Shown here one piece after another: positions 1 to 64,000 of a stretch of 64,000 nucleotides of DNA. The stretch is from contig JAQGEQ010000107.1 in NCBI GenBank assembly GCA_034620365.1, positions 186,001 to 250,000 of the forward strand. Direction: 5' to 3'. Under the pieces are notes generated by a model. That model had not been told where the DNA came from. It made no database searches and was given only the letters and a program-made list of their open reading frames with translations. Source of the DNA: Pegea sp. RAD2-039 (lineage: Eukaryota; Chordata; Thaliacea; Salpida; Salpidae). The first letter of the stretch is position 1, and each line of letters begins with the position of its first letter. The position numbers were made by a program, and so were the translations under genes.

Positions 1-1079
1 TTACTTTAAGATATTTAATTTTGATCCTAAATAATCTTAAAATTGATCAACAAAATTAAATTTAGTTAAACTTACTTGGCTACAAAAACAATCTGTAATT
101 ACAGAAGCATAATGAACAATAAAATACTTCATCAACATCATAATGTTTAATCAAAATTAATGTTTAAGGAAAAAGAATTATGATTTATCAATAACTTTTT
201 AAAAGTTTTGAATAAGTTTACTTTTATTAGCAAAAACACATTTTTTGTTATTTGATATAATCTTTGAACTTTAAGCATTAAAATATGTTTATGAGTTTTT
301 TGTTGTTTTAGGTTTTAGTTTATTACAGTATTATAAAAACTTCAAAATAAGATTAATAATGAGTTTATTTTGAATTTCTTCTTTGATTTTTTTTAGAGAA
401 ACACATTTGAAATATAGAATACTATTAAGTTATTAATTAAATATTAAATTTTCTTATACTTTTAGCTAATTATATAATTATGTATAAAAATATTTAATAC
501 TTGGATAACTTAAACTTAAAAGATAAATTAGGGTTTTCACACTACTTATTCATAAATTTAAACCCTGAAAATAAACTGCTTTGTAGAAATGTTTATTTGA
601 ATTTAGAGTTTCTTTAATTTGAAAGTTCATTCATCGTTAACATTTAGAATGAACATTCTAAAAATACAAAATTCCAACTTTTTTATATTTAACTTTAAAT
701 ACTTTGCTACAAATATTTCAAGTTTCAATAAATCAAGTTATCACATCATCAGACAATAGATTTATTGTTCCTATTTTGTCAATTATTTTTCGAGCTAATT
801 AAATAATTAAAATTTATAAACAACTAAATTCAATTAAAAATTTTTTTTAATTAAGTTAAATATTTTATACTTTAAATTAACTTTTTGTAGAAAGACTCAA
901 TCATTAAATAAATCAGTTTATGAACCAAATAATTTAAAATCTTTTTTTATTATATGATCAGTACATAGAAATTCTTGAGAAAATATTTATTATTTAATCT
1001 TCACCTTCTATATGAAAAACTGTCCTTGCGACTTCATTATAATCAGTAAATCACTATTCTCAAATCAAAGTTCCATGTT
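1..1079. other. AT-rich intergenic DNA
   Basis: No open frame with recognisable composition on either strand. The last 100 bases resemble the flank just downstream of the two other A-type lectin genes, so they are the 3' side of the first lectin gene. Confidence 0.6.
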
Positions 1080-1976
1080 TTAAAGTATATTTATTCCTTC
1101 TTCATGGCCTTCAACTGTTTCAGGTCTCTCAGCTGCTATAGGTTCTTCAATCGCTTCACGCTTTCCCAGGACATCATCTATTCGTTCATAAGTGTTTTCT
1201 ACGTCAGCAATCACTTCACATGTTTTGTTGATGACTTCTTCACTTGCTTTTAATACATCACCAACTCTTTCACTTTCTCCTTCAATTACGTCATCAGCTA
1301 CATCATAAATGAATTCATCAGCGTCAGCATAAACTACGTCATCAACAGTTGTTTCCGGAAGTTCAATATTGTCACTTGTTATTTTTTGCTTCTTCTTTGA
1401 AAAGGTCATCTTCAAAATTAAACAGCAAATAATTACAAGTAGCACAAACATAGCCACAAGAAGCCCAACAGTTGAACTACAAAATTCTTCTACAGGCAAG
1501 TTTGAGATTTCTGTTGATGTAGATGATAAAGTAGTTGTTTGTTCAGCTGCACTATTCTTCAAACATAAAAATGGATGTCTAGATTTACCTACAGGTAGCT
1601 CCGGAATTGGAAACAGCTGATTAGCAGGAGGATGAAGATTAATCTCCTCACATTTGCTTTCTGGCAAATTCCACTTTAAAAATAATAAGCTTTCATCAAA
1701 TTTGCTCCCATCTTCCCAAATGTAGTTTCCATTTTCACAATTTATTCCAATTCGCCAGAATATTTCTTTCCTCGCAACCAGATGTCCACTTTCATCAAAA
1801 CAATCAACCAATTTATCTGATACTTCATCAACTACTGACTGATTATGGAGTGGAATCAACATTCCATCATTTCTTTCACAATACTCAACTGCTTCAGATT
1901 TAGTTTTGAAATCATCAACAACCTCAATGACTCCAATACTGGAGTTAAAAAGCTTTTTGCATTTAGCCTGAGACAT
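1080..1976 (-). CDS. A-type C-type-lectin-like membrane receptor, copy A1
   Basis: Predicted 298-aa single-exon protein starting at an ATG. Residues about 6-140 look like a C-type-lectin-like domain: an 'EYCERNDGML' helix-cysteine segment (C33), the core 'IGINC..GNYIWEDG' (W87), C109 and the closing 'FLCLKN' (C138). The classical calcium/sugar motifs EPN, QPD and WND are not visible, so sugar binding is uncertain. A short Thr/Ser stalk follows (about 145-165), then one membrane span (168-190), a 'SKKKQK' stop-transfer and an acidic tail of about 105 residues with tyrosines at 216, 224 and 263 (YERI). Positive charge after the span puts the tail in the cytosol and the lectin domain outside, yet no N-terminal signal peptide is seen; an unrecognised upstream exon is possible. 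It is the first of three tandem paralogs. The lectin call rests on the pattern of cysteines and tryptophans, not on a database search. Confidence 0.75.
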   Translation of the reverse strand: MSQAKCKKLFNSSIGVIEVVDDFKTKSEAVEYCERNDGMLIPLHNQSVVDEVSDKLVDCFDESGHLVARKEIFWRIGINCENGNYIWEDGSKFDESLLFLKWNLPESKCEEINLHPPANQLFPIPELPVGKSRHPFLCLKNSAAEQTTTLSSTSTEISNLPVEEFCSSTVGLLVAMFVLLVIICCLILKMTFSKKKQKITSDNIELPETTVDDVVYADADEFIYDVADDVIEGESERVGDVLKASEEVINKTCEVIADVENTYERIDDVLGKREAIEEPIAAERPETVEGHEEGINIL

Positions 1977-3323
1977 TTTATCAAAGAAACAAAAGTACTA
2001 AAGTCTGTTCTGGTACTAAGCAATTAGTTTAACTTTAAACGCTGCTTTACTAAGTTCTTGTTGAAGATCTTATTATTAAATCAGAAACTTTTTTTAGCTT
2101 TCATCAAAGTTCAAACATTCATTGTCTACTAAATTTAAAAATATTTTTATATGTTTATACATATTTAACTTTAAAAAGATTTAAGTTAAATTTAGAAAGA
2201 TGTATTTTCTTCTCACAAAAATATTTAAATTTGAAAGTTTTTTTTATAATCAGAAGAATTTATTCTATGCTAGCTGACATAATTTGAAAGTAAATATTTA
2301 TTTTAAAATTCAAATACAACTTCAGAGAGTAGACTTCAGAGAGGACACACCCATTTCAGTTAGCTTAAAAAAACTTTCATAATTATTATGACAAAAATAC
2401 ATGTTTTCTTTTAAATATTTGTATACGTTTAGTTAAATATTATTTTTTTAATACTTAAAAAAATTATTTACAAATTAAATAAAGTTGCAATGGAAGAAAA
2501 AATGCCATATTATAATAAAACTATTATTTCTTCAAAACAAACAATTATAAATTTTGAATAAAAGCTGGTATGAGGTTTTTTATAAAACATTTCAATATGG
2601 ACTTTATCAAAAATTTATTTTAATCTAAAGTTAATTATATTACAGCTTAAAATCACTTTGTTTGTAGAAAGTCTCAATCACTAGCTAAATCAATTTAGGA
2701 ACCAATTAGTTTAAAGGTTTTTTTATTATATAATCAGTAAAGAATTATAATTGATAAAATCTTTATGATTTAATCTTCACCTTCTATGTGAAGAATTGTT
2801 CTTGCTACTTATAAATGTCATCTTCCGCCAACACGCTATAGATCAGTTAGAAGTTGGCTCATGCATTGGATTTGATTATAGATGAAAAGAATTAGTGGTG
2901 AACTAACTCACCAGTGATTTGGGACAGTGACATCAAGGTAACAGACTGTAGATTTTCTGTTTTGGTTTACTCCCATAGCATTTGCTTCTCCTGAAGCTAT
3001 ATCAAAATAGTGACACTATTCACTAATAGTTAAAGGAAATACTCTCTGCGATTGAGAGATGGTTATTTGATTGAATATTACTTTAAAGATTTATTTACAA
3101 ATACGCTAAATGTACAATTAAAGAAAAGTTGTCACGTCATAATTGAAGCTATATATAGACATAAAGATTATAGAGTTACATTGTGATTTGTTTAAAAATA
3201 TCACTTAAAAAGAAATGTTGAAAATGATTTAGAATTAAAAAGAATTTTTATTAATTTACAAAATAGACGTTAAAATTAGTAAACTGCTGCTTGCAAATCA
3301 AAATTCCATGTTATAAATTATAT
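1977..3323. other. Spacer between lectin copies A1 and A2
   Basis: AT-rich spacer without a credible gene. It is homologous to the spacer 4209-6440, showing that gene plus flank was duplicated as a unit. It includes a block (about 2811-3310) shared with 5950-6430 but missing after copy A1. Confidence 0.55.
2811..3310. repeat. About 0.5-kb block, copy 1 (pair at 5950-6430)
   Basis: The sequence from the 'tcatcttccgc' region to just before the A2 stop codon is closely matched at 5950-6430, at the same position relative to lectin genes A2 and A3. The equivalent place beside A1 (about 1035-1045) lacks it. It is less AT-rich than its surroundings. No terminal repeats or coding frame were recognised, so it may be a small insertion or sequence deleted from A1. 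Confidence 0.5.
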
Positions 3324-4208
3324 TTATACTTTCTTCAGGGCCTTCAACTGTCTTTTAGCTGCTATAGGTTCTTCATCTGCTTCACGCTTTCCTATTAGGT
3401 CTTCTATTTCTTCATAAGTGTTTTCTACGTCAACAATCACTTCACATGTTTTGTTGGTATCTTCTTTACTTGCTATGTCTACTTTTGTTAATACGTCATC
3501 ACTTCCTTTATTTTTTTCCACAATTGTGTCATCAAGTGCAACATAATTCAATTCATCATGTTGTACATAAATTACGTCATCAACACTTGCTTGTTGAAGA
3601 TCGATTTTTTTATTGGTTCTTTTTTGCTTCTTCTTTAAAAGGATTATCTTCAAAATTAAACAGCAAATAATTACAAGTAGCAAAACCAGAGCCACAAGAA
3701 GCCCAACAGTTGAACTACAAACTTCTTTTACATGCAAGTTTGATATTTCTGTTGATGTAGATGATGAAGTAGTTGCTTGTTCAGCTACACTATTCTTCAA
3801 ACACAAAAATGGATGATCATATCTAACTATGTCGTCAATGGAAAAAAGTTCATAAAGAACTGGCGAAAGATAAATATTCCTGCATTTCCTCTCGTCCACA
3901 ACCCAGCTTAATCCAAATGCCCCTCCTTCAAAATTGCTTCCATCTTCCCAAGTGTAGTTTGTATTCTTACAATTTATTCCAATTTTTCACCATGTTGTAT
4001 ATCTACCAAACACATGTCCAGTTTCATCAAAATAATCAACCAATTGATCTGATACTTCCTCAACTACTGACTGATTATGGAGTGAAATCAACATTCCATC
4101 ATTTTCTACACAATACTCAACTGCTGCAGATTTAAATTTTGGATCATCAACAGCTTCAATGACTCCAATACTGGAGTTAAAAAGCTTTTTACATTTAACC
4201 AGAGACAT
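3324..4208 (-). pseudogene. A-type lectin receptor copy A2, broken by one nonsense codon
   Basis: This spans 295 codons in one uninterrupted frame apart from a TGA at codon 74 (3987-3989), where copy A3 has the second Trp of 'VWWHIGINC'. No frameshift separates the halves: lectin core, stalk, membrane span ('GLLVALVLLLVIICC'), Lys-rich stop-transfer and tail are all readable downstream. The tail holds 'LNYVAL', which fits the ITIM pattern, and 'NTYEEIED', which contains the Src-type SH2 ligand YEEI. Its stalk and tail have diverged from A1 and A3. A recent loss of function is the simplest reading; stop readthrough or a polymorphic allele cannot be excluded. Confidence 0.8.
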
Positions 4209-6440
4209 TTTATCTAAAAAACAAAAGTACTGAAGTCTTTTCTGGTACCAAGCAATTAGTTTAACTTAAAAGCTGTTTTACTAAGTTCTTATTGAAGATG
4301 TTATTATTTAATCAGAACCTTCTTTTAGCTTTCATTAAAGTTCAATTATTCATTATATACTAAATTTAAAAATATTTTTCTATGTTTATACATATTTAAC
4401 TTTATAATGATTCAAAGTTAAATTTAGAAAGATAATTTTTTTACCACAGAAATATTTAAATATGAATAGTTTTTTTATAATCAAAGAATCTATTTTATGC
4501 TAACTAATCCAAATTTAATGTAATTATTGATTTAGAAAATTCAAATTAACATTTAGATAAGAAAATAAACGTTAGATATTATGCTATGACTAAAAAACTG
4601 AAACAAATTTAAAATATTTCATATTAAAGTAAATCAATGCCTAATAATTAAAGATTTCAGATTTATTGATCAAGAAATAATTTTCTTTAACGACAACCGT
4701 CTGACTCTATATTATTGACATCTTTATTTAGGATGTTTTAAATCAACCATATTAATGATGATGTCATTATGGCTTGATCTCTTGGGTCAACTTTAAAAAA
4801 ACTAAATTACTTGATCAAGTTTAAAAATAATACAATTTATTTTTTGCAATTAAATGCAGATAAACAAAAAAGTAACTGAAATATAAGTTATTTCAATAGA
4901 TAAAGCAATTAGTTGAGTTTTAGTTGTATAAACTGTTAGTCACATTTCAATTATCAATTAATTTGTCTGTAATATAAACATTAAACGAAATTATGATGGA
5001 AATAAGCTTAAAGAATATAAAATAAATAACAAAAAAAAATTATACATTTACAAAACTCTGAATTAAACAAATAAAACACTCTTTTTAAATTTTAATTTCT
5101 TATTAAAAGCAACCTTTAAGTAATACTTTAAAATCTGTTTAGATTCTAAAGTTAAGATTTCTAATTAAACTTTTTACACAGGTTTATGAAATTATTGGTA
5201 AATTGTTTTACTTGATAGTTTAACAAAAACCAATAGTTTAATGATTTAAAATTTAAAAATGTAAGGAACGATGAATGTAGTTGTTTAGAAATAAAGTTTG
5301 ATGCTAGCTAAAGAATCACCAATATCTTCAAAGTGAAATAGGAAAACGCTTTTTCAGTTTAAATGATTTCAAATTGCCTGTTCATAAAACAATAATGAAG
5401 AAAATTCTGACAAAATATTTAAACAATGTAAAGAATTAAACATAAGAATCTGTATGACAGATAATAGTTTGATTCTAAATTGATAATGGAAACACCCATT
5501 TACTGTTAGGTGTAAAAAACTCGTGCAATTATTATAAAAATAATTGAAATTTTGTTTTAAATATTTGTATACGTTTCGTTAAGTATTGTTTATATAATAT
5601 TTAATAAAATTGTTTACAAATAAAAAAAAGTTGCACTGGATGAATAATTGCTTCCTTATAGTAAAACTATTATTTCTTCAATACAATCAATTATAAATTT
5701 TGAATGAATGCTGGTATGACTTCTATTATAATACTTTTTAATATTGACTTTTTCAGAAAGTTATTTTGATCTAAAGTTAATTATCTTATAGCTTAAAATA
5801 AGCTTGTTTGTAGAAAGACTCAATCACTAACTAAACAATTTAAGGAACCAAATAGTTTAAACGCTTAATTATTAAATAATCAGTAAATATTTATATATAA
5901 AAAGCTTTATCATCTAATCTTCACCTTCTAAATGAAGAATTGCTCTTCCAACTTCCAGATTTCATCTTCCGCAAACATCGTTGTAGATCAGTGAGAAGTT
6001 GGCTCATGCATTGGACTTGATTATAGAATAGAATAATGGGTGCTGAACTAACTGACCCAGTGATTTGGGATAGTGACATCAAGGTAACATTGCAGATTTT
6101 CTGTCTGGGTTTTCTCCCATAGCATTTGCTACTCCAGAAGTAATCTCAAAATAGTGACATTATTCAATTATAGTTAAAGGAAAAACTCTCTGCGATTGAT
6201 AGATTGTTAATTGATTTAATATTACTTTAAAGATTTATTTACAAATAAGCCAAAGATTCAATTAAAGAAAAGTTGTCACCTCATAATAAAAGCAAGATAT
6301 AGATATAAAGCTTATAGAGTTACTTTGTGATTTGTTAAAAATATCACTTAAAAAGAAATGTTGAAAGTGATTTAGAATAAGAAAGAATTTTTATCAACTT
6401 ATAAAATAGGCGTTAAAATCAGTAAATCGCTATTCTCAAA
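4209..6440. other. Spacer between lectin copies A2 and A3
   Basis: AT-rich DNA with no supported gene. Most of it aligns by eye with the A1-A2 spacer, plus extra sequence around 4500-5500. It ends with the repeat block at 5950-6430. Confidence 0.5.
5950..6430. repeat. About 0.5-kb block, copy 2 (pair at 2811-3310)
   Basis: Second copy of the block described at 2811-3310, with scattered substitutions and small indels. Both copies lie immediately 3' of an A-type lectin gene. Confidence 0.5.
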
Positions 6441-7322
6441 TCAAAATTCCATGTTATAAAGTATATTTATTCTTTCTTCAGGGCCTTCAACTACTTCATG
6501 CTTTCCTAGTACATCTTCTATTTCTTCATATGTGTTTTCTAGATCAGCAATCACTTCACATGTGTTGTTGATCACTTCATCACTTGCTTGGATTGCTTTA
6601 TTTAATACACCAACACCTCTTTCAGTTTCTTCTTCAATTACGTCATCAGCTAAATCATAAATGAATTCATCAGCGTCAGCATAAACTACGTCATCAACAG
6701 TTGTTTCCGGAAGTTCGATATTGTCACTGGTTATTTTTTGCTTCTTCTTTGAAACGATCATCTTCAAAACTAAACAGCAAATAATAACAAATAGCACAAA
6801 CATAGCCACAAGAAGCCCAACAGTTGAACTAAAAACTTCTTTTTTATGCAAGTTAGATACTTCTGTTGATGTAGATGATAAAGTGGTTGCTTGTTCAGCT
6901 GCATCATTCTTCAAACATAAAAATGGATGTCTAGATTTAGTTACCCCGTCAACGGGAAACAGTTGATTAGAGCGAGAATAAAGATAAATATCCCCACATT
7001 TACTTTCTGGTAATTTCCACTTTAATTCAAATGCGCTTTCTTTAAATTTGCTTTCATCTTCCCAAATGTAGTTTCCATTTTCACAATTTATTCCAATGTG
7101 CCACCATACTTTTTTCCTAGTATACAGATGTCCACTTTCATCAAAACAATCAACCAATTTATCCGAGACTTCCTCAACTACTGACTGATTATGGAATGAA
7201 ATCAACATTCCATCATTCTCTTCACAATACTCAGCTGCTTCAGATTTAGTTTTGAAATCATCAACAGCCTCAATGACTCCAATACTGGAGTTAAGAAATT
7301 GTTCACATTTAACCTGAGACAT
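6441..7322 (-). CDS. A-type C-type-lectin-like membrane receptor, copy A3
   Basis: Intact 293-aa frame from ATG, closely related to A1. The lectin-like domain covers about residues 6-138 (C33, 'WWHIGINC', W87, C109, C135). A Thr/Ser stalk (about 141-160) leads to a membrane span (167-188), 'SKKKQK' and a cytoplasmic tail. The tail carries Y214, Y222, Y265 in 'NTYEEIED' and Y289 close to the C-terminus. YEEI is the preferred ligand of Src-family SH2 domains in known signalling proteins, so phosphotyrosine signalling is plausible but inferred. No calcium-binding EPN/QPD or WND motif and no signal peptide are visible. The ATG is chosen because A1 and A2 align from the same Met; a stop codon lies 14 codons upstream in frame. 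Confidence 0.78.
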   Translation of the reverse strand: MSQVKCEQFLNSSIGVIEAVDDFKTKSEAAEYCEENDGMLISFHNQSVVEEVSDKLVDCFDESGHLYTRKKVWWHIGINCENGNYIWEDESKFKESAFELKWKLPESKCGDIYLYSRSNQLFPVDGVTKSRHPFLCLKNDAAEQATTLSSTSTEVSNLHKKEVFSSTVGLLVAMFVLFVIICCLVLKMIVSKKKQKITSDNIELPETTVDDVVYADADEFIYDLADDVIEEETERGVGVLNKAIQASDEVINNTCEVIADLENTYEEIEDVLGKHEVVEGPEERINILYNMEF

Positions 7323-8029
7323 TTTATCAAAGAAACAAAAGTACTGAAGTCTGTTCTGGTACTAAGCAATTACTTAAACTTTAAAAGCTTTTTTTCAATT
7401 TTTATTGAAGATATTATAAATTATTCAGAGTATTTATGCTGTTTTTAATACAATTTAACTATTCATTATTTACTAAATTTATAAATATTTTTTGATGTTT
7501 ATGAATATGTAACTTTATAAAGAATTAAAGTTAAATTTAGAAAGATTTTTTCTTGTCACAAAAATATTTAAATTTAAAACGTTTTTTATATAATTAAAGA
7601 ATATTTGTTGATCTAACCGATCCAAATTTAAAGTAAATATTTAATTTGATACTTCATATGCAATTTGAGATAAAAAAATAATGTATTTTATTGTATCATA
7701 TTGTATTCGTTGTATTTTATGCTGTGATTAAAAAGGTTTAAACAATTTCGCAATACTGCATATTAATGTAATCAGTTCTTAAAATTTGAAAAATTGTAGA
7801 TCTTTTAATCTAGAAATAATTTTCTTACAAAAGAACCGTCTCACTTTATTTTTATCTAGGATTTTTAGATCAACCATATCAATGATGATGCCATTCTTAC
7901 AACTAAACACTCGTAAACAATAAAGTCACTTAAACATTAGTTATTTTATTAGATAAAGATAATTAGTATAATATTTTAAGTATTTTTATTAACACACGCG
8001 GTAGATTATCAGCAAATTTTTCCAAATGA
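7323..8029. other. Upstream flank of lectin A3
   Basis: AT-rich sequence. The first 300 bases match the 5' flanks of A1 and A2 and should hold the promoter, but no single element stands out. Nothing else was recognised. Confidence 0.45.
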
Positions 8030-8930
8030 AAGCTTGTTTACATTCTCAATATTTCACAATTGTTTTTATCACTGAAACTTGGTTGAGACCGTTGTATCCT
8101 GATTCTTTTCTGGTTGATGGTAATCTTTTTGGTGCTTTGCCTTTGACAGACTGTATGGTACAGGCAGTGGTATTTGCGTAAATTACAAAACATCGCTTGC
8201 ACCCGTGGTTTCTAGATATCAGATCGATGTCATTAATTTTCTAGGATTTGAGTTTATTGCTTTCAATTTTCTTTACTCAAAGTTCAAATTTTCTTGTTTT
8301 ATATTTACCTAACTACCAACCTGTTAAACTAATGATGAGGTTACTTTTAAGGCTTTTTGAAGGTTCTGAATTGTGATGTGTAGTCTGAGTTAAATTTTTT
8401 AGGGGATTTTGATTTCAGTAAAATTGATTGGATTAATCGTTTAACGTTTAATGAAAATTTGTTTAACTTGGATAGCCTTAATACTACTTCATCCATTATA
8501 AGTGATGCCCTTGTAAGCTTCCTCGATGCCAATAACCTATTTCAGATAGTTACTTTTCCGACCCAGGTTATTCCTAATACTTTTGTTCTTGTTATCACGT
8601 CAAAACCTGAGAAAATTTTCTACGTTGATCAAAAAGAACATTTTGTTCCGACATGCAATCAAAACATGATTGAAATCAAGCTCAATCAAACTTTTTCTTT
8701 AAAATTTAAAACTTTAAGAAAATGGAATTTTTATCGTGGAAAATAGAATAGTATCAAAAAGTTTCTATCAGGTGTTGACTAGATTTCTAATTTCAACTTT
8801 TCCGAAGACATCAATACAATTTACTCAAGGTTTAGTAATATCGTTAAGGAGTCAATCCAAAAATTCCTACCTTTTTATAGAATCGACAGAAAGAAAATTT
8901 AAAAAACCTTCTATACAAACAAACTAAAGC
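8030..8930 (+). mobile_element. Degenerate LINE fragment: endonuclease region
   Basis: Read across frameshifts and stops, the plus strand shows pieces typical of the APE-type endonuclease of CR1/Jockey-like non-LTR retrotransposons: 'FITETWL..PDSFLVDGNLF' near 8065-8130, then 'GICVNYKTSL' and 'GFEFIAFNF' in another frame (about 8175-8265), 'FDFSKIDWIN' at about 8408-8440, and 'LDANNLFQIVTFPTQ' followed by a Leu-Val-rich stretch (8519-8600). This is the endonuclease and its linker; no reverse transcriptase follows. Several stops make it dead. It could derive from the same family as the reverse-transcriptase fragments at 17.6 and 40 kb, but they do not overlap, so that is unproven. Confidence 0.7.
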
Positions 8931-10042
8931 AGACCCTTCCATCAAATCTCAGTACAAAGACCATTGTTTAGTAAAAAAGAAATCTATTTTTAATTTCTAT
9001 GTAAGAAAGGAAAGTTCAGTTTTATGTTTACCTAGTAAGAAAGCTCTTTTTGATTAATCGAAACAGATTTTGAAAGCAAAATCTTACAAACTTATAAAGT
9101 TTAAGAAAAATTACTGTAACAAACAGATGGATATTTACAAATTTTAATTTGCAATTAATATAAGGAAGCATTTTTTAAAAACTCAAATGTTAATTCAAAA
9201 AGAGAAACTAATGTAACCAATAGATCAATTTTTACAAAAATAATAATTAAATTTTTCTCCTAATAGTCAAAGCTGTCAGAGTTCAAGCATAATTATCCTT
9301 AAAAGATAAAATCAAAAAGATTATGATTAAAATTAAATCACAAATTTTAAAAGTAACATTTCCTACTAATAAAAATCATTTGAAAAGCAACATTGTTTCT
9401 TAGTCAAGTTACTCTGTAGTAAATATTTATCAAGAGAAAGCTTAAACTCAAATGTTTAAATAATATAATGAAATTATACAGTAGAAGATGGTAGTTTTTA
9501 CAGATTACAAACTAATGAAGTACTTGTTTTTTACTGTTAACTTTAAGCATTCAGCAGATGACTTCAATTACTTAAAAATTTTTTTATTTTTCTATTATTC
9601 AAAATTTAGTTTAAAGGATTCAAAAATCTTTGTTATAATAATATTAACCCATCTGGTTGTATTTAAGAATTAAAATATTATCAAGTTTTCTATGTATCTA
9701 TTTATTTTAATATAACACATTTTGAATAGATTATAAAGATACAATTAGTTGAACAATTAAAAGTTAGTTTTTATTGAAATTCCCCAAAATATAATAAAAA
9801 TGTTATCCAGAGTAGATATTTATGATAATTTCTAAGAAACTGACTTTTGTAAATATAAATTTTAACGTGAAGAGTTTAAACAGAAATCTTTTTCCTTCTA
9901 ATTTTATTTAATTGTTTGAAAAGTCAAAAGTTCAAAAGTGAAATAAATTGCTGTGAAATTGAGAAAAGTCGGATGATGAAGAAATGATGATTATTATATT
10001 GTTATTATAGAAAGATATAAGACTTTGATATAGATAGAAACA
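8931..10042. other. 3' flank of lectin B1
   Basis: AT-rich, no supported gene. From about 9190 it is homologous to 36340-37198 and 41570-42540, the downstream flanks of two other lectin loci with the same tail type. Confidence 0.5.
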
Positions 10043-10867
10043 TTAGGTGATTGATCGTTGATTATCATCTACCGTTGAGTAAATAAAATCATCATCATCA
10101 AGATTATAGAGAATATTTATTCTTTCTTCATGTTCATCAACTTGGTCATAAGACACGTCATCAACTACGTCATTATTACTTGCATTGTTAAGCTCAATAT
10201 CTTCAGTAGTTGATCTTTCTTTCTTTTTCTTTTTAAAAAGAAATATCTTCAAAACCATGTAGCAGATAAATACAAATAACAGAACTGATCCAACAGATAA
10301 ACCAATCACGAGAAAGTTATTAGAACCTTCTTTATTGCTACCAGTAAATAAAGTTGTTGTTTGTCTGTTACTAGACAAAGGATTTGTTTTTGCTTCTGTA
10401 AATGCAATTGTTGTTATTCTTGTTGTTGGTTTAGTCAAACCATTTCTTAAACACAAAAATGAAGTAAAGTAATCTAAATGATCTGTTGTAAGTTGGAACT
10501 TCTTGCTGCTATTTCCACGTTCAAGATATAAGCTTTGACACTTATCTGTTGGCAACTGCAAATTTGGATCATAATTATTTCCATTAAACTTCATTCCATC
10601 TTGCCACTGATATACTCCGTCTGTACAATCAAGTCCAACTCGAAACCATTTTCTTTCTTTAAGGATTTTAACGTCGAAAAGTTTATCAGATACTTCATCA
10701 ACTATCTTCTGATTATGTAATGGAATCAACATTCCATCATTTTCTTCACAATATTCAATGGCTTCAGTTTTACTTTTGTTTAAATTTACTGCTTCAATCA
10801 CACCAATACTGGAACAAAAAAACTTCTTTTCTTTATTAATTAGTTTTTGACTGTTTTTCTGAACCAT
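10043..10867 (-). CDS. B-type C-type-lectin-like membrane receptor with tail type I, copy B1
   Basis: 274 aa from the first ATG. The frame stays open for another 16 codons upstream to a TTG at 10915, and this part is conserved in paralogs, so an exon boundary there is possible. The lectin-like domain spans about residues 18-142: 'IEYCEENDGML' (C40), 'VGLDC..GVYQWQDGMKF' (C81, W89), C110 and 'FLCLRN' (C139). EPN/QPD and WND are absent. A Thr-rich stalk (147-180) with one 'SNRQTTTLFT' unit leads to a membrane span (about 184-211), 'KKKKK' and tail type I. Tail tyrosines are Y240 in 'VSYDQV' (fits the ITIM consensus), Y254 and Y263 in 'IYSTV'. No signal peptide is visible although topology requires an external N-terminus. 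A TATA-like element sits at 11052-11059. Confidence 0.75.
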   Translation of the reverse strand: MVQKNSQKLINKEKKFFCSSIGVIEAVNLNKSKTEAIEYCEENDGMLIPLHNQKIVDEVSDKLFDVKILKERKWFRVGLDCTDGVYQWQDGMKFNGNNYDPNLQLPTDKCQSLYLERGNSSKKFQLTTDHLDYFTSFLCLRNGLTKPTTRITTIAFTEAKTNPLSSNRQTTTLFTGSNKEGSNNFLVIGLSVGSVLLFVFICYMVLKIFLFKKKKKERSTTEDIELNNASNNDVVDDVSYDQVDEHEERINILYNLDDDDFIYSTVDDNQRSIT

Positions 10868-13351
10868 TTTCTGATTGTTTATACCATAAAACTTATCAAG
10901 CAAAAACTTAACCAACTACTATACTTGTAAAAAAGTTTTTTTCAGTTTTAAAGTTACAAACTTTTCTTTGTCTTTTTTTTTCTTTTTGTGATAAGTTTAC
11001 TTCCTTGATATTGAAAAAATGATATTATTTATAAAAAAATAGAATATCTACCTATATAAACTTCTCAAATATGGTTTATTTTTAGTAGTTAGTAAGCTTT
11101 TAATTAAATGTATAACTTAAATTATTGTGTATTTAATTTAATTGACTATTAAGTTATAACAACTGTTTGTAGCTTATATCGGAGTACTTACAATTTAATT
11201 TACTATTAACTTGATTAAAACAAGTTTATGAAACAAAATTTTTGTTAAATGTAAAGTCAAATATAAATTTCAAACAATGAATGTTTAATAATAAAATTAT
11301 CTAAAAGTTGTTTATAGATTTTCTAATAAAAATGTTATTTATTTTTTAAAAGCATCAAAGTATTATCTATACAATCTTATCAAATTTATAATCATATGTT
11401 TTAACTTGCTGTTAAAAAATCTACTTCTCTTTGCTACCTGATAATAAAGTCATCAAATTTTTTCAATTTAAACTTTTATGTTTATTACAAGTGAGGTAAC
11501 ACTTGATATCAATATTTGGTTTTGCTGTAGAAACATAAATTTGTTTGATGTACGTTTTGTACTATTTTAACATTCCATCAACTAAATTAGAAATTAAATT
11601 AAAAGTTTGATGATTAAATAGAATTTCACTTCAGTTATTTCCAAGTTAACAATTTTGTAAGATTTACTTCATTAATTAATTAAGAAGTTGATGATTTCGA
11701 TAAGAGATGTTCCTTTTTTTATTTTCTTAAAACTTCAAAGTATTCAAAATTTTCTTCAAAATGATTTACATCTAGGACTTTTTAATCAAACAAACGTAAT
11801 AGTTGATTGTGAAGTGTTATTTTATTCACGAGAAAGTATTTCCAGAATTGAATAAATATAAGTAAATTCTTTATTTATGTTTTATATATTATATTTTATT
11901 TTTACAACAAATGAGATGTAGAAAGCCTAAAAAGAACACCTTTGACTAACTAACATTCTCACAAATTTAATAATCTTAATTAATACTAATATCGATATAT
12001 CTATCAAAAGAACTTAAATCCTTTAAGGAGTTTAGATTTTATGTTTCACTTCAACTTTTTCTATCCATTCATAAATTAAACCCTTAATAAATAAACTTTC
12101 TTTGATAACAATAAAAAAAAATTAGAAAAAAAAAGTTTTTTTAATCTGGTTGGTGGTTTGAATGTAAGAACTTATTGAAGATTAAAATAATTTTTATCTT
12201 ATTTTTAAAGAAACTTTAAATAATTTAGGAAGTGACTAAACCAAAATTAGAATTTCATCTAAATTTGTTGTTCACTGATCTTTCAAAACATTTAAAACAA
12301 ATTTGCACAACTCTTAGTAGACTACATCTCTTAGTTCAGATTGTTTTTTGTAGTTTTCATTTTGATGAACTATTTTTTTATTTTATTTACATTTAATATT
12401 TTCAATTATTTTGTATGAAGAATTTGATTGAAAAAAGTTTTATTTTTAACATAAACTAGTTGAAACTCATGTTTAGCAAACTTTTCCTCAGAATATAAAG
12501 ATTCTTCAAGAAAAAATTATAAACAATGAATAAAAGGAGAAATTCACAATTTTGTCATTTGAAACTTTTTCGAGCTTTTTCCTGTTTTAACTAAATAGTA
12601 TTTTATCTGACTAAATTTCTTAATAATCAAAACTATGAAATCTTAAATTAGATTCAAAATCAAATCAAACATAAAATCACTAAGTACTTTTTATTAACTT
12701 TATATGTTAAAATATTTTAATGTTTTGTTTTCACGTTAATTAACAGCCCAAAAATTTATTTTTAAACATAAAATTTATTTGAAAGAAATTTAAGAACTGC
12801 ATATGTGATTTACTTTTAGATTAAATCTTTGAACCATCACAACATGACAAAAGTATAACTTAATTCAAAGCAATTAGTAAAATTATTTTTAATGTTTTGA
12901 TCTGAACTGAATTATTTAATTAAATGATTAAACGGAAATGAAACTATTTTTTTAAGATTATTTAACGAATAAAATAATCAAGATACAATTATTATTTTGG
13001 GCGAAAATTTTGCAGTTCAAAATTACTTAAAAATTTCATTAAGAGCTGGTTTAGAAGCAATTTTCTCATTTTTATATTTGTTGAAGATATATATTTATTG
13101 AAGCTACTCATCATTAGAATCTGATAATTGGTACATCATTAGCAGATTCTTCAACATTAACCAACAATTTTTTGGATTGAGAAATTTAAATAAAGAAAAG
13201 AAAAGTTTTCAGAAAATAATCGTAAGAAAAAATTGACTTTAAAATTTGTTTAAGAAGTTATAAGCTGATGGTTATTACGAGATTTAAAACAAAATGAGAA
13301 AATAAAATATCCGTTTACAATTTGAAGTTCTGGACTAAATGACGTCATCGT
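10868..13351. other. Upstream flank of B1 and 3' flank of B2 pseudogene
   Basis: AT-rich; nearly the same sequence recurs at 30100-32598 in the same order. No gene is supported. A TATA-like stretch (11052-11059) lies about 190 bases upstream of the B1 ATG and is shared with the 29.3-kb copy, but such strings are frequent in DNA this AT-rich. Confidence 0.5.
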
Positions 13352-14180
13352 TTAATTGATGTTATTATGAATTGGCATCATGGATACATAAGTGTGTTGA
13401 TTGTTTAAGTCTTCAATATCAGCATAAACATGACTTTCTTCTCTTTGCTGATTGATGTCTTCTTCCTCTTCAACCTTAGCATCTTGAAGCTCAATATCAT
13501 TGGCTACATATTTTTGTTTGTTTTTCTTAAGAAGAGTCTTTTTTAAAATCAAGTAGCAAATAAATACAAATAACAAAACTGATCCAACAGATAAGCCAAC
13601 CAAGATACAGTTGTTAGAACTTTCCTTACTGCTACCAGTAAATAAAGTTGTTGTTTGTCTGTTACTAAACAAAGGTTTGCTTGTTGGTTCAGTCAAAGTT
13701 ATTGTTGTTTGTCTGTTACTAGACAAAATTTGGCTTGTTAGTTCTGCCAAAGTAATAGTTGTTTGTCTGTTACTAGAAAAAGGTTTGCTTGTTGCTTCTT
13801 TAGAAGTAATAGTTGTTTTTCTGTTACTAGAAAAAGGTTCACTTGTAGCTTCTTTCAAAGCAATTATTGTTCGTCTGTTACTAAACATTCTTTTTGCTTC
13901 TGTTAATGCAGTTGTTGACCTTTTTGTTGTTGGTTTAGTCTTACTATTCCTTAATCATAAAAATCGAACCTTATAGTTAGAAAGACTTGTGAGTTGGAAC
14001 TTCTTGCTGCTACTTCTACGTTAAAGATTCTTTTCTTCACAGTATTTGTTGAGTTTAATTTATATTTTCTGTATATTTACTGCTTCAATCACACCAATAC
14101 TGGAATTAAGAAAATTGTTTTTTTATTTCTTGACTTTTTAACTTTCTTTTGAACCACTTTCTGGTTTTCTGAACCATGAA
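13352..14180 (-). pseudogene. B-type lectin gene with deleted lectin domain; repeat stalk and tail type II intact (copy B2)
   Basis: The 3' half is an open frame of 178 codons (13352-13888): a stalk of five diverged units of an 18-residue repeat of the form SNRQTTITLTEPTSKPL, a membrane span ('VGLSVGSVLLFVFICYLILKK'), 'KKNKQK' and tail type II with 'SHVYADIEDL' and 'TYVSMMPI'. YVSM fits the YxxM ligand of PI3-kinase p85. Upstream, the lectin domain is badly damaged: after 'SSIGVIEAV' the sequence jumps from the 'KYCEE' region to the 'SSKKFQLTS' region, dropping the central 'GLDC..WQDG' core, and carries several stops. As a gene it is broken. The stalk, span and tail could still serve as a donor for gene conversion. 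Confidence 0.75.
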
Positions 14181-14669
14181 ACTTTTCAACCAAAAACTCT
14201 ACCAACTGCTGTACTTCTAGAAAAATTTATTTTAGTTTTAAAGTTAAAAATTTTTCTCTGTCAATTTTTAGTACTATTCCTAATAAGCTATTTCCTTGAT
14301 ATTGAAGTAATATATTTATTTTTATATATCTTAGAGTTTAATATATAATTTTTTTTCCTTTTGTAATAACTTTTACCGTGAACTATTTTAAAACTATTAA
14401 TCAGAAGCTGAACCAACTTATTTGAGATAATTAAATGATTACACGTGAAAAAGCTTTTTTGCAATTTATTTAAACGATGATATAATCAAGATATTGTTAT
14501 TAATTTGAATAAAAATGTTACAATGGAATTTTGTTTAAATGCATAAAGAGACGATCAGCAGATTTATAAACAACATTTTCATCTTCAATTAAGTTGTAGA
14601 TATATATTTTCAAATTTTTTTGATTACAATCTCCTCTGCTATATTTTCAGAGCTACACAAGAATAGAAG

Positions 14670-14972
14670 CTAGTAATTGGTATTATCTATTTTTATCAAT
14701 GATTCTCTTTTAAATTGATACAAGCCACGTAATGATTTTCGATTTATATTACTGACTCTTATGATTCTGCAACCAAGCTCAATATTGCGAGCGAAATAAA
14801 AAACTGGCAGGACAGAACAGCCTCCGTTGTAACAGTAATCATTATCAATAATTTCACTCACATCAGCTTGGGACACAGAAATAGCGTCTGGGAACTCTTC
14901 TACAAAAAACGGTGCGCAGTATATGAACCTGGAGCAGATTGACCGGCAAGACTTACAAGCAAAGAAATACAT
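14670..14972 (-). pseudogene. Truncated Mis18-like copy 1
   Basis: 100 codons aligning with the first 94 residues of the full-length gene at 45471, then ending in a few unrelated residues. The first zinc pair (C6, C9) is kept, but the second CxxC has become 'FYFAR', so both cysteines are lost. The Glu-rich and C-terminal parts are absent. Loss of zinc ligands plus truncation argues for a dead fragment. The copy at 33863-34165 encodes the same product, which means the lesion came before the 19.2-kb duplication. Confidence 0.75.
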
Positions 14973-17205
14973 TGTACGATTTAGAAACTAAAAATAGAAA
15001 AGCTGGGAAGTGTGAACAAATTTTGAAATTCAATTTTTTGAGGTTAATGATAAAATATAAAGTTTTTGAAAAAGCGACAACATCAATTTTTTCATATATT
15101 TTTCAAATGAAGCCAATTATAGATTCTCGAACAGCTTAAAAGTTAGAAAGAATTTAACACTAAATAAGTAACTTAAATAAAGTAAAATAATTTCATAAAA
15201 TCTTATAACGACTTTTAAAATAAATTAAACCTTTAGACAAAAATCGTTTTTCTAGCTAGTTTTACATAAGACATAAATAGAACTTTTAAACTTGAATAAA
15301 AATGTGTAATCTTATTTCTCCAATAGAAATAATAAATAGTTAGACTATATTTTATTAAAAAGGTCATATATAATTGGTTTAAAACCACTTCAGGTTGAAT
15401 TCCTTGTAAAAACTTCTTATTTGAACTGAAAAAGAAATAGTTTACAATGTAATGCCACAAAACACAAAATAGTTGAATATTTTTAAGCAAACTTCCTACT
15501 TTTAATCATTTTTTTACGATAGAAAACATTATATGTGAAAGTTTGAGAAAAATGTTATTAAAAATTCAGTTCTATGATTGATTGTAAATCGAAATATTTT
15601 TCACCAAAAGATAAATTTTCTAATATATTACTTCGAGTAACAAGCAATGAAAAAAACGAAAACTTGTTTTATTGTCATCATAAATTCGTATATATGAGTT
15701 ATAAAAGTTTAAGATCGTTTAATAAAATTATAAAATATTTCAAAGTACATTTTATGACTAAAAAAAAGTTTTTTTTTCTACCAAAAGCTGAAGGTCAGTA
15801 AATAAAATCTCATATCTCTTTATAATTTAAAAGTATTTCTACTTTTTGAAACAAAGTTACATTTCACATTTAAACTTATAGAATCAAATTATTGTTGAGT
15901 TCGTTTTTCAGACTTACAAAATAGAAATAAATTCAGTTGTTCAAAAAACTTTAAATCTTATTAAATACTGATAGATATAACCTAATACTAAAATGTTTTT
16001 TAATTAATGTCAGTATTTGATAAAATCAGATAATACTGTTTTGGCTTAAAAAAATTAAAGTGAATTTTAGTTAAAAAAATCAGATATCAATTATGTTCAG
16101 GAGTCTTATCAGTTTAATAGAAAATCAATAAAAATTGAAAATCAATTTCTACAAATCTTAAATTGTATTGTTCATATTCTTGATATTATTTTAAGCTTTT
16201 TTAGTTTTTACGCTTTGGAAGAAAGTTTGGTATTTCCATTAGTTATTTGAAAAACTATTAAATGCAATTTGGTTATTGTATTATTGTCTTAGTGAAAGAT
16301 CAGATTTTGAAACCAACAATCTTTATGTAAGTTATAGCTCTTTTACGCCACTTAGTAGAAGTTAAAAATTTAGTGTTTAGTTAAAACTAGAGTTGGAGCT
16401 AATTTTCTGAATGCAGAGGAAGTGTAAGGTAGAGATCTCGTGCATGCATCCCGAATGTTCCTAAAATGCTCCGTATTATGATCATCTTTTCATAAACTTT
16501 TATTAAAATTTGTTTTCATATAATTCACCTTTAATAGATTTTCAATCAGTTTCTTGCAAAGTAGATTTTGTCATGGATAATCTACTTCCTAAGAAACTAT
16601 TCAAAGTGTTTTTAATTTTTTAACTTCAATGAAAATTTTGAAAGAATATTTAACTTGAAAAGGAAGTGAATGATTCAATAAAACAATTATAGATGTCAAG
16701 GAGATGTTCTTAATTAATTTAATTAATTTTTTTCAATCTATCTTAATACACGAGTCTTTTCAGAGGATGTAGCTAAGATTATTTGAGAGCCTTCAAAATT
16801 TTCAAAACTGTAAAAAATATTTAAAAACATTTTCCAAAAGCATTCAATCATTCATTTATGAAAAGTACTTGGTTAATCTTGTTAATCTAACTAAATACAC
16901 GAGACTTTTTAGAGGATGTAGCTAAGATTATTTGAAAGCCTTAAAATTTTGCAAAAATAAAAAAATATTTGAAAACCTTTTGTTAAAAGCATTCAATCAT
17001 TCATTTATGAAAAGTATTTGATTAAAATTTCAATGTACTTAAATTAAAATTTATTTTATGACTTTTTAAGGTTTTCCAAAAAGTTGAAAATACACAAGTT
17101 AAAATGAAGTACTTTTAGTTGATTAGAGATTTTATAAAGTGTAGATATTTAATTTACAGTTTTCTTGGTATTTTGAGCACTTCCTTTCTAATTACTTATT
17201 CCTCT
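14973..17205. repeat. Mis18 upstream flank, duplicated at 45472-47548
   Basis: No gene is supported. From about 14695 to 17205 the sequence matches 45189-47548 in direct orientation (offset about 30.5 kb at the start). Around 15.4-16.4 kb the copies are almost identical, including a fully conserved 75-codon frame that is probably just a by-product. A more diverged third copy covers 34166-35665. Confidence 0.7.
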
Positions 17206-17219
17206 GCATTGAGAATTTT

Positions 17220-17590
17220 TATCTGGCCAACAACAAACCGTTAAAGCTGGATTGAGAACAGTTCCAGTACCAAATGGCACTGTGTATAAGATTCCTGTTT
17301 AAACCGACAACAATTTATTGAAAAAATAAACTATTTATAAAATCAGTTTTATTTTGAGAACAAACAATCAATTAAATAAATAACTTCAAACCAAACTGTA
17401 TTAAATCGGTGGAAATGATATCAGTTCTATGCTTTTTGAAAATGTTCACCGTTAGGACTAATACTTTGTAGTGCTGTTGTTGTACAAGTTTTTAATAGAA
17501 AACTTGTTAAAAATGGAATAATTGTTCTTAAATATAATTTTATCATTTTACCTCTTATGTATTGATTATCATAATCTTTTATTTTTCAGA
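17220..17590 (-). pseudogene. Remnant of a chitin-binding gene (first CBM14 domain)
   Basis: 17226-17302 matches the second exon of CBM14 domain 1 ('GILYTV', 'GTGTVLNPALTVC', 'WPD') after a preserved AAACAG acceptor, but the fourth cysteine is Phe. About 17303-17400 matches the short internal intron. About 17420-17490 resembles the first exon ('SPNGE', with the first Cys replaced by Ser), followed by intron sequence like that at 26460-26500. The homology stops at about 17590, where LINE sequence begins. This is the 5' end of a third chitin-binding gene that has been destroyed. Confidence 0.6.
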
Positions 17591-17836
17591 AAACCATATT
17601 AAACAAACGTTTAGCTTTTTGATTGGTTTGCTGATTTCAGTTATCTGTAGAACTCAAGAGCATATCATTTACAATTATATGACAAGTCATTTGATTCTGT
17701 CCCACACAACAAGCTAACTACTATATTGAAAAACTTAAAAATCAACTTCTTTATCTTACAGTGGATTGAAGATTATATATCAGATAGAAACCGACAACCT
17801 CGTGTAGAAAGATCTTTATCAACATCTAGTCAAATC
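17591..17836 (+). mobile_element. LINE reverse-transcriptase fragment fused into a lectin gene
   Basis: The plus strand encodes 'SFDSVPHNKLTTILKNLKIN' and 'WIEDYISDRN.QPRVERSLST', the part of a CR1/Jockey-like reverse transcriptase just before the SGVPQGS motif. It stops at 'SSQITS', at the point where lectin-gene sequence resumes. The same piece, extended through VPQGS, is at 40500-40850. It is too short to be active. Confidence 0.72.
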
Positions 17837-18409
17837 ACCAGTTGTTGTTTGTATGTTACTAGTGAAAAGTTTATTTGTTGGTTCAGTCAGAGTAATTGTT
17901 GTTTGTCTGTAACTAGACATAAAAATATCTTTTGCTTCTGTAAATGTAATTGTTGGCCTTTTTGTTGTTGGTTTAGTCTTACTATTCCTTAAACATAAAA
18001 ATGGAACATAATAGTTCCATCGACTTCCTGTTAGTTCGAATTTTCTGCTTCTATTGCTCCTTTTAAGATATAAGTTTTGACACTTATATGATGACAAATG
18101 CAAGCTTGGATCATAATTATTTTCATTAAACTTCATTCCATCTTGCCACTGATATATTCCGTTTTTACAATCAAGTCCTACGTCAAGCCAGGTTTTTATT
18201 TTAAAGACTTTCGCCTTCATAAGTTTATCAGATACTTCATCAACTATCTTCTGATTATGTAATGGAATCAACATTCCATCATTTTCCTCACAATATTTGG
18301 TGGCTTCAGTTTTAGTTTTGTATAAATTTACTACTTCAATCACACCGATACTGGAATTAAGAAATTAATTTTTTTTTATCTTTACCTTTTGACTTTTATT
18401 CTGATTCAT
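17837..18409 (-). pseudogene. B-type lectin gene truncated by LINE sequence
   Basis: A complete B-type lectin domain is readable: 'TKYCEENDGML', 'VGLDCKNGIYQWQDGMKF', 'YKCQNLYL', 'VPFLCLRN'. A stalk with one and a half SNRQTT-type repeats follows. At about 17837 the frame runs into antisense LINE sequence and stops after a few codons, so membrane span and tail are lost. The 5' end is also damaged: a TAA lies directly before the codons for 'FLNSS', where paralogs read 'RKFLNSS'. With both ends broken it is a pseudogene. If translated from an internal Met it would be a soluble lectin-only fragment. Confidence 0.75.
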
Positions 18410-18904
18410 TTTCTGATTTTCTGAACCATGTAACTTATCAACCAAAAACTCAACCAACTGCTATACTTCTAGAAAAATTTGTTTTAGTTTTAAAGTTAAA
18501 AACTTTTCTTTCTATTTTTTTATTACTCCGTTGTTAAGTTTATTTCCTTGATATTGAACAAATATATAAATTTATAGATATTTTAGACTTTTGTAAACTT
18601 CACTTTATTTTTTTTTTTACTTTTTTACTGATCTTAGTTAAAAGTCATCTATTAATCGAAAGCTGAACTATTTGATCTGAGATAATTAAGGTATTACACG
18701 TGAAAAAGCTTTTTTGAAATTTATTTAAATGATGATATAATCAAGATTTCCATATTATTTTGAATAAAAATGTTACAAAAGATTTTTTTTAATGCATAAA
18801 GAGACGATCAGCAGATTTATGAACATTATTTTATCTTCAATTAAGTTGTATGTATATAATTTAAATTTTTTTTTATCACAATCTCCTCTGAAAGGAGAAA
18901 CATT
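18410..18904. other. Spacer between chitin-binding gene 2 and its downstream lectin locus
   Basis: AT-rich. The same spacer separates lectin loci from chitin-binding 3' ends at 38128-38636 and 50285-50789, so lectin plus chitin-binding 3' end is a repeated unit. It should hold the lectin promoter, but no element is certain. Confidence 0.5.
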
Positions 18905-21900
18905 TTATTGATAATCACAAATCTTCAAATATGGATTGAAATAAGTTCCAGCAGGACATGACAATGTCTCTAGGATTCCTATAAAAATTGAGAACAACTT
19001 AGTAAAAGAAAAAACTATTTATGAACTCATCTTTTTATTTTAGCATCAAGCAATCAATTAAATAAATAACTTCAAACCAACCGTTAAAACATTTGTAGTA
19101 ATGGTAGAAGTCTCCTGGTTTTTCAAATGGTTCAGTAGTTAATAGTTCACCGTCTGGACCAATACATCGTGAGTCAGGATCTAAAAGATTCATTTTAACA
19201 ACAACTTCATTATAATTTCGAAAATAACTATTCAAACTATTTTTCAATTATTAACATTTATGAAAAAATTTAAAGATTAATAAACTGAAAGATGAAGTCA
19301 ATGTTAAAATGGTTCAGGTTTATATATACAAAATATTTTTTCATATAATGAATTTAATTTGATTAAAAACTATTTAAATAATCAAAAATTTTCAGAGAAA
19401 GTAGCTAAGATTAAAGGCCTAAATTTTTCGGAATATGAAACAATTTATGAAAGAATATCATTTTACATGCTTTCTATCTTTTATATATTAAAATATTTGG
19501 TTAAAGGTTTGAATATACTTCAATTAACTCTTTTTAATGTTTTGTTAAAGGATTCTGTAAGGTTGATAATAAAGATTTTTAATTTTTGCTTTTAGAATAA
19601 ACAAACTTTCATGAAAGTTTTTAAAAACACTTTAAATAAATTAAAAATAATTACAGAACTTTGCAAGTTATAAAGATTAAAAGATTTTGTTGAAGCGTTT
19701 AAATTCATCAAAGTTTTATATAATGACTTCAAGTTAACATAATATGACTTGATTTTATTAAAATAAAAATGAAAACGTTTTCAAATACTTGTTCGATAGT
19801 ACTAAAACAACTTATAATAAAAACTATTTTAATAAAGTTTAAGTTTCATTCAACATTTGTAAACCTGTTCTTAATCAAACAGAAAAAGTGATTTTAGCAA
19901 AAATTTTAGTCTAAGAATATTTAATCAAATTTTGAAAATGCTAAGTTAATTTGAATTTGAAAGAATGATTTTGATTTAAATACCATTTCCTTTGCATTGA
20001 GGAACTATTTCTATAATATCACAAAGCTTCCATTCTGGATGGATATGAATTACATAAGGACATGTCAATGTCTCTAAGTATCCTATAAAAATTAAGAACA
20101 ATTTGGTAAATGAAGATATTATTTGTGAATTCAGTTTGTTAATTTTAACAACAAACAATCAATTGAATAAAATAAATTTAAACCAACCGTCTGAACATTG
20201 GTAGTAATGTTTGTGATCTCCGGGTTTTTTAAATGGTTCAGTAGTTAATGGTTCACCGTTAGGACCAGTACACTCCACAGTACACTGCAAGTTAGGATCT
20301 GAAAGGTTCATTTAGTTATCTTAATTGTTTTAAAAATCTTTTTGTCAATCTAATATATTTTTAAACATTTTTTTTTGTTTATAAGTAATGACTAAAAGTT
20401 AACTAAAAAATTTAGTAAAACTCAAATCTTATTGATAGTTTTTCAAGAATTCGTAAAAACTTTTAAAATATTTATAATCTTTTTGTTTTCTCAAAAGTTA
20501 TAAACTTAATCTATAAATTCTTTTAATGATAAATAATGTTTTTGCAGTTAATTCAATTTTGCTTGTATGATAAAAAGTTTTATAAATATATAAAAGGTTT
20601 TAAAAACAAGTTTTTAAAATTATTAATATTTATGAGAAAATATAAAGAAATTTCAACTGAAAGAGGAAGTCAATGATAAAATAGAATAAATTTATTTATA
20701 TAAAAGATCTTTTTATATAATGAAATTTATTTGTTTAAAAACTATTTAAACGCACAAAATTTGTCAAGGAAAGTAAGTAAGATTGTTTGAAAAACTAACT
20801 TTTTTACAAAACAAAAAAAAATTTATAAAACAATGTTTTATCACAGGCTTTTTATATTGTTTAAATTAAAGTATTTGATTTGATTTCTAAATATACTTGA
20901 ATTAAGTTGTAAATTTATGCTTTTTAAAGGTCTCATTGAAGTTGAAAGTAATGTTTTCCTACTTTTTTCTAGTATTTAAAATAAACAAACTTTCATGAAA
21001 ATAGATAAGGTTTTGAATACCACATTTAATAAATGACATATGTAAAGAGCTTTTATAATTATTAGGATTAAAGGATTTTGTTGAAGCGTTTAATTTGGTC
21101 TAAACTCTATATAATGACTTCAAGTTCACATAATAAGTCCTTATGTTATTAAAATAAGAATGAAAAAGTTTTCAAATACTTGTTCGATAGTACTAAAATA
21201 TCTTAAAATAAATACTATTTAATAATGTTTACATTTCATTTAACATTTGTAAACCTTTATCTTAATCAAACAGAAAAACTACTTTTAGCAAAATGCTAGT
21301 ATAAAATCATTTAATCAATATTGATAATTACCATATTGATTTGAATCTGAAAGACTTTCTTTGATTTGATTATCATCTCCACTGCAAGGAGGAACATTCC
21401 ATGGAAAATCACAAATCTTCAAAACTGGATTGAAAACAAGTCCAGTACGACATGTCATTGTGTATAAAATTCCTGTTTAAATAGACAATAAGTCAGTGAA
21501 AAAACAAATTATATGTGAATTCAGTTTGTTTATTTTAACAATGAGCAATCAGCTAAATGAATAACTTTAAACCAACCTGCACCACATTGGTAGTAATGGT
21601 GGCAATCTCCTGGTTTTTTAAACGGTTTAGTACTTAATGATTCACCGTCAAGACCAATACATTGTGAATTATATTCTGTAATGTTGATTTAGTTAATTTT
21701 AAAAAATTTCTACTGAATCTAAGATATTTTCAAAACTTATTTGATTCGAAAGTTATTTTATTTAAAAGTAATCATAAAAAGTTAAATAAAAGTTTAAATA
21801 TAACTAAAATTTTATTGATAATTTTCTTGATGTCGTAAAAACTGTTAAAATATTTATCATCTTTGCATTTACTCAAAAGTTATAAACTAAATATTAAAAA

Positions 21901-24900
21901 TATGATTTAATGATTAATGATGCTTTTGTAGTTAATTCAATTTAGCTTGTATGATGAAAAAATTTTCTAAAAATATAAAAAGTTTTAAAAACAAATCATA
22001 AAATTGACAAAAAAATTACAAAAAAGTATGAAAATTTTAAAATCAACTATTTTATTGAAGCGTTTATATTCTTCAAAATATCAAATAATGACTTCAAGTT
22101 TATATAATGAGACTTGATAATATTATAATAAAAATGAAAAAAATTACAATTACTTGTTCAAAAAAATTAAAACAGATTATAGAACAAATTATATTAGTAA
22201 AGATTTGGTTATATTAAAAATTTGTAAAATGGAACAACTGATTTTTGTAGGTATTTTAATGTTTTCTATGAGGTTGAAAATAATGAAAATTAAGCAGAAT
22301 AATTTTTTCGGGTAAATGATTTCATAAGTCTAAATTAAATAATTATCAATTGCATTGGTGTTTGAACAAATTAATCTTTATTATTACCGTCTCCATTGCA
22401 TCCAGGAACATTATACGGCCAATCACAATACTTCATAGCTGGATTGAAAACAGTTCTAGCAGGACATTGCAACGTGTATAAGATTCCTGTTTAAATCGAC
22501 AACAATTCAGTGAAAAAAACAAACTTTGTATGTTTTAGTTGGTTTAATTTAACAACAAACAATCAATTAAATGTATAACTTCAAACCAACCTGCACCACA
22601 TTGGTAGAAATGGTTGCAATCTCCTGGTTTTTCAAATGGTTTAGTGCTTAATGGTACTTTGTTAGCACCAATACATTGTGAGTTAGGATCTGAAAGGTTC
22701 ATTTAGTTATCTTTATTGTTTTAAATATTTCTACTGCAATTAAGTAATTTCTAAAAGTTATTTTTTTTAAAGCAGTCACAAAAAGTTCATTAAAAAACTG
22801 AATAGAACTACAGTTTTATTGATACATTTTCATGATTTCATTAAAATTATTAAAATATTTATACTCTTTTTGTTTACTCAAAATTTATACACTAAATTAA
22901 TAAAAATTGTTTTAATGATTAAAAACATTTTTGTAGTTAATGAAATTTTGCTTGTATATTAAACAAACTTCTATAAATATAAAATAAGTTTTAAAAACAA
23001 ATCATAAAATTGACAAGGAATTACAAAAAAGTATGAAAGTTTTAACATCAACTAATTTGTTGAAGCGTTTAAATTCCTCAAAATATCAAATAGTGACTTC
23101 AAGTTAACACAAGAAGACTTGATGTTATTACAAGAATTTTGGAAAAAGTTTCCAAATACTTGTTCGATAGTACTAAAACAGATTATAGAAAAAATTATAT
23201 TATTTAAGATCAAGTTATATTAAACATTTGTAAAACAGAACAACTGAATTCATGTTTAAGTTATTTTAATGTTTTCTATGAGCTTGAAAATAATCAAATT
23301 TAAAAAGAATATTTTTTTCTGATTAGTTATTTCATAACCCTAAAATAAATAATTATCAGTTGAAATTGTGTTTGAACCCTATTATTATTAAAATTACCTT
23401 CTTTTCCGCAACCAGGAACATTATCTGGCCAATCACAAACCTTCAAAGCTGGATTATAAACAGTTCCAGAAGCACATGGCATTGTGTATAAGATTCCTGT
23501 TTAAATCGACAACAATTCAGTGAAAAAGCAAACTTTTTTTGACTTTAGTTAGTTTTTTCTTAACAACAAACAATCAAGTAAATCAATAACTTTTAACCAA
23601 CCTGCATAACATTGGTAGTAATGGTGGCAGTCTCCTGGTCTTTCAAATGGTTTAGTACTTAATGGTTCACCGTCTGGACCAATACATAATGACTTAGAAT
23701 CTGAAAGTTCAATATAACAGCAACTTTATTATAATTGAAAAAATAACTTTTTTTTGAAAGAAAGAAAAATAATTAAAAGTTGAGATGATTTTTTTTCTTC
23801 ACTAAAATATTAGATGGTTGTCATTTTTTTAAATGTTAAAAAAGATTTACAATCAATGAAAGTCTTTAATAAGTTTCTTGCAATTTATTTGTGTTACAGT
23901 CAATGTACTACTTATGAAACTATTCAAACCGTTTTTAAAATTTTTAATATTTATGAGAAAATATAAAGAAATTTCAACTAAAAGAGGAAGTCAATGATAA
24001 AATAGAATAAATTTATTTATATAAAAGATCTTTTTATATAATGAAATTTATTTGTTTAAAAACTATTTAAACGCACAAAATTTGTCAAGGAAAGTAAGTA
24101 AGATTGTTTGAAAAACTAACTTTTTTACAAAACTAAAAAATGTATAAAACAATGTTTTATCAAATGCTTTTTATCTTGTTTAAATTAAACGAATTGATTT
24201 GATTTTTAAATATACTTCAATTAATTTGTTAATTTATGTTTCTTAAAGGTTTCAGTGAGGTTGAAAGTAATTTTTTCCTAAATTTTTTTTTGCTTTTTAA
24301 ATAAACAAAGTTTCATGAAAATAGATAAGGTTTTGAATACCATATTAAATAAATGACAATGGCTTTGAAGATCTTTTAAATTATTAAGATTAAAAAATTT
24401 TGTTAAAAGGTTCAATTTTGTAAAAATATTTAATAATGACTTCATGTTCATATAAAAAGACTTTATATTATTAAATTAAAAAATAAAGAGCTTCACAAAT
24501 GCGTGTTCGATAGCGCTAAAACATCTTAAACACATACTATTTTAATAAAGTTTACGTTTCATTCAACATTTGTAAACCTCGTTCTTAATCGAAAAGAAAA
24601 ACTACTTTTAGCAAAAAACTAGTTTAAAATCATTTAAACAAAAATTAAAAATACCACCTTGATTTGAATCTGAAAGACTTTCTTTGATTTGATTACCATC
24701 TCCACTGCAATGAGGAACATTCCATGGAAAATCACAAATCTTCAAAACTGGATTGAAAACAGTTCCAGTACCACATGGCATTGTGTATAATATTCCTGTT
24801 TAAATAGACAACAATTCAGTGAAAAAACTATTTATGAATTCAGTTTGTTTATTTCAACAACAAACAATCAATTAAATCAATAACTTCAAACCAACCTGCA

Positions 24901-26848
24901 CCACATTGGTAGTAATGGTGGCAATCTCCTGATTTTTCAAATGGTTTAGTACTTAATGGTTCACCGTCAAGACCAATACATTGTGAATTATATTCTGTAA
25001 TGTTGATTTAGTTAATTTAAAAAAATTTCTACTGAATCTAACATATTGACAAAAGTTATTTTATTTAAAGTAATCATAAAACGTTAAATAAAAGTTAAAA
25101 TAGTACTAAAATTTTATTGATAATTTTCTTGATGTCGTAAAAACTGTTAAAATATTTATCATCTTTGCATTTACTCAAAAGTTATAAACTAAATCTGAAA
25201 AATATGATTTAATGATTAATTATGCTTTTGTAGTTGATTCAATTTTTCTTGTATGATGAAACAGTTTCATGAAAATATAAACAATTTTAAAAACAAATCA
25301 TAAAATTGACAAAAAAATTACAAGATATACTGAAAGTTTTAAGATCAACTATTATGTTGAGGCGTTTAAATTGCTCAAAATATTAAATGATTATTTCAAG
25401 TTAGAATAATAAGACTTGATGTTATTATAAAAAAATGGAAAAAGTTTACAATTACTTGTTCAATAATATTAAAATAGATTATAGAAAAGATTGATTTAGT
25501 GAAGATTAAGTTTTATTAAACATTTTTTAAATGGAACTACAGAAATTATATTTGAGTTATTTGAAAATAATCAAATTTAAGCAGAATATTTTTTTCTGAT
25601 AAATTACATCACAAGTCTAAATTTAATATTTATCAATTGCATTGGTGTTTGAACAACTTAATCTTTATTATTACCGTCTCCATTGCATCCAGGAACATTA
25701 TATGGCCAATCACAAACCTTTAAAGCTGGATTGAAAACAGTTCTAGCAGGACATTGCAATGTGTATAAGATTCCTGTTTAAATCGACAACAATTCAGAGA
25801 AAAAACAAACTTTTATGATTTAATTTGTTTAATTTAACAACAAACAATCAATTTAATGAATAACTTCAAACCAACCTGCACCACATTGGTAGAAATGCTT
25901 GCAATCTCCTGGTTTTTCAAATGGTTTAGTGCTTAATGGAAAACTGTTAGCACCAATACATTGTAAGTTAGGATCTGAAATTTTCATTTAGTTATCTGTA
26001 TTAGTTTAATTCTAAAATAAATATTTATCAATTGAAATGCTTTTTGAACCACTTTGTTCATTCATTTTACCTTCTTTTCCGCAACCAGGAACATTGTCTG
26101 GCCAATCACAAACCTTCAAAGCTGGATTGTAAACAGTTCCAGAAGCACATGTCATTGTGTATAAGATTCCTGTTTAAATCGACAACAATTCAGTGAAAGA
26201 ACAAACTATTGATGATTTCAGTTTTTGTATTTTAACAACAAACAATCAATTAAATCAATAACTTCAAACCAACCTGCATAACATTGGTAGTAATGGTGGC
26301 AGTCTCCTGGTTTTTCAAATGGTTTAGTACTTAATGGTTCATCGTCAGGACCAAAACATTCTGGTGCTGTTTTTGAAAATGGTTTTTAATATAAAAGTTG
26401 ATATAAATGTAATAATTGTACTTGAAAATTATTTTAACAGTTTGATTATGTTTTATTTATCATAATCTTTTAATTTTCTATAAAGCATAATCAATAAAGG
26501 TTTAGCTTACTTGACAGTTTTGATCTGTCTGTCTGCTTCTATAAAAAAAAATAGTATTTTGAAAGTAGGTTAATATCAGATTACTTACAATAGAGTTCGT
26601 GTTACAACTTCTCTAAAATGCTTAATGTTCACTTAGTTATGTTATAATTCTATATAAGTATCACTTAGATAACTATTTCAGAAATAAATAATTCAAATAC
26701 AAAAGTATTTCAATAATATTTTCGGTTTGTTAATATAATACAGATTTTAAATTACAACTAACAGTAATTTTACCTTGACTATAGATGATTCAACCACGAA
26801 TAACTCCGTCAATAAGAAAACAACGAAAATTGAACTTAATTTCAACAT
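18905..26848 (-). CDS. Secreted eight-domain chitin-binding (CBM14) protein, gene 2
   Basis: 19 exons; predicted 591 aa. Exons: 26774-26848, 26589-26612, 26511-26538, 26274-26366, 26071-26169, 25876-25974, 25675-25773, 24896-24994, 24655-24795, 23602-23700, 23398-23496, 22591-22689, 22388-22486, 21577-21675, 21332-21472, 20188-20298, 19984-20082, 19082-19180, 18905-18978. All boundaries are GT-AG and the frame closes exactly. Exon 1 is a signal peptide (Lys-3, hydrophobic 'IFVVFLL'). Each CBM14 domain is two exons split after the third cysteine in phase 1. Domains 1-6 keep all six cysteines and the 'CDWP' or 'CDFP' aromatic. Domains 7-8 are derived: both lack Cys2, and domain 8 also lacks Cys6. 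Domains 1-3 and 4-6 are two copies of one cassette. Known CBM14 proteins bind chitin in cuticle, peritrophic matrix or egg covers; which applies here is unknown. The protein ends CDYQ-stop. Confidence 0.82.
21332..23700 (-). repeat. Three-domain CBM14 cassette, copy 2 (domains 4-6 of gene 2)
   Basis: Domains 4, 5 and 6 match domains 1, 2 and 3 one-to-one. Domains 1/4 end in GKEG, domains 2/5 have the 'GANS' or 'GANK' loop and end in NGDG, and domains 3/6 carry a 14-residue linker extension containing '[12 protein letters not shown]'. In domain 6 the internal alternative donor is mutated (GATGGT to GATGAT), so only the extended exon end is possible, which supports the same choice in its relatives. 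Gene 1 has only one such cassette. Confidence 0.75.
24655..26366 (-). repeat. Three-domain CBM14 cassette, copy 1 (domains 1-3 of gene 2)
   Basis: Partner of 21332-23700. The intron between domains 1 and 2 is only 96 bases here (25975-26070). It is 708 bases in the second copy (22690-23397) and 294 bases in gene 1, so intron length changes freely while the exons stay at 99 bases. Confidence 0.7.
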
Positions 26849-26910
26849 AGTTCTAATCGAAAGTTTGATTTGAAATAAATTTTATTTCATGAAACTATAT
26901 TCCTACAGGT

Positions 26911-26921
26911 TGTATATATAC
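26911..26921 (-). promoter_or_regulatory. TATA box of chitin-binding gene 2
   Basis: GTATATATAC-type element about 65 bases upstream of the ATG. It is conserved, with its surroundings, at 62406-62417 before gene 1. Transcription would start roughly 30 bases downstream of it. Inferred from position and conservation. Confidence 0.5.
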
Positions 26922-26925
26922 ACCC

Positions 26926-27195
26926 TTAGAGAGTTACCAGGAAATGTTTTTTCCAAGTTTTTAGAAATAGGAAGTAATAAAATTTCAATAATTTCTCTAA
27001 AAATTTGTATTCATAAAATTCACATTCAATAGATTTCCAATCAGTTTCTTGCAAAGTAGATTTTTTCATGGATAATCTACTTCCTATGAAACTATTCAAA
27101 GTGTTTTTAACTTTTTTAACTTTAATGAAAATTTTCAAAGAACATTTAACTTGAAGAGGAAGTGAATGATTCAATAAAACAATTATAGATGTCAA
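26926..27195 (-). CDS. Small conserved open frame upstream of chitin-binding gene 2 (doubtful gene)
   Basis: 89 codons from ATG. The first 65 align with frames at 62494-62691 and 47002-47199, sharing 'LNSFIGSRLSMKKST' and 'QETDW'. A fourth copy near 16510-16710 has the Trp codon changed to TGA. The frame lies directly upstream of the TATA box and on the same strand. The surrounding DNA also resembles the introns of the chitin-binding genes, so the frame may be fortuitous and conserved only because the duplications are recent. No domain was recognised. Confidence 0.2.
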   Translation of the reverse strand: MTSIIVLLNHSLPLQVKCSLKIFIKVKKVKNTLNSFIGSRLSMKKSTLQETDWKSIECEFYEYKFLEKLLKFYYFLFLKTWKKHFLVTL

Positions 27196-29292
27196 GAAGA
27201 TGTTCTTAAATAATTGAATTATTTTTTTAAACTATCTATATACACGGATCTTTTTAAAGGATGTAGCTAAAATTTTTTGAATGCTTTAAAAATTTGCAAA
27301 ACTATAAAAAATATTTAAAAACAATTTTCAAAATCATTCAATCATTCATTTATGAAAAGTATTTGGTTAAAATTTCAATGTACTTAAATTAAAAATTATT
27401 TTATGTTTTTTTAAGGTTTTCTATGAAGTTGAAAATAACCAAATTGAAAAAGAAAATTTTTATCTGATTAGAGATTTTATAAACTTTAAATTAATGATTA
27501 CCAGTTAAGTTGGTATTGGGAGCACTACTTCTCTTATTAATTATTCCAAACTTGAATATAAATGTTAAATCTTATTTTTTTAGTAGAAATCAACACATTT
27601 AACAATTTCTATAAATAGATTTACATCCAGGACTTTTAATACAAACAAATGTAATAATTGATCGTAGAGTATTATTTTATGCATGAGAAAATATTTCAAG
27701 ACTTTATTTCATAAAATTAATACTTTATATATATTTTAGTTATTTTTTTTTCTTCATTTCTTAGAATAAATGTGATGTAGAATGCCTAAAAAGAAAACCT
27801 TTTGCTAATAAACATTCTCACAAACTATACAATCTCACTTAATACTAAAAACGATATATATATTAAAAGAATTTAAATCCTTTAAAGAATTTAGACTTTG
27901 TGTTTAACTTCATTTTTTTCTATCTATTCAAAAACTCTTCAAAATTAAACTTTCTTTGAAAGCAATCAACGAAAATATAAAAAAAAGATTTGATTTAATT
28001 AGTGGTTTTATTGTAGGAAACTATTGATGATTAAACTACTTTTTATCCTGTTTTTAAATAAAGAATTAATAATTTAAGAGCTCACTAAACCAAAATTAAA
28101 GTTTCATCTAAATTTGTTTTCCACAGATCTTTCAAAACGTTTAAAACAAATTTGCACAACTCTTAGTAGACTAAATCTCTCAGTTTCAAAATTGTCTTTA
28201 GTAATTTTTATTTTGATGAAATCGTTTTTTTAATTCTCTTTACATTTTAGGGATAAAATTTAAAAATTATTCATCAAATATTTTCATTTCAATAAGTTTA
28301 ATTTGCAACTTATTACAATTATTTGTTATTTCCTTTTGATTTATTTTTCTAAAAACTTGTAGAATGATAAATTCTAAAACATGAGTAATTGATTCTAAAT
28401 AGAAGATATTTTATGTTTTAGAATTGATTTACAAAAATCAATATTTTTAATTCATTTGTTTGAAGAATTTGATTGAATATAATTTTATATTTAACATAAA
28501 CTAGTTGAAACTCATTTTTAGCAGATTTATCTTCAGAATTTAACGACTTTTTTTGAAAAAAATATAAACTATGAACAAAAGATGAAATTCACAATTTTGT
28601 CATTCCAAACTTTTTCGAGCTTTTTCCTGTTTTATTTGAATAGTATTTTATCTAAGAGAAAGTTGTTAAAAATCAAAACTGTAAAATCTTAAATTAGATT
28701 CAAAATCAAATCAAATATTAAGTCAGAAAGTACTTAGGAACCATCATAACATGATAAAAGTAAAACTAAATTCAAAGCAAATATCAAAATGACTTTTAAT
28801 GTTTTGATCTACCCATACAGCCAACTGAATTATTTAATTAAATGATTAAACGGAAATGAAACTATTTTTTTTAAGTTTATTTAACGAATAATATAATCAA
28901 GATACAATTATTATTTTTTGTTAAAATTTTGCAGCTGAAAATTATTTAAAAATTTCATTAAGAGATATTTATTAAGAAGTATTCAGCTTGTTTATAAACA
29001 ATTTTCTCATTTTTATATTTGTTGAAGATATATATTTGCCAAAGCTAATCATCATTAGAAGTTGATAATTGATACATCATTAGAAGATACTTCAACAATA
29101 AACAACAATTTTTTAGATGGAAAAAATTAAATAAAGAAAAGAAAACTTCTCAGAAAATAAACTTAAGAAAAGAATGACTTTAACATTTATTTAAGAGGTT
29201 ATAAGCTGATTGTTATTACGAGATTTAGAACAAAATCAGAAAATAAAATATCCATTTACAGTTTGAAGTTCTGGACTAAATGACGTCATCGT
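27196..29292. repeat. Spacer duplicated at 47200-49421
   Basis: AT-rich without a supported gene. It aligns in direct orientation with 47200-49421. Its part next to the lectin gene (about 28000-29292) also aligns with 12100-13351 and 31400-32598, the 3' flanks of all lectin loci with tail type II. Confidence 0.6.
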
Positions 29293-30099
29293 TTAAATGA
29301 TGCTGGTATGAATTGGCATCATGGATACATAAGTGTCTTGATTGTTTAAGTCTTCAATACTAGCATAAACATGACTTTCTTCTCTTTGCTGAATGATGTC
29401 TTCTTCTTCAACCTTAGCATCTTGAAGCTCAATATCATTGGCAACGTATTTTTGTTTGTTTTTCTTGAAAAAAGTCTTTTTTAAAACCATGTAACAAATA
29501 AATACAAATAACAGAGCTGATCCAACAGATAAGCCAATCAAGAGAAAGTTGTTAGAAATTTCCTTATTGCTACCAGTAAATAAAGTTGTTGTTTGTTTGT
29601 TACTAGACAAACGATTTGTTTTTGCTTCTGTAAATGCAGTTGTTGGTATTTTTGTTGTTGGTTTAGTCATACCATTCCTTAAACACAAAAATGGAGTAAA
29701 GTAATCTAAATGATCTGCTGTAAGTTGGAACTTCTTGCTGCTATTTCCACGTTGAAGATATAAGCTTTGACACTTATCTGTTGGCAACTGCAAATTTGGA
29801 TCATAATTATTTCCATTAAACTTCATTCCATCTTGCCACTGATATACTCCGTCTGTACAATCAAGTCCAACTCGAAACATTCTTCTTTCTTTAAGGATTT
29901 TAACGTCGAAAAGTTTATCAGATACTTCATCAACTATCTTCTGATTATGTAATGGAATCAACATTCCATAATTTTCTTCACAATATTTGGTTGCTTCAGT
30001 TTTACTTTTGTTTAAATTTACTGCTTCAATCACACCAATACTGGAACAAAAAAACTTCTTTTCTTTATTAATTAGTTTTTGACTGTTTTTCTGAACCAT
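29293..30099 (-). CDS. B-type lectin receptor, chimera of B1 ectodomain and tail type II
   Basis: 268 aa from the first ATG, with open frame and homology upstream to 30147 as in B1. The lectin domain, stalk and most of the membrane span are almost identical to the gene at 10043-10867: 'VGLDCTDGVYQWQDGMKF', 'PTDKCQSLYL', 'FLCLRNGMTK'. After 'CYMVLK' the sequence switches to the tail of the 13.4-kb and 32.6-kb loci: 'KKNKQKYVANDIELQDAK', Y245 in 'HVYASIED' and Y257 in 'TYVSMMPI'. The flanks agree: upstream DNA matches B1, downstream DNA matches the tail-II loci. This is what unequal crossing-over in the span-coding region would leave. The lectin core differs from B1 by a few residues (N to Y before 'GMLIPL', KW to RM), so it is not brand new. 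Calcium-binding motifs and a signal peptide are not visible. Confidence 0.75.
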   Translation of the reverse strand: MVQKNSQKLINKEKKFFCSSIGVIEAVNLNKSKTEATKYCEENYGMLIPLHNQKIVDEVSDKLFDVKILKERRMFRVGLDCTDGVYQWQDGMKFNGNNYDPNLQLPTDKCQSLYLQRGNSSKKFQLTADHLDYFTPFLCLRNGMTKPTTKIPTTAFTEAKTNRLSSNKQTTTLFTGSNKEISNNFLLIGLSVGSALLFVFICYMVLKKTFFKKNKQKYVANDIELQDAKVEEEDIIQQREESHVYASIEDLNNQDTYVSMMPIHTSII

Positions 30100-32598
30100 T
30101 TTCTGATTGTTTAAACCATAAAACTTATCAAGCAAAAACTTAACCAACTTCTCTACTTGTAAAAAAGTTTATTTCAGTTTTAAAGTTAAAAACTTTTCTT
30201 TGTCTTTTTTTTTCTTTTTGTGATAAGTTTACTTCCTTGATATTGAAAAAATGATATTATTTATAAAAAAATAGAATATCTACTTATATAAACTTCTCAA
30301 ATATGGTTTATGTTCAGTAGTTAGTAAGCTTTTAATTAAATGTATAACTTAAATTATTGTGTATTTAATTTAATTGACTATTAAGTTATAACAACTGTTT
30401 GTAGCTTATATCGGAGTACTTACAATTTAATTTACTATTAACTTGATTAAAACAAGTTTATGAAACAAAATTTTTGTTAAATGTAAAGTCAAATATAAAT
30501 TTCAAACAATAAATGTTTATTAATAAAATTATCTAAAAGTTGTTTATAGATTTTCTAATAAAAATGTTATTTATTTTTTAAAAGCATCAAATTATTATCT
30601 ATACAATTTTATCAAATTTATAATCATATGTTTAAACTTGCTGTTAAAAAATCTACTTCTCTTTGCTACCTGATAAAAAAGTCATCAAATTTTGTTCAAT
30701 TTAAACTTTTATGTTTATTACAAGTGAGGTAACACTTGATATCAATATTTGGTTTTGCTGTAGAAACATAAATTTGTTTGCTGTACGTTTTGTACTATTT
30801 TAACATTTCATCAACTAAATTAAAAATTAAATTAAAAGTTTGATGATTAAATAGAATTTCACTTCAGTTAATTCCAAGTAAAATATTTTGTGAGATTTAC
30901 TTCATTAATTCGTTGATGATTTCTAGAAGAGATGATCCCTTTTTTTATTTTCTTAAAACTTCAAAGTATTCAAAATTTTCTTCAAAATGATTTACATCTA
31001 GGACTTTTTAATCAAACAAACGTAATAGTTGATTGTGAAGTGTTATTTTATTCACGAGAAAGTATTTCCAGAATTGAATAAATATAAGTAAATTCTTTAT
31101 TTATGTTTTATATATTATATTTTATTTTTACAACAAATGAGATGTAGAAAGCCTAAAAAGAACACCTTTGACTAACTAACATTCTCACAAATTTAACAAT
31201 CTTATTTAATACTAATATCGATATATCTATCAAAAGAACTTAAATCCTTTAAAGAGTTTAGATTTTATGTTTCAGTTCAACTTTTTCTATCCATTCACAA
31301 ATTAAACCCTTAATAAATAAACATTCTTTGATAACAATAAAATAAAATTAGATAAAAAAAGTTTTTTTAATCTGGTTGGTGGTTTGAATGTAAGAACTTA
31401 TTGAAGATTAAAATAATTTTTATCTTATTTTTAAAGAAACTTTAAATAATTTAGGAAGTGACTAAACCAAAATTAGAATTTCATCTAAATTTGTTGTTCA
31501 CTGATCTTTCGAAACGTTTAAAACAAATTTGCACAACTCTTAGTAGACTACATCTCTTAGTTCAGATTGTTTTTTGTAGTTTTTATTTTGATGAACTATT
31601 TTTTTATTTTCTTTACATTTAATATTTTCAATTATTTTGTTTGAAGAATTTGATTGAAAATAGTTTTATTTTTAACATAAATTAGTTGAAACTCATGTTT
31701 ACCAAACTTTTCCTCAGAATATAAAGATTCTTCAAGAAAAAATTATAAACAATGAACAAAAGGAGAAATTCACAATTTTGTCATTCGAAACTTTTTCCAG
31801 CTTTTTCCTGTTTTAACTAAATAGTATTTTATCTGAGTAAATTTCTTAATAATCAAAACTATGAAATCTTAAATTAGATTCAAAATCAAATCAAACATAA
31901 AATCACAAAGTACTTTTTATTAACTTTATTTGTCAAAATATTTTAATGTTTTGTTTCCACGTTAATTAACAGCATCAAAATTTATTTTTAAACATAAAAT
32001 TTATTTGAAAGAAATTTAAGAACTGCATATGTGATTTACGTTTAGATTAAATCTTTAAAACCATCACAACATGATAAAAGTAAAACTAAATTCAAAGCGA
32101 TTAATAATTTTTTTTTTAATGTTTTGATCTACCCATACAGCTAACTGAATTATTTAATTAAATGATTAAACGGAAATGAAACTATTTTTGTAAGATTATT
32201 TAACGAATAATATAATCAAGATACAATTATTATTTTGGGCGAAAATTTTGCAGTTGAAAATTACTTAAAAATTTCATTAAGAGATATTTAGCTTGTTTAT
32301 AAACAATTTTCTCATTTTTATATTTGTTGAAGATATATATTTATTGAAGCTACTCATCATTAGAATCTGATAATTGGTACATCATTAGCAGATTCTTCAA
32401 CAATAACCAACAATTTTTTGGATTGAGAAAATTAAATAAAGAAAAGAAAAGTTTTCAGAAAATAATCGTAAGAAAAGAATGACTTTAAAATCTGTTTAAG
32501 AGGTTTGAAGCTGATTGTTATTACTAGATTTAGAAACAAAATCAGAAAATAAAATATCCATTTACAGTTTGAAATTCTGGACTAAATGACGTCATCGT
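30100..32598. other. Upstream flank of the chimeric lectin gene
   Basis: AT-rich copy of 10868-13351, with a TATA-like string near 30283-30291. No gene is supported. Confidence 0.5.
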
Positions 32599-33360
32599 TT
32601 AAATGATGCTGGTATGACTTGGCATCATGGATACATAAGTGTCTTGATTGTTTAAGTCTTCAATATCAGCATAAACATGACTTTCTTCTCTTTGCTGATT
32701 GATATCTTCTTCCTCTTCAACCTTAGCATCTTGAAGCTCAATATCATTGGCTACATATTTTTGTTTGTTTTTCTTAAGAAGAGTCTTTTTTAAAATCAAG
32801 TAGCAAATAAATACAAATAACAAAACTGATCCAACAGATAAGCCAACCAAGATACAGTTGTTAGAACTTTCCTTACTGCTACCAGTAAATAAAGTTGTTG
32901 TTTGTCTGTTACTAAACAAAGGTTTGCTTGTTGGTTCTGCCAAAGTAATAGTTGTTTGTCTGTTACTAGAAAAAGGTTTGCTTGTTGCTTCTTTAGAAGT
33001 AATAGTTGTTTTTCTGTTACTAGAAAAAGGTTCACTTGTAGCTTCTTTCAAAGCAATTATTGTTCGTCTGTTACTAAACATTCTTTTTGCTTCTGTTAAT
33101 GCAGTTGTTGACCTTTTTGTTGTTGGTTTAGTCTTACTATTCCTTAATCATAAAAATCGAACCTTATAGTTAGAAAGACTTGTGAGTTGGAACTTCTTGC
33201 TGCTACTTCTACGTTAAAGATTCTTTTCTTCACAGTATTTGTTGAGTTTAATTTAGATTTTCTGTATATTTACTGCTTCAATCACACCAATACTGGAATT
33301 AAGAAAATTGTTTTTTTATTTCTTGACTTTTTAACTTTCTTTTGAACCACTTTCTGGTTT
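32599..33360 (-). pseudogene. B-type lectin gene with deleted lectin domain, second copy (B2 prime)
   Basis: Copy of the 13352-14180 locus with the same deletion of the lectin core and the same upstream stops, so the damage is older than the 19.2-kb duplication. The open part (32599-33081, 160 codons) has one 18-residue stalk unit fewer than its partner, an exact 54-base difference. It ends '...YVSMMPSHTSII' rather than '...YVSMMPIHNNIN'. Span, Lys-rich stop-transfer, YADI and YVSM are intact. Confidence 0.75.
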
Positions 33361-33862
33361 TCTGAACTATGAAACTTTTCAACCAAAAACTCTACCAACT
33401 GCTGTACTTCTAAAAAAAGTTATTTTAGTTTTAAAGTTAAAAATTTTTCTCTGTCAATTTTTAGTACTATTCCTAATAAGCTATTTCCTTGATATTGAAG
33501 TAATATATTTATTTTTATATATCTTAGAGTTTAATATATAATTTTTTTTCCTTTTGTAATAACTTTTACCGTGAACTATTTTAAAACTATTAATCAGAAG
33601 CTGAACCAACTGATTTGAGATAATTAAATGATTACACGTGAAAAAGCTTTTTTAGAATTTATTTAAAAGATGATATAATCAAGATATTGTTATTAAATTG
33701 AGTAAAAATGTTACAATGGAATTTTGTTTAAATGCATAAAGAGACGATCAGCAGATTTATAAACAACATTTTCATCTTCAATTAAGTTGTAGATATATAT
33801 TTTCAAATTTTTTTGATTACAATCTCCTCTGCTATATTTTCAGAGCTACACAAGAATAGAAG
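33361..33862. other. Spacer between lectin remnant and Mis18 remnant
   Basis: AT-rich copy of 14181-14669. Nothing else was recognised. Confidence 0.45.
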
Positions 33863-34165
33863 CTAGTAATTGGTATTATCTATTTTTATCAATGATTCTC
33901 TTTTAAATTGATACAAGCCACGTAATGATTTTCGATTTATATTACTGACTCTTATGATTCTGCAACCAAGCTCAATATTGCGAGCGAAATAAAAAACTGG
34001 CAGGACAGAACAGCCTCCGTTGTAACAGTAATCATTATCAATAATTTCACTCACATCAGCTTGGGACACAGAAATAGCGTCTGGGAACTCTTCTACAAAA
34101 AACGGTGCGCAGTATATGAACCTGGAGCAGATTGACCGGCAAGACTTACAAGCAAAGAAATACAT
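33863..34165 (-). pseudogene. Truncated Mis18-like copy 2
   Basis: Encodes the same 100 residues as 14670-14972, again without the second CxxC pair and cut off before the Glu-rich region. Identity with copy 1 comes from the recent block duplication, not evidently from selection. Confidence 0.75.
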
Positions 34166-35666
34166 TGTACGATTTAGAAACTAAAAATAGAAAAGCTGGG
34201 AAGTGTGAACAAATTTTGAAAATTAATTTTTTGAGGTTAATGATAAAATATAAAGTTTTTAAAAAAGCGACAACATCAATTTTTCTCATCTATTTTTCAA
34301 ATAAATCTAATTATACATTGTCAAACAGCATAAAAGCTAGAAAGATTTTAACACTAAATAAGTAACTTAAAAAAAGTAAAATAATTTCATAAAATCTTAT
34401 AACGACTTTTAAAATAAATTAAACCTTTAGACAAAAATCGTTTTTCTAGCTAATTTTACATAAGACATAAATAGAACTTTTAAACTTGAATAAAAATGTG
34501 TAATCTTATTTCTCCATTAGAAATAATAAATAGTTGGACTATATTTTATTAAAAAATCACTTATAATTGGTTTAAAACCGCTTCAGATTAAAGTACTTGT
34601 AAGAACATATTATTTGAACTAAAAAGGAAATAGTTTACAATGTAATGCTACAAAATACAAAATAGTTGAATATTTTTAAGCAAACTTTCTACTTTTAATC
34701 ATTTTTTATAATTGAAAACATTGTATGTGAAAGTTTGAGAAAAATTTTATTAAAAATTCAGTTCTATGATTGATTGTAAATCGAAATATTTTTCACTAAA
34801 AGATAAACTTTCTAAGATATTACTTCGAGTAATAAATAATGAATAAAACGAAAACTTGTTTTATTGTCATCATAAATTCGTATATAAGAGTTATAAAGGT
34901 TTAAGATCCATCAAAAAAATTATAAAACATTTCAAAGTACATTTTATGATAAAAAAAAACGATTTTATTTTTTCTACCAAAAGTTGAAGGTCAGTAAATA
35001 AAATCTTATATCTCTTTATAATTTAAAAGTATTTCTACTTTTTGAAACAAATTTACATTTAACATTTAAACTTTTCGAGTCAAATTATTATTCAGTTATT
35101 TTTTTACATTTAGAAAATGGAAGTAACTGTAAATATACAATACCAATTTATAGTTTATTTATATACTGATAGATATAACCTAATACTATAAATTTATAAA
35201 CTAATGCCAGTATTTGATACAATCAGATAATACTGTTTTGGCTTAAGAAATTTAAAGTGAATTTTTTGTTTAAAAAATCAGACATCTAATATCTTCAGGA
35301 ATCTTATCAGTTTAATATAAATTCAATAAAAATTGAAAATCAACTTCTATAGATCTTAAATTGTATTCTTCATATGATTGATATTATATTAAGTTTTTTT
35401 AGTTTTTACGCTTTGAAAGAAAGTTAGGTATTTCCATTAGTTATTTGAAAAACTATAAAATTAAATTTGGTTATTTTGTTATTGTCTTAGAGAAAGATCA
35501 GATTTTGAAACCAACATTCCTTATGTAAGTTTTAGCTCTTTTACGCTACTTAGTGGAAATTATAAATTTAGTTTTAATTAAAACTAGAGTTGGAGCGAAT
35601 TTTCTGACTTTGGAGGAAGTGTAAGGTCAAGATCTCGAGTCTGCATCCCAAATGTTCCTAAAATGT
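34166..35666. other. Diverged third copy of the Mis18 upstream flank
   Basis: Aligns with 14973-16465 and 45472-46960 but with many substitutions and indels. The 75-codon frame seen in the other two is disrupted here. No gene is supported. Confidence 0.5.
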
Positions 35667-35936
35667 TCTTTAAATCATTTGAGACTGTTTCTTCACAAAA
35701 CATATAATGATAAAGAAAATTGTGACAAAATATTTGTTCAAGCACAAGTTGAACTGTTATACTTTTGCAAACACTACTATTTCAAAACAGTGAGTTTTTC
35801 CAATTCTTATACTATTAACATTCTATATAATTATTTACTGTTATATGCTTTAAGGACTACTGAAATGCCATGTGTTACATCTTTTGCTTTCTATATTTCT
35901 AACTTAATAGATGCTATTTGTGAGAATGTGTTTTAG
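35667..35936 (+). pseudogene. Fragment of an unrecognised coding sequence, copy 1
   Basis: An open frame of more than 80 codons with normal-looking amino-acid use, including 'KIFVQAQVELLYFCKHYYF' and 'ALRTTEMPCVTSFAFYIS'. It recurs at 40900-41166, where the same residues are read across frameshifts. It begins exactly where the duplicated flank ends, so it is probably the broken edge of a gene or mobile element. The family was not recognised. Confidence 0.35.
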
Positions 35937-37198
35937 TGGGAGATGCTCTCTTCAGCTATTCTGCTTTACATTTATTAAAACAAATTAATGACATTTAAAT
36001 TGGTCTATTAGATGTCACAAATTAAAAAGTTTTTATATAAAAATTTGTTAGATTTTAAGTTTAAACTTGTATACTTGTATTTTACTAACAAATTTTCAGA
36101 ATGTGAAAGTTGTTAAATTTTAATCTTCTGGTTTTTCTTAAACATTAGCATATTGATAAATTAGAAAAGCAGTAATTTAAGAAATGAAAATGATAAAAAA
36201 CACCATAAAAAAACTTTCTTCAAAGATTTATTGTTAGTAACTGAAAATAATCGAAGGTTTTACTTTGTATCTGCAATTAGTCAACAGAAACATTTCTTAA
36301 AAACGAAATATTTACTTTAAAAGTTTAAGAAAAACTACTTTAATATACATATCGATAATTACAAATTTAATAATTAAAACTTTCTACTAAAAGTGAAAGC
36401 TGTCAAGGTTCATGCCTTAATATCCTTAAAAGATAAATTCAAAAAGATTATGAAAAAAATTTAATCAAAATTTTACAAAGTAACATTTCTTACTAAAAAT
36501 AATCTTTTGAAAATCAAAATTGTTTTTTAGTCAAGTTACTCTGTAGAAAATATTTCTAAAGAGAAAGCTTAAACTCAAATGTTTTATTATTATATTGAAA
36601 TTATACAGTAGAAGATAGTTGTGTTTACAGATTACAAACTACTTGAAGTAATCACATTTACTGTTAACTTTAAACATTCAGTGGATGACTTCAATTACTA
36701 AAAAATTTTCTTGTATTTCTTAATCAAAATTTAGTTTAAAAGCTTCAATAATCTTTATTATAATAGTATCCACTCAACTAATTTTAACTAATGATTAAAT
36801 AATGATCATGCTTTCTAATTATTATATTAAATAGATAAGAACTAAACTATAATTGTAATATAACACATTTTGATTAAATTTTGAAGATACAATCAAATAA
36901 ACAACTAGATATCAGTCTTTTTGAAATTTCCAAAAATATAATAAAAATGTCATCTAGAGTAGATATTTATGAAAAATTAAAAGAAACCGACTTTTATAAA
37001 TATTCATTTTAAAGTGAATAGTTTAAACAGAAATCCTTTTCCTTCTTATTTTATTTAATTGTTTGAAAATTCAAAAGTTTAAAAGTGAAATAAAGTGCTG
37101 TGACATTGAGAAAAGTCGGATGATAAATGAATGATGATTATTATATTGTTATTATAGAAGGATATAAGACTTTGATATAATCAGAGACATTAGATGAT
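35937..37198. other. 3' flank of a lectin pseudogene
   Basis: AT-rich, homologous to 9190-10042 and 41170-42540. No gene is supported. Confidence 0.5.
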
Positions 37199-38127
37199 TT
37201 ATCGTTGATTGTCATCTACCGTTGAGTAAATAAAATCATCATCATAAAGATTATAAAGAATATCTATTCTTTCTTCTTGTTCATCAACTTGGTCATGAGA
37301 CACGTCATCTACTACGTCATTTTCACTTGCATTATTAAGCTCAATATCTTCAGTAGTTGATCTTTCTTTCTTTTTCATTATAAGAAGAGCTATCTTCAAA
37401 AGCATGTAGCAAATAAATACAAATAATAGAACTGATCCAACAGATAAACCAATCAAGAGAAAGTTGGTAGAACCATCTTCATTGCTACCAGTAAATAAAG
37501 TTGTTGTTTGTCTGTTACTAGACAAAGGTTTGCTTGTTGGTTCTGTCAAAGTAATTGTTGTTTGTCTGTTACTAGTGAAAAGTGTACTTTTTGGTTCTGT
37601 CAAAGTAATTGTATTTTGTCTGTTACTAGACATAAAAATATCTTTTGCTTCTGTAAATGTAATTGTTGACCTTTTTGTTGTTGGGTTAGTCTTACTATTC
37701 CTTAAACATAAAAATGGAACACAATAGTTCCATCGACTTCCTGTTAGTTCTTTCTTAACTTCTTTCTGTTACTTCTACGTCGAAGATATAAGTATTGACA
37801 CTTATCTTTCCGCAACTGCAAACTTGGATCATAATTATTTCCATTAAACTTCATTCCATCTTGCCACTGATATATTCCGTTTTTACAATCGAGTCCTACG
37901 TGAAGCCAAGTTATTTTTTTAAAGATTTTAACCTCCATAAGTTTATCAGATACTTCATCAACTATCTTCTGATTATGTAATGGAATCAACATTCCATCAT
38001 TTTTCTAACAATATTTGGTGACTTCAGTTTTAGTTTTGTATAAATTTACTACTTCAATCACACCGATACTGGAATTAAGAAACTTCTTTTCTTTTTTCTT
38101 TACTTTTTGATTTTTATTTTGATTCAT
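37199..38127 (-). pseudogene. B-type lectin gene with tail type I, broken twice (copy B4)
   Basis: All parts of a B-type receptor are present: a lectin domain with 'VGLDCKNGIYQWQDGMKF', a stalk with three repeat units, a span ('GLSVGSVLLFVFICYMLLK') and tail type I. Two lesions disable it. A TAG at 38005-38007 replaces a Glu codon of 'YCEENDG', and a frameshift near 37755-37770 turns the '..KFELTGSRWNYY' region into 'KKLRKN' plus stop. In the tail the ITIM-like 'VSYDQV' has become 'VSHDQV', so the signalling Tyr is gone, while 'IYSTV' remains. Confidence 0.8.
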
Positions 38128-38636
38128 TTTCTGATTTTCTAAACCTTTTTTTAAATTTTTTAAACCATGTAACTTATCAACAAAAACTCAACCAACTGCT
38201 AAACTTCTAGAAAAGTTTGTTGTAGTTTTAAAGTTAAAAAATTTTCTTTCTCTCTTTTTATTACTCCGTTGTTAAGTTTATTTCCTTGATATTGAACAAA
38301 TATATAAATTTGTAGATATCTTAGACTTTTATAAACTTCACTTTATTTTTTTTTTTTACTGATCTTAGTTAAAAGTCATCTATTAATCGAAAGCTAAACT
38401 ATCTGATCTGAGATAATTAAATGATTACACGTGAAAAAGCTTTTTTGGAATTTATTTAAATGATGATATAATCAAGATTTTATTATTATTTTGAATAAAA
38501 TGTTACAACTGAGTTTTTTTAAATGCATAAAGAGACGATCAGCATAATTATAAAGAACATTTTCATCTTCAATTAAGTTGTAGATATATATTTTCAAATT
38601 TTTTTGATTACAATCTCCTCTGCAAGGAGAAACATT
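38128..38636. other. Spacer between lectin pseudogene and CBM14 fragment
   Basis: AT-rich copy of 18410-18904 and 50285-50789. Nothing further was recognised. Confidence 0.45.
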
Positions 38637-38912
38637 TTATTGATAATCACAAATCTTCAAATATGGATTGAAATAAGTTCCAGCAGGACATGACAATGTC
38701 TCTAAGATTCCTATAAAAATTGAGAACAACTTAGTAAAAGAACAAACTATTTATGAACTCATCTTTTTATTTTAGCAACAAGCAATCGATTAAATAAATA
38801 ACTTCAAACCAACCGTTAAAACATTTGTAGTAATGGTAGAGGTCTCCTGGTTTTTCAAATGGTCCAGTAGTTAATGGTGCACCGTCTGGACCAAAACATC
38901 TAGAGTTAGGAT
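38637..38912 (-). pseudogene. Orphan last CBM14 domain of a chitin-binding gene
   Basis: Two exons (38814-38912 and 38637-38710) with intact splice sites encode one terminal domain identical in plan to the last domains of genes 1 and 2, ending CDYQ-stop. It is the four-cysteine type ('[12 protein letters not shown]'). Upstream homology with gene 2 continues through the next intron to about 39299 and then stops abruptly at LINE sequence. No signal peptide or other domains exist upstream, so it is a 3' fragment. Confidence 0.75.
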
Positions 38913-39299
38913 CTGAAAGATTCATTTTAACAACAACTTCATTATAATTTCGAAAATAACTTCTTTTTTAGAGAAAGAAATATAATTAAAAAATAAAATG
39001 AATCTATTTTCTTCACTATAATATTAGGTAGTTGTTAGTTTTATAAAATATTAAAAAAATACAATCAATGAAAGTCTTCAATCTGTTACTTTCAATTTTT
39101 TTGTACCATGGTCAATGTACTGCTTATGAAACTATTCAAACTATTTTTCATTTATTAACATTTATGAAAAAATTTAAAGATTAATAAACTAAAAGATGAA
39201 GTCAATGTTAAAATGGTTCAGGTTTATATATACAAAATATCTTTTCATATAATGAATTTAATTTGCTTAAAAACTATTTAAATAATCAAAAATTTTCAA

Positions 39300-40195
39300 T
39301 TCAGTTTATGTCTTCTAAGTTGATATAACTTGAGGGAGGGACTAATGGAGAAGAAGTCATCAAACTGAAGATCAATTAGGTTGTGAATAATTTTAAAAAT
39401 CGGAATAAGGTCGTATTTAATTCTTCGGATTTCCAAAGTATCTTGATTGAAGAAGCTGAGACGATGCTTATAACTCTCGTATTTGATATTAAGTTTCCTG
39501 CAAACCAATCTCGTAAATGCTGCCTGAACAGATTCGATTTTTCTGATATCACCAACTTGATATGGCATCCATGCACTGACATTGTATTCAAGAATAGGGC
39601 GTATGTTTAGTTTGAAAAGTTTGACGAAAAACCATGGATCTTTAGAATTAAAAGTCTTTATGATGAGGTGGACAAGCTTGATAGATTTTCAAAAGATTCT
39701 GGAAACATAACTGTGCCATTTGAAGTCAGAAGTCAGAGTAATGCCGAGGTCTATGACTGAGGATACTCGTTCAAGAATAGATCCATTGATGTAGTATTGG
39801 TTGCTGAAGTTGGCAGCTGGCTTACGGGAGAATGTTATAACTTCAGACTTTGTTGGCTGGATTTTAAGTTGCCAATTCGGAGACCAATTTTCTACAATGT
39901 TTAGTGCAGTTTGGAGTTTTGAGTGAGAACCAGATACTTGCTTGATGTCATCTGCATACACAAACACACTGACATTGTCTACTGTTATTAGTCTTCTGAT
40001 GAGGTCTTCAATGAAAATCAAAAAGTGAAGTGGACCCAGAACGGAACCCTGAGGAACGCCGCTGGTGACTTTACTATGAGTAGATAAAGATCTTTCTACA
40101 CGGGTTTGTCCGGTTCTACCTGATAAGAAATCTTCAATCCATTTTTATATAGAGTTGCTGATTTTTATGTTTTTCAATACAGTAATGAGCATATA
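39300..40195 (-). mobile_element. LINE fragment: reverse transcriptase palm and thumb
   Basis: The minus strand encodes, with a few breaks, a CR1/Jockey-like reverse transcriptase: 'RVERSLSTHSKVTSGVPQGS', then the catalytic 'FVYADDIK' (about 39958), 'NWQLKIQPTKSEVITFS', 'DLGITLTSDFKWHSY', and a C-terminal 'YESYKHRLSFFNQDTLEIRR' segment near 39400. A stop and frameshifts are present, so it is inactive. Its low end abuts truncated chitin-binding intron sequence (about 39299); its high end abuts Mis18-type flank (about 40196). It is less AT-rich than its surroundings. Confidence 0.85.
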
Positions 40196-40499
40196 TGTTC
40201 AAAAGTCTTATCAGTTTAATAGAAATTCAATAGAAATTGAAAATCAACTTAAACAAATCTTAAATTATTTTCTTCACATTCTTGGTTTTATTTGAAATTT
40301 TTTTTTAGTTTTTATGCTGTGAAAGAAAGTTTGGTATATCAATTATTTATTTGAAAAACTATTAACTCAAATTTGGTTATTGTGTTATTGTCATAGTGAA
40401 AGATCAGATTTTGAAACCAACAATCTTTTTGTAAGTTTTAGCTCTTTTACGTCACTTGGCGTAAATCAAAAATATATTTTTTAGTTAAAACTGCAAATT
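40196..40499. repeat. Fragment of the Mis18 upstream flank
   Basis: Matches about 16097-16400 and 46596-46890 in direct orientation, caught between two LINE fragments. Confidence 0.6.
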
Positions 40500-40850
40500 G
40501 TTATTTATTATTTTTCTAAAAACCATATTATACAAACGTTTAGCTTTTTGATCGGTTTGCTGAGTTCAGTTATCAGCAGAACTCAAGAGCATATCATTCA
40601 CAATTATATGACGAGTCATTTGATTGTGTCCCACACAACAAGCTAATTACTATATTGAAAAACTTAAAAATCAACATCTTTATCTTACAGTGGGTTGAAG
40701 ATTATATATCAGATAGAAACCAACAACCTCGTGTAGAAAGATCTTTATCAACATCTAGTCAAATCACCAGTGGTGTTCCTCAGGGTTCCGTTCTGGTTTC
40801 CTTCTCATTTAAATTTTCATTGAATACCTCATCAGGAGACTAGTAGCAGC
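40500..40850 (+). mobile_element. LINE fragment in opposite orientation
   Basis: The plus strand encodes 'SFDCVPHNKLITILKNLKIN', 'WVEDYISDRNQQPRVERSLS' and 'SGVPQGSVL', then drifts out of frame. It is closer to the 17.6-kb fragment than to its neighbour at 39.3-40.2 kb, so the two adjacent pieces came from different LINE copies rather than from one inverted insertion. Confidence 0.78.
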
Positions 40851-40899
40851 AGATGATGTCAATATGTTCAAAAAAAAATGGGAAGAACCCTTTTTCGTT

Positions 40900-41166
40900 T
40901 AAATCATTTGATACTGTTTCTTTCGAAAACATATAATCATAATGAAAATTGTGAAAAAATATTTGTTCAAGCACAAGTTGAACTGTTAAACTTTTGCAAA
41001 CATTTCCATTTCAAAACAGTGAGTTTTGCCAATTCCTTATATTATTAACATTCCATGTAATTGTTCACTGTTATTTGTTTTGAGGACTACTGAAATGCCA
41101 TGTGTTACATCTTTTGCTTTCTATATTTCTAACTTAATAGATGTTATTTGTGGAAATATGTTTTAG
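40900..41166 (+). pseudogene. Fragment of an unrecognised coding sequence, copy 2
   Basis: Copy of 35667-35936. The same peptide motifs ('KIFVQAQVELLNFCKH', 'TTEMPCVTSFAFYIS') are interrupted by frameshifts. It supports an ancestral coding origin but not a current gene. Confidence 0.35.
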
Positions 41167-41169
41167 TGA

Positions 41170-42542
41170 GAGGTGCTCTCTTCAGGCATTCTGCTTTACA
41201 TTTATTAAAATAAATTAATAACATTTAAATTGGTCTATTAGATGTTACGAATTAAAAGTTTTTAAATGAAAAGTTGTTGGAATTTAAGTTTAAAACTTGT
41301 ATACTTGTATTTTACTAATAAATTTTCAGAATGTGAAAGTTGTTAAAGTTTAATATTCTGGTTTGTCTTAAACATTAGCATATTGATAAATTAGAAAAGC
41401 GATAATTTAAGAGATGGAAAAGAAAAAAAGCCATAAAAAAACTTTTTTCAAAGACCTATTGTTAGTAACTGAAAAATAATCGAAGGTTTTACTTTTTATC
41501 TGCAATTAATCAAAAGGAACAATTTTTAAAAACGAAATATTTACTTTAAAAGTTTAAGAAAAACTACTTTAATATAGAGATCAATAATTACAAATTTAAT
41601 AATTAAAACTTTCTACTAAAAGTGAACGCTGTCAAGGTTCATGCCTTAATATCCTTAAAAGATAAATTCAAAAAGATTATGAATAAAATTTAATCAGAAC
41701 TTTACAAAGTAACATTTCTTACTAAATAAAATCATTTACAAGATCCAAATTTGTTTCTTAGTCAACTTACTCTGTAGTAAATATTTTTAATGAGAAAGCT
41801 TAAACTCAAATGTTTAAATATTATAATGAAATAATACAGTAGAAGATGGTAGTTTTTACAGATTACAAACTACTTGAAGTAATCACTTTTTATTGCTAAC
41901 TTTAAGCATTCAGCAGATGACTTCAATTACTTAAAAATTTTCTTGTTTTTTTTAATCAAAACGTTGTTCAAGGGCTTCAATAATCTTTGTTATTATAATA
42001 TCAACTTAACTGCTTTTACTAATTGATTCAAATATTATAATGCTTTCTAAGTATTTATTTAAGCAGTTAAGAACTAAACTACAAATTCAATATAACACAT
42101 TTTAGTTAAACTTTAAAGATACAATCAAATGAAAAATTAGAATTTAGTCTTTATAAAATTTCCGAATATATAATAAAAATCTTATACAGAGTAGATATTT
42201 ATGATAATTTCTAAGAAACTGGCTTTTGTAAATATAAATTTTAACGTGAAAAGTTTTAACAGAAATCTTTTTCCTTCTTATTTTACTTAATTGTTTGAAA
42301 ATTCAAAAGTTTAAAAGTGGAATAAAGTGCTGTGACATTGAGAAAAATCGGATGATGAAGAAATGATGATTATTATATTGTTATTATAGAAGGATATAAG
42401 ACTTTGTTATAATCAAAAACATTACATGATTGATCGTTGATTATCATCTGTCATTGAGTAAATAAGATCTTCATCATCAAGATTATAAAGAATATTTATT
42501 CTTTCTCTTTTTGATCAACCTGGTCATGAGACACGTCATCAA
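41170..42542. other. 3' flank of a tail-truncated lectin gene
   Basis: AT-rich. The last 110 bases before 42543 are the former coding region of tail type I, now out of frame. The rest matches 35937-37198. Confidence 0.5.
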
Positions 42543-43298
42543 CTACGTTACATTACTTGTATTTTTAAGCTCAATATCTTCAGTAGTTGATCTTTCTTTC
42601 TTTTTCTTTTTAAAAAGAAATATCTTCAAAACCATGTAGCAAATAAATACAAATAACAGAACTGATCCAACAAATAAACCAAACAAGAGAAAGTTGTTAG
42701 AACCTAATTTATTGCTACCAGTAAATAAAGTTGTTGTTTGTCTGCTACTAGTGAAAGGTTTGCTTGTTGGTTCTGTCAGAGTAATTGTTGTTTGTCTGTT
42801 ACTAGACATAAAAATATCTTTTGCTTCTGTAAATGCAATTGTTGACCCTTTTGTTGTTGGTTTAGTCTTACTATTCCTTAAACATAATAATGGAACATAA
42901 TAGTTCCATCGATTTCCTTTTAGTTCGAATTTTCTGCTTCTATTGCTCCTTTTAAGATATAAGTTTTGACACTTATATGATGACAAATGCAAGCTTGGAT
43001 CATAATTATTTTCATTAAACTTTATTCCATCTTGCCACTGATATATTCCGTTTTTACAATCAAGTCCTACGTGAATCCAAGTTCTTTTTTTAAAAATTCT
43101 CGCCTCTATAAGTTTATCAGATACTTCATCAACTGTCTTCTGATTATGTATTGGAATCAACATTCCATCATTTTCTTCACAATATTTGGTGGCTTCACTT
43201 TTAGTTTTGTGTAAATTTACTACTTCAATCACACCGATACTGGAATTAAGAAACTTCCTTTCCTTTTTCTTTACTTCTTGAACTTTATTCTGAATCAT
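42543..43298 (-). CDS. B-type lectin receptor with truncated tail (copy B5)
   Basis: 251 aa from ATG. The lectin-like domain (about 18-142) is intact: C40, 'VGLDCKNGIYQWQDGIKF' (C81, W89), C110 and 'LLCLRN' (C139). The stalk has two repeat units ('SSNRQTTITLTEPTSK'), followed by a span (about 202-228) and 'KKKKKERSTTEDIEL'. The frame then ends after 'KNTSNVT', where B1 continues into the tyrosine tail. A small indel near 42550 (AGTAATGTAACG versus AGTAATAATGACG) causes this. The result should reach the membrane but lacks every tail tyrosine motif, so it might act as a non-signalling or decoy receptor, or be an early pseudogene. No signal peptide is seen. Confidence 0.62.
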   Translation of the reverse strand: MIQNKVQEVKKKERKFLNSSIGVIEVVNLHKTKSEATKYCEENDGMLIPIHNQKTVDEVSDKLIEARIFKKRTWIHVGLDCKNGIYQWQDGIKFNENNYDPSLHLSSYKCQNLYLKRSNRSRKFELKGNRWNYYVPLLCLRNSKTKPTTKGSTIAFTEAKDIFMSSNRQTTITLTEPTSKPFTSSRQTTTLFTGSNKLGSNNFLLFGLFVGSVLLFVFICYMVLKIFLFKKKKKERSTTEDIELKNTSNVT

Positions 43299-44145
43299 TT
43301 TCTGATTTTTTAACCATAAAACTTATCAACTAAAAACTCAACCAACTGCTATACTTCTAGAATAATTTGTTTTAGTTTTAAAGTTAAAAACTTTTCCCTG
43401 TTTTTTTAGTAGTTTTTCCTTAAAGCTATTTCCTTGATATTGAACAAATATATTTATTCCTAGATATCTTAGAGTTTTATTAATTTTTTTTTTATTTTTG
43501 TCATGAGTTCTTTTAAACTTATTAATGGTTGGTTTTTTACGAATAATTTAAACACATTTTGTTTAGTTGTTTATTCTGATCATTCACTAAGAGTCATTGA
43601 ATTTAAAACATTCCATTAAAAACCAAAATAAATGTTTTTTTAATTTCAAAATACAAAAATATTCAAAAAATAAATTCTGTGCAAGTCATTGAAGTTTAAA
43701 CTAACCAAAAGTGAGAAAAAAAACAAAATACAGCTATATTAACTAATTATTATTATAATAAGCAGAAAAATAATAAGTTTGATTTCTGCCTCATCAACAA
43801 ATTAAATCTTTTTTCATAATGTGTAATAACAAAAGTAAGTTGAGATTTTTATAGATAAATATATTTTAGTATTTACTAAAGGCTCACTAGTAAGTAATCT
43901 TTTTATTCTAAATTAAATAAAGTTATGTAAAATGGTTCAAAACAAATCTAAAAGCTTTTTTAAAACTGTATTTTAAGACTTAAAGCTATAATTTACAAGA
44001 CATGGATTATTCTAGAAAATGATTTTTATTTGTAAGAACTCGTCAAGTAATAAAACATAAATTTCTTTTTAACAACAATCAAAAGTAAAACTTTAAAAGT
44101 GAAATGTATTTTAATAATACTGATGTCCAACCTATATTAGTAAAA
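43299..44145. other. Spacer between lectin B5 and the Mis18-like gene
   Basis: AT-rich. From about 43480 the sequence is not obviously shared with other spacers in the window. No gene is supported. Confidence 0.5.
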
Positions 44146-45471
44146 TCAATATTCTTTTTGTTTTTTCGTCATACAAGTTTTTCGAATCAAACGAATACTA
44201 CTATCTAGTAATTTTTCAAAAAATGATATCAGTTTGGCACTCCAAATCACGTTAGAAATTTCAAAACCACTTTGGATCCAGTAAAACAGTTTTTCTAACA
44301 CAATTTCCATTTTATTGTCAATATTAATCAAACATTCAGCTCGTATTTCTACCATTTTTGTTAACAGAAATAATGTACAACTAAGATGTTCTTCGTTGAT
44401 GTTAGTAAGAGCACAAGAGTTTTTCCGTTTAATTTGAACAATAGCATCTAGAAGAATCTTTCTCAAAGATCTTTTCATTATAAAAAGATCAACTTCTAGA
44501 AACTGTTCAAATTTATGAAAATACTTTTTAATTGTCTTCGAAATTAGTGTTGATAGTTTTTTACACCTACTTTCAATTAATCTTCTTTTCTTTGAGTTGT
44601 TAAGAGTAAGCTTTTTCAAATATCTTTCAGTGGTTTCTCTACAATTCGAAACTAAAAAATCAGTAGATGCAAGAACTTTCATGAATAAATCTGCTTCAAT
44701 TTGTCTCAATTTTATCTTTAATACTGGAACCAAGCTTCTCGTTAAAATCTCAACTGCAAATACCAAATACAAATTGATCTGTTGATCAACAACTCTACTC
44801 GCAAGTCTCATGCCTTCAATATCTAAAGAAGTTATTTCTAAGATTTGGTTGTTCACTTTATGTTTCTCTTTTTCTAACTCTCTACTAAAAATACTTTGAA
44901 GATCTTGAATCCGGAGGGAATCATAAACATTTTCACTCTCTTCATCTTCTTCTTCTTCTTCTTCTTCTTCTTTTTCCTCTTCCTCTTCCTCTGCTTCTTC
45001 CTCTTCCTCTTCCTCTTCCTCTTTCTCTTCCTCTTCCCCTTCCTCTTCCTCTTCCTCTTCTTCTTCCTCTTCCTCCTGTTCTTTTTCTTCTTCTTCTTTC
45101 TCTTCTTCTTTCCTATTTTCTTCCTCTTTTTCACTTGATATTCTTTCTTTGATCACTTCAAATTCTCTTTGAACACTTTCTATATCCATTTTTATCAATG
45201 ATTCTCTTTTAAATTGATACAAGCCACGTAATGATTTTCGATTTTTATTACTGACTCTTATGATTCTGCAACCAAGCTCAATATTGCAAGCCAAACAAAA
45301 AACTGGCAGGACAGAACAGCCTCCGATGTAACAGTAATCATTATCAATAATTTCACTCACATCAGCTTGGGACACAGAAATAGCGTCTGGAAACTCTTCT
45401 ACAAAAAACGGTGTGCAGTATTGGAACCTGGAGCAGATTGACCGGCAAGACTTACAAGCAAAGAAATACAT
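44146..45471 (-). CDS. Mis18-like zinc-domain protein with Glu-rich linker
   Basis: 441 aa, single exon, from ATG to TGA. Residues 1-94 resemble a Mis18/Yippee-type zinc domain: C6-x2-C9, then 'VLPVFCLACNIELGCRIIRV' with C59-x2-C62, and 'RGLYQFKRESL'. Known Mis18 proteins help load the centromeric histone CENP-A, so a nuclear, centromere role is the family-based guess. Residues about 112-178 are almost all Glu. The last 260 residues are Leu/Ile/Lys-rich, probably helical, and not recognised. It is the only full-length copy; two truncated ones lie at 14670 and 33863, both missing the second zinc pair. The first 24 residues contain extra cysteines (C13, C19) not typical of the family. The Mis18 call is from motif reading only; another CxxC-CxxC domain is possible. 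Confidence 0.62.
   Translation of the reverse strand: MYFFACKSCRSICSRFQYCTPFFVEEFPDAISVSQADVSEIIDNDYCYIGGCSVLPVFCLACNIELGCRIIRVSNKNRKSLRGLYQFKRESLIKMDIESVQREFEVIKERISSEKEEENRKEEEKEEEEKEQEEEEEEEEEEEEGEEEEKEEEEEEEEEAEEEEEEKEEEEEEEEDEESENVYDSLRIQDLQSIFSRELEKEKHKVNNQILEITSLDIEGMRLASRVVDQQINLYLVFAVEILTRSLVPVLKIKLRQIEADLFMKVLASTDFLVSNCRETTERYLKKLTLNNSKKRRLIESRCKKLSTLISKTIKKYFHKFEQFLEVDLFIMKRSLRKILLDAIVQIKRKNSCALTNINEEHLSCTLFLLTKMVEIRAECLINIDNKMEIVLEKLFYWIQSGFEISNVIWSAKLISFFEKLLDSSIRLIRKTCMTKKQKEY
44939..45115. repeat. Low-complexity CTT/CTC tract encoding poly-Glu
   Basis: About 175 bases almost entirely of C and T on the plus strand, in imperfect cttctt and cctctt runs, read as GAA/GAG codons in the Mis18-like gene. 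Such tracts expand and contract by slippage in steps of three without breaking the frame. Confidence 0.85.
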
Positions 45472-47548
45472 TGTACGATTTAGAAACTAAAAATAGAAAA
45501 GCTGGGAAGTGTGAACAAATTTTGAAATTCAATTTTTTGAGGTTAATGATAAAATATAAAGTTTTTGAAAAAGCGACAACATCAATTTTTTCATATATTT
45601 TTCAAATAAAGCTAATTATAGATTCTCAAAAAGCTTAAAAGCTAGAAAGATTTTAACATTAAATAAGTAACTAAAATAAAGTAAAATAATTTCATACAAT
45701 CTTATAACGACTTTTAAAATAAATTAAACCTTTAGACAAAAATCGTTTTTCTAGCTAGTTTTACATAAGACATAAATAGAACTTTTAAGCTTAAATAAAA
45801 ATGTGTAATCTTATTTCTCCATTAGAAATAATAAATAGTTAGACTATATTTTATTAAAAATATCATTTATAATTGGTTTAAAACCACTTCAGGTTGAATT
45901 CCTTGTAAAAACTTCTTATTTGAACTGAAAAAGAAATAGTTTACAATGTAATGCCACAAAACACAAAATAGTTGAATATTTTTAAGCAAACTTCCTACTT
46001 TTAATCATTTTTTTACGATAGAAAACATTATATGTGAAAGTTTGAGAAAAATGTTATTAAAAATTCAGTTCTATGATTGATTGTAAATCGAAATATTTTT
46101 CACCAAAAGATAAATTTTCTAATATATTACTTCGAGTAACAAGCAATGAAAAAAACGAAAACTTGTTTTATTGTCATCATAAATTCGTATATATGAGTTA
46201 TAAAAGTTTAAGATCGTTTAATAAAATTATAAAATATTTCAAAGTACATTTTATGACTAAAAAAAAGTTTTTTTTTCTACCAAAAGCTGAAGGTCAGTAA
46301 ATAAAATCTCATATCTCTTTATAATTTAAAAGTATTTCTACTTTTTGAAACAAAGTTACATTTCACATTTAAACTTATAGAATCAAATTATTGTTGAGTT
46401 CGTTTTTCAGACTTATAAAATAGAAATAAATTCAGTTGTTCAAAAAAATTTAAATCTTATTAAATACTGATAGGTATAACCTAATACCAAAATGTTTTTT
46501 AATTAATGTCAGTATTTGATAAAATCAGATAATACTGTTTTGGCTTAAAAAAATTAAAGTGAATTTTAGTTAAAAAAATCAGATATCAATTATGTTCAGG
46601 AGTCTTATCAGTTTAATAGAAAATCAATAAAAATTGAAAATCAACTTCTACAAATCTTAAATTGTATTCTTCATATTCTTGATATTATTTTAAGCTTTTT
46701 TAGTTTTTACGCTTTGGAAGAAAGTTTGGTATTTCCATTAGTTATTTGAAAAACTATTAAATGCAATTTGGTTATTGTATTATTGTCTTAGTGAAAGGTC
46801 AGATTTTGAAACCAACAATCTTTATGTAAGTTATAGCTCTTTTACGCCACTTAGTAGAAGTTAAAAATTTAGTTTTTAGTTAAAACTAGAGTTGGAGCAA
46901 ATTTTCTGACTGTGGAGGAAGTGTAAGGTCAAGATCTCGAGTCTGCATCCCGAATGTTCCTTAAATGCTCCGTAGTATGATCATCTTTTCATAAAATTTT
47001 ATTAAAATTTGTATTCATTAAATTCACTTTCAATAGATTTCCAATCAGTTTCTTGCCAAGTAGATTTTTTCATGGATAATCTACTTCCTATGAAACTATT
47101 CAAAGTGTTTTTAAATTTTTTAACTTTAATGACAACTTTTAAAGAATATTCAACTTGAAGAGGAAGTGAATGATACAATAAAACAATTATAAATGTCAAA
47201 AAGATGTTCTTAATTAATTTAATTAATTTTTTTCAATCTATCTTAATACACGGATCTTTTTAGAGGATGTAGCTAAGATTATTTGAAAGCCTTCAAAATT
47301 TGCAAAACTATCAAAATAATTTAAAAAATTTTTAAAAGCTTTCAATCATTCATTTATGAAAAGTATTTGGTTAAAATTTCAATGTACTTAAATTAAAAAT
47401 TATTTTATGTTTCTTAATGTTTTCTATGAAGTTGAAAATAACCAAATTGAAAAAGAAAATTTTTATCTGATTAGAGATTTTATAAAGTTTAAATTAATGA
47501 TTACCAGTTAAGTTGGTATTGGGAGCACTACCTCTCTTATTAATTATT
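45189..47548. repeat. Segmental duplication (pair 14695-17205)
   Basis: Contains the first 94 codons of the Mis18-like gene and about 2 kb of upstream flank. Near-identity is strongest at about 45880-46860. No separate gene is supported between 45472 and 47001. Confidence 0.7.
47002..47199 (-). CDS. Small conserved open frame, copy without a chitin-binding gene (doubtful gene)
   Basis: 65 codons, homologous to 62494-62691 and 26926-27195 ('LNSFIGSRLSMKKST', 'ETDWKSIESEF'). Unlike those two it has no chitin-binding gene downstream; the sequence next to it is Mis18 flank. This copy weighs against a leader function for the downstream gene. No domain was recognised. Confidence 0.18.
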   Translation of the reverse strand: MTFIIVLLYHSLPLQVEYSLKVVIKVKKFKNTLNSFIGSRLSMKKSTWQETDWKSIESEFNEYKF

Positions 47549-49421
47549 CCAAACTTGAATATAAAGTTTAAATCTTATTTTTTTAGTAGAAATCAATACA
47601 TTCAACAATTTCTATAAAGATATTTACATCCAGGACTTTTAATGCAAACAAATGTGATAATTGATCGTGAAGTATTATTTTATGCATAAGAAAATATTTC
47701 AAGACTTTATTTCATAAAATTGATACTTTATATATATTTTAGTTAATTTTTTTTTCTTTATTTTTTAGAATAAATGTGATGTAGAATGCCTAAAAAGAAC
47801 ATCTCTTGCTAATAAACATTCTCACAAACTGTACAATTTCACTTTATACCAAAAACGATATATATATTAAAAGAATTTAAATCCTTTTAAGAATTTAGAC
47901 TTTGTGTTTAACTTTATTTTTTTCTATATATTCAAAAACTTTTCATAAATAAACTTTCTTTGATAACAATAAAAAAGAAGAATTTTTTATTTGATGAATG
48001 GTTTTATTGTAGGAAACTATCGATGATTAATTTACTTTTTATCCTGTTTTTAAAGAAAGATTTAATAATTGAAGAACTCATTAAACCAAAATTAAAGTTT
48101 CATCTAGATTTTTTGTCCACAGATCTTTCAAAACGTTTAAAACAAATTTGCACAGCTCTTATTAGACTAACTCTATTAGTTTCAAAATAGTCTTTAGTAA
48201 TTTTTATTTTGATGAAATCCTTTTTTTATTTGCTTTACATTTTAGGGATAAAATTTGAAAATTATTCATCAAATATTTTCATTTCAATAAGTTTATTTTA
48301 CAACTTATTACAATTATTTGTTATTTACTTTTGCTTCAAATCTCTAAATATTTTCAATTATTTTGCTTGAAGAATTTCATTGAAAACAGTTTTATTTTTA
48401 ACATAAACTAGTTGAAACTCATTTTTAGCAGATTTTCCCTCAGAATATAAATATTTTTTGTGAAAAAATATAAACAATTAACAAAAGGAGAAATTCACAA
48501 TTTTGTCATTCGAAACTTTTTCAAGCTTTTTTCCTTTTTTAAGTGAATAGTATTTTATCTTAGAAATTTTTGTTTCAAATCAAAACTATAAAATCTTAAA
48601 TTAGATTCAAAGTCAAATCAAACATAAAATCACAAAACACTTTTTATTAACTTTATTTGTCAAAATATTTTATTTTTGTTTCCACGTTAATTAACAGCAT
48701 GAAAGTCTTTATTTTAACCAGAAAATTTATTTGAAAGAAATTCAAGAACTGCATATGTGATTTACCTCCACAATGTTTTTTTAGCTTGTCGAAAACACTT
48801 GCAGAAAACAAAAGTTTTTTCTGTTTTTTTTTCAAATACAATTTTAAAATTTTTTATTTGTATGAATAATTTTCATATACTAAATATATTTAAATCTTGG
48901 AAACCATCACAACATGAAAAATAAAAATAAATTCATTGCAACTATCAAAATTATATATAATGTCCTGATTTACCCATACAATAAACTGAATTATTTAATT
49001 AAATGAATAAACGGAAATAAAGACATTTATTGAAGTTTTTTTAATGAATGATTTAATCAATATATATTTAATATTTTGCAGCTGAAAATTATTTAAAGAT
49101 TGCATTAAGAGATATTCAGCTTTTTTATAAACAAGTTTCTCATTTTTAATTACATTGTAGATATATATTTGCTGAAGCTACTCATCATTAGAAGCTGATA
49201 ATTGGTACATCAATAGAAAATACTTCACCAATAAACAACAATTTTTTAGATGGAAAAAATTAAATAAAAAAAAGTTCTCAGAAAATAAACTTAAGAAAAG
49301 AATGACTTTAAAATCTGTTTAAGAGGTTTGAAGCTGATTGTTTTTACGAGATTTAGAAAAAATTTCAGAAAACAAAATATCCGTTTACAGTTTGAAGTTC
49401 TGGACTAAATGACGTCATCGT
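47200..49421. other. Spacer, duplicate of 27196-29292
   Basis: AT-rich, no supported gene. A plus-strand frame of 76 codons at 47960-48190 is not kept open in the homologous spacers and is treated as chance. Confidence 0.5.
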
Positions 49422-50284
49422 TTAAATGATGCTGGTATGAATTGGCATCAAGGATACACAAGTGTCTTGATGGTTTAAGTCTTCAATATTAGCATAAACA
49501 TGACTTTCTTCTCTTTGCTGAATGATGTCTTTGTTCTCGTCAACCTTAGCATCCTGAAGCTCAATATCATTGGCAGCATATTTTAGTTTCTTTTTCTTAA
49601 GAAGAGTCTTTTTCAAAACCATGTAGCAAATTAATGCAAATAACAGAACTGATCCAACAGATAAGCCAATCAAGAGAAAGTTGTTAGAACTTACTTTATT
49701 GCTATCAATAATTATAGTTGTTGTTTGTCTGTTACTAGACAAAGGTTTGCTTGTTGGTTCAGTCGAAGTAATCGTTGTTTGTCTATTACTAGACATAAAA
49801 ATATCTTTTAATTCTGTAAATTTAATTGCAGAAGTTTTTCATGCTGGTTGATTCTTACCATTCCTTAAACATATAAATGGAACATAATAGTTCCATCGAC
49901 TTCCTGTTAGTTGAAACTTGTTTCTGTTACTTCTACGTCAAAGATATAAGTATTGACACTTATCTTTCCGCAACTGCAAAATTGGATCATAATTATTTCC
50001 ATTAAACTTCATTCCATCTTGCCACTGATATATTCCGTTTTTACATCAAGTCCAACAAGAATCCAACTTCCTTCTTTAAGGAATTTAACCTCCATAAGTT
50101 TATCTGATACTTCATCAACTATCTTCTGATTATGTAATGGAATCAACATTCCATCATTTTCTTCACAATATTTGGTAGCTTCAGTTTTACTTCTGTATAA
50201 ATTTGCTGCTTCAATCACACCGATACTGGAATTAAGAAACTTCCTTTCTTTTTTCTTTACTTTTTGAACTTTATTCTGAATCAT
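49422..50284 (-). pseudogene. B-type lectin gene with tail type II, frameshifted (copy B6)
   Basis: The N-terminal part is intact to 'VGLDV', where one base is missing near 50044 (GATGT for GATTGT). This destroys the core Cys and shifts the frame to an early stop. Further on, an in-frame TGA lies at 49839-49841 in the stalk ('CLRNGKNQPA' then stop). The 3' part (49422-49796) is open and encodes two stalk units, the span ('GLSVGSVLLFALICYMVLKK') and tail type II with 'HVYANIEDL' and 'TCVSLMPI'. The Tyr of the YxxM motif is replaced by Cys. Frameshift and nonsense codon together mark a pseudogene. Confidence 0.8.
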
Positions 50285-50789
50285 TTTCTGATTTTTTGAA
50301 CCATGAAACTTATCAACCAAAAACTCAACCAACTACTATACTTCTAGAAAAATCTGTTTTAGTTTTAAAGTAAAATAATTTTCTTTGTCTTTTTATACTA
50401 CTCCGTTGTTAAGTTTATTTCCTTGATATTGAACAAATATATAAATTTATAGATATTTTAGACTTTTATAAACTTCACTTTATTTTTTTTTACTTTTTTA
50501 CTGATCTTAGTTAAAAGTCATCTATTAATCAAAAGCTGAACCATCTGATCTGAGATAATTAAATAATCACACGTGAAAAAGCTTTTTTGGAATTTATTTA
50601 AATGATGTTATAATCAAGATTTTATTATTATTTTGGATAAATATGTTTAAATGGAATTTTTTTAAATGCATAAAGAGACGATCAGCATAATTATAAAGAA
50701 CATTTTCATCTTCAATTAAGTTGTAGGTATATATTTTCAATTTTTTTTTATTACAATCTCTTCTGCAAGGAGAAACATTTTATTGACAA
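50285..50789. other. Spacer between lectin B6 and chitin-binding gene 1
   Basis: AT-rich copy of 18410-18904. An AATAAA on the minus strand just after the gene 1 stop codon (about 50777-50783) is a likely polyadenylation signal. Confidence 0.5.
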
Positions 50790-53700
50790 TCACATATAAT
50801 AATCACAAATCTTCAAATATGGATTGAAATAAGTTCCAGCAGGACATGACAATGTCTCTAAGATTCCTATAAAAATTGAGAACAACTTAGTAAAAGAACA
50901 AACCATTTATGAACTCATCTTTTTATTTTAGCAACAAGCAATCAATTAAATAAATAACTTCAAACCAACCGTTAAAACATTTGTAGTAATGGTAGAGGTC
51001 TCCTGGTTTTTCAAATGGTCCAGTAGTTAATGGTGCACCGTCAGGACCAAAACATCGTGAGTTAGGATCTGAAAATTCATTTTAACAACAACTTCATTAT
51101 AATTTCGAAAATAACTTCGTTTTGAGAGAAAGAAAAATAATTAAAAAATAAAATGAATCTGTTTTCTTCACTATAATATTAGGTAGTTGTTAGTTTTATA
51201 AAATATTTAAAAAAATACAATCAATGATTTTCTTCAATCTGTTACTTTTAATTTATTTGTGCCATGGTCAATGTACTGATTATGAAACTATTCAAACTGT
51301 TTTTCATTTATTAACATTTATGAAAAAATTTAAAGATTAATCAACTAAAATATGAAGTCGATGATAAAATTGAATAGGTTTACCTATACAAAGTATTTTT
51401 TATTTAATGAAATTAATTTGCTTAAAAACTATTTAAATAATCTAAAATTTTCAAAAAATGTAACCAAGACTATTTGAAATTTTAACTTTTTTACAAAGCT
51501 AAACAGTTTATCAAAGAATATCATTTTACATGCATTCTATCTTTCATATAAAAAAGTATTTGGTTAAAGGTTTGAATATACTTCAATTAAATTGTTAATT
51601 TATGTTTTTTTAAAGGTTTCAGTGAGGATAAAAGTAATGCTTTTTTTAATTTCTTTATTTTTGCTTTTAAAATAAACAAACTTTCATGAAAGGTTTTAAA
51701 AACACTTTAAATAAAAGAAAAACAATTAAAGATTTAAATTACAGAGATTAAATTTAAAGACTTTGTTGAAGCGTTTAAATTCATCAAAATTTGATATAAT
51801 TACTTCAAGTTAACATAATATGACTTGATGTTATTAAAATAAAAATGAAAAAGTTTTCAAAAACTTGTTCGATAGTACTAAAACAACTAATAATAAAAAA
51901 TATTATAATAAAGTTTAAGTTTCATTCAACATTTGTAAAACTGTTCTTAATCAAACAGAGAAAGTGATTCTAGCAAAAATTTTAGTCTAAGAATATTTAA
52001 TCAAATTTTGAAATCACTACGTTAATTTGAATTTGAAAGACTAATTTTGATTTAAATACCATTTCGTTTGCGTTGAAGAACTTTTTCTATAATATCACAA
52101 ATCTTCAAATATGGATTGAAATCAGTTCCAGGAGGACATGAAAATGTCTCTAAGATTCCTATAAAAGTTGAGAACAATTTAGTAAATGAAGATATTATTT
52201 GTGAATACAGTTTGTTAATTTTAACAACAAGCTATCTATTAAATAAAATAATTTTAAACCAACCGTTTAAACATTTGTAGTAATAGTTGTAATCTCCGGG
52301 TTTTTCAAATGGTTCAGTAGTTAATAGTTCACCGTCTGGACCAATACATCGTGAGTTAGGATCTGAAAGATTCATTTTAACAGCAACTTTCTTAAAATTG
52401 AAAAAATAATTTTTTTGAGAGAGAAAGAAAAATAGTTAAAAGTTAAAATGAATCTCTTTTCTTCACAAAAATATTAGCTAGTTGTCAATTTTTAAAACTA
52501 TTAATAAGAAATCTACAATCATTGAAAGTCTTTAATAAGTTTCTTGCAATTTATTTGTGTTACAGTCAATGTACTGCTTATGAAACTATTCAAACCGTTT
52601 TTAAAATTTTTAATATTTATGAGAAAATTTAAAGAAATTTCAACTAAAAGAGGAAATCAATGATAAAATAGAATAAATTTTTTTATATAAAAGATCTTTT
52701 TATATAATGAAATTGATTTGTTTAAAAACTATTTAAACGCAAAAAATTTTCAAAGAAAGTAGCCAAAACTGTTTGAAAAACTAACTTTTTTACAAAACTA
52801 AAAAATGTATAAAACAATGTTTTATCACATGCTTTTTATCTTGTTTTAATTAAAGTATTTGATTTGATTTCTAAATATACTTCAATTAAATTGTTATTTT
52901 ATGTTTTTTGAAAGGTTTCAGTGAGGATAAAAGTAATGCTTTTCTTAATCTCTTTATTTTTGCTTTTAAAATAAACAAACTTTCATGAAAGGTTTTGAAT
53001 GCTATATTAATATATTAAATAAATGACAAAGATTTAAAGAAGTTTGATAGTCATTAAGATTAAAAGATTTTGTTGAAGCGTTTAAATTCTTCAAAATTTA
53101 ATATAATTATTTCAAGTTAACATAATATGACTTGATGTTATTAAAATAAAAATGAAAAAGTTTTCAAATACTTGTTCGATAGTACTAAAAAATCTTATAA
53201 TAAAAACTATTTTAATAAAGTTTAAGTTTCATTCAACATTTGTAAACCTGTTCTTAATCAAACAGAAAAAGTGATTCTAGCAAAAATATTAGTCTAAGAA
53301 TATTTAATCAAATTTTGAAAATACTACGTTAATTTGAAATTGAAAGACTAATTTTGATTTAAATACCATTTCCTTTGTATTGAGGAACTATTTCTATAAT
53401 ATCACAAATCTTCAAATCTGGATTGAAATCAGTTCCATTAGGACATGTCAATGTCTCTAAGATTCCTATAAAAGTTGAGAACAATTTAGTAAATGAAGAT
53501 ATTATTTGTGAATTCAGTTTGTTAATTTTAACAACAAGCAATCAATTAAATAAAAAAATTTTAAACCAACCCTTTGAACATCTGTAGTAATGGTTTTTAT
53601 CCCCGGGTTTTTCAAATGGTCCAGTAGTTAATGGTTTACCGTCTGGACCAATACATCGTGAGGTAAGATCTGAAATATTCATTTTAACAACAACTTCTTT

Positions 53701-56700
53701 AAAATTGAAAAAATAATTTTTTTGAGGGAGAAAGAAAAATAATTAAAGTTAAAATTAATATAAAAATTAAAATAGAATGTCTTTTCTTCACAAAAATATT
53801 AGCTAGTTGTCAATTTTTAAAAATATTAATAAGAAATTTGCAATCAATGAAAGTCATTAATAAGTTTCTTGCATTTAATTTGTGTTACAGTCAATGTACT
53901 GCTTATGAAACTATTCAAACCGTTTTTAAAATTATTAATATTTATGAGAAAATATAAAGAAATTTCAACTAAAAGAAAAAGTCAATGATAAAATAGAATA
54001 AATTTATTTATATAAAAGATCTTTTTATATAATGAAATTGATTTGTTTAAAAACTATTTAAACGCACAGAATATGTCAAGGAAAGTCGCTAAGATTGATT
54101 AAAAGCCAAAAGTTTTGGGAATACGAAGCAATTTATGAAAGAATATTATTTTACATGCTTTCTATCTTTCATCTATTAAAATATTTTGTTAAATTGTTGA
54201 ATATACTTCAATTAAATTGTTAATTTATGTTTTTTGAAAGGTTTCAGTGAGGATAAAAAAAATGTTTTTTTAATTTCTTTATTTTTGCTTTTAAAATAAA
54301 CAAACTTTCATGAAAGGTTATGAATGCTATATTAATAAATTAAATAAATGACAAAGATTTAAAGAAGTTTGATAGTCATAAAGATTAAAAGATTTTGTTG
54401 AAGCGTTTAAATTCTTCAAAATTTAATATAATTATTTCAAGTTAACATAATATGACTTGATGTTATTAAAATAAAAATGAAAAAGTTTTCAAATACTTGT
54501 TCGATAGTACTAAAAAATCTTATAATAAAAACTTTTTAATAAAGTTTAAGCTTCATTCAACATTTGTAAACCTGTTCTTAATCAAACAGAAAAAGTGATT
54601 TTAGCAAAAATATTAGTCTAAGAATATTTAATCAAATTTTGAAAATACTACGTTAATTTGAATTTGAAAGACTAATTTTGATTTAAATACCATTTCCTTT
54701 GTATTGAGGAACTATTTCTATAATAACACAAGTCTTCAAATCTGGATTGAAATAAGTTCCATTAGGACATGTCAATGTCTCTAAGATTCCTATAAAAGTT
54801 GAGAACAATTTAGTAAATGAAGATATTATTTGTGAATTCAGTTTGTTAATTTTAACAACAAGCAATCAATTAAATAAAAAAATTTTAAACCAACCCTTTG
54901 AACATCTGTAGTAATGGTTTTTATCCCCGGGTTTTTCAAATCGTCCAGTAGTTAATGGTTTACCGTCTGGACCAATACATCGTGAGGTAAGATCTGAAAT
55001 ATTCATTTTAACAACAACTTCTTTAAAATTGAAAAAATAATTTTTTTGAGGGAGAAAGAAAAATAATTAAAAGTTAAAATTAATATAAAAATTAAAATAG
55101 AATGTCTTTTCTTCACAAAAATATTAGCTAGTTGTCAATTTTTAAAAATATTAATAAGAAATTTGCAATCAATGAAAGTCATTAATAAGTTTCTTGCATT
55201 TAATTTGTGTTACAGTCAATGTACTGCTTATGAAACTATTCAAACCGTTTTTAAAATTATTAATATTTATGAGAAAATATAAAGAAATTTCAACTAAAAG
55301 AGGAAGTCAATGATAAAATAGAATAAATTTATTTATATAAAAGATCTTTTTATATAATGAAATTGATTTGTTTAAAAACTATTTAAACGCACAGAATATG
55401 TCAAGGAAAGTCGCTAAGATTGATTAAAAGCCAAAAGTTTTGGGAATACGAAGCAATTTATGAAAGAATATTATTTTACATGCTTTCTATCTTTCATCTA
55501 TTAAAATATTTTGTTAAATTGTTGAATATACTTCAATTAAATTGTTAATTTATGTTTTTTGAAAGGTTTCAGTGAGGATAAAAGTAATGTTTTTTTAATT
55601 TCTTTATTTTTGCTTTTAAAATAAACAAACTTTCATGAAAGGTTATGAATGCTATATTAATATATTAAATAAATGACAAAGATTTAAAGAAGTTTGATAG
55701 TCATAAAGATTAAAAGATTTTGTTGAAGCTTTTAATTTCTTCAAAATTTTATATAATGACTTCAAGTTAACATAATATGACTTGATGTTATTAAAATAAA
55801 AATGAAAAAGTTTTCAAATGCTTTTTCGATAGTACTAAAAAATCTTATAATAAAAACTATTTTAATAAAGTTTAAGTTTCATTCAACATTTGTAAACCTG
55901 TTCTTAATCAAACAGAAAAAGTGATTCTAGCAAAAATATTAGTCTAAGAATATTTAATCAAATTTTGAAAATACTACGTTAATTTGAATTTGAAAGACTA
56001 ATTTTGATTTAAATACCATTTCCTTTGTATTGAGGAACTATTTCTATAATAACACAAGTCTTCAAATCTGGATTGAAATAAGTTCCAGCAGGACATGTCA
56101 ATGTCTCTAAGATTCCTATAAAAGTTGAGAACAATTTAGTAAATGAAGATATTATTTGTGAATTCAGTTTGTTAATTTTAACAACAAGCAATCAATTAAA
56201 TAAAAAAATTTTAAACCAACCCTTTGAACATCTGTAGTAATGGTTTTTATCTCCGGGTTTTTCAAATGGTCCAGTAGTTAATGGTTTACCGTCTGGACCA
56301 ATACATCGTGAGGTAAGATCTGAAATATTCATTTTAACAACAACTTCTTTAAAATTGAAAAAATAATTTTTTTGAGGGAGAAAGAAAAATAATTAAAAGT
56401 TAAAATTAATATAAAAATTAAAATAGAATGTCTTTTCTTCACAAAAATATTAGCTAGTTGTCAATTTTAGTAAAATATTAATAAGAAATTTACAATCAAT
56501 GAAAGTCATTAATAAGTTTCTTGCATTTAATTTGTGTTACAGTCAATGTACTGCTTATGAAACTATTCAAACCGTTTTTAAAATTATTAATATTTATGAG
56601 AAAATATAAAGAAATTTCAACTAAAAGAGGAAGTCAATGATAAAATAGAATAAACTTATTTATATAAAAGATCTTTTTATATAATGAAATTGATTTGTTT

Positions 56701-59700
56701 AAAAACTATTTAAACGCACAGAATATGTCAAGGAAAGTAGCTAAGATTGATTAAAAGCCAAAAGTTTTTGGAATACGAAGCAATTTATGAAAGAATATTA
56801 TTTTACATGCTTTCTATCTTTCATCTATTAAAATATTTTGTTAAATTTTTGAATATACTTCAATTAAATTGGTAATTTATGTTTTTTGAAAGGTTTCAGT
56901 GAGGATAAAAGTAATGTTTTTTTAATTTCTTTATTTTTGCTTTTAAAATAAACAAACTTTCATGAAAGGTTTTGAATGCTATATTAATATATTAAATAAA
57001 TGACAAAGATTTAAGGAGTTTTGATAGTCATAAAGATTAAAAGATTTTATTGAAGAGTTTAAATTCTTCAAAATATTATATAATGACTACAAGTTAACAT
57101 AATATGACTTGATGCTATTAAAATTAAAATGAAAAAGTTTTCAAATACTTGTTCGATAGTACTAAAACAACTTACAATAAAAACTATTTTAATAAAGTTT
57201 AAGTTTCATTCAACATTTGTAAACCTGTTCTTAATCAAACAGAAAAAGTGATTCTAGCAAAAATTTTAGTCTAAGAATATTTAATCAAATTTTGAAAATA
57301 CTAAGTTAATTTGAAATTGAAAGACTAATTTTGATTTAAATACCATTTCCTTTGTATTGAGGAACTATTTCTATAATATCACAAATCTTCAAATCTGGAT
57401 TGAAATCAGTTCCATTAGGACATGTCAATGTCTCTAAGATTCCTATAAAAGTTGAGAACAATTTAGTAAATGAAGATATTATTTGTGAATTCAGTTTGTT
57501 AATTTTAACAACAAGCAATCAGTTAAAAAAAGAATATTCAAACCAACCGTTTGAACATTTGTAGTAGTGGTTGTAATCTCCGGGTTTTTCAAATGGTTCA
57601 GTAGTTAATAGTTCACCGTCTGGACCAATACATCGTGCAATAGGATCTGAAATATTCATTTTAACAACAACTTCTTTAAAATTGAAAAAATAATTTTTTT
57701 GAGGGAGAAAGAAAAATAATTAAAAGTTAAAATTAATATAAAAATTAAAATAGAATGTCTTTTCTTCACAAAAATATTAGCTAGTTGTCAATTTTTAAAA
57801 ATATTAATTAGAAATTTACAATCAATGAAAGTCTTTAATAAGTTTCTTGCATTTAATTTGTGTTACAGTCAATATACTGCTTATGAAACTATTCAAACCG
57901 TTTTTAAAATTATTAATATTTATGAGAAAATATAAAGAAATTTCAACTAAAAGAGGAAGTCAATGATAAAATAGATTAAATTTTTTTATATAAAAGATCT
58001 TTTTATATAATGAAATTGATTTGTTTAAAAACTATTTAAACGCACAGAATATGTCAAGGAAAGTAGCTAAGATTGATTAAAAGCCAAAAGTTTTTGGAAT
58101 ACGAAGCAATTTATGAAAGAATATTATTTTACATGCTTTCTATCTTTCATCTATTAAAATATTTTGTTAAATTTTTGAATACACTTCAATTAAATTGGTA
58201 ATTTATGTTTTTTTAAAGGTTTCAGTGAGGATATAAGTAATGCTTTTTTTAATTTCTTTATTTTTGCTTTTAAAATAAACAAACTTTCATGAAAGGTTTT
58301 GAATGCTATATTAATATATTAAATAAATGACAAAGATTTAAGGAGTTTTGATAGTCATAAAGATTAAAAGATTTTATTGAAGAGTTTAAATTCTTCAAAA
58401 TATTATATAATGACTTCAAGTTAACATAATATGACTTGATGCTATTAAAATTAAAATGAAAAAGTTTTCAAATACTTGTTCGATAGTACTAAAACAACTT
58501 ACAATAAAAACTATTTTAATAAAGTTTAAGTTTCATTCAACATTTGTAAACCTGTTCTTAATCAAACAGAAAAAGTGATTCTAGCAAAAATTTTAGTCTA
58601 AGAATATTTAATCAAATTTTGAAAATACTACGTTAATTTGAAATTGAAAGACTAATTTTGATTTAAATACCATTTCCTTTGTATTGAGGAACTATTTCTA
58701 TAATATCACAAATCTTCAAATCTGGATTGAAATCAGTTCCATTAGGACATGTCAATGTCTCTAAGATTCCTATAAAAGTTGAGAACAATTTAGTAAATGA
58801 AGATATTTTTTGTGAATTCAGTTTGTTAATTTTAACAACAAGCAATCAGTTAAAAAAAGAATATTCAAACCAACCGTTTGAACATTTGTAGTAATGGTTG
58901 TAATCTCCGGGTTTTTCAAATGGTTCAGTAGTTAATAGTTCACCGTCTGGACCAATACATCGTGAGTATGGATCTGAAATTCATTTTAACAGCAACTTCT
59001 TTAAAATTGAAAAAATAATTTTTTTGATAGAGAAAGAAAAATAATTAAAAGTTAAAATGAATCTCTTTTTTTCACAAAAATATTAGCTAGTTGTCAATTT
59101 TTAAAAATATTAATAAGAAAATTACAATCATTGAAAGTCTTTAAAAAGTTTCTTGCAATTTATTTGTCTTACAGTCAATGTACTGCTTATGAAACTATTC
59201 AAGCCGTTTTTAAAATTATTAATATTTATGAGAAAATATAAAGAAATTCAACTAAAATAGGAAGTCAATGATAAAATAGAATAAATTTATTTATATAAAA
59301 GATCTTTTTATATAATGAAATTTATTTGTTTACAAAATATTTAAACGCACAGAATATGTCAAGGAAAGTAGCTAAGATTGATTAAAAGCCAAAAGTTTTT
59401 GGAATACGAAGCAATTTATGAAAGAATATCATTTTACATGCTTTCTATCTTTCATCTATTAAAATATTTTGTTAAATTTTTGAATATACTTCAATTAAAT
59501 TGTTAATTTATGTTTTTTGAAAGGTTTCAGTGAGGATAAAAGTAATGCTTTTCTTAATCTCTTTATTATTGCTTTTAAAATAAACAACCTCTCATGAAAA
59601 TTTATAAATTTAAAAACAACAAATCTAATAAAAGACAATGGCTTAAAGAACTTTAAAAGTATTTAAGATTAAAAAATTTTGTTGAAATGTTCAATTTTGT

Positions 59701-62343
59701 CAAAATATTAAATAATGACTTCAAGTTAATATAATATTACTGGTTGTTATTATAACAACAATAAAAAAACTTTAGAAAAACTTGTTCAATATTACTAGAA
59801 CAACTTATCAAAATACTATTTTAATTAATTTTACGATTCATTCTAAATTTGTAAATCTCGTTATTAATTTTACAGAAATACTACTTTCATCAGGTTATAG
59901 TTTAAAACTATTTAATCAAAAATGATAATTACCAATTTCATTTGAATCTGAAAGACTTCCTTTGATTTGATTACCATCTCCACTGCAAGGAGGAACATTA
60001 CGTGGAAAATCACAAATCTTCAAAACTGGATTGAAAACAGTTCCAGTACCACATGGCATTGTGTATAAAATTCCTGTTTAAATCGACAACAAATCAGTGA
60101 AAAACAAACTATTTATGAATTTAGTTGTTTACTTTAACAACAAACATTCAATTAAATGACAAACTTTAAACCAACCTGCACCACATTGGTAGTAATGGTT
60201 GCAGTCTCCTGGTTTTTCAAATGGTTTAGTACTTAATGGTTCACTGTCTGGACCAATACATCGTGAGTTCCAATCTGTAAGGTTGATTTAGTTATTTTTA
60301 CAATTTTCTACTCAATCTAAAATATTGACAAAAGTTATTTTGTTTGAAAGTAATCAAAAAAATTTAAATAGAAGTTAAAATAAAACTATAATTTTGTTGA
60401 AAGAATTTCAAGATATCATAAAAGCTATTAAAATATTTATCATCTTTGCATTTACTCAAAAGTTATATTTAAGCTAAAAATGATTTAATGATTAATGATG
60501 TTTTTGAAGTTAATTCAATTTTGCTTGTATGATAAAAACGTTTCATAAAAGTATAAAAAGTTTCAAAAACTAATCATAAAATAGATAAGGAACTACAAGG
60601 AAGTATGAAAGTTTTTATATCAACTATTTTGTTGAAGCGATTAGATTTCTCAAAATATTAAATAATTACTTCACGTTACAACAATAAAACTGGATGTTAA
60701 TAGAATAAAAAAGAAAAAAGGTTACAATTACTTGTTCGATAATACTAAAACATGTTATAGAAAAGATTGATTTTATAAAGATTCAAATTTATTATACATT
60801 TGTAAAATGTAAAAATTGAATTTATATTTAAGTTATTTAAATGTTTTCTATGGGGTTGAAAATAATCAAATTAAAGCAGAATAATTTTCTCTGGTAAATG
60901 ACTTCATAAGTGTAAATTTAATATTTCTCAATTGCAGTGGTGTTTGAAAAAATTAATCTTTATTAATACCGCTTCCATTGCATCCAGGAACATTATACGG
61001 CCAATCACAATACTTCATAGCTGGATTGAAAACTGCATCACCAGGACATTGCCATGTGTATAAAATTCCTGTTTAAATCGACAACAATTCAGAGAAAAAA
61101 CAAACTTTGTATGATTTAAGTTGTTTAATTTAGCAACAAACAATCAATTTAATGAATAACTTCAAACCAACCTGCTACACATTGGTAGAACTGCTGGCAA
61201 TCTCCTGGTTTTTCAAATGGTCTGGTGCTTAATGGCACGCTGTTAGCACCAATACATTGTGAGTTAGGATCTGAAAATTCAATTAATTATATTTATTGTT
61301 TTAGATATTTTTACTACATCTAAGTAATTTTCAAAAGTTATTTTGTTTAAAAGTAATCACAAAAAGTTCATTATAAAGTTAAAATAAAACTTCAATTTTA
61401 CTGGTAAATTTTCATGATGTCATAAAAACTATTAAAATATTTATTATCTTTGCATCTACTTAAAAGTTTTAAACTAAATCTAAAATGATTGCTTTAATAA
61501 TTAATAATGATTTTGTCTTTATCATTTGCATTTGTGCTTGAACCACTTCCTTCACTAATTTTACCTTCTTTTCCGCAACCAGGAACATTGTCTGGCCAAT
61601 CACAAACCTTCAAAGCTGGATTGTAAACAGTTCCAGAAGCACATGTCATTGTGTATAAGATTCCTGTTTAAATCGACAACAATTCAGTGAAAGAACAAAC
61701 TATTGATGATTTCAGTTTGTTTATTTTAACAATAAACAATCAATTAAATGAATAACTTCAAACCAACCTGCATAACATTGGTAGTAATGGTGGCAGTCTC
61801 GTGGTTTTTCAAATGGTTTAGTACTTAATGGTTCACCGTCAGGACCAAAACATACTGATGCTGTTTTTGAAAATGGTTTTTAATATAAAAGTTGATATAA
61901 ATATAATAATTGTACTTGAAAATTATTTTAACAGTTTGATTATGTTTTATTTATCATAATCTTTTAAATTTCTATAAAGCATAATCAATAAGGGTTTAGC
62001 TTACTTGACAGTTTTGATCTGTCTGTCTGCTTCTATAAAAAAAAAATAGTATTTTGAAAGTAGGTTAATATCAGATTACTTACAATAGAGTTGGTTTTAC
62101 GAGTTCTCTAAAATGCTTAATGTTCACTTAGTTATATTATAATTCTATATAAGTATCACTCAGATAACTATTTCAGAATTAAATAATTCAAATACAAAAG
62201 TATTTCAATAATATTTTCGTTTTGTTAATATAATACAGATTTTAAGTTAAAAATAACAGTAATTTTACCTTGACTATAGATGATTCAACCACGAATAACT
62301 CCGTCAATAAGAAAACAACGAAAATTGAACTTAATTTCAACAT
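50790..62343 (-). CDS. Secreted ten-domain chitin-binding (CBM14) protein, gene 1
   Basis: 23 exons; predicted 706 aa. Exons: 62269-62343, 62084-62107, 62005-62032, 61768-61860, 61565-61663, 61172-61270, 60970-61068, 60176-60274, 59933-60073, 58875-58973, 58671-58769, 57548-57646, 57344-57442, 56221-56319, 56017-56115, 54895-54993, 54691-54789, 53571-53669, 53367-53465, 52264-52362, 52060-52158, 50970-51068, 50790-50866. All junctions are GT-AG and phases agree throughout. Exon 1 is a signal peptide identical to gene 2; exons 2-3 are a short basic linker ('RTRKTNSI', 'KQTDRSKLS'). Domains 1-3 have the six CBM14 cysteines and 'CDWP' or 'CDFP'. Domains 4-10 keep Cys1, 3, 4 and 5 but lack Cys2 (Tyr, Lys or Leu instead) and Cys6, and have 'CDII', 'CVII' or 'CDYY' in place of the aromatic. 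Domains 4-8 lie in a 1.33-kb tandem array. The end reads CDYYM-stop because of a 13-base insertion relative to gene 2. Confidence 0.82.
52440..59590 (-). repeat. Tandem array of about 1.33-kb units, each one CBM14 domain with its introns
   Basis: Second-half exons start at 53367, 54691, 56017, 57344 and 58671, giving steps of 1324, 1326, 1327 and 1327 bases. Introns are almost as similar as exons, so the copies are recent or kept alike by gene conversion. Flanking units (domain 9, and the intron before domain 4) are more diverged. Each unit adds 66 codons in frame. Confidence 0.88.
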
Positions 62344-62405
62344 AGTTCTAATCGAAAGTTTGATTTGAAATAAATTTTATTTCATGAAACTATATTCCTA
62401 CAGGT

Positions 62406-62417
62406 TGTATATATACA
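62406..62417 (-). promoter_or_regulatory. TATA box of chitin-binding gene 1
   Basis: GTATATATAC element about 65 bases upstream of the ATG, conserved with its flanks at 26911-26921 before gene 2. The two genes should therefore share core promoter activity. Confidence 0.5.
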
Positions 62418-62493
62418 CCCTTAGAGAGTTACCAGGAAATGTTTTTTCCAAGTTTTTTAGAAATACAAACTAATAAAATTTCTATAATTTCTA

Positions 62494-62691
62494 TTAGAAT
62501 TTGTTTTCATAAAATTCACATTCAATAGTTTTCCAATCAGTTTCTTGCAAGGTAGATTTTTTCATGGATAATCTACTTCCTATGAAACTATTCAAAGTGT
62601 TTTGAAATTTTTTAACTTTAATGAAAACTTTTAAAGAATATTCAATTAGAAGAGGAAGTGAATGATTCAATAAAACAATTATAGATGTCAA
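62494..62691 (-). CDS. Small conserved open frame upstream of chitin-binding gene 1 (doubtful gene)
   Basis: 65 codons from ATG, homologous to 26926-27195 and 47002-47199. It has a hydrophobic start ('MTSIIVLLNHSLPLL'), then a basic segment and 'QETDWKTIE'. It lies about 75 bases upstream of the TATA box on the same strand. It is unlikely to share the gene 1 transcript, and its conservation may only reflect recent duplication. Confidence 0.2.
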   Translation of the reverse strand: MTSIIVLLNHSLPLLIEYSLKVFIKVKKFQNTLNSFIGSRLSMKKSTLQETDWKTIECEFYENKF

Positions 62692-63049
62692 GAAGATGTT
62701 CTTAATTAATTTAATTAATTTTTTTCAATTTATCTAAATACACAAATCTTTTTAGAGGATGTAGCTAAGATTATTTGAAAGCCTTCAAAATTTGCAAAAC
62801 TATAAAAAATATTTAAAAACATTTTCTAAAAGCATTCAATCATTCATTTATGAAAAGTATTTGATTAAAATTTCAATGTACTTAAATTAAATTTTATTTT
62901 ATGTTTTTTTAATGTTTTCTATGAGGTTGAAAATACCCAAGTTGAAAAAGAATATTTTTATCTGATTAGAGATTTTATAAAGTTTTAATTAATGATTACC
63001 AGTTAAGTTGCTATTGGGAGTACTACCTCTCTTATTACTTATTCTTTTC
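62692..63049. other. Upstream flank, duplicate of 27196-27540
   Basis: AT-rich, also homologous to 16715-17215 and 47220-47548. No gene is seen. Confidence 0.45.
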
Positions 63050-63240
63050 ATTGAGAAGCATAATCCAGCCAATCACAAACCTCCAAAGCTGGATTGAAAA
63101 CGGTTCCATTACCACTGTATTGTGAAGAAGATTTCTGTTTAAATCGACAACAATTATGTGAAAAAAACAAACTAATTATTATTTCAGTTTATTTTTTTTT
63201 AACAACAAACAATCAATTAATTTTATAACTTCAACCTAAT
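63050..63240 (-). pseudogene. Remnant of a CBM14 exon and its intron
   Basis: 63050-63143 reads as a decayed second-half CBM14 exon ('NGTVFNPALEVCDWLD') that has lost its opening 'GILYTM', its fourth cysteine and its end, which carries a stop. The following about 95 bases match the short internal intron up to where the first-half exon should begin, and then homology ends. With the 17.2-kb remnant it shows that a further chitin-binding gene once lay upstream of each cluster. Confidence 0.6.
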
Positions 63241-64000
63241 GTCAGCAAGATGAAATTTGGTATTCAAAATTTCTTAAGATGAGATATTTATAAAATAGTT
63301 TGTTTTTAAAATTCAAGTTCTATAAGAATATTATATTTAGTAGAAATGTCGACTTAAACTGAAATTTTTACTCAGTATATTTTTGATAGTTTTTATAGTT
63401 TTTACAAGTTACTTTTACAAAAGAAATAAAAAATCAAAATGGAGTGTGAAAGAAAGAATTGTAATCTTGGTTAACTTATTTAAAAAGTTGTTCGATAACC
63501 AGATATTAAAATGTAAAGTGGTTTAATTTTGAATGCCTCTGAGGATGTATCATATTTCCTAACAGTTATTTCAAAATGATAATTTTCCTTTCGGTATTAA
63601 AATGTTAGACTTTTATTAATTGGTTTAAACATTACAAAAGTATCAAAAAGTTTGAAAAGAATTTTTATTATTTAAAATGTATATAGCTTATTGCATTATC
63701 TTGGAACATAGAAAATTTTTAATAAAGTTAAAAGTTAAATTTCTAGTTTAAATTTTTTATACGAAGTTACAAAAACTACGAATTAAATGAAGTTGATTTT
63801 GTTAAGGAAAACATTTGTTTATAAACATAAGTTTAACATTTATCTAAAATTTTGAAGTATTTATTTCAATTCTCAAATTTCAATTGCTTCTTTCAAAATC
63901 ACTTGATTTAACTGAAGTCAAAAACAAAACACAAAATTGAATCTTTGAACATTTTATTCAAGTTGACCAACAACACATTTTAAACCACATTCTGTTTTAC
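63241..64000. other. AT-rich DNA without recognised features
   Basis: No open frame of interest and no similarity to the other modules was noticed. Confidence 0.5.

Follow-up and report, generated by a model that had tools for sequence, protein, structure and literature searches.

The canonical CBM14 domain has six cysteines. In EHEP, a 25-kDa polyphenol-binding protein of Aplysia (crystal structure 8IN3) with three CBM14 (peritrophin-A) domains, the bonds are 1-3, 2-6 and 4-5 (PMC10619976), and the CfAvr4 bonds fit this scheme (PMC6128652). The pairing given in the preliminary description of the present locus, with Cys2 and Cys6 as partners, is thereby borne out. Members that lack the 2-6 pair have been reported in this family (PMC6128652, PMC4844120). 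The mite allergen Der p 23 (4ZCE) resembles the four-Cys domains described below: CBM14 fold, two disulfides, Cys27-Cys46 and Cys56-Cys69 (PMC12609036). It is reported to be without chitin-binding activity (PMC10619976). Blo t 12 (2MFK), also a mite allergen, has the same two bonds, and bonds C420-C440 and C450-C463 of chitotriosidase (CHIT1) are said to have equivalents in Der p 23 (both PMC4844120). The four-cysteine CBM14 state itself is already known from Der p 23. Disappearance of a conserved disulfide is usually inferred from end points. Here the six-Cys, five-Cys, five-Cys-plus-new-cysteine and four-Cys stages survive in neighbouring genes as tandem modules that are closely related, and their order is partly readable from codons.

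The window is a stretch of 64,000 nucleotides from Pegea sp. RAD2-039 (contig JAQGEQ010000107.1, here C100). Gene 1, at 62343-50790 on its minus strand, is one open frame made of a signal-peptide exon, a short second exon and 20 domain exons. It encodes a 684-residue protein with a signal peptide (by eye) and ten CBM14 domains; the length holds for the preferred donor of the signal-peptide exon, and two other donor choices keep the frame open. The domain exons are bounded by AG and GT in phase 1; only the terminal exon differs, closing with a stop. Domain order is 6-6-6-4x6-4t (numbers of cysteines; t, truncated terminal). Domain cysteines total 46, an even number. The segment 50790..58973 of the preliminary description is exact: on the minus strand, the D4 first exon starts at base 58973 and the D10 stop codon ends at 50790. 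The features of gene 1 are as follows.

62269..62343, minus strand: signal-peptide exon; starts with the ATG at 62343 and runs 75 nt to the preferred donor; alternatives at 69 or 86 nt also fit.
62005..62032, minus strand: linker exon, 28 nt.
61565..61860, minus strand: D1, six-Cys CBM14, CDWP; exons 61768-61860, 61565-61663; Cys2/Cys6 = C/C; Pfam CBM_14 57.8 bits.
60970..61270, minus strand: D2, six-Cys CBM14, CDWP; exons 61172-61270, 60970-61068; C/C; Pfam 46.9 bits.
59975..60274, minus strand: D3, six-Cys CBM14, CDFP; exons 60176-60274, 59975-60073; C/C; Pfam 53.6 bits.
58671..58973, minus strand: D4, four-Cys, CDII; exons 58875-58973, 58671-58769; Cys2 to Tyr (TAC), Cys6 to Tyr (TAC); Pfam 37.3 bits.
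57344..57646, minus strand: D5, four-Cys, CDII; exons 57548-57646, 57344-57442; Y/Y; unit 98.5% identical to D4.
56017..56319, minus strand: D6, four-Cys, CVII; exons 56221-56319, 56017-56115; K/Y.
54691..54993, minus strand: D7, four-Cys, CVII; exons 54895-54993, 54691-54789; K/Y; Pfam 42.7 bits.
53367..53669, minus strand: D8, four-Cys, CDII; exons 53571-53669, 53367-53465; K/Y.
52060..52362, minus strand: D9, four-Cys, CDII; exons 52264-52362, 52060-52158; Y/R (CGC); Pfam 36.5 bits.
50790..51068, minus strand: D10, truncated terminal four-Cys, CDYYM; exons 50970-51068, 50790-50866; Cys2 to Leu, TGA before the Cys6 position; Pfam 38.7 bits.

AATAAA lies close downstream of D10. Cys1, Cys3, Cys4 and Cys5 are present in 10/10 domains. 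The absence of both Cys2 and Cys6 from all of D4-D10, as first described, is confirmed; in D10, however, Cys6 is gone by truncation (CDYYM, then TGA), not by substitution. Replacement of the aromatic after Cys5 is correct for D4-D9, with Ile at the Trp position (Trp in D1 and D2, Phe in D3), but not for D10, where CDYY keeps an aromatic (Tyr). Units D4-D9 are 85-99% identical across about 1.3 kb, introns included (D10 outside the matrix), and are therefore tandem copies, not independent events. An annotation or frame artefact was considered and rejected, as the exons are open with canonical ends. Other exon ends restoring the cysteines were looked for in the genomic sequence and none was found; both lost codons lie inside exons. 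Reading D4-D9 through the second-exon donor adds just Gly-Ile, then a stop.

In the profile search of single domains proposed as a check, 10/10 domains of gene 1 score above the Pfam cut-off for CBM_14 (PF01607; 22.1 bits). First-round queries had one surplus Gly where the exons join and began with one to three residues from the intron side; they gave 32.0-38.8 bits for D4-D10 and 46.9-53.9 for D1-D3. Six domains retested as spliced sequence gave 36.5-42.7 bits (D4, D7, D9, D10) and 53.6-57.8 bits (D1, D3). D4-D10 align to the profile only up to position 46-48 of 53. Scored by presence of cysteines, not by pairing, D1-D3 are canonical six-Cys domains and D4-D10 are not. The two-disulfide pattern of Der p 23 (Cys1, 3, 4, 5) is found in 23/23 four-Cys and 8/8 terminal domains. 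Their C3-x9-C4-x12-C5 spacing matches Der p 23 residues 46-56-69, with a Cys1-Cys3 distance of 25 versus 19 in Der p 23.

Exon search on the contig gave 78 first-exon and 92 second-exon matches. Of the 92 rows, 15 were left out: 14 consisted of a second exon with no first exon to pair with, and one was a domain whose first exon is broken. Stops occur in some of them, and none is of the DII/VII four-Cys type. In the remaining 77 complete domains both Cys2 and Cys6 are present in 33, Cys6 without Cys2 in 12, neither in 32, and Cys2 without Cys6 in none. Cys1, 3, 4 and 5 are kept in 77/77, with an invariant Cys1-Cys3 distance. Five-Cys domains are present in four sister genes, and a Cys6-keeping type with an extra upstream cysteine (C0) in five runs. 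Sister orders include 6-6-6-5-(5+C0)-4-4t, 6-6-6-5-(5+C0)-4x6-4t and 6-6-6-5-(5+C0)-4-(5+C0)-4-4t. One further CBM14 gene lies in the window.

18905..26366 (C100:204905-212366), minus strand: second CBM14 gene of the window; order 6-6-6-6-6-6-(Cys2 lost, Cys6 kept, extra upstream Cys)-4 terminal.

Head and cap are similar across gene 1 and its sisters, and the middle is variable. CBM14 genes are interleaved with membrane C-type-lectin-like genes (by eye). Elsewhere in the genome, a search for COX1 found no match although 8 of 14 controls did, so the assembly probably lacks the mitochondrial genome; arthropod-cuticle and nematode-cuticle families gave no match either, but as the controls were equally negative this says little. 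Three six-Cys DFP second exons of sisters (207577, 303743, 368339) have ATAATC in place of the donor GTAATC of the others; a GT nine bases upstream preserves the frame. An in-register GT was confirmed in two CENQ domains and six second exons. Amplification, taken earlier as singling out the altered type and as a sign of new function, does neither: one run nearby contains nine six-Cys domains, and pairs of a C0 and a four-Cys domain have been multiplied as well.

The loss was first termed coordinated, which the domains of the contig do not support. The domains without Cys2 only (12/77) and the lack of any without Cys6 only point to stepwise loss, Cys2 probably first and the orphaned Cys6 afterwards. 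With half-way stages still present in sister genes, the two cysteines of this bond seem to have disappeared singly, not together. Concerted removal of both cysteines in one step, by a single gene conversion or exchanged exon pair, would explain the abrupt D3/D4 switch within gene 1 alone. That switch looks abrupt because gene 1 lacks the intermediate domains of its sisters, both the five-Cys and the C0 type. The two positions are on different exons with about 200 nt between them, 12/77 domains have lost Cys2 only, and Cys6 is missing in three different ways; one-step loss is highly improbable. The Cys6 codon in the 44 Cys2-less domains is TGC in 12, TAC in 21 and CGC in 3, with a stop before Cys6 in 8. 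It was probably removed by no fewer than three lesions: to Tyr, to Arg, and through a stop upstream. An in-frame relic NVSPC (TGC) follows the stop in 3/8 terminal domains, D10 not among them.

A second, separate loss of Cys2 in the family is likely. Three of four five-Cys copies carry TAC on a six-Cys-like background (GAC-TAC-CAC, versus GAT-TAC-AAC in the four-Cys copies inspected), and in the tree their first exon plus flank clusters next to a six-Cys copy (node 93); background and tree grouping together point to this second loss. The fourth (263691) carries the four-Cys background GAT-TAC-AAC; spread of the Cys2 change by conversion is therefore possible. Units are mosaic, and event counts are rough minima. 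Domain trees nest C0 domains within the Cys6-less clade, with node support of 8-25 there. Read literally, this nesting would mean that Cys6 was regained, which is possible but not required: the alternative survives the AU test (p 0.093; 21.75 lnL units worse, full segment), and the exon-centred segment gives both equal likelihood. Of two C0 domains tested against CBM_14, one falls under the cut-off (21.2 bits). Cys6 is kept in 8/9 C0-bearing domains; the ninth has a second exon identical to that of four-Cys copies, and is thus probably a crossover product. Three sister genes have an odd cysteine count. It is conceivable, though doubtful, that C0 is a new cysteine placed four residues before Cys1 by a short in-exon insertion, that Cys6 stayed wherever C0 arose and was repeatedly removed elsewhere, that C0-Cys6 is a relocated disulfide and the cluster a time series of disulfide death and relocation, and that the three odd-cysteine genes dimerise through an orphan Cys6.

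Altered modules might have no function and simply be carried along by unequal crossing-over between ends that are intact. Consistent with such decay, changes per site in four-Cys repeats are similar in exons (0.255) and the A-B intron (0.219), and one of 23 four-Cys copies (C100:374851) has a one-base deletion, a frame lesion, beside the acceptor. Against it, gene 1 has no damaged domain exon, all complete domains keep the four core cysteines, and 0/32 DII/VII-type second exons on the contig carry a stop. This last count is a separate check, independent of the exon finder, which requires open stretches and so partly builds in the absence of stops. Within four-Cys repeats (22 first and 23 second exons; first exon 374851 dropped by a length filter), no change strikes the four Cys codons or creates a stop; under a simple model the chance of this is 0.07 when only Cys is considered, 0.08 when only stops are, and about 0.005 for both. 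Plain decay is unlikely; the preliminary description had reached the same view, and frames, splice sites and four cysteines are indeed preserved in gene 1.

It is fairly probable, judged from the DNA, that gene 1 encodes a secreted peritrophin-like protein with a chitin-binding head (6-6-6), a copy-number-variable stalk of weak or non-binding four-Cys modules and a truncated cap. The head consists of three canonical six-Cys, Trp/Phe-bearing CBM14 domains, conserved N-terminally, and would probably hold chitin. A TGC-to-TAC change would have cost the family Cys2, probably on two occasions. Cys6, left unpaired, would then have been removed repeatedly, by TGC to TAC, TGC to CGC or an upstream stop, so that only C1-C3 and C4-C5 presumably hold the modules together. 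Trp after Cys5 would also have changed to Ile in D4-D9, so chitin binding by these modules is probably weak or absent. D4-D9 would act as a spacer, copy number shifting by unequal crossing-over of 1.3-kb, phase-1 two-exon units. A chitin-binding fold has apparently been turned into a repeated module minus the third bond and the binding aromatic.

Minimum changes in four-Cys repeats are 43 nonsynonymous and 6 synonymous (17:0 in the second exon), against an expectation of about 23% synonymous under the mutation spectrum of adjacent non-coding sequence; P is 0.047, marginal and uncorrected, and the flank counts (up300, dn500) that feed the spectrum contain badly aligned stretches. This ratio is easier to reconcile with diversifying selection than with a passive spacer. 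The other seven classes give P of 0.06 to 0.92, and exon counts of the D1 and CENQ classes may include misregister. Pairwise NG86 ratios are 2.9 (four-Cys), 1.3 (CENQ), 1.04 (five-Cys) and 0.5-0.7 (three DWP/DFP six-Cys classes), C0 and terminal classes being outside the comparison. From these values the four-Cys modules could tentatively be read as a fast-diversifying recognition surface (immune, gamete or prey/host), freed from chitin binding on a two-disulfide scaffold. The interleaved lectin-like genes agree with this, as does EHEP, the best solved-structure match of D4 and D10 (E 9.7e-10 for D10), which binds polyphenol and is reported not to bind chitin (PMC10619976). Pairwise values, however, reuse changes, and gene conversion can mimic the signal. 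The recognition surface is possible and rather improbable. The stalk of gene 1 is still best read as a spacer.

No description of a six-five-four cysteine series in CBM14 was recognised in the open-access literature searched. Natural variants of Cladosporium fulvum Avr4 reportedly carry Cys-to-Tyr changes. These variants are reported to have lost a disulfide and retained chitin binding (van den Burg 2003, cited in PMC6128652); unlike D4-D10, they are isolated alleles of a fungal single-domain protein, not an amplified module. EHEP resembles gene 1 in being built of CBM14 domains and differs from D4-D10 in having six cysteines per domain. The four-Cys type, first presented as a new derivative, has a published precedent in Der p 23 and a partial one in CHIT1. 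The CHIT1 domain keeps C420-C440 and C450-C463 (PMC4844120), a similarity to the four-Cys domains, and only two CfAvr4 bonds appear in it (PMC6128652), so by inference the 2-6 bond is missing; in the alignment made here it has Arg opposite Cys2. The EHEP paper, looser than the Avr4 paper, puts CHIT1 among domains with a similar disulfide motif. The CHIT1 domain differs in its own extra bond C460-C462, in keeping Trp465 and in binding chitin; bond loss alone therefore need not abolish binding, which counts against the spacer reading. According to PMC4844120, chitin binding by this domain depends critically on every one of its six cysteines. Insect peritrophins, like gene 1, have tandem CBM14 domains, e.g. 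eight chitin-binding domains in HpCBP45. Der p 23 and Blo t 12 share the two bonds and differ in being single domains without tandem arrays, weakly matched to D10 (E 0.43 and 0.53).

Gene 1, the minus-strand CBM14 gene of the window (62343-50790), is built from the exons listed below, which form a single open frame of 684 residues; two alternative first-exon donors likewise stay open.

62343-62269, minus strand, signal-peptide exon
62032-62005, minus strand, 28-nt exon
minus strand, same open frame, twenty domain exons

Each CBM14 domain is encoded by two exons, mostly 99 nt each, between phase-1 introns, and is thus a duplicable unit. In the single-domain profile search against CBM14 proposed in the preliminary description, all ten domains (D1-D10, N- to C-terminal) pass the Pfam CBM_14 cut-off (six re-run with exact sequences). 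Six cysteines are present in D1-D3 and four in D4-D10; residues read in all ten domains confirm that exactly Cys2 and Cys6 are lacking in D4-D10, and the coordinates first assigned to this region are exact. Replacement of the aromatic residue after Cys5, claimed for all seven, holds for D4-D9 (Ile) and not for D10, which retains it; Cys6 is absent from D10 too, in a different manner, the protein terminating at CDYYM. D10 is a distinct terminal type, common to sister genes (8 terminal domains). Units of D4-D9 are direct repeats of about 1.3 kb including introns, 85-99% identical. Their cysteine change was passed on by duplication; seven separate events are rejected. At window 50790-50830 the terminal domain of gene 1 (DYYM form) has AATAAA a few bases past TGA. 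In sister-gene DYQ terminal domains the TAA stop sits within AATAAA, which could act as both stop and poly(A) signal; the DYP form reads CATAAA there.

The window lies on a 393-kb contig (C100) in a genome of 105.7 Mb, in which further contigs also give CBM14 hits. C100:156001-393412 holds 77 complete CBM14 domains in nine runs.

Domain runs on C100 (6, six cysteines; 5, Cys2 lost and Cys6 kept; 4, both lost; 4t, truncated terminal domain; C0, additional cysteine four residues ahead of Cys1)
6x9, with CENQ in eight
6x6-(5+C0)-4t
4t alone
gene 1, 6-6-6-4x6-4t
6-6-6-5-(5+C0)-4-4t
6-6-6-5-(5+C0)-4x6-4t
4-4t
6-6-6-5-(5+C0)-4-(5+C0)-4-4t
double-length, 19 domains, including one C0 domain without Cys6

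All six long runs having a terminal domain start with a 6-6-6 head and end in 4t; the middle is variable. Second-exon relics without a first exon (window 63051-63143, 17196-17294) are signs of birth and death within the cluster. In sister six-Cys DFP second exons (C100:207577, 303743, 368339) the usual donor GTAATC is changed to ATAATC; the same frame would be preserved if a GT nine bases upstream served. Open frames resembling C-type lectins, identified by eye, lie amid the CBM14 genes (window 1080-1997, 6441-7361, 10043-10915, 29293-30168, 42543-43322); they look single-pass membrane, several with a Thr-rich stalk and Tyr-bearing tail. A reverse-transcriptase-like fragment, also recognised by eye, lies between gene copies (window 39689-40144).

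The loss, first described as coordinated, is better described as sequential: both cysteines are kept in 33 of the 77 domains, Cys2 alone is lost in 12, both in 32 and Cys6 alone in 0 (distinct peptides 26, 12, 26 and 0). Among the 44 Cys2-less domains the Cys6 codon is TGC in 12, TAC in 21, CGC in 3 and preceded by a stop in 8. TGC is one step from TAC or CGC, and TAC two from CGC. Past the stop, the 8 terminal domains read NVSPC (3/8), NVSPF (2/8) or a frame moved by insertion (3/8, including D10). From these codon states and relics, Cys6 was probably lost through at least three lesions, every one in a domain lacking Cys2. Two losses of Cys2 are probable: three of four 5 domains carry GAC-TAC-CAC, resembling the GAC-TGC-CAC of six-Cys copy 209602, and their first exon together with its flank clusters with that copy (node support 93); the 4-class copies inspected read GAT-TAC-AAC. 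The 5 domains (C100:263691, 305036, 350058 and 369636) read CFPLL or CFFLL after Cys5.

Partnership of Cys2 and Cys6, proposed beforehand, is established by solved CBM14 structures as described in the cited passages (PMC10619976, PMC6128652). Loss of Cys2 would leave the thiol of Cys6 unpaired as the protein passes through the secretory pathway, and repeated removal of Cys6 would be expected. Domain cysteine totals are even in gene 1 (46), odd in three sisters each having a 5 domain (37, 57, 47) and even in a fourth run with a 5 domain (96); a free thiol or disulfide-linked dimer is possible in the odd-total proteins.

Against this order, domain trees place C0 domains within the Cys6-less clade, where node support is 8-25. 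Units are mosaic in the trees: C0 first exons cluster with six-Cys copies, C0 second exons with four-Cys copies. Forcing C0 outside was not rejected by the AU test on the full segment (p-AU 0.093, 21.75 lnL units worse); on the exon-centred segment both arrangements have the same likelihood. Domain 263691, the fourth of the 5 type, has a four-Cys background, so conversion is possible. The first exon carrying C0 (QCTVEC or QCTVMC), present at window 20188-20298 and in eight sister copies elsewhere on C100, is 12 nt longer and contains TGTACTG twice. Cys6 is retained in 8/9 C0 domains; C0 looks to be of single origin, so this association counts as one case. The sole exception shares an identical second exon with two four-Cys copies, which points to a probable crossover product.

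Cys1, 3, 4 and 5 are kept in 77/77 domains. The four-Cys repeats, represented by 22 first exons and 23 second exons, show at minimum 49 exon changes at 192 sites (0.255 per site) and 23 intron changes at 105 sites (0.219). Exon changes are 43 nonsynonymous and 6 synonymous (second exon, 17 and 0), an excess with uncorrected P 0.047 for the whole four-Cys set, the only class of eight below 0.05. Under a simple model the chance is 0.07 for four unhit Cys codons, 0.08 for no stop and about 0.005 for both. Since Cys codons are intact and stops absent despite the intron-like rate, the module is maintained as an open four-cysteine frame, the remainder changing freely or somewhat faster. Copy 374851 has a one-base deletion adjoining the acceptor.

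Two residues past Cys5, D4-D9 carry Ile, in contrast to the aromatics described for CHIT1 (Trp465, required for binding; PMC4844120) and Avr4 (Tyr103, contacting ligand; PMC6128652). In the CENQ run (C100:170429-180055) CENQ follows Cys5 in 8/9 domains, CDYE in the last; the aromatic is gone in those eight with no cysteine loss (pairwise dN/dS about 1.3, six domains), and aromatic and cysteine losses are therefore separable. The 4 modules most likely serve as a stalk that joins a chitin-binding head to a cap.

Der p 23 is a two-disulfide CBM14, described in the cited passages with bonds equivalent to 1-3 and 4-5 and as lacking chitin binding (PMC12609036, PMC4844120, PMC10619976). For CHIT1 those consulted report only two of the CfAvr4 bonds, yet it binds chitin (PMC6128652, PMC4844120, PMC10619976). 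Four-Cys CBM14 is therefore an already known kind; what is new here, as far as the literature searched reaches, is that the types stand mixed in tandem and that intermediates have been preserved.
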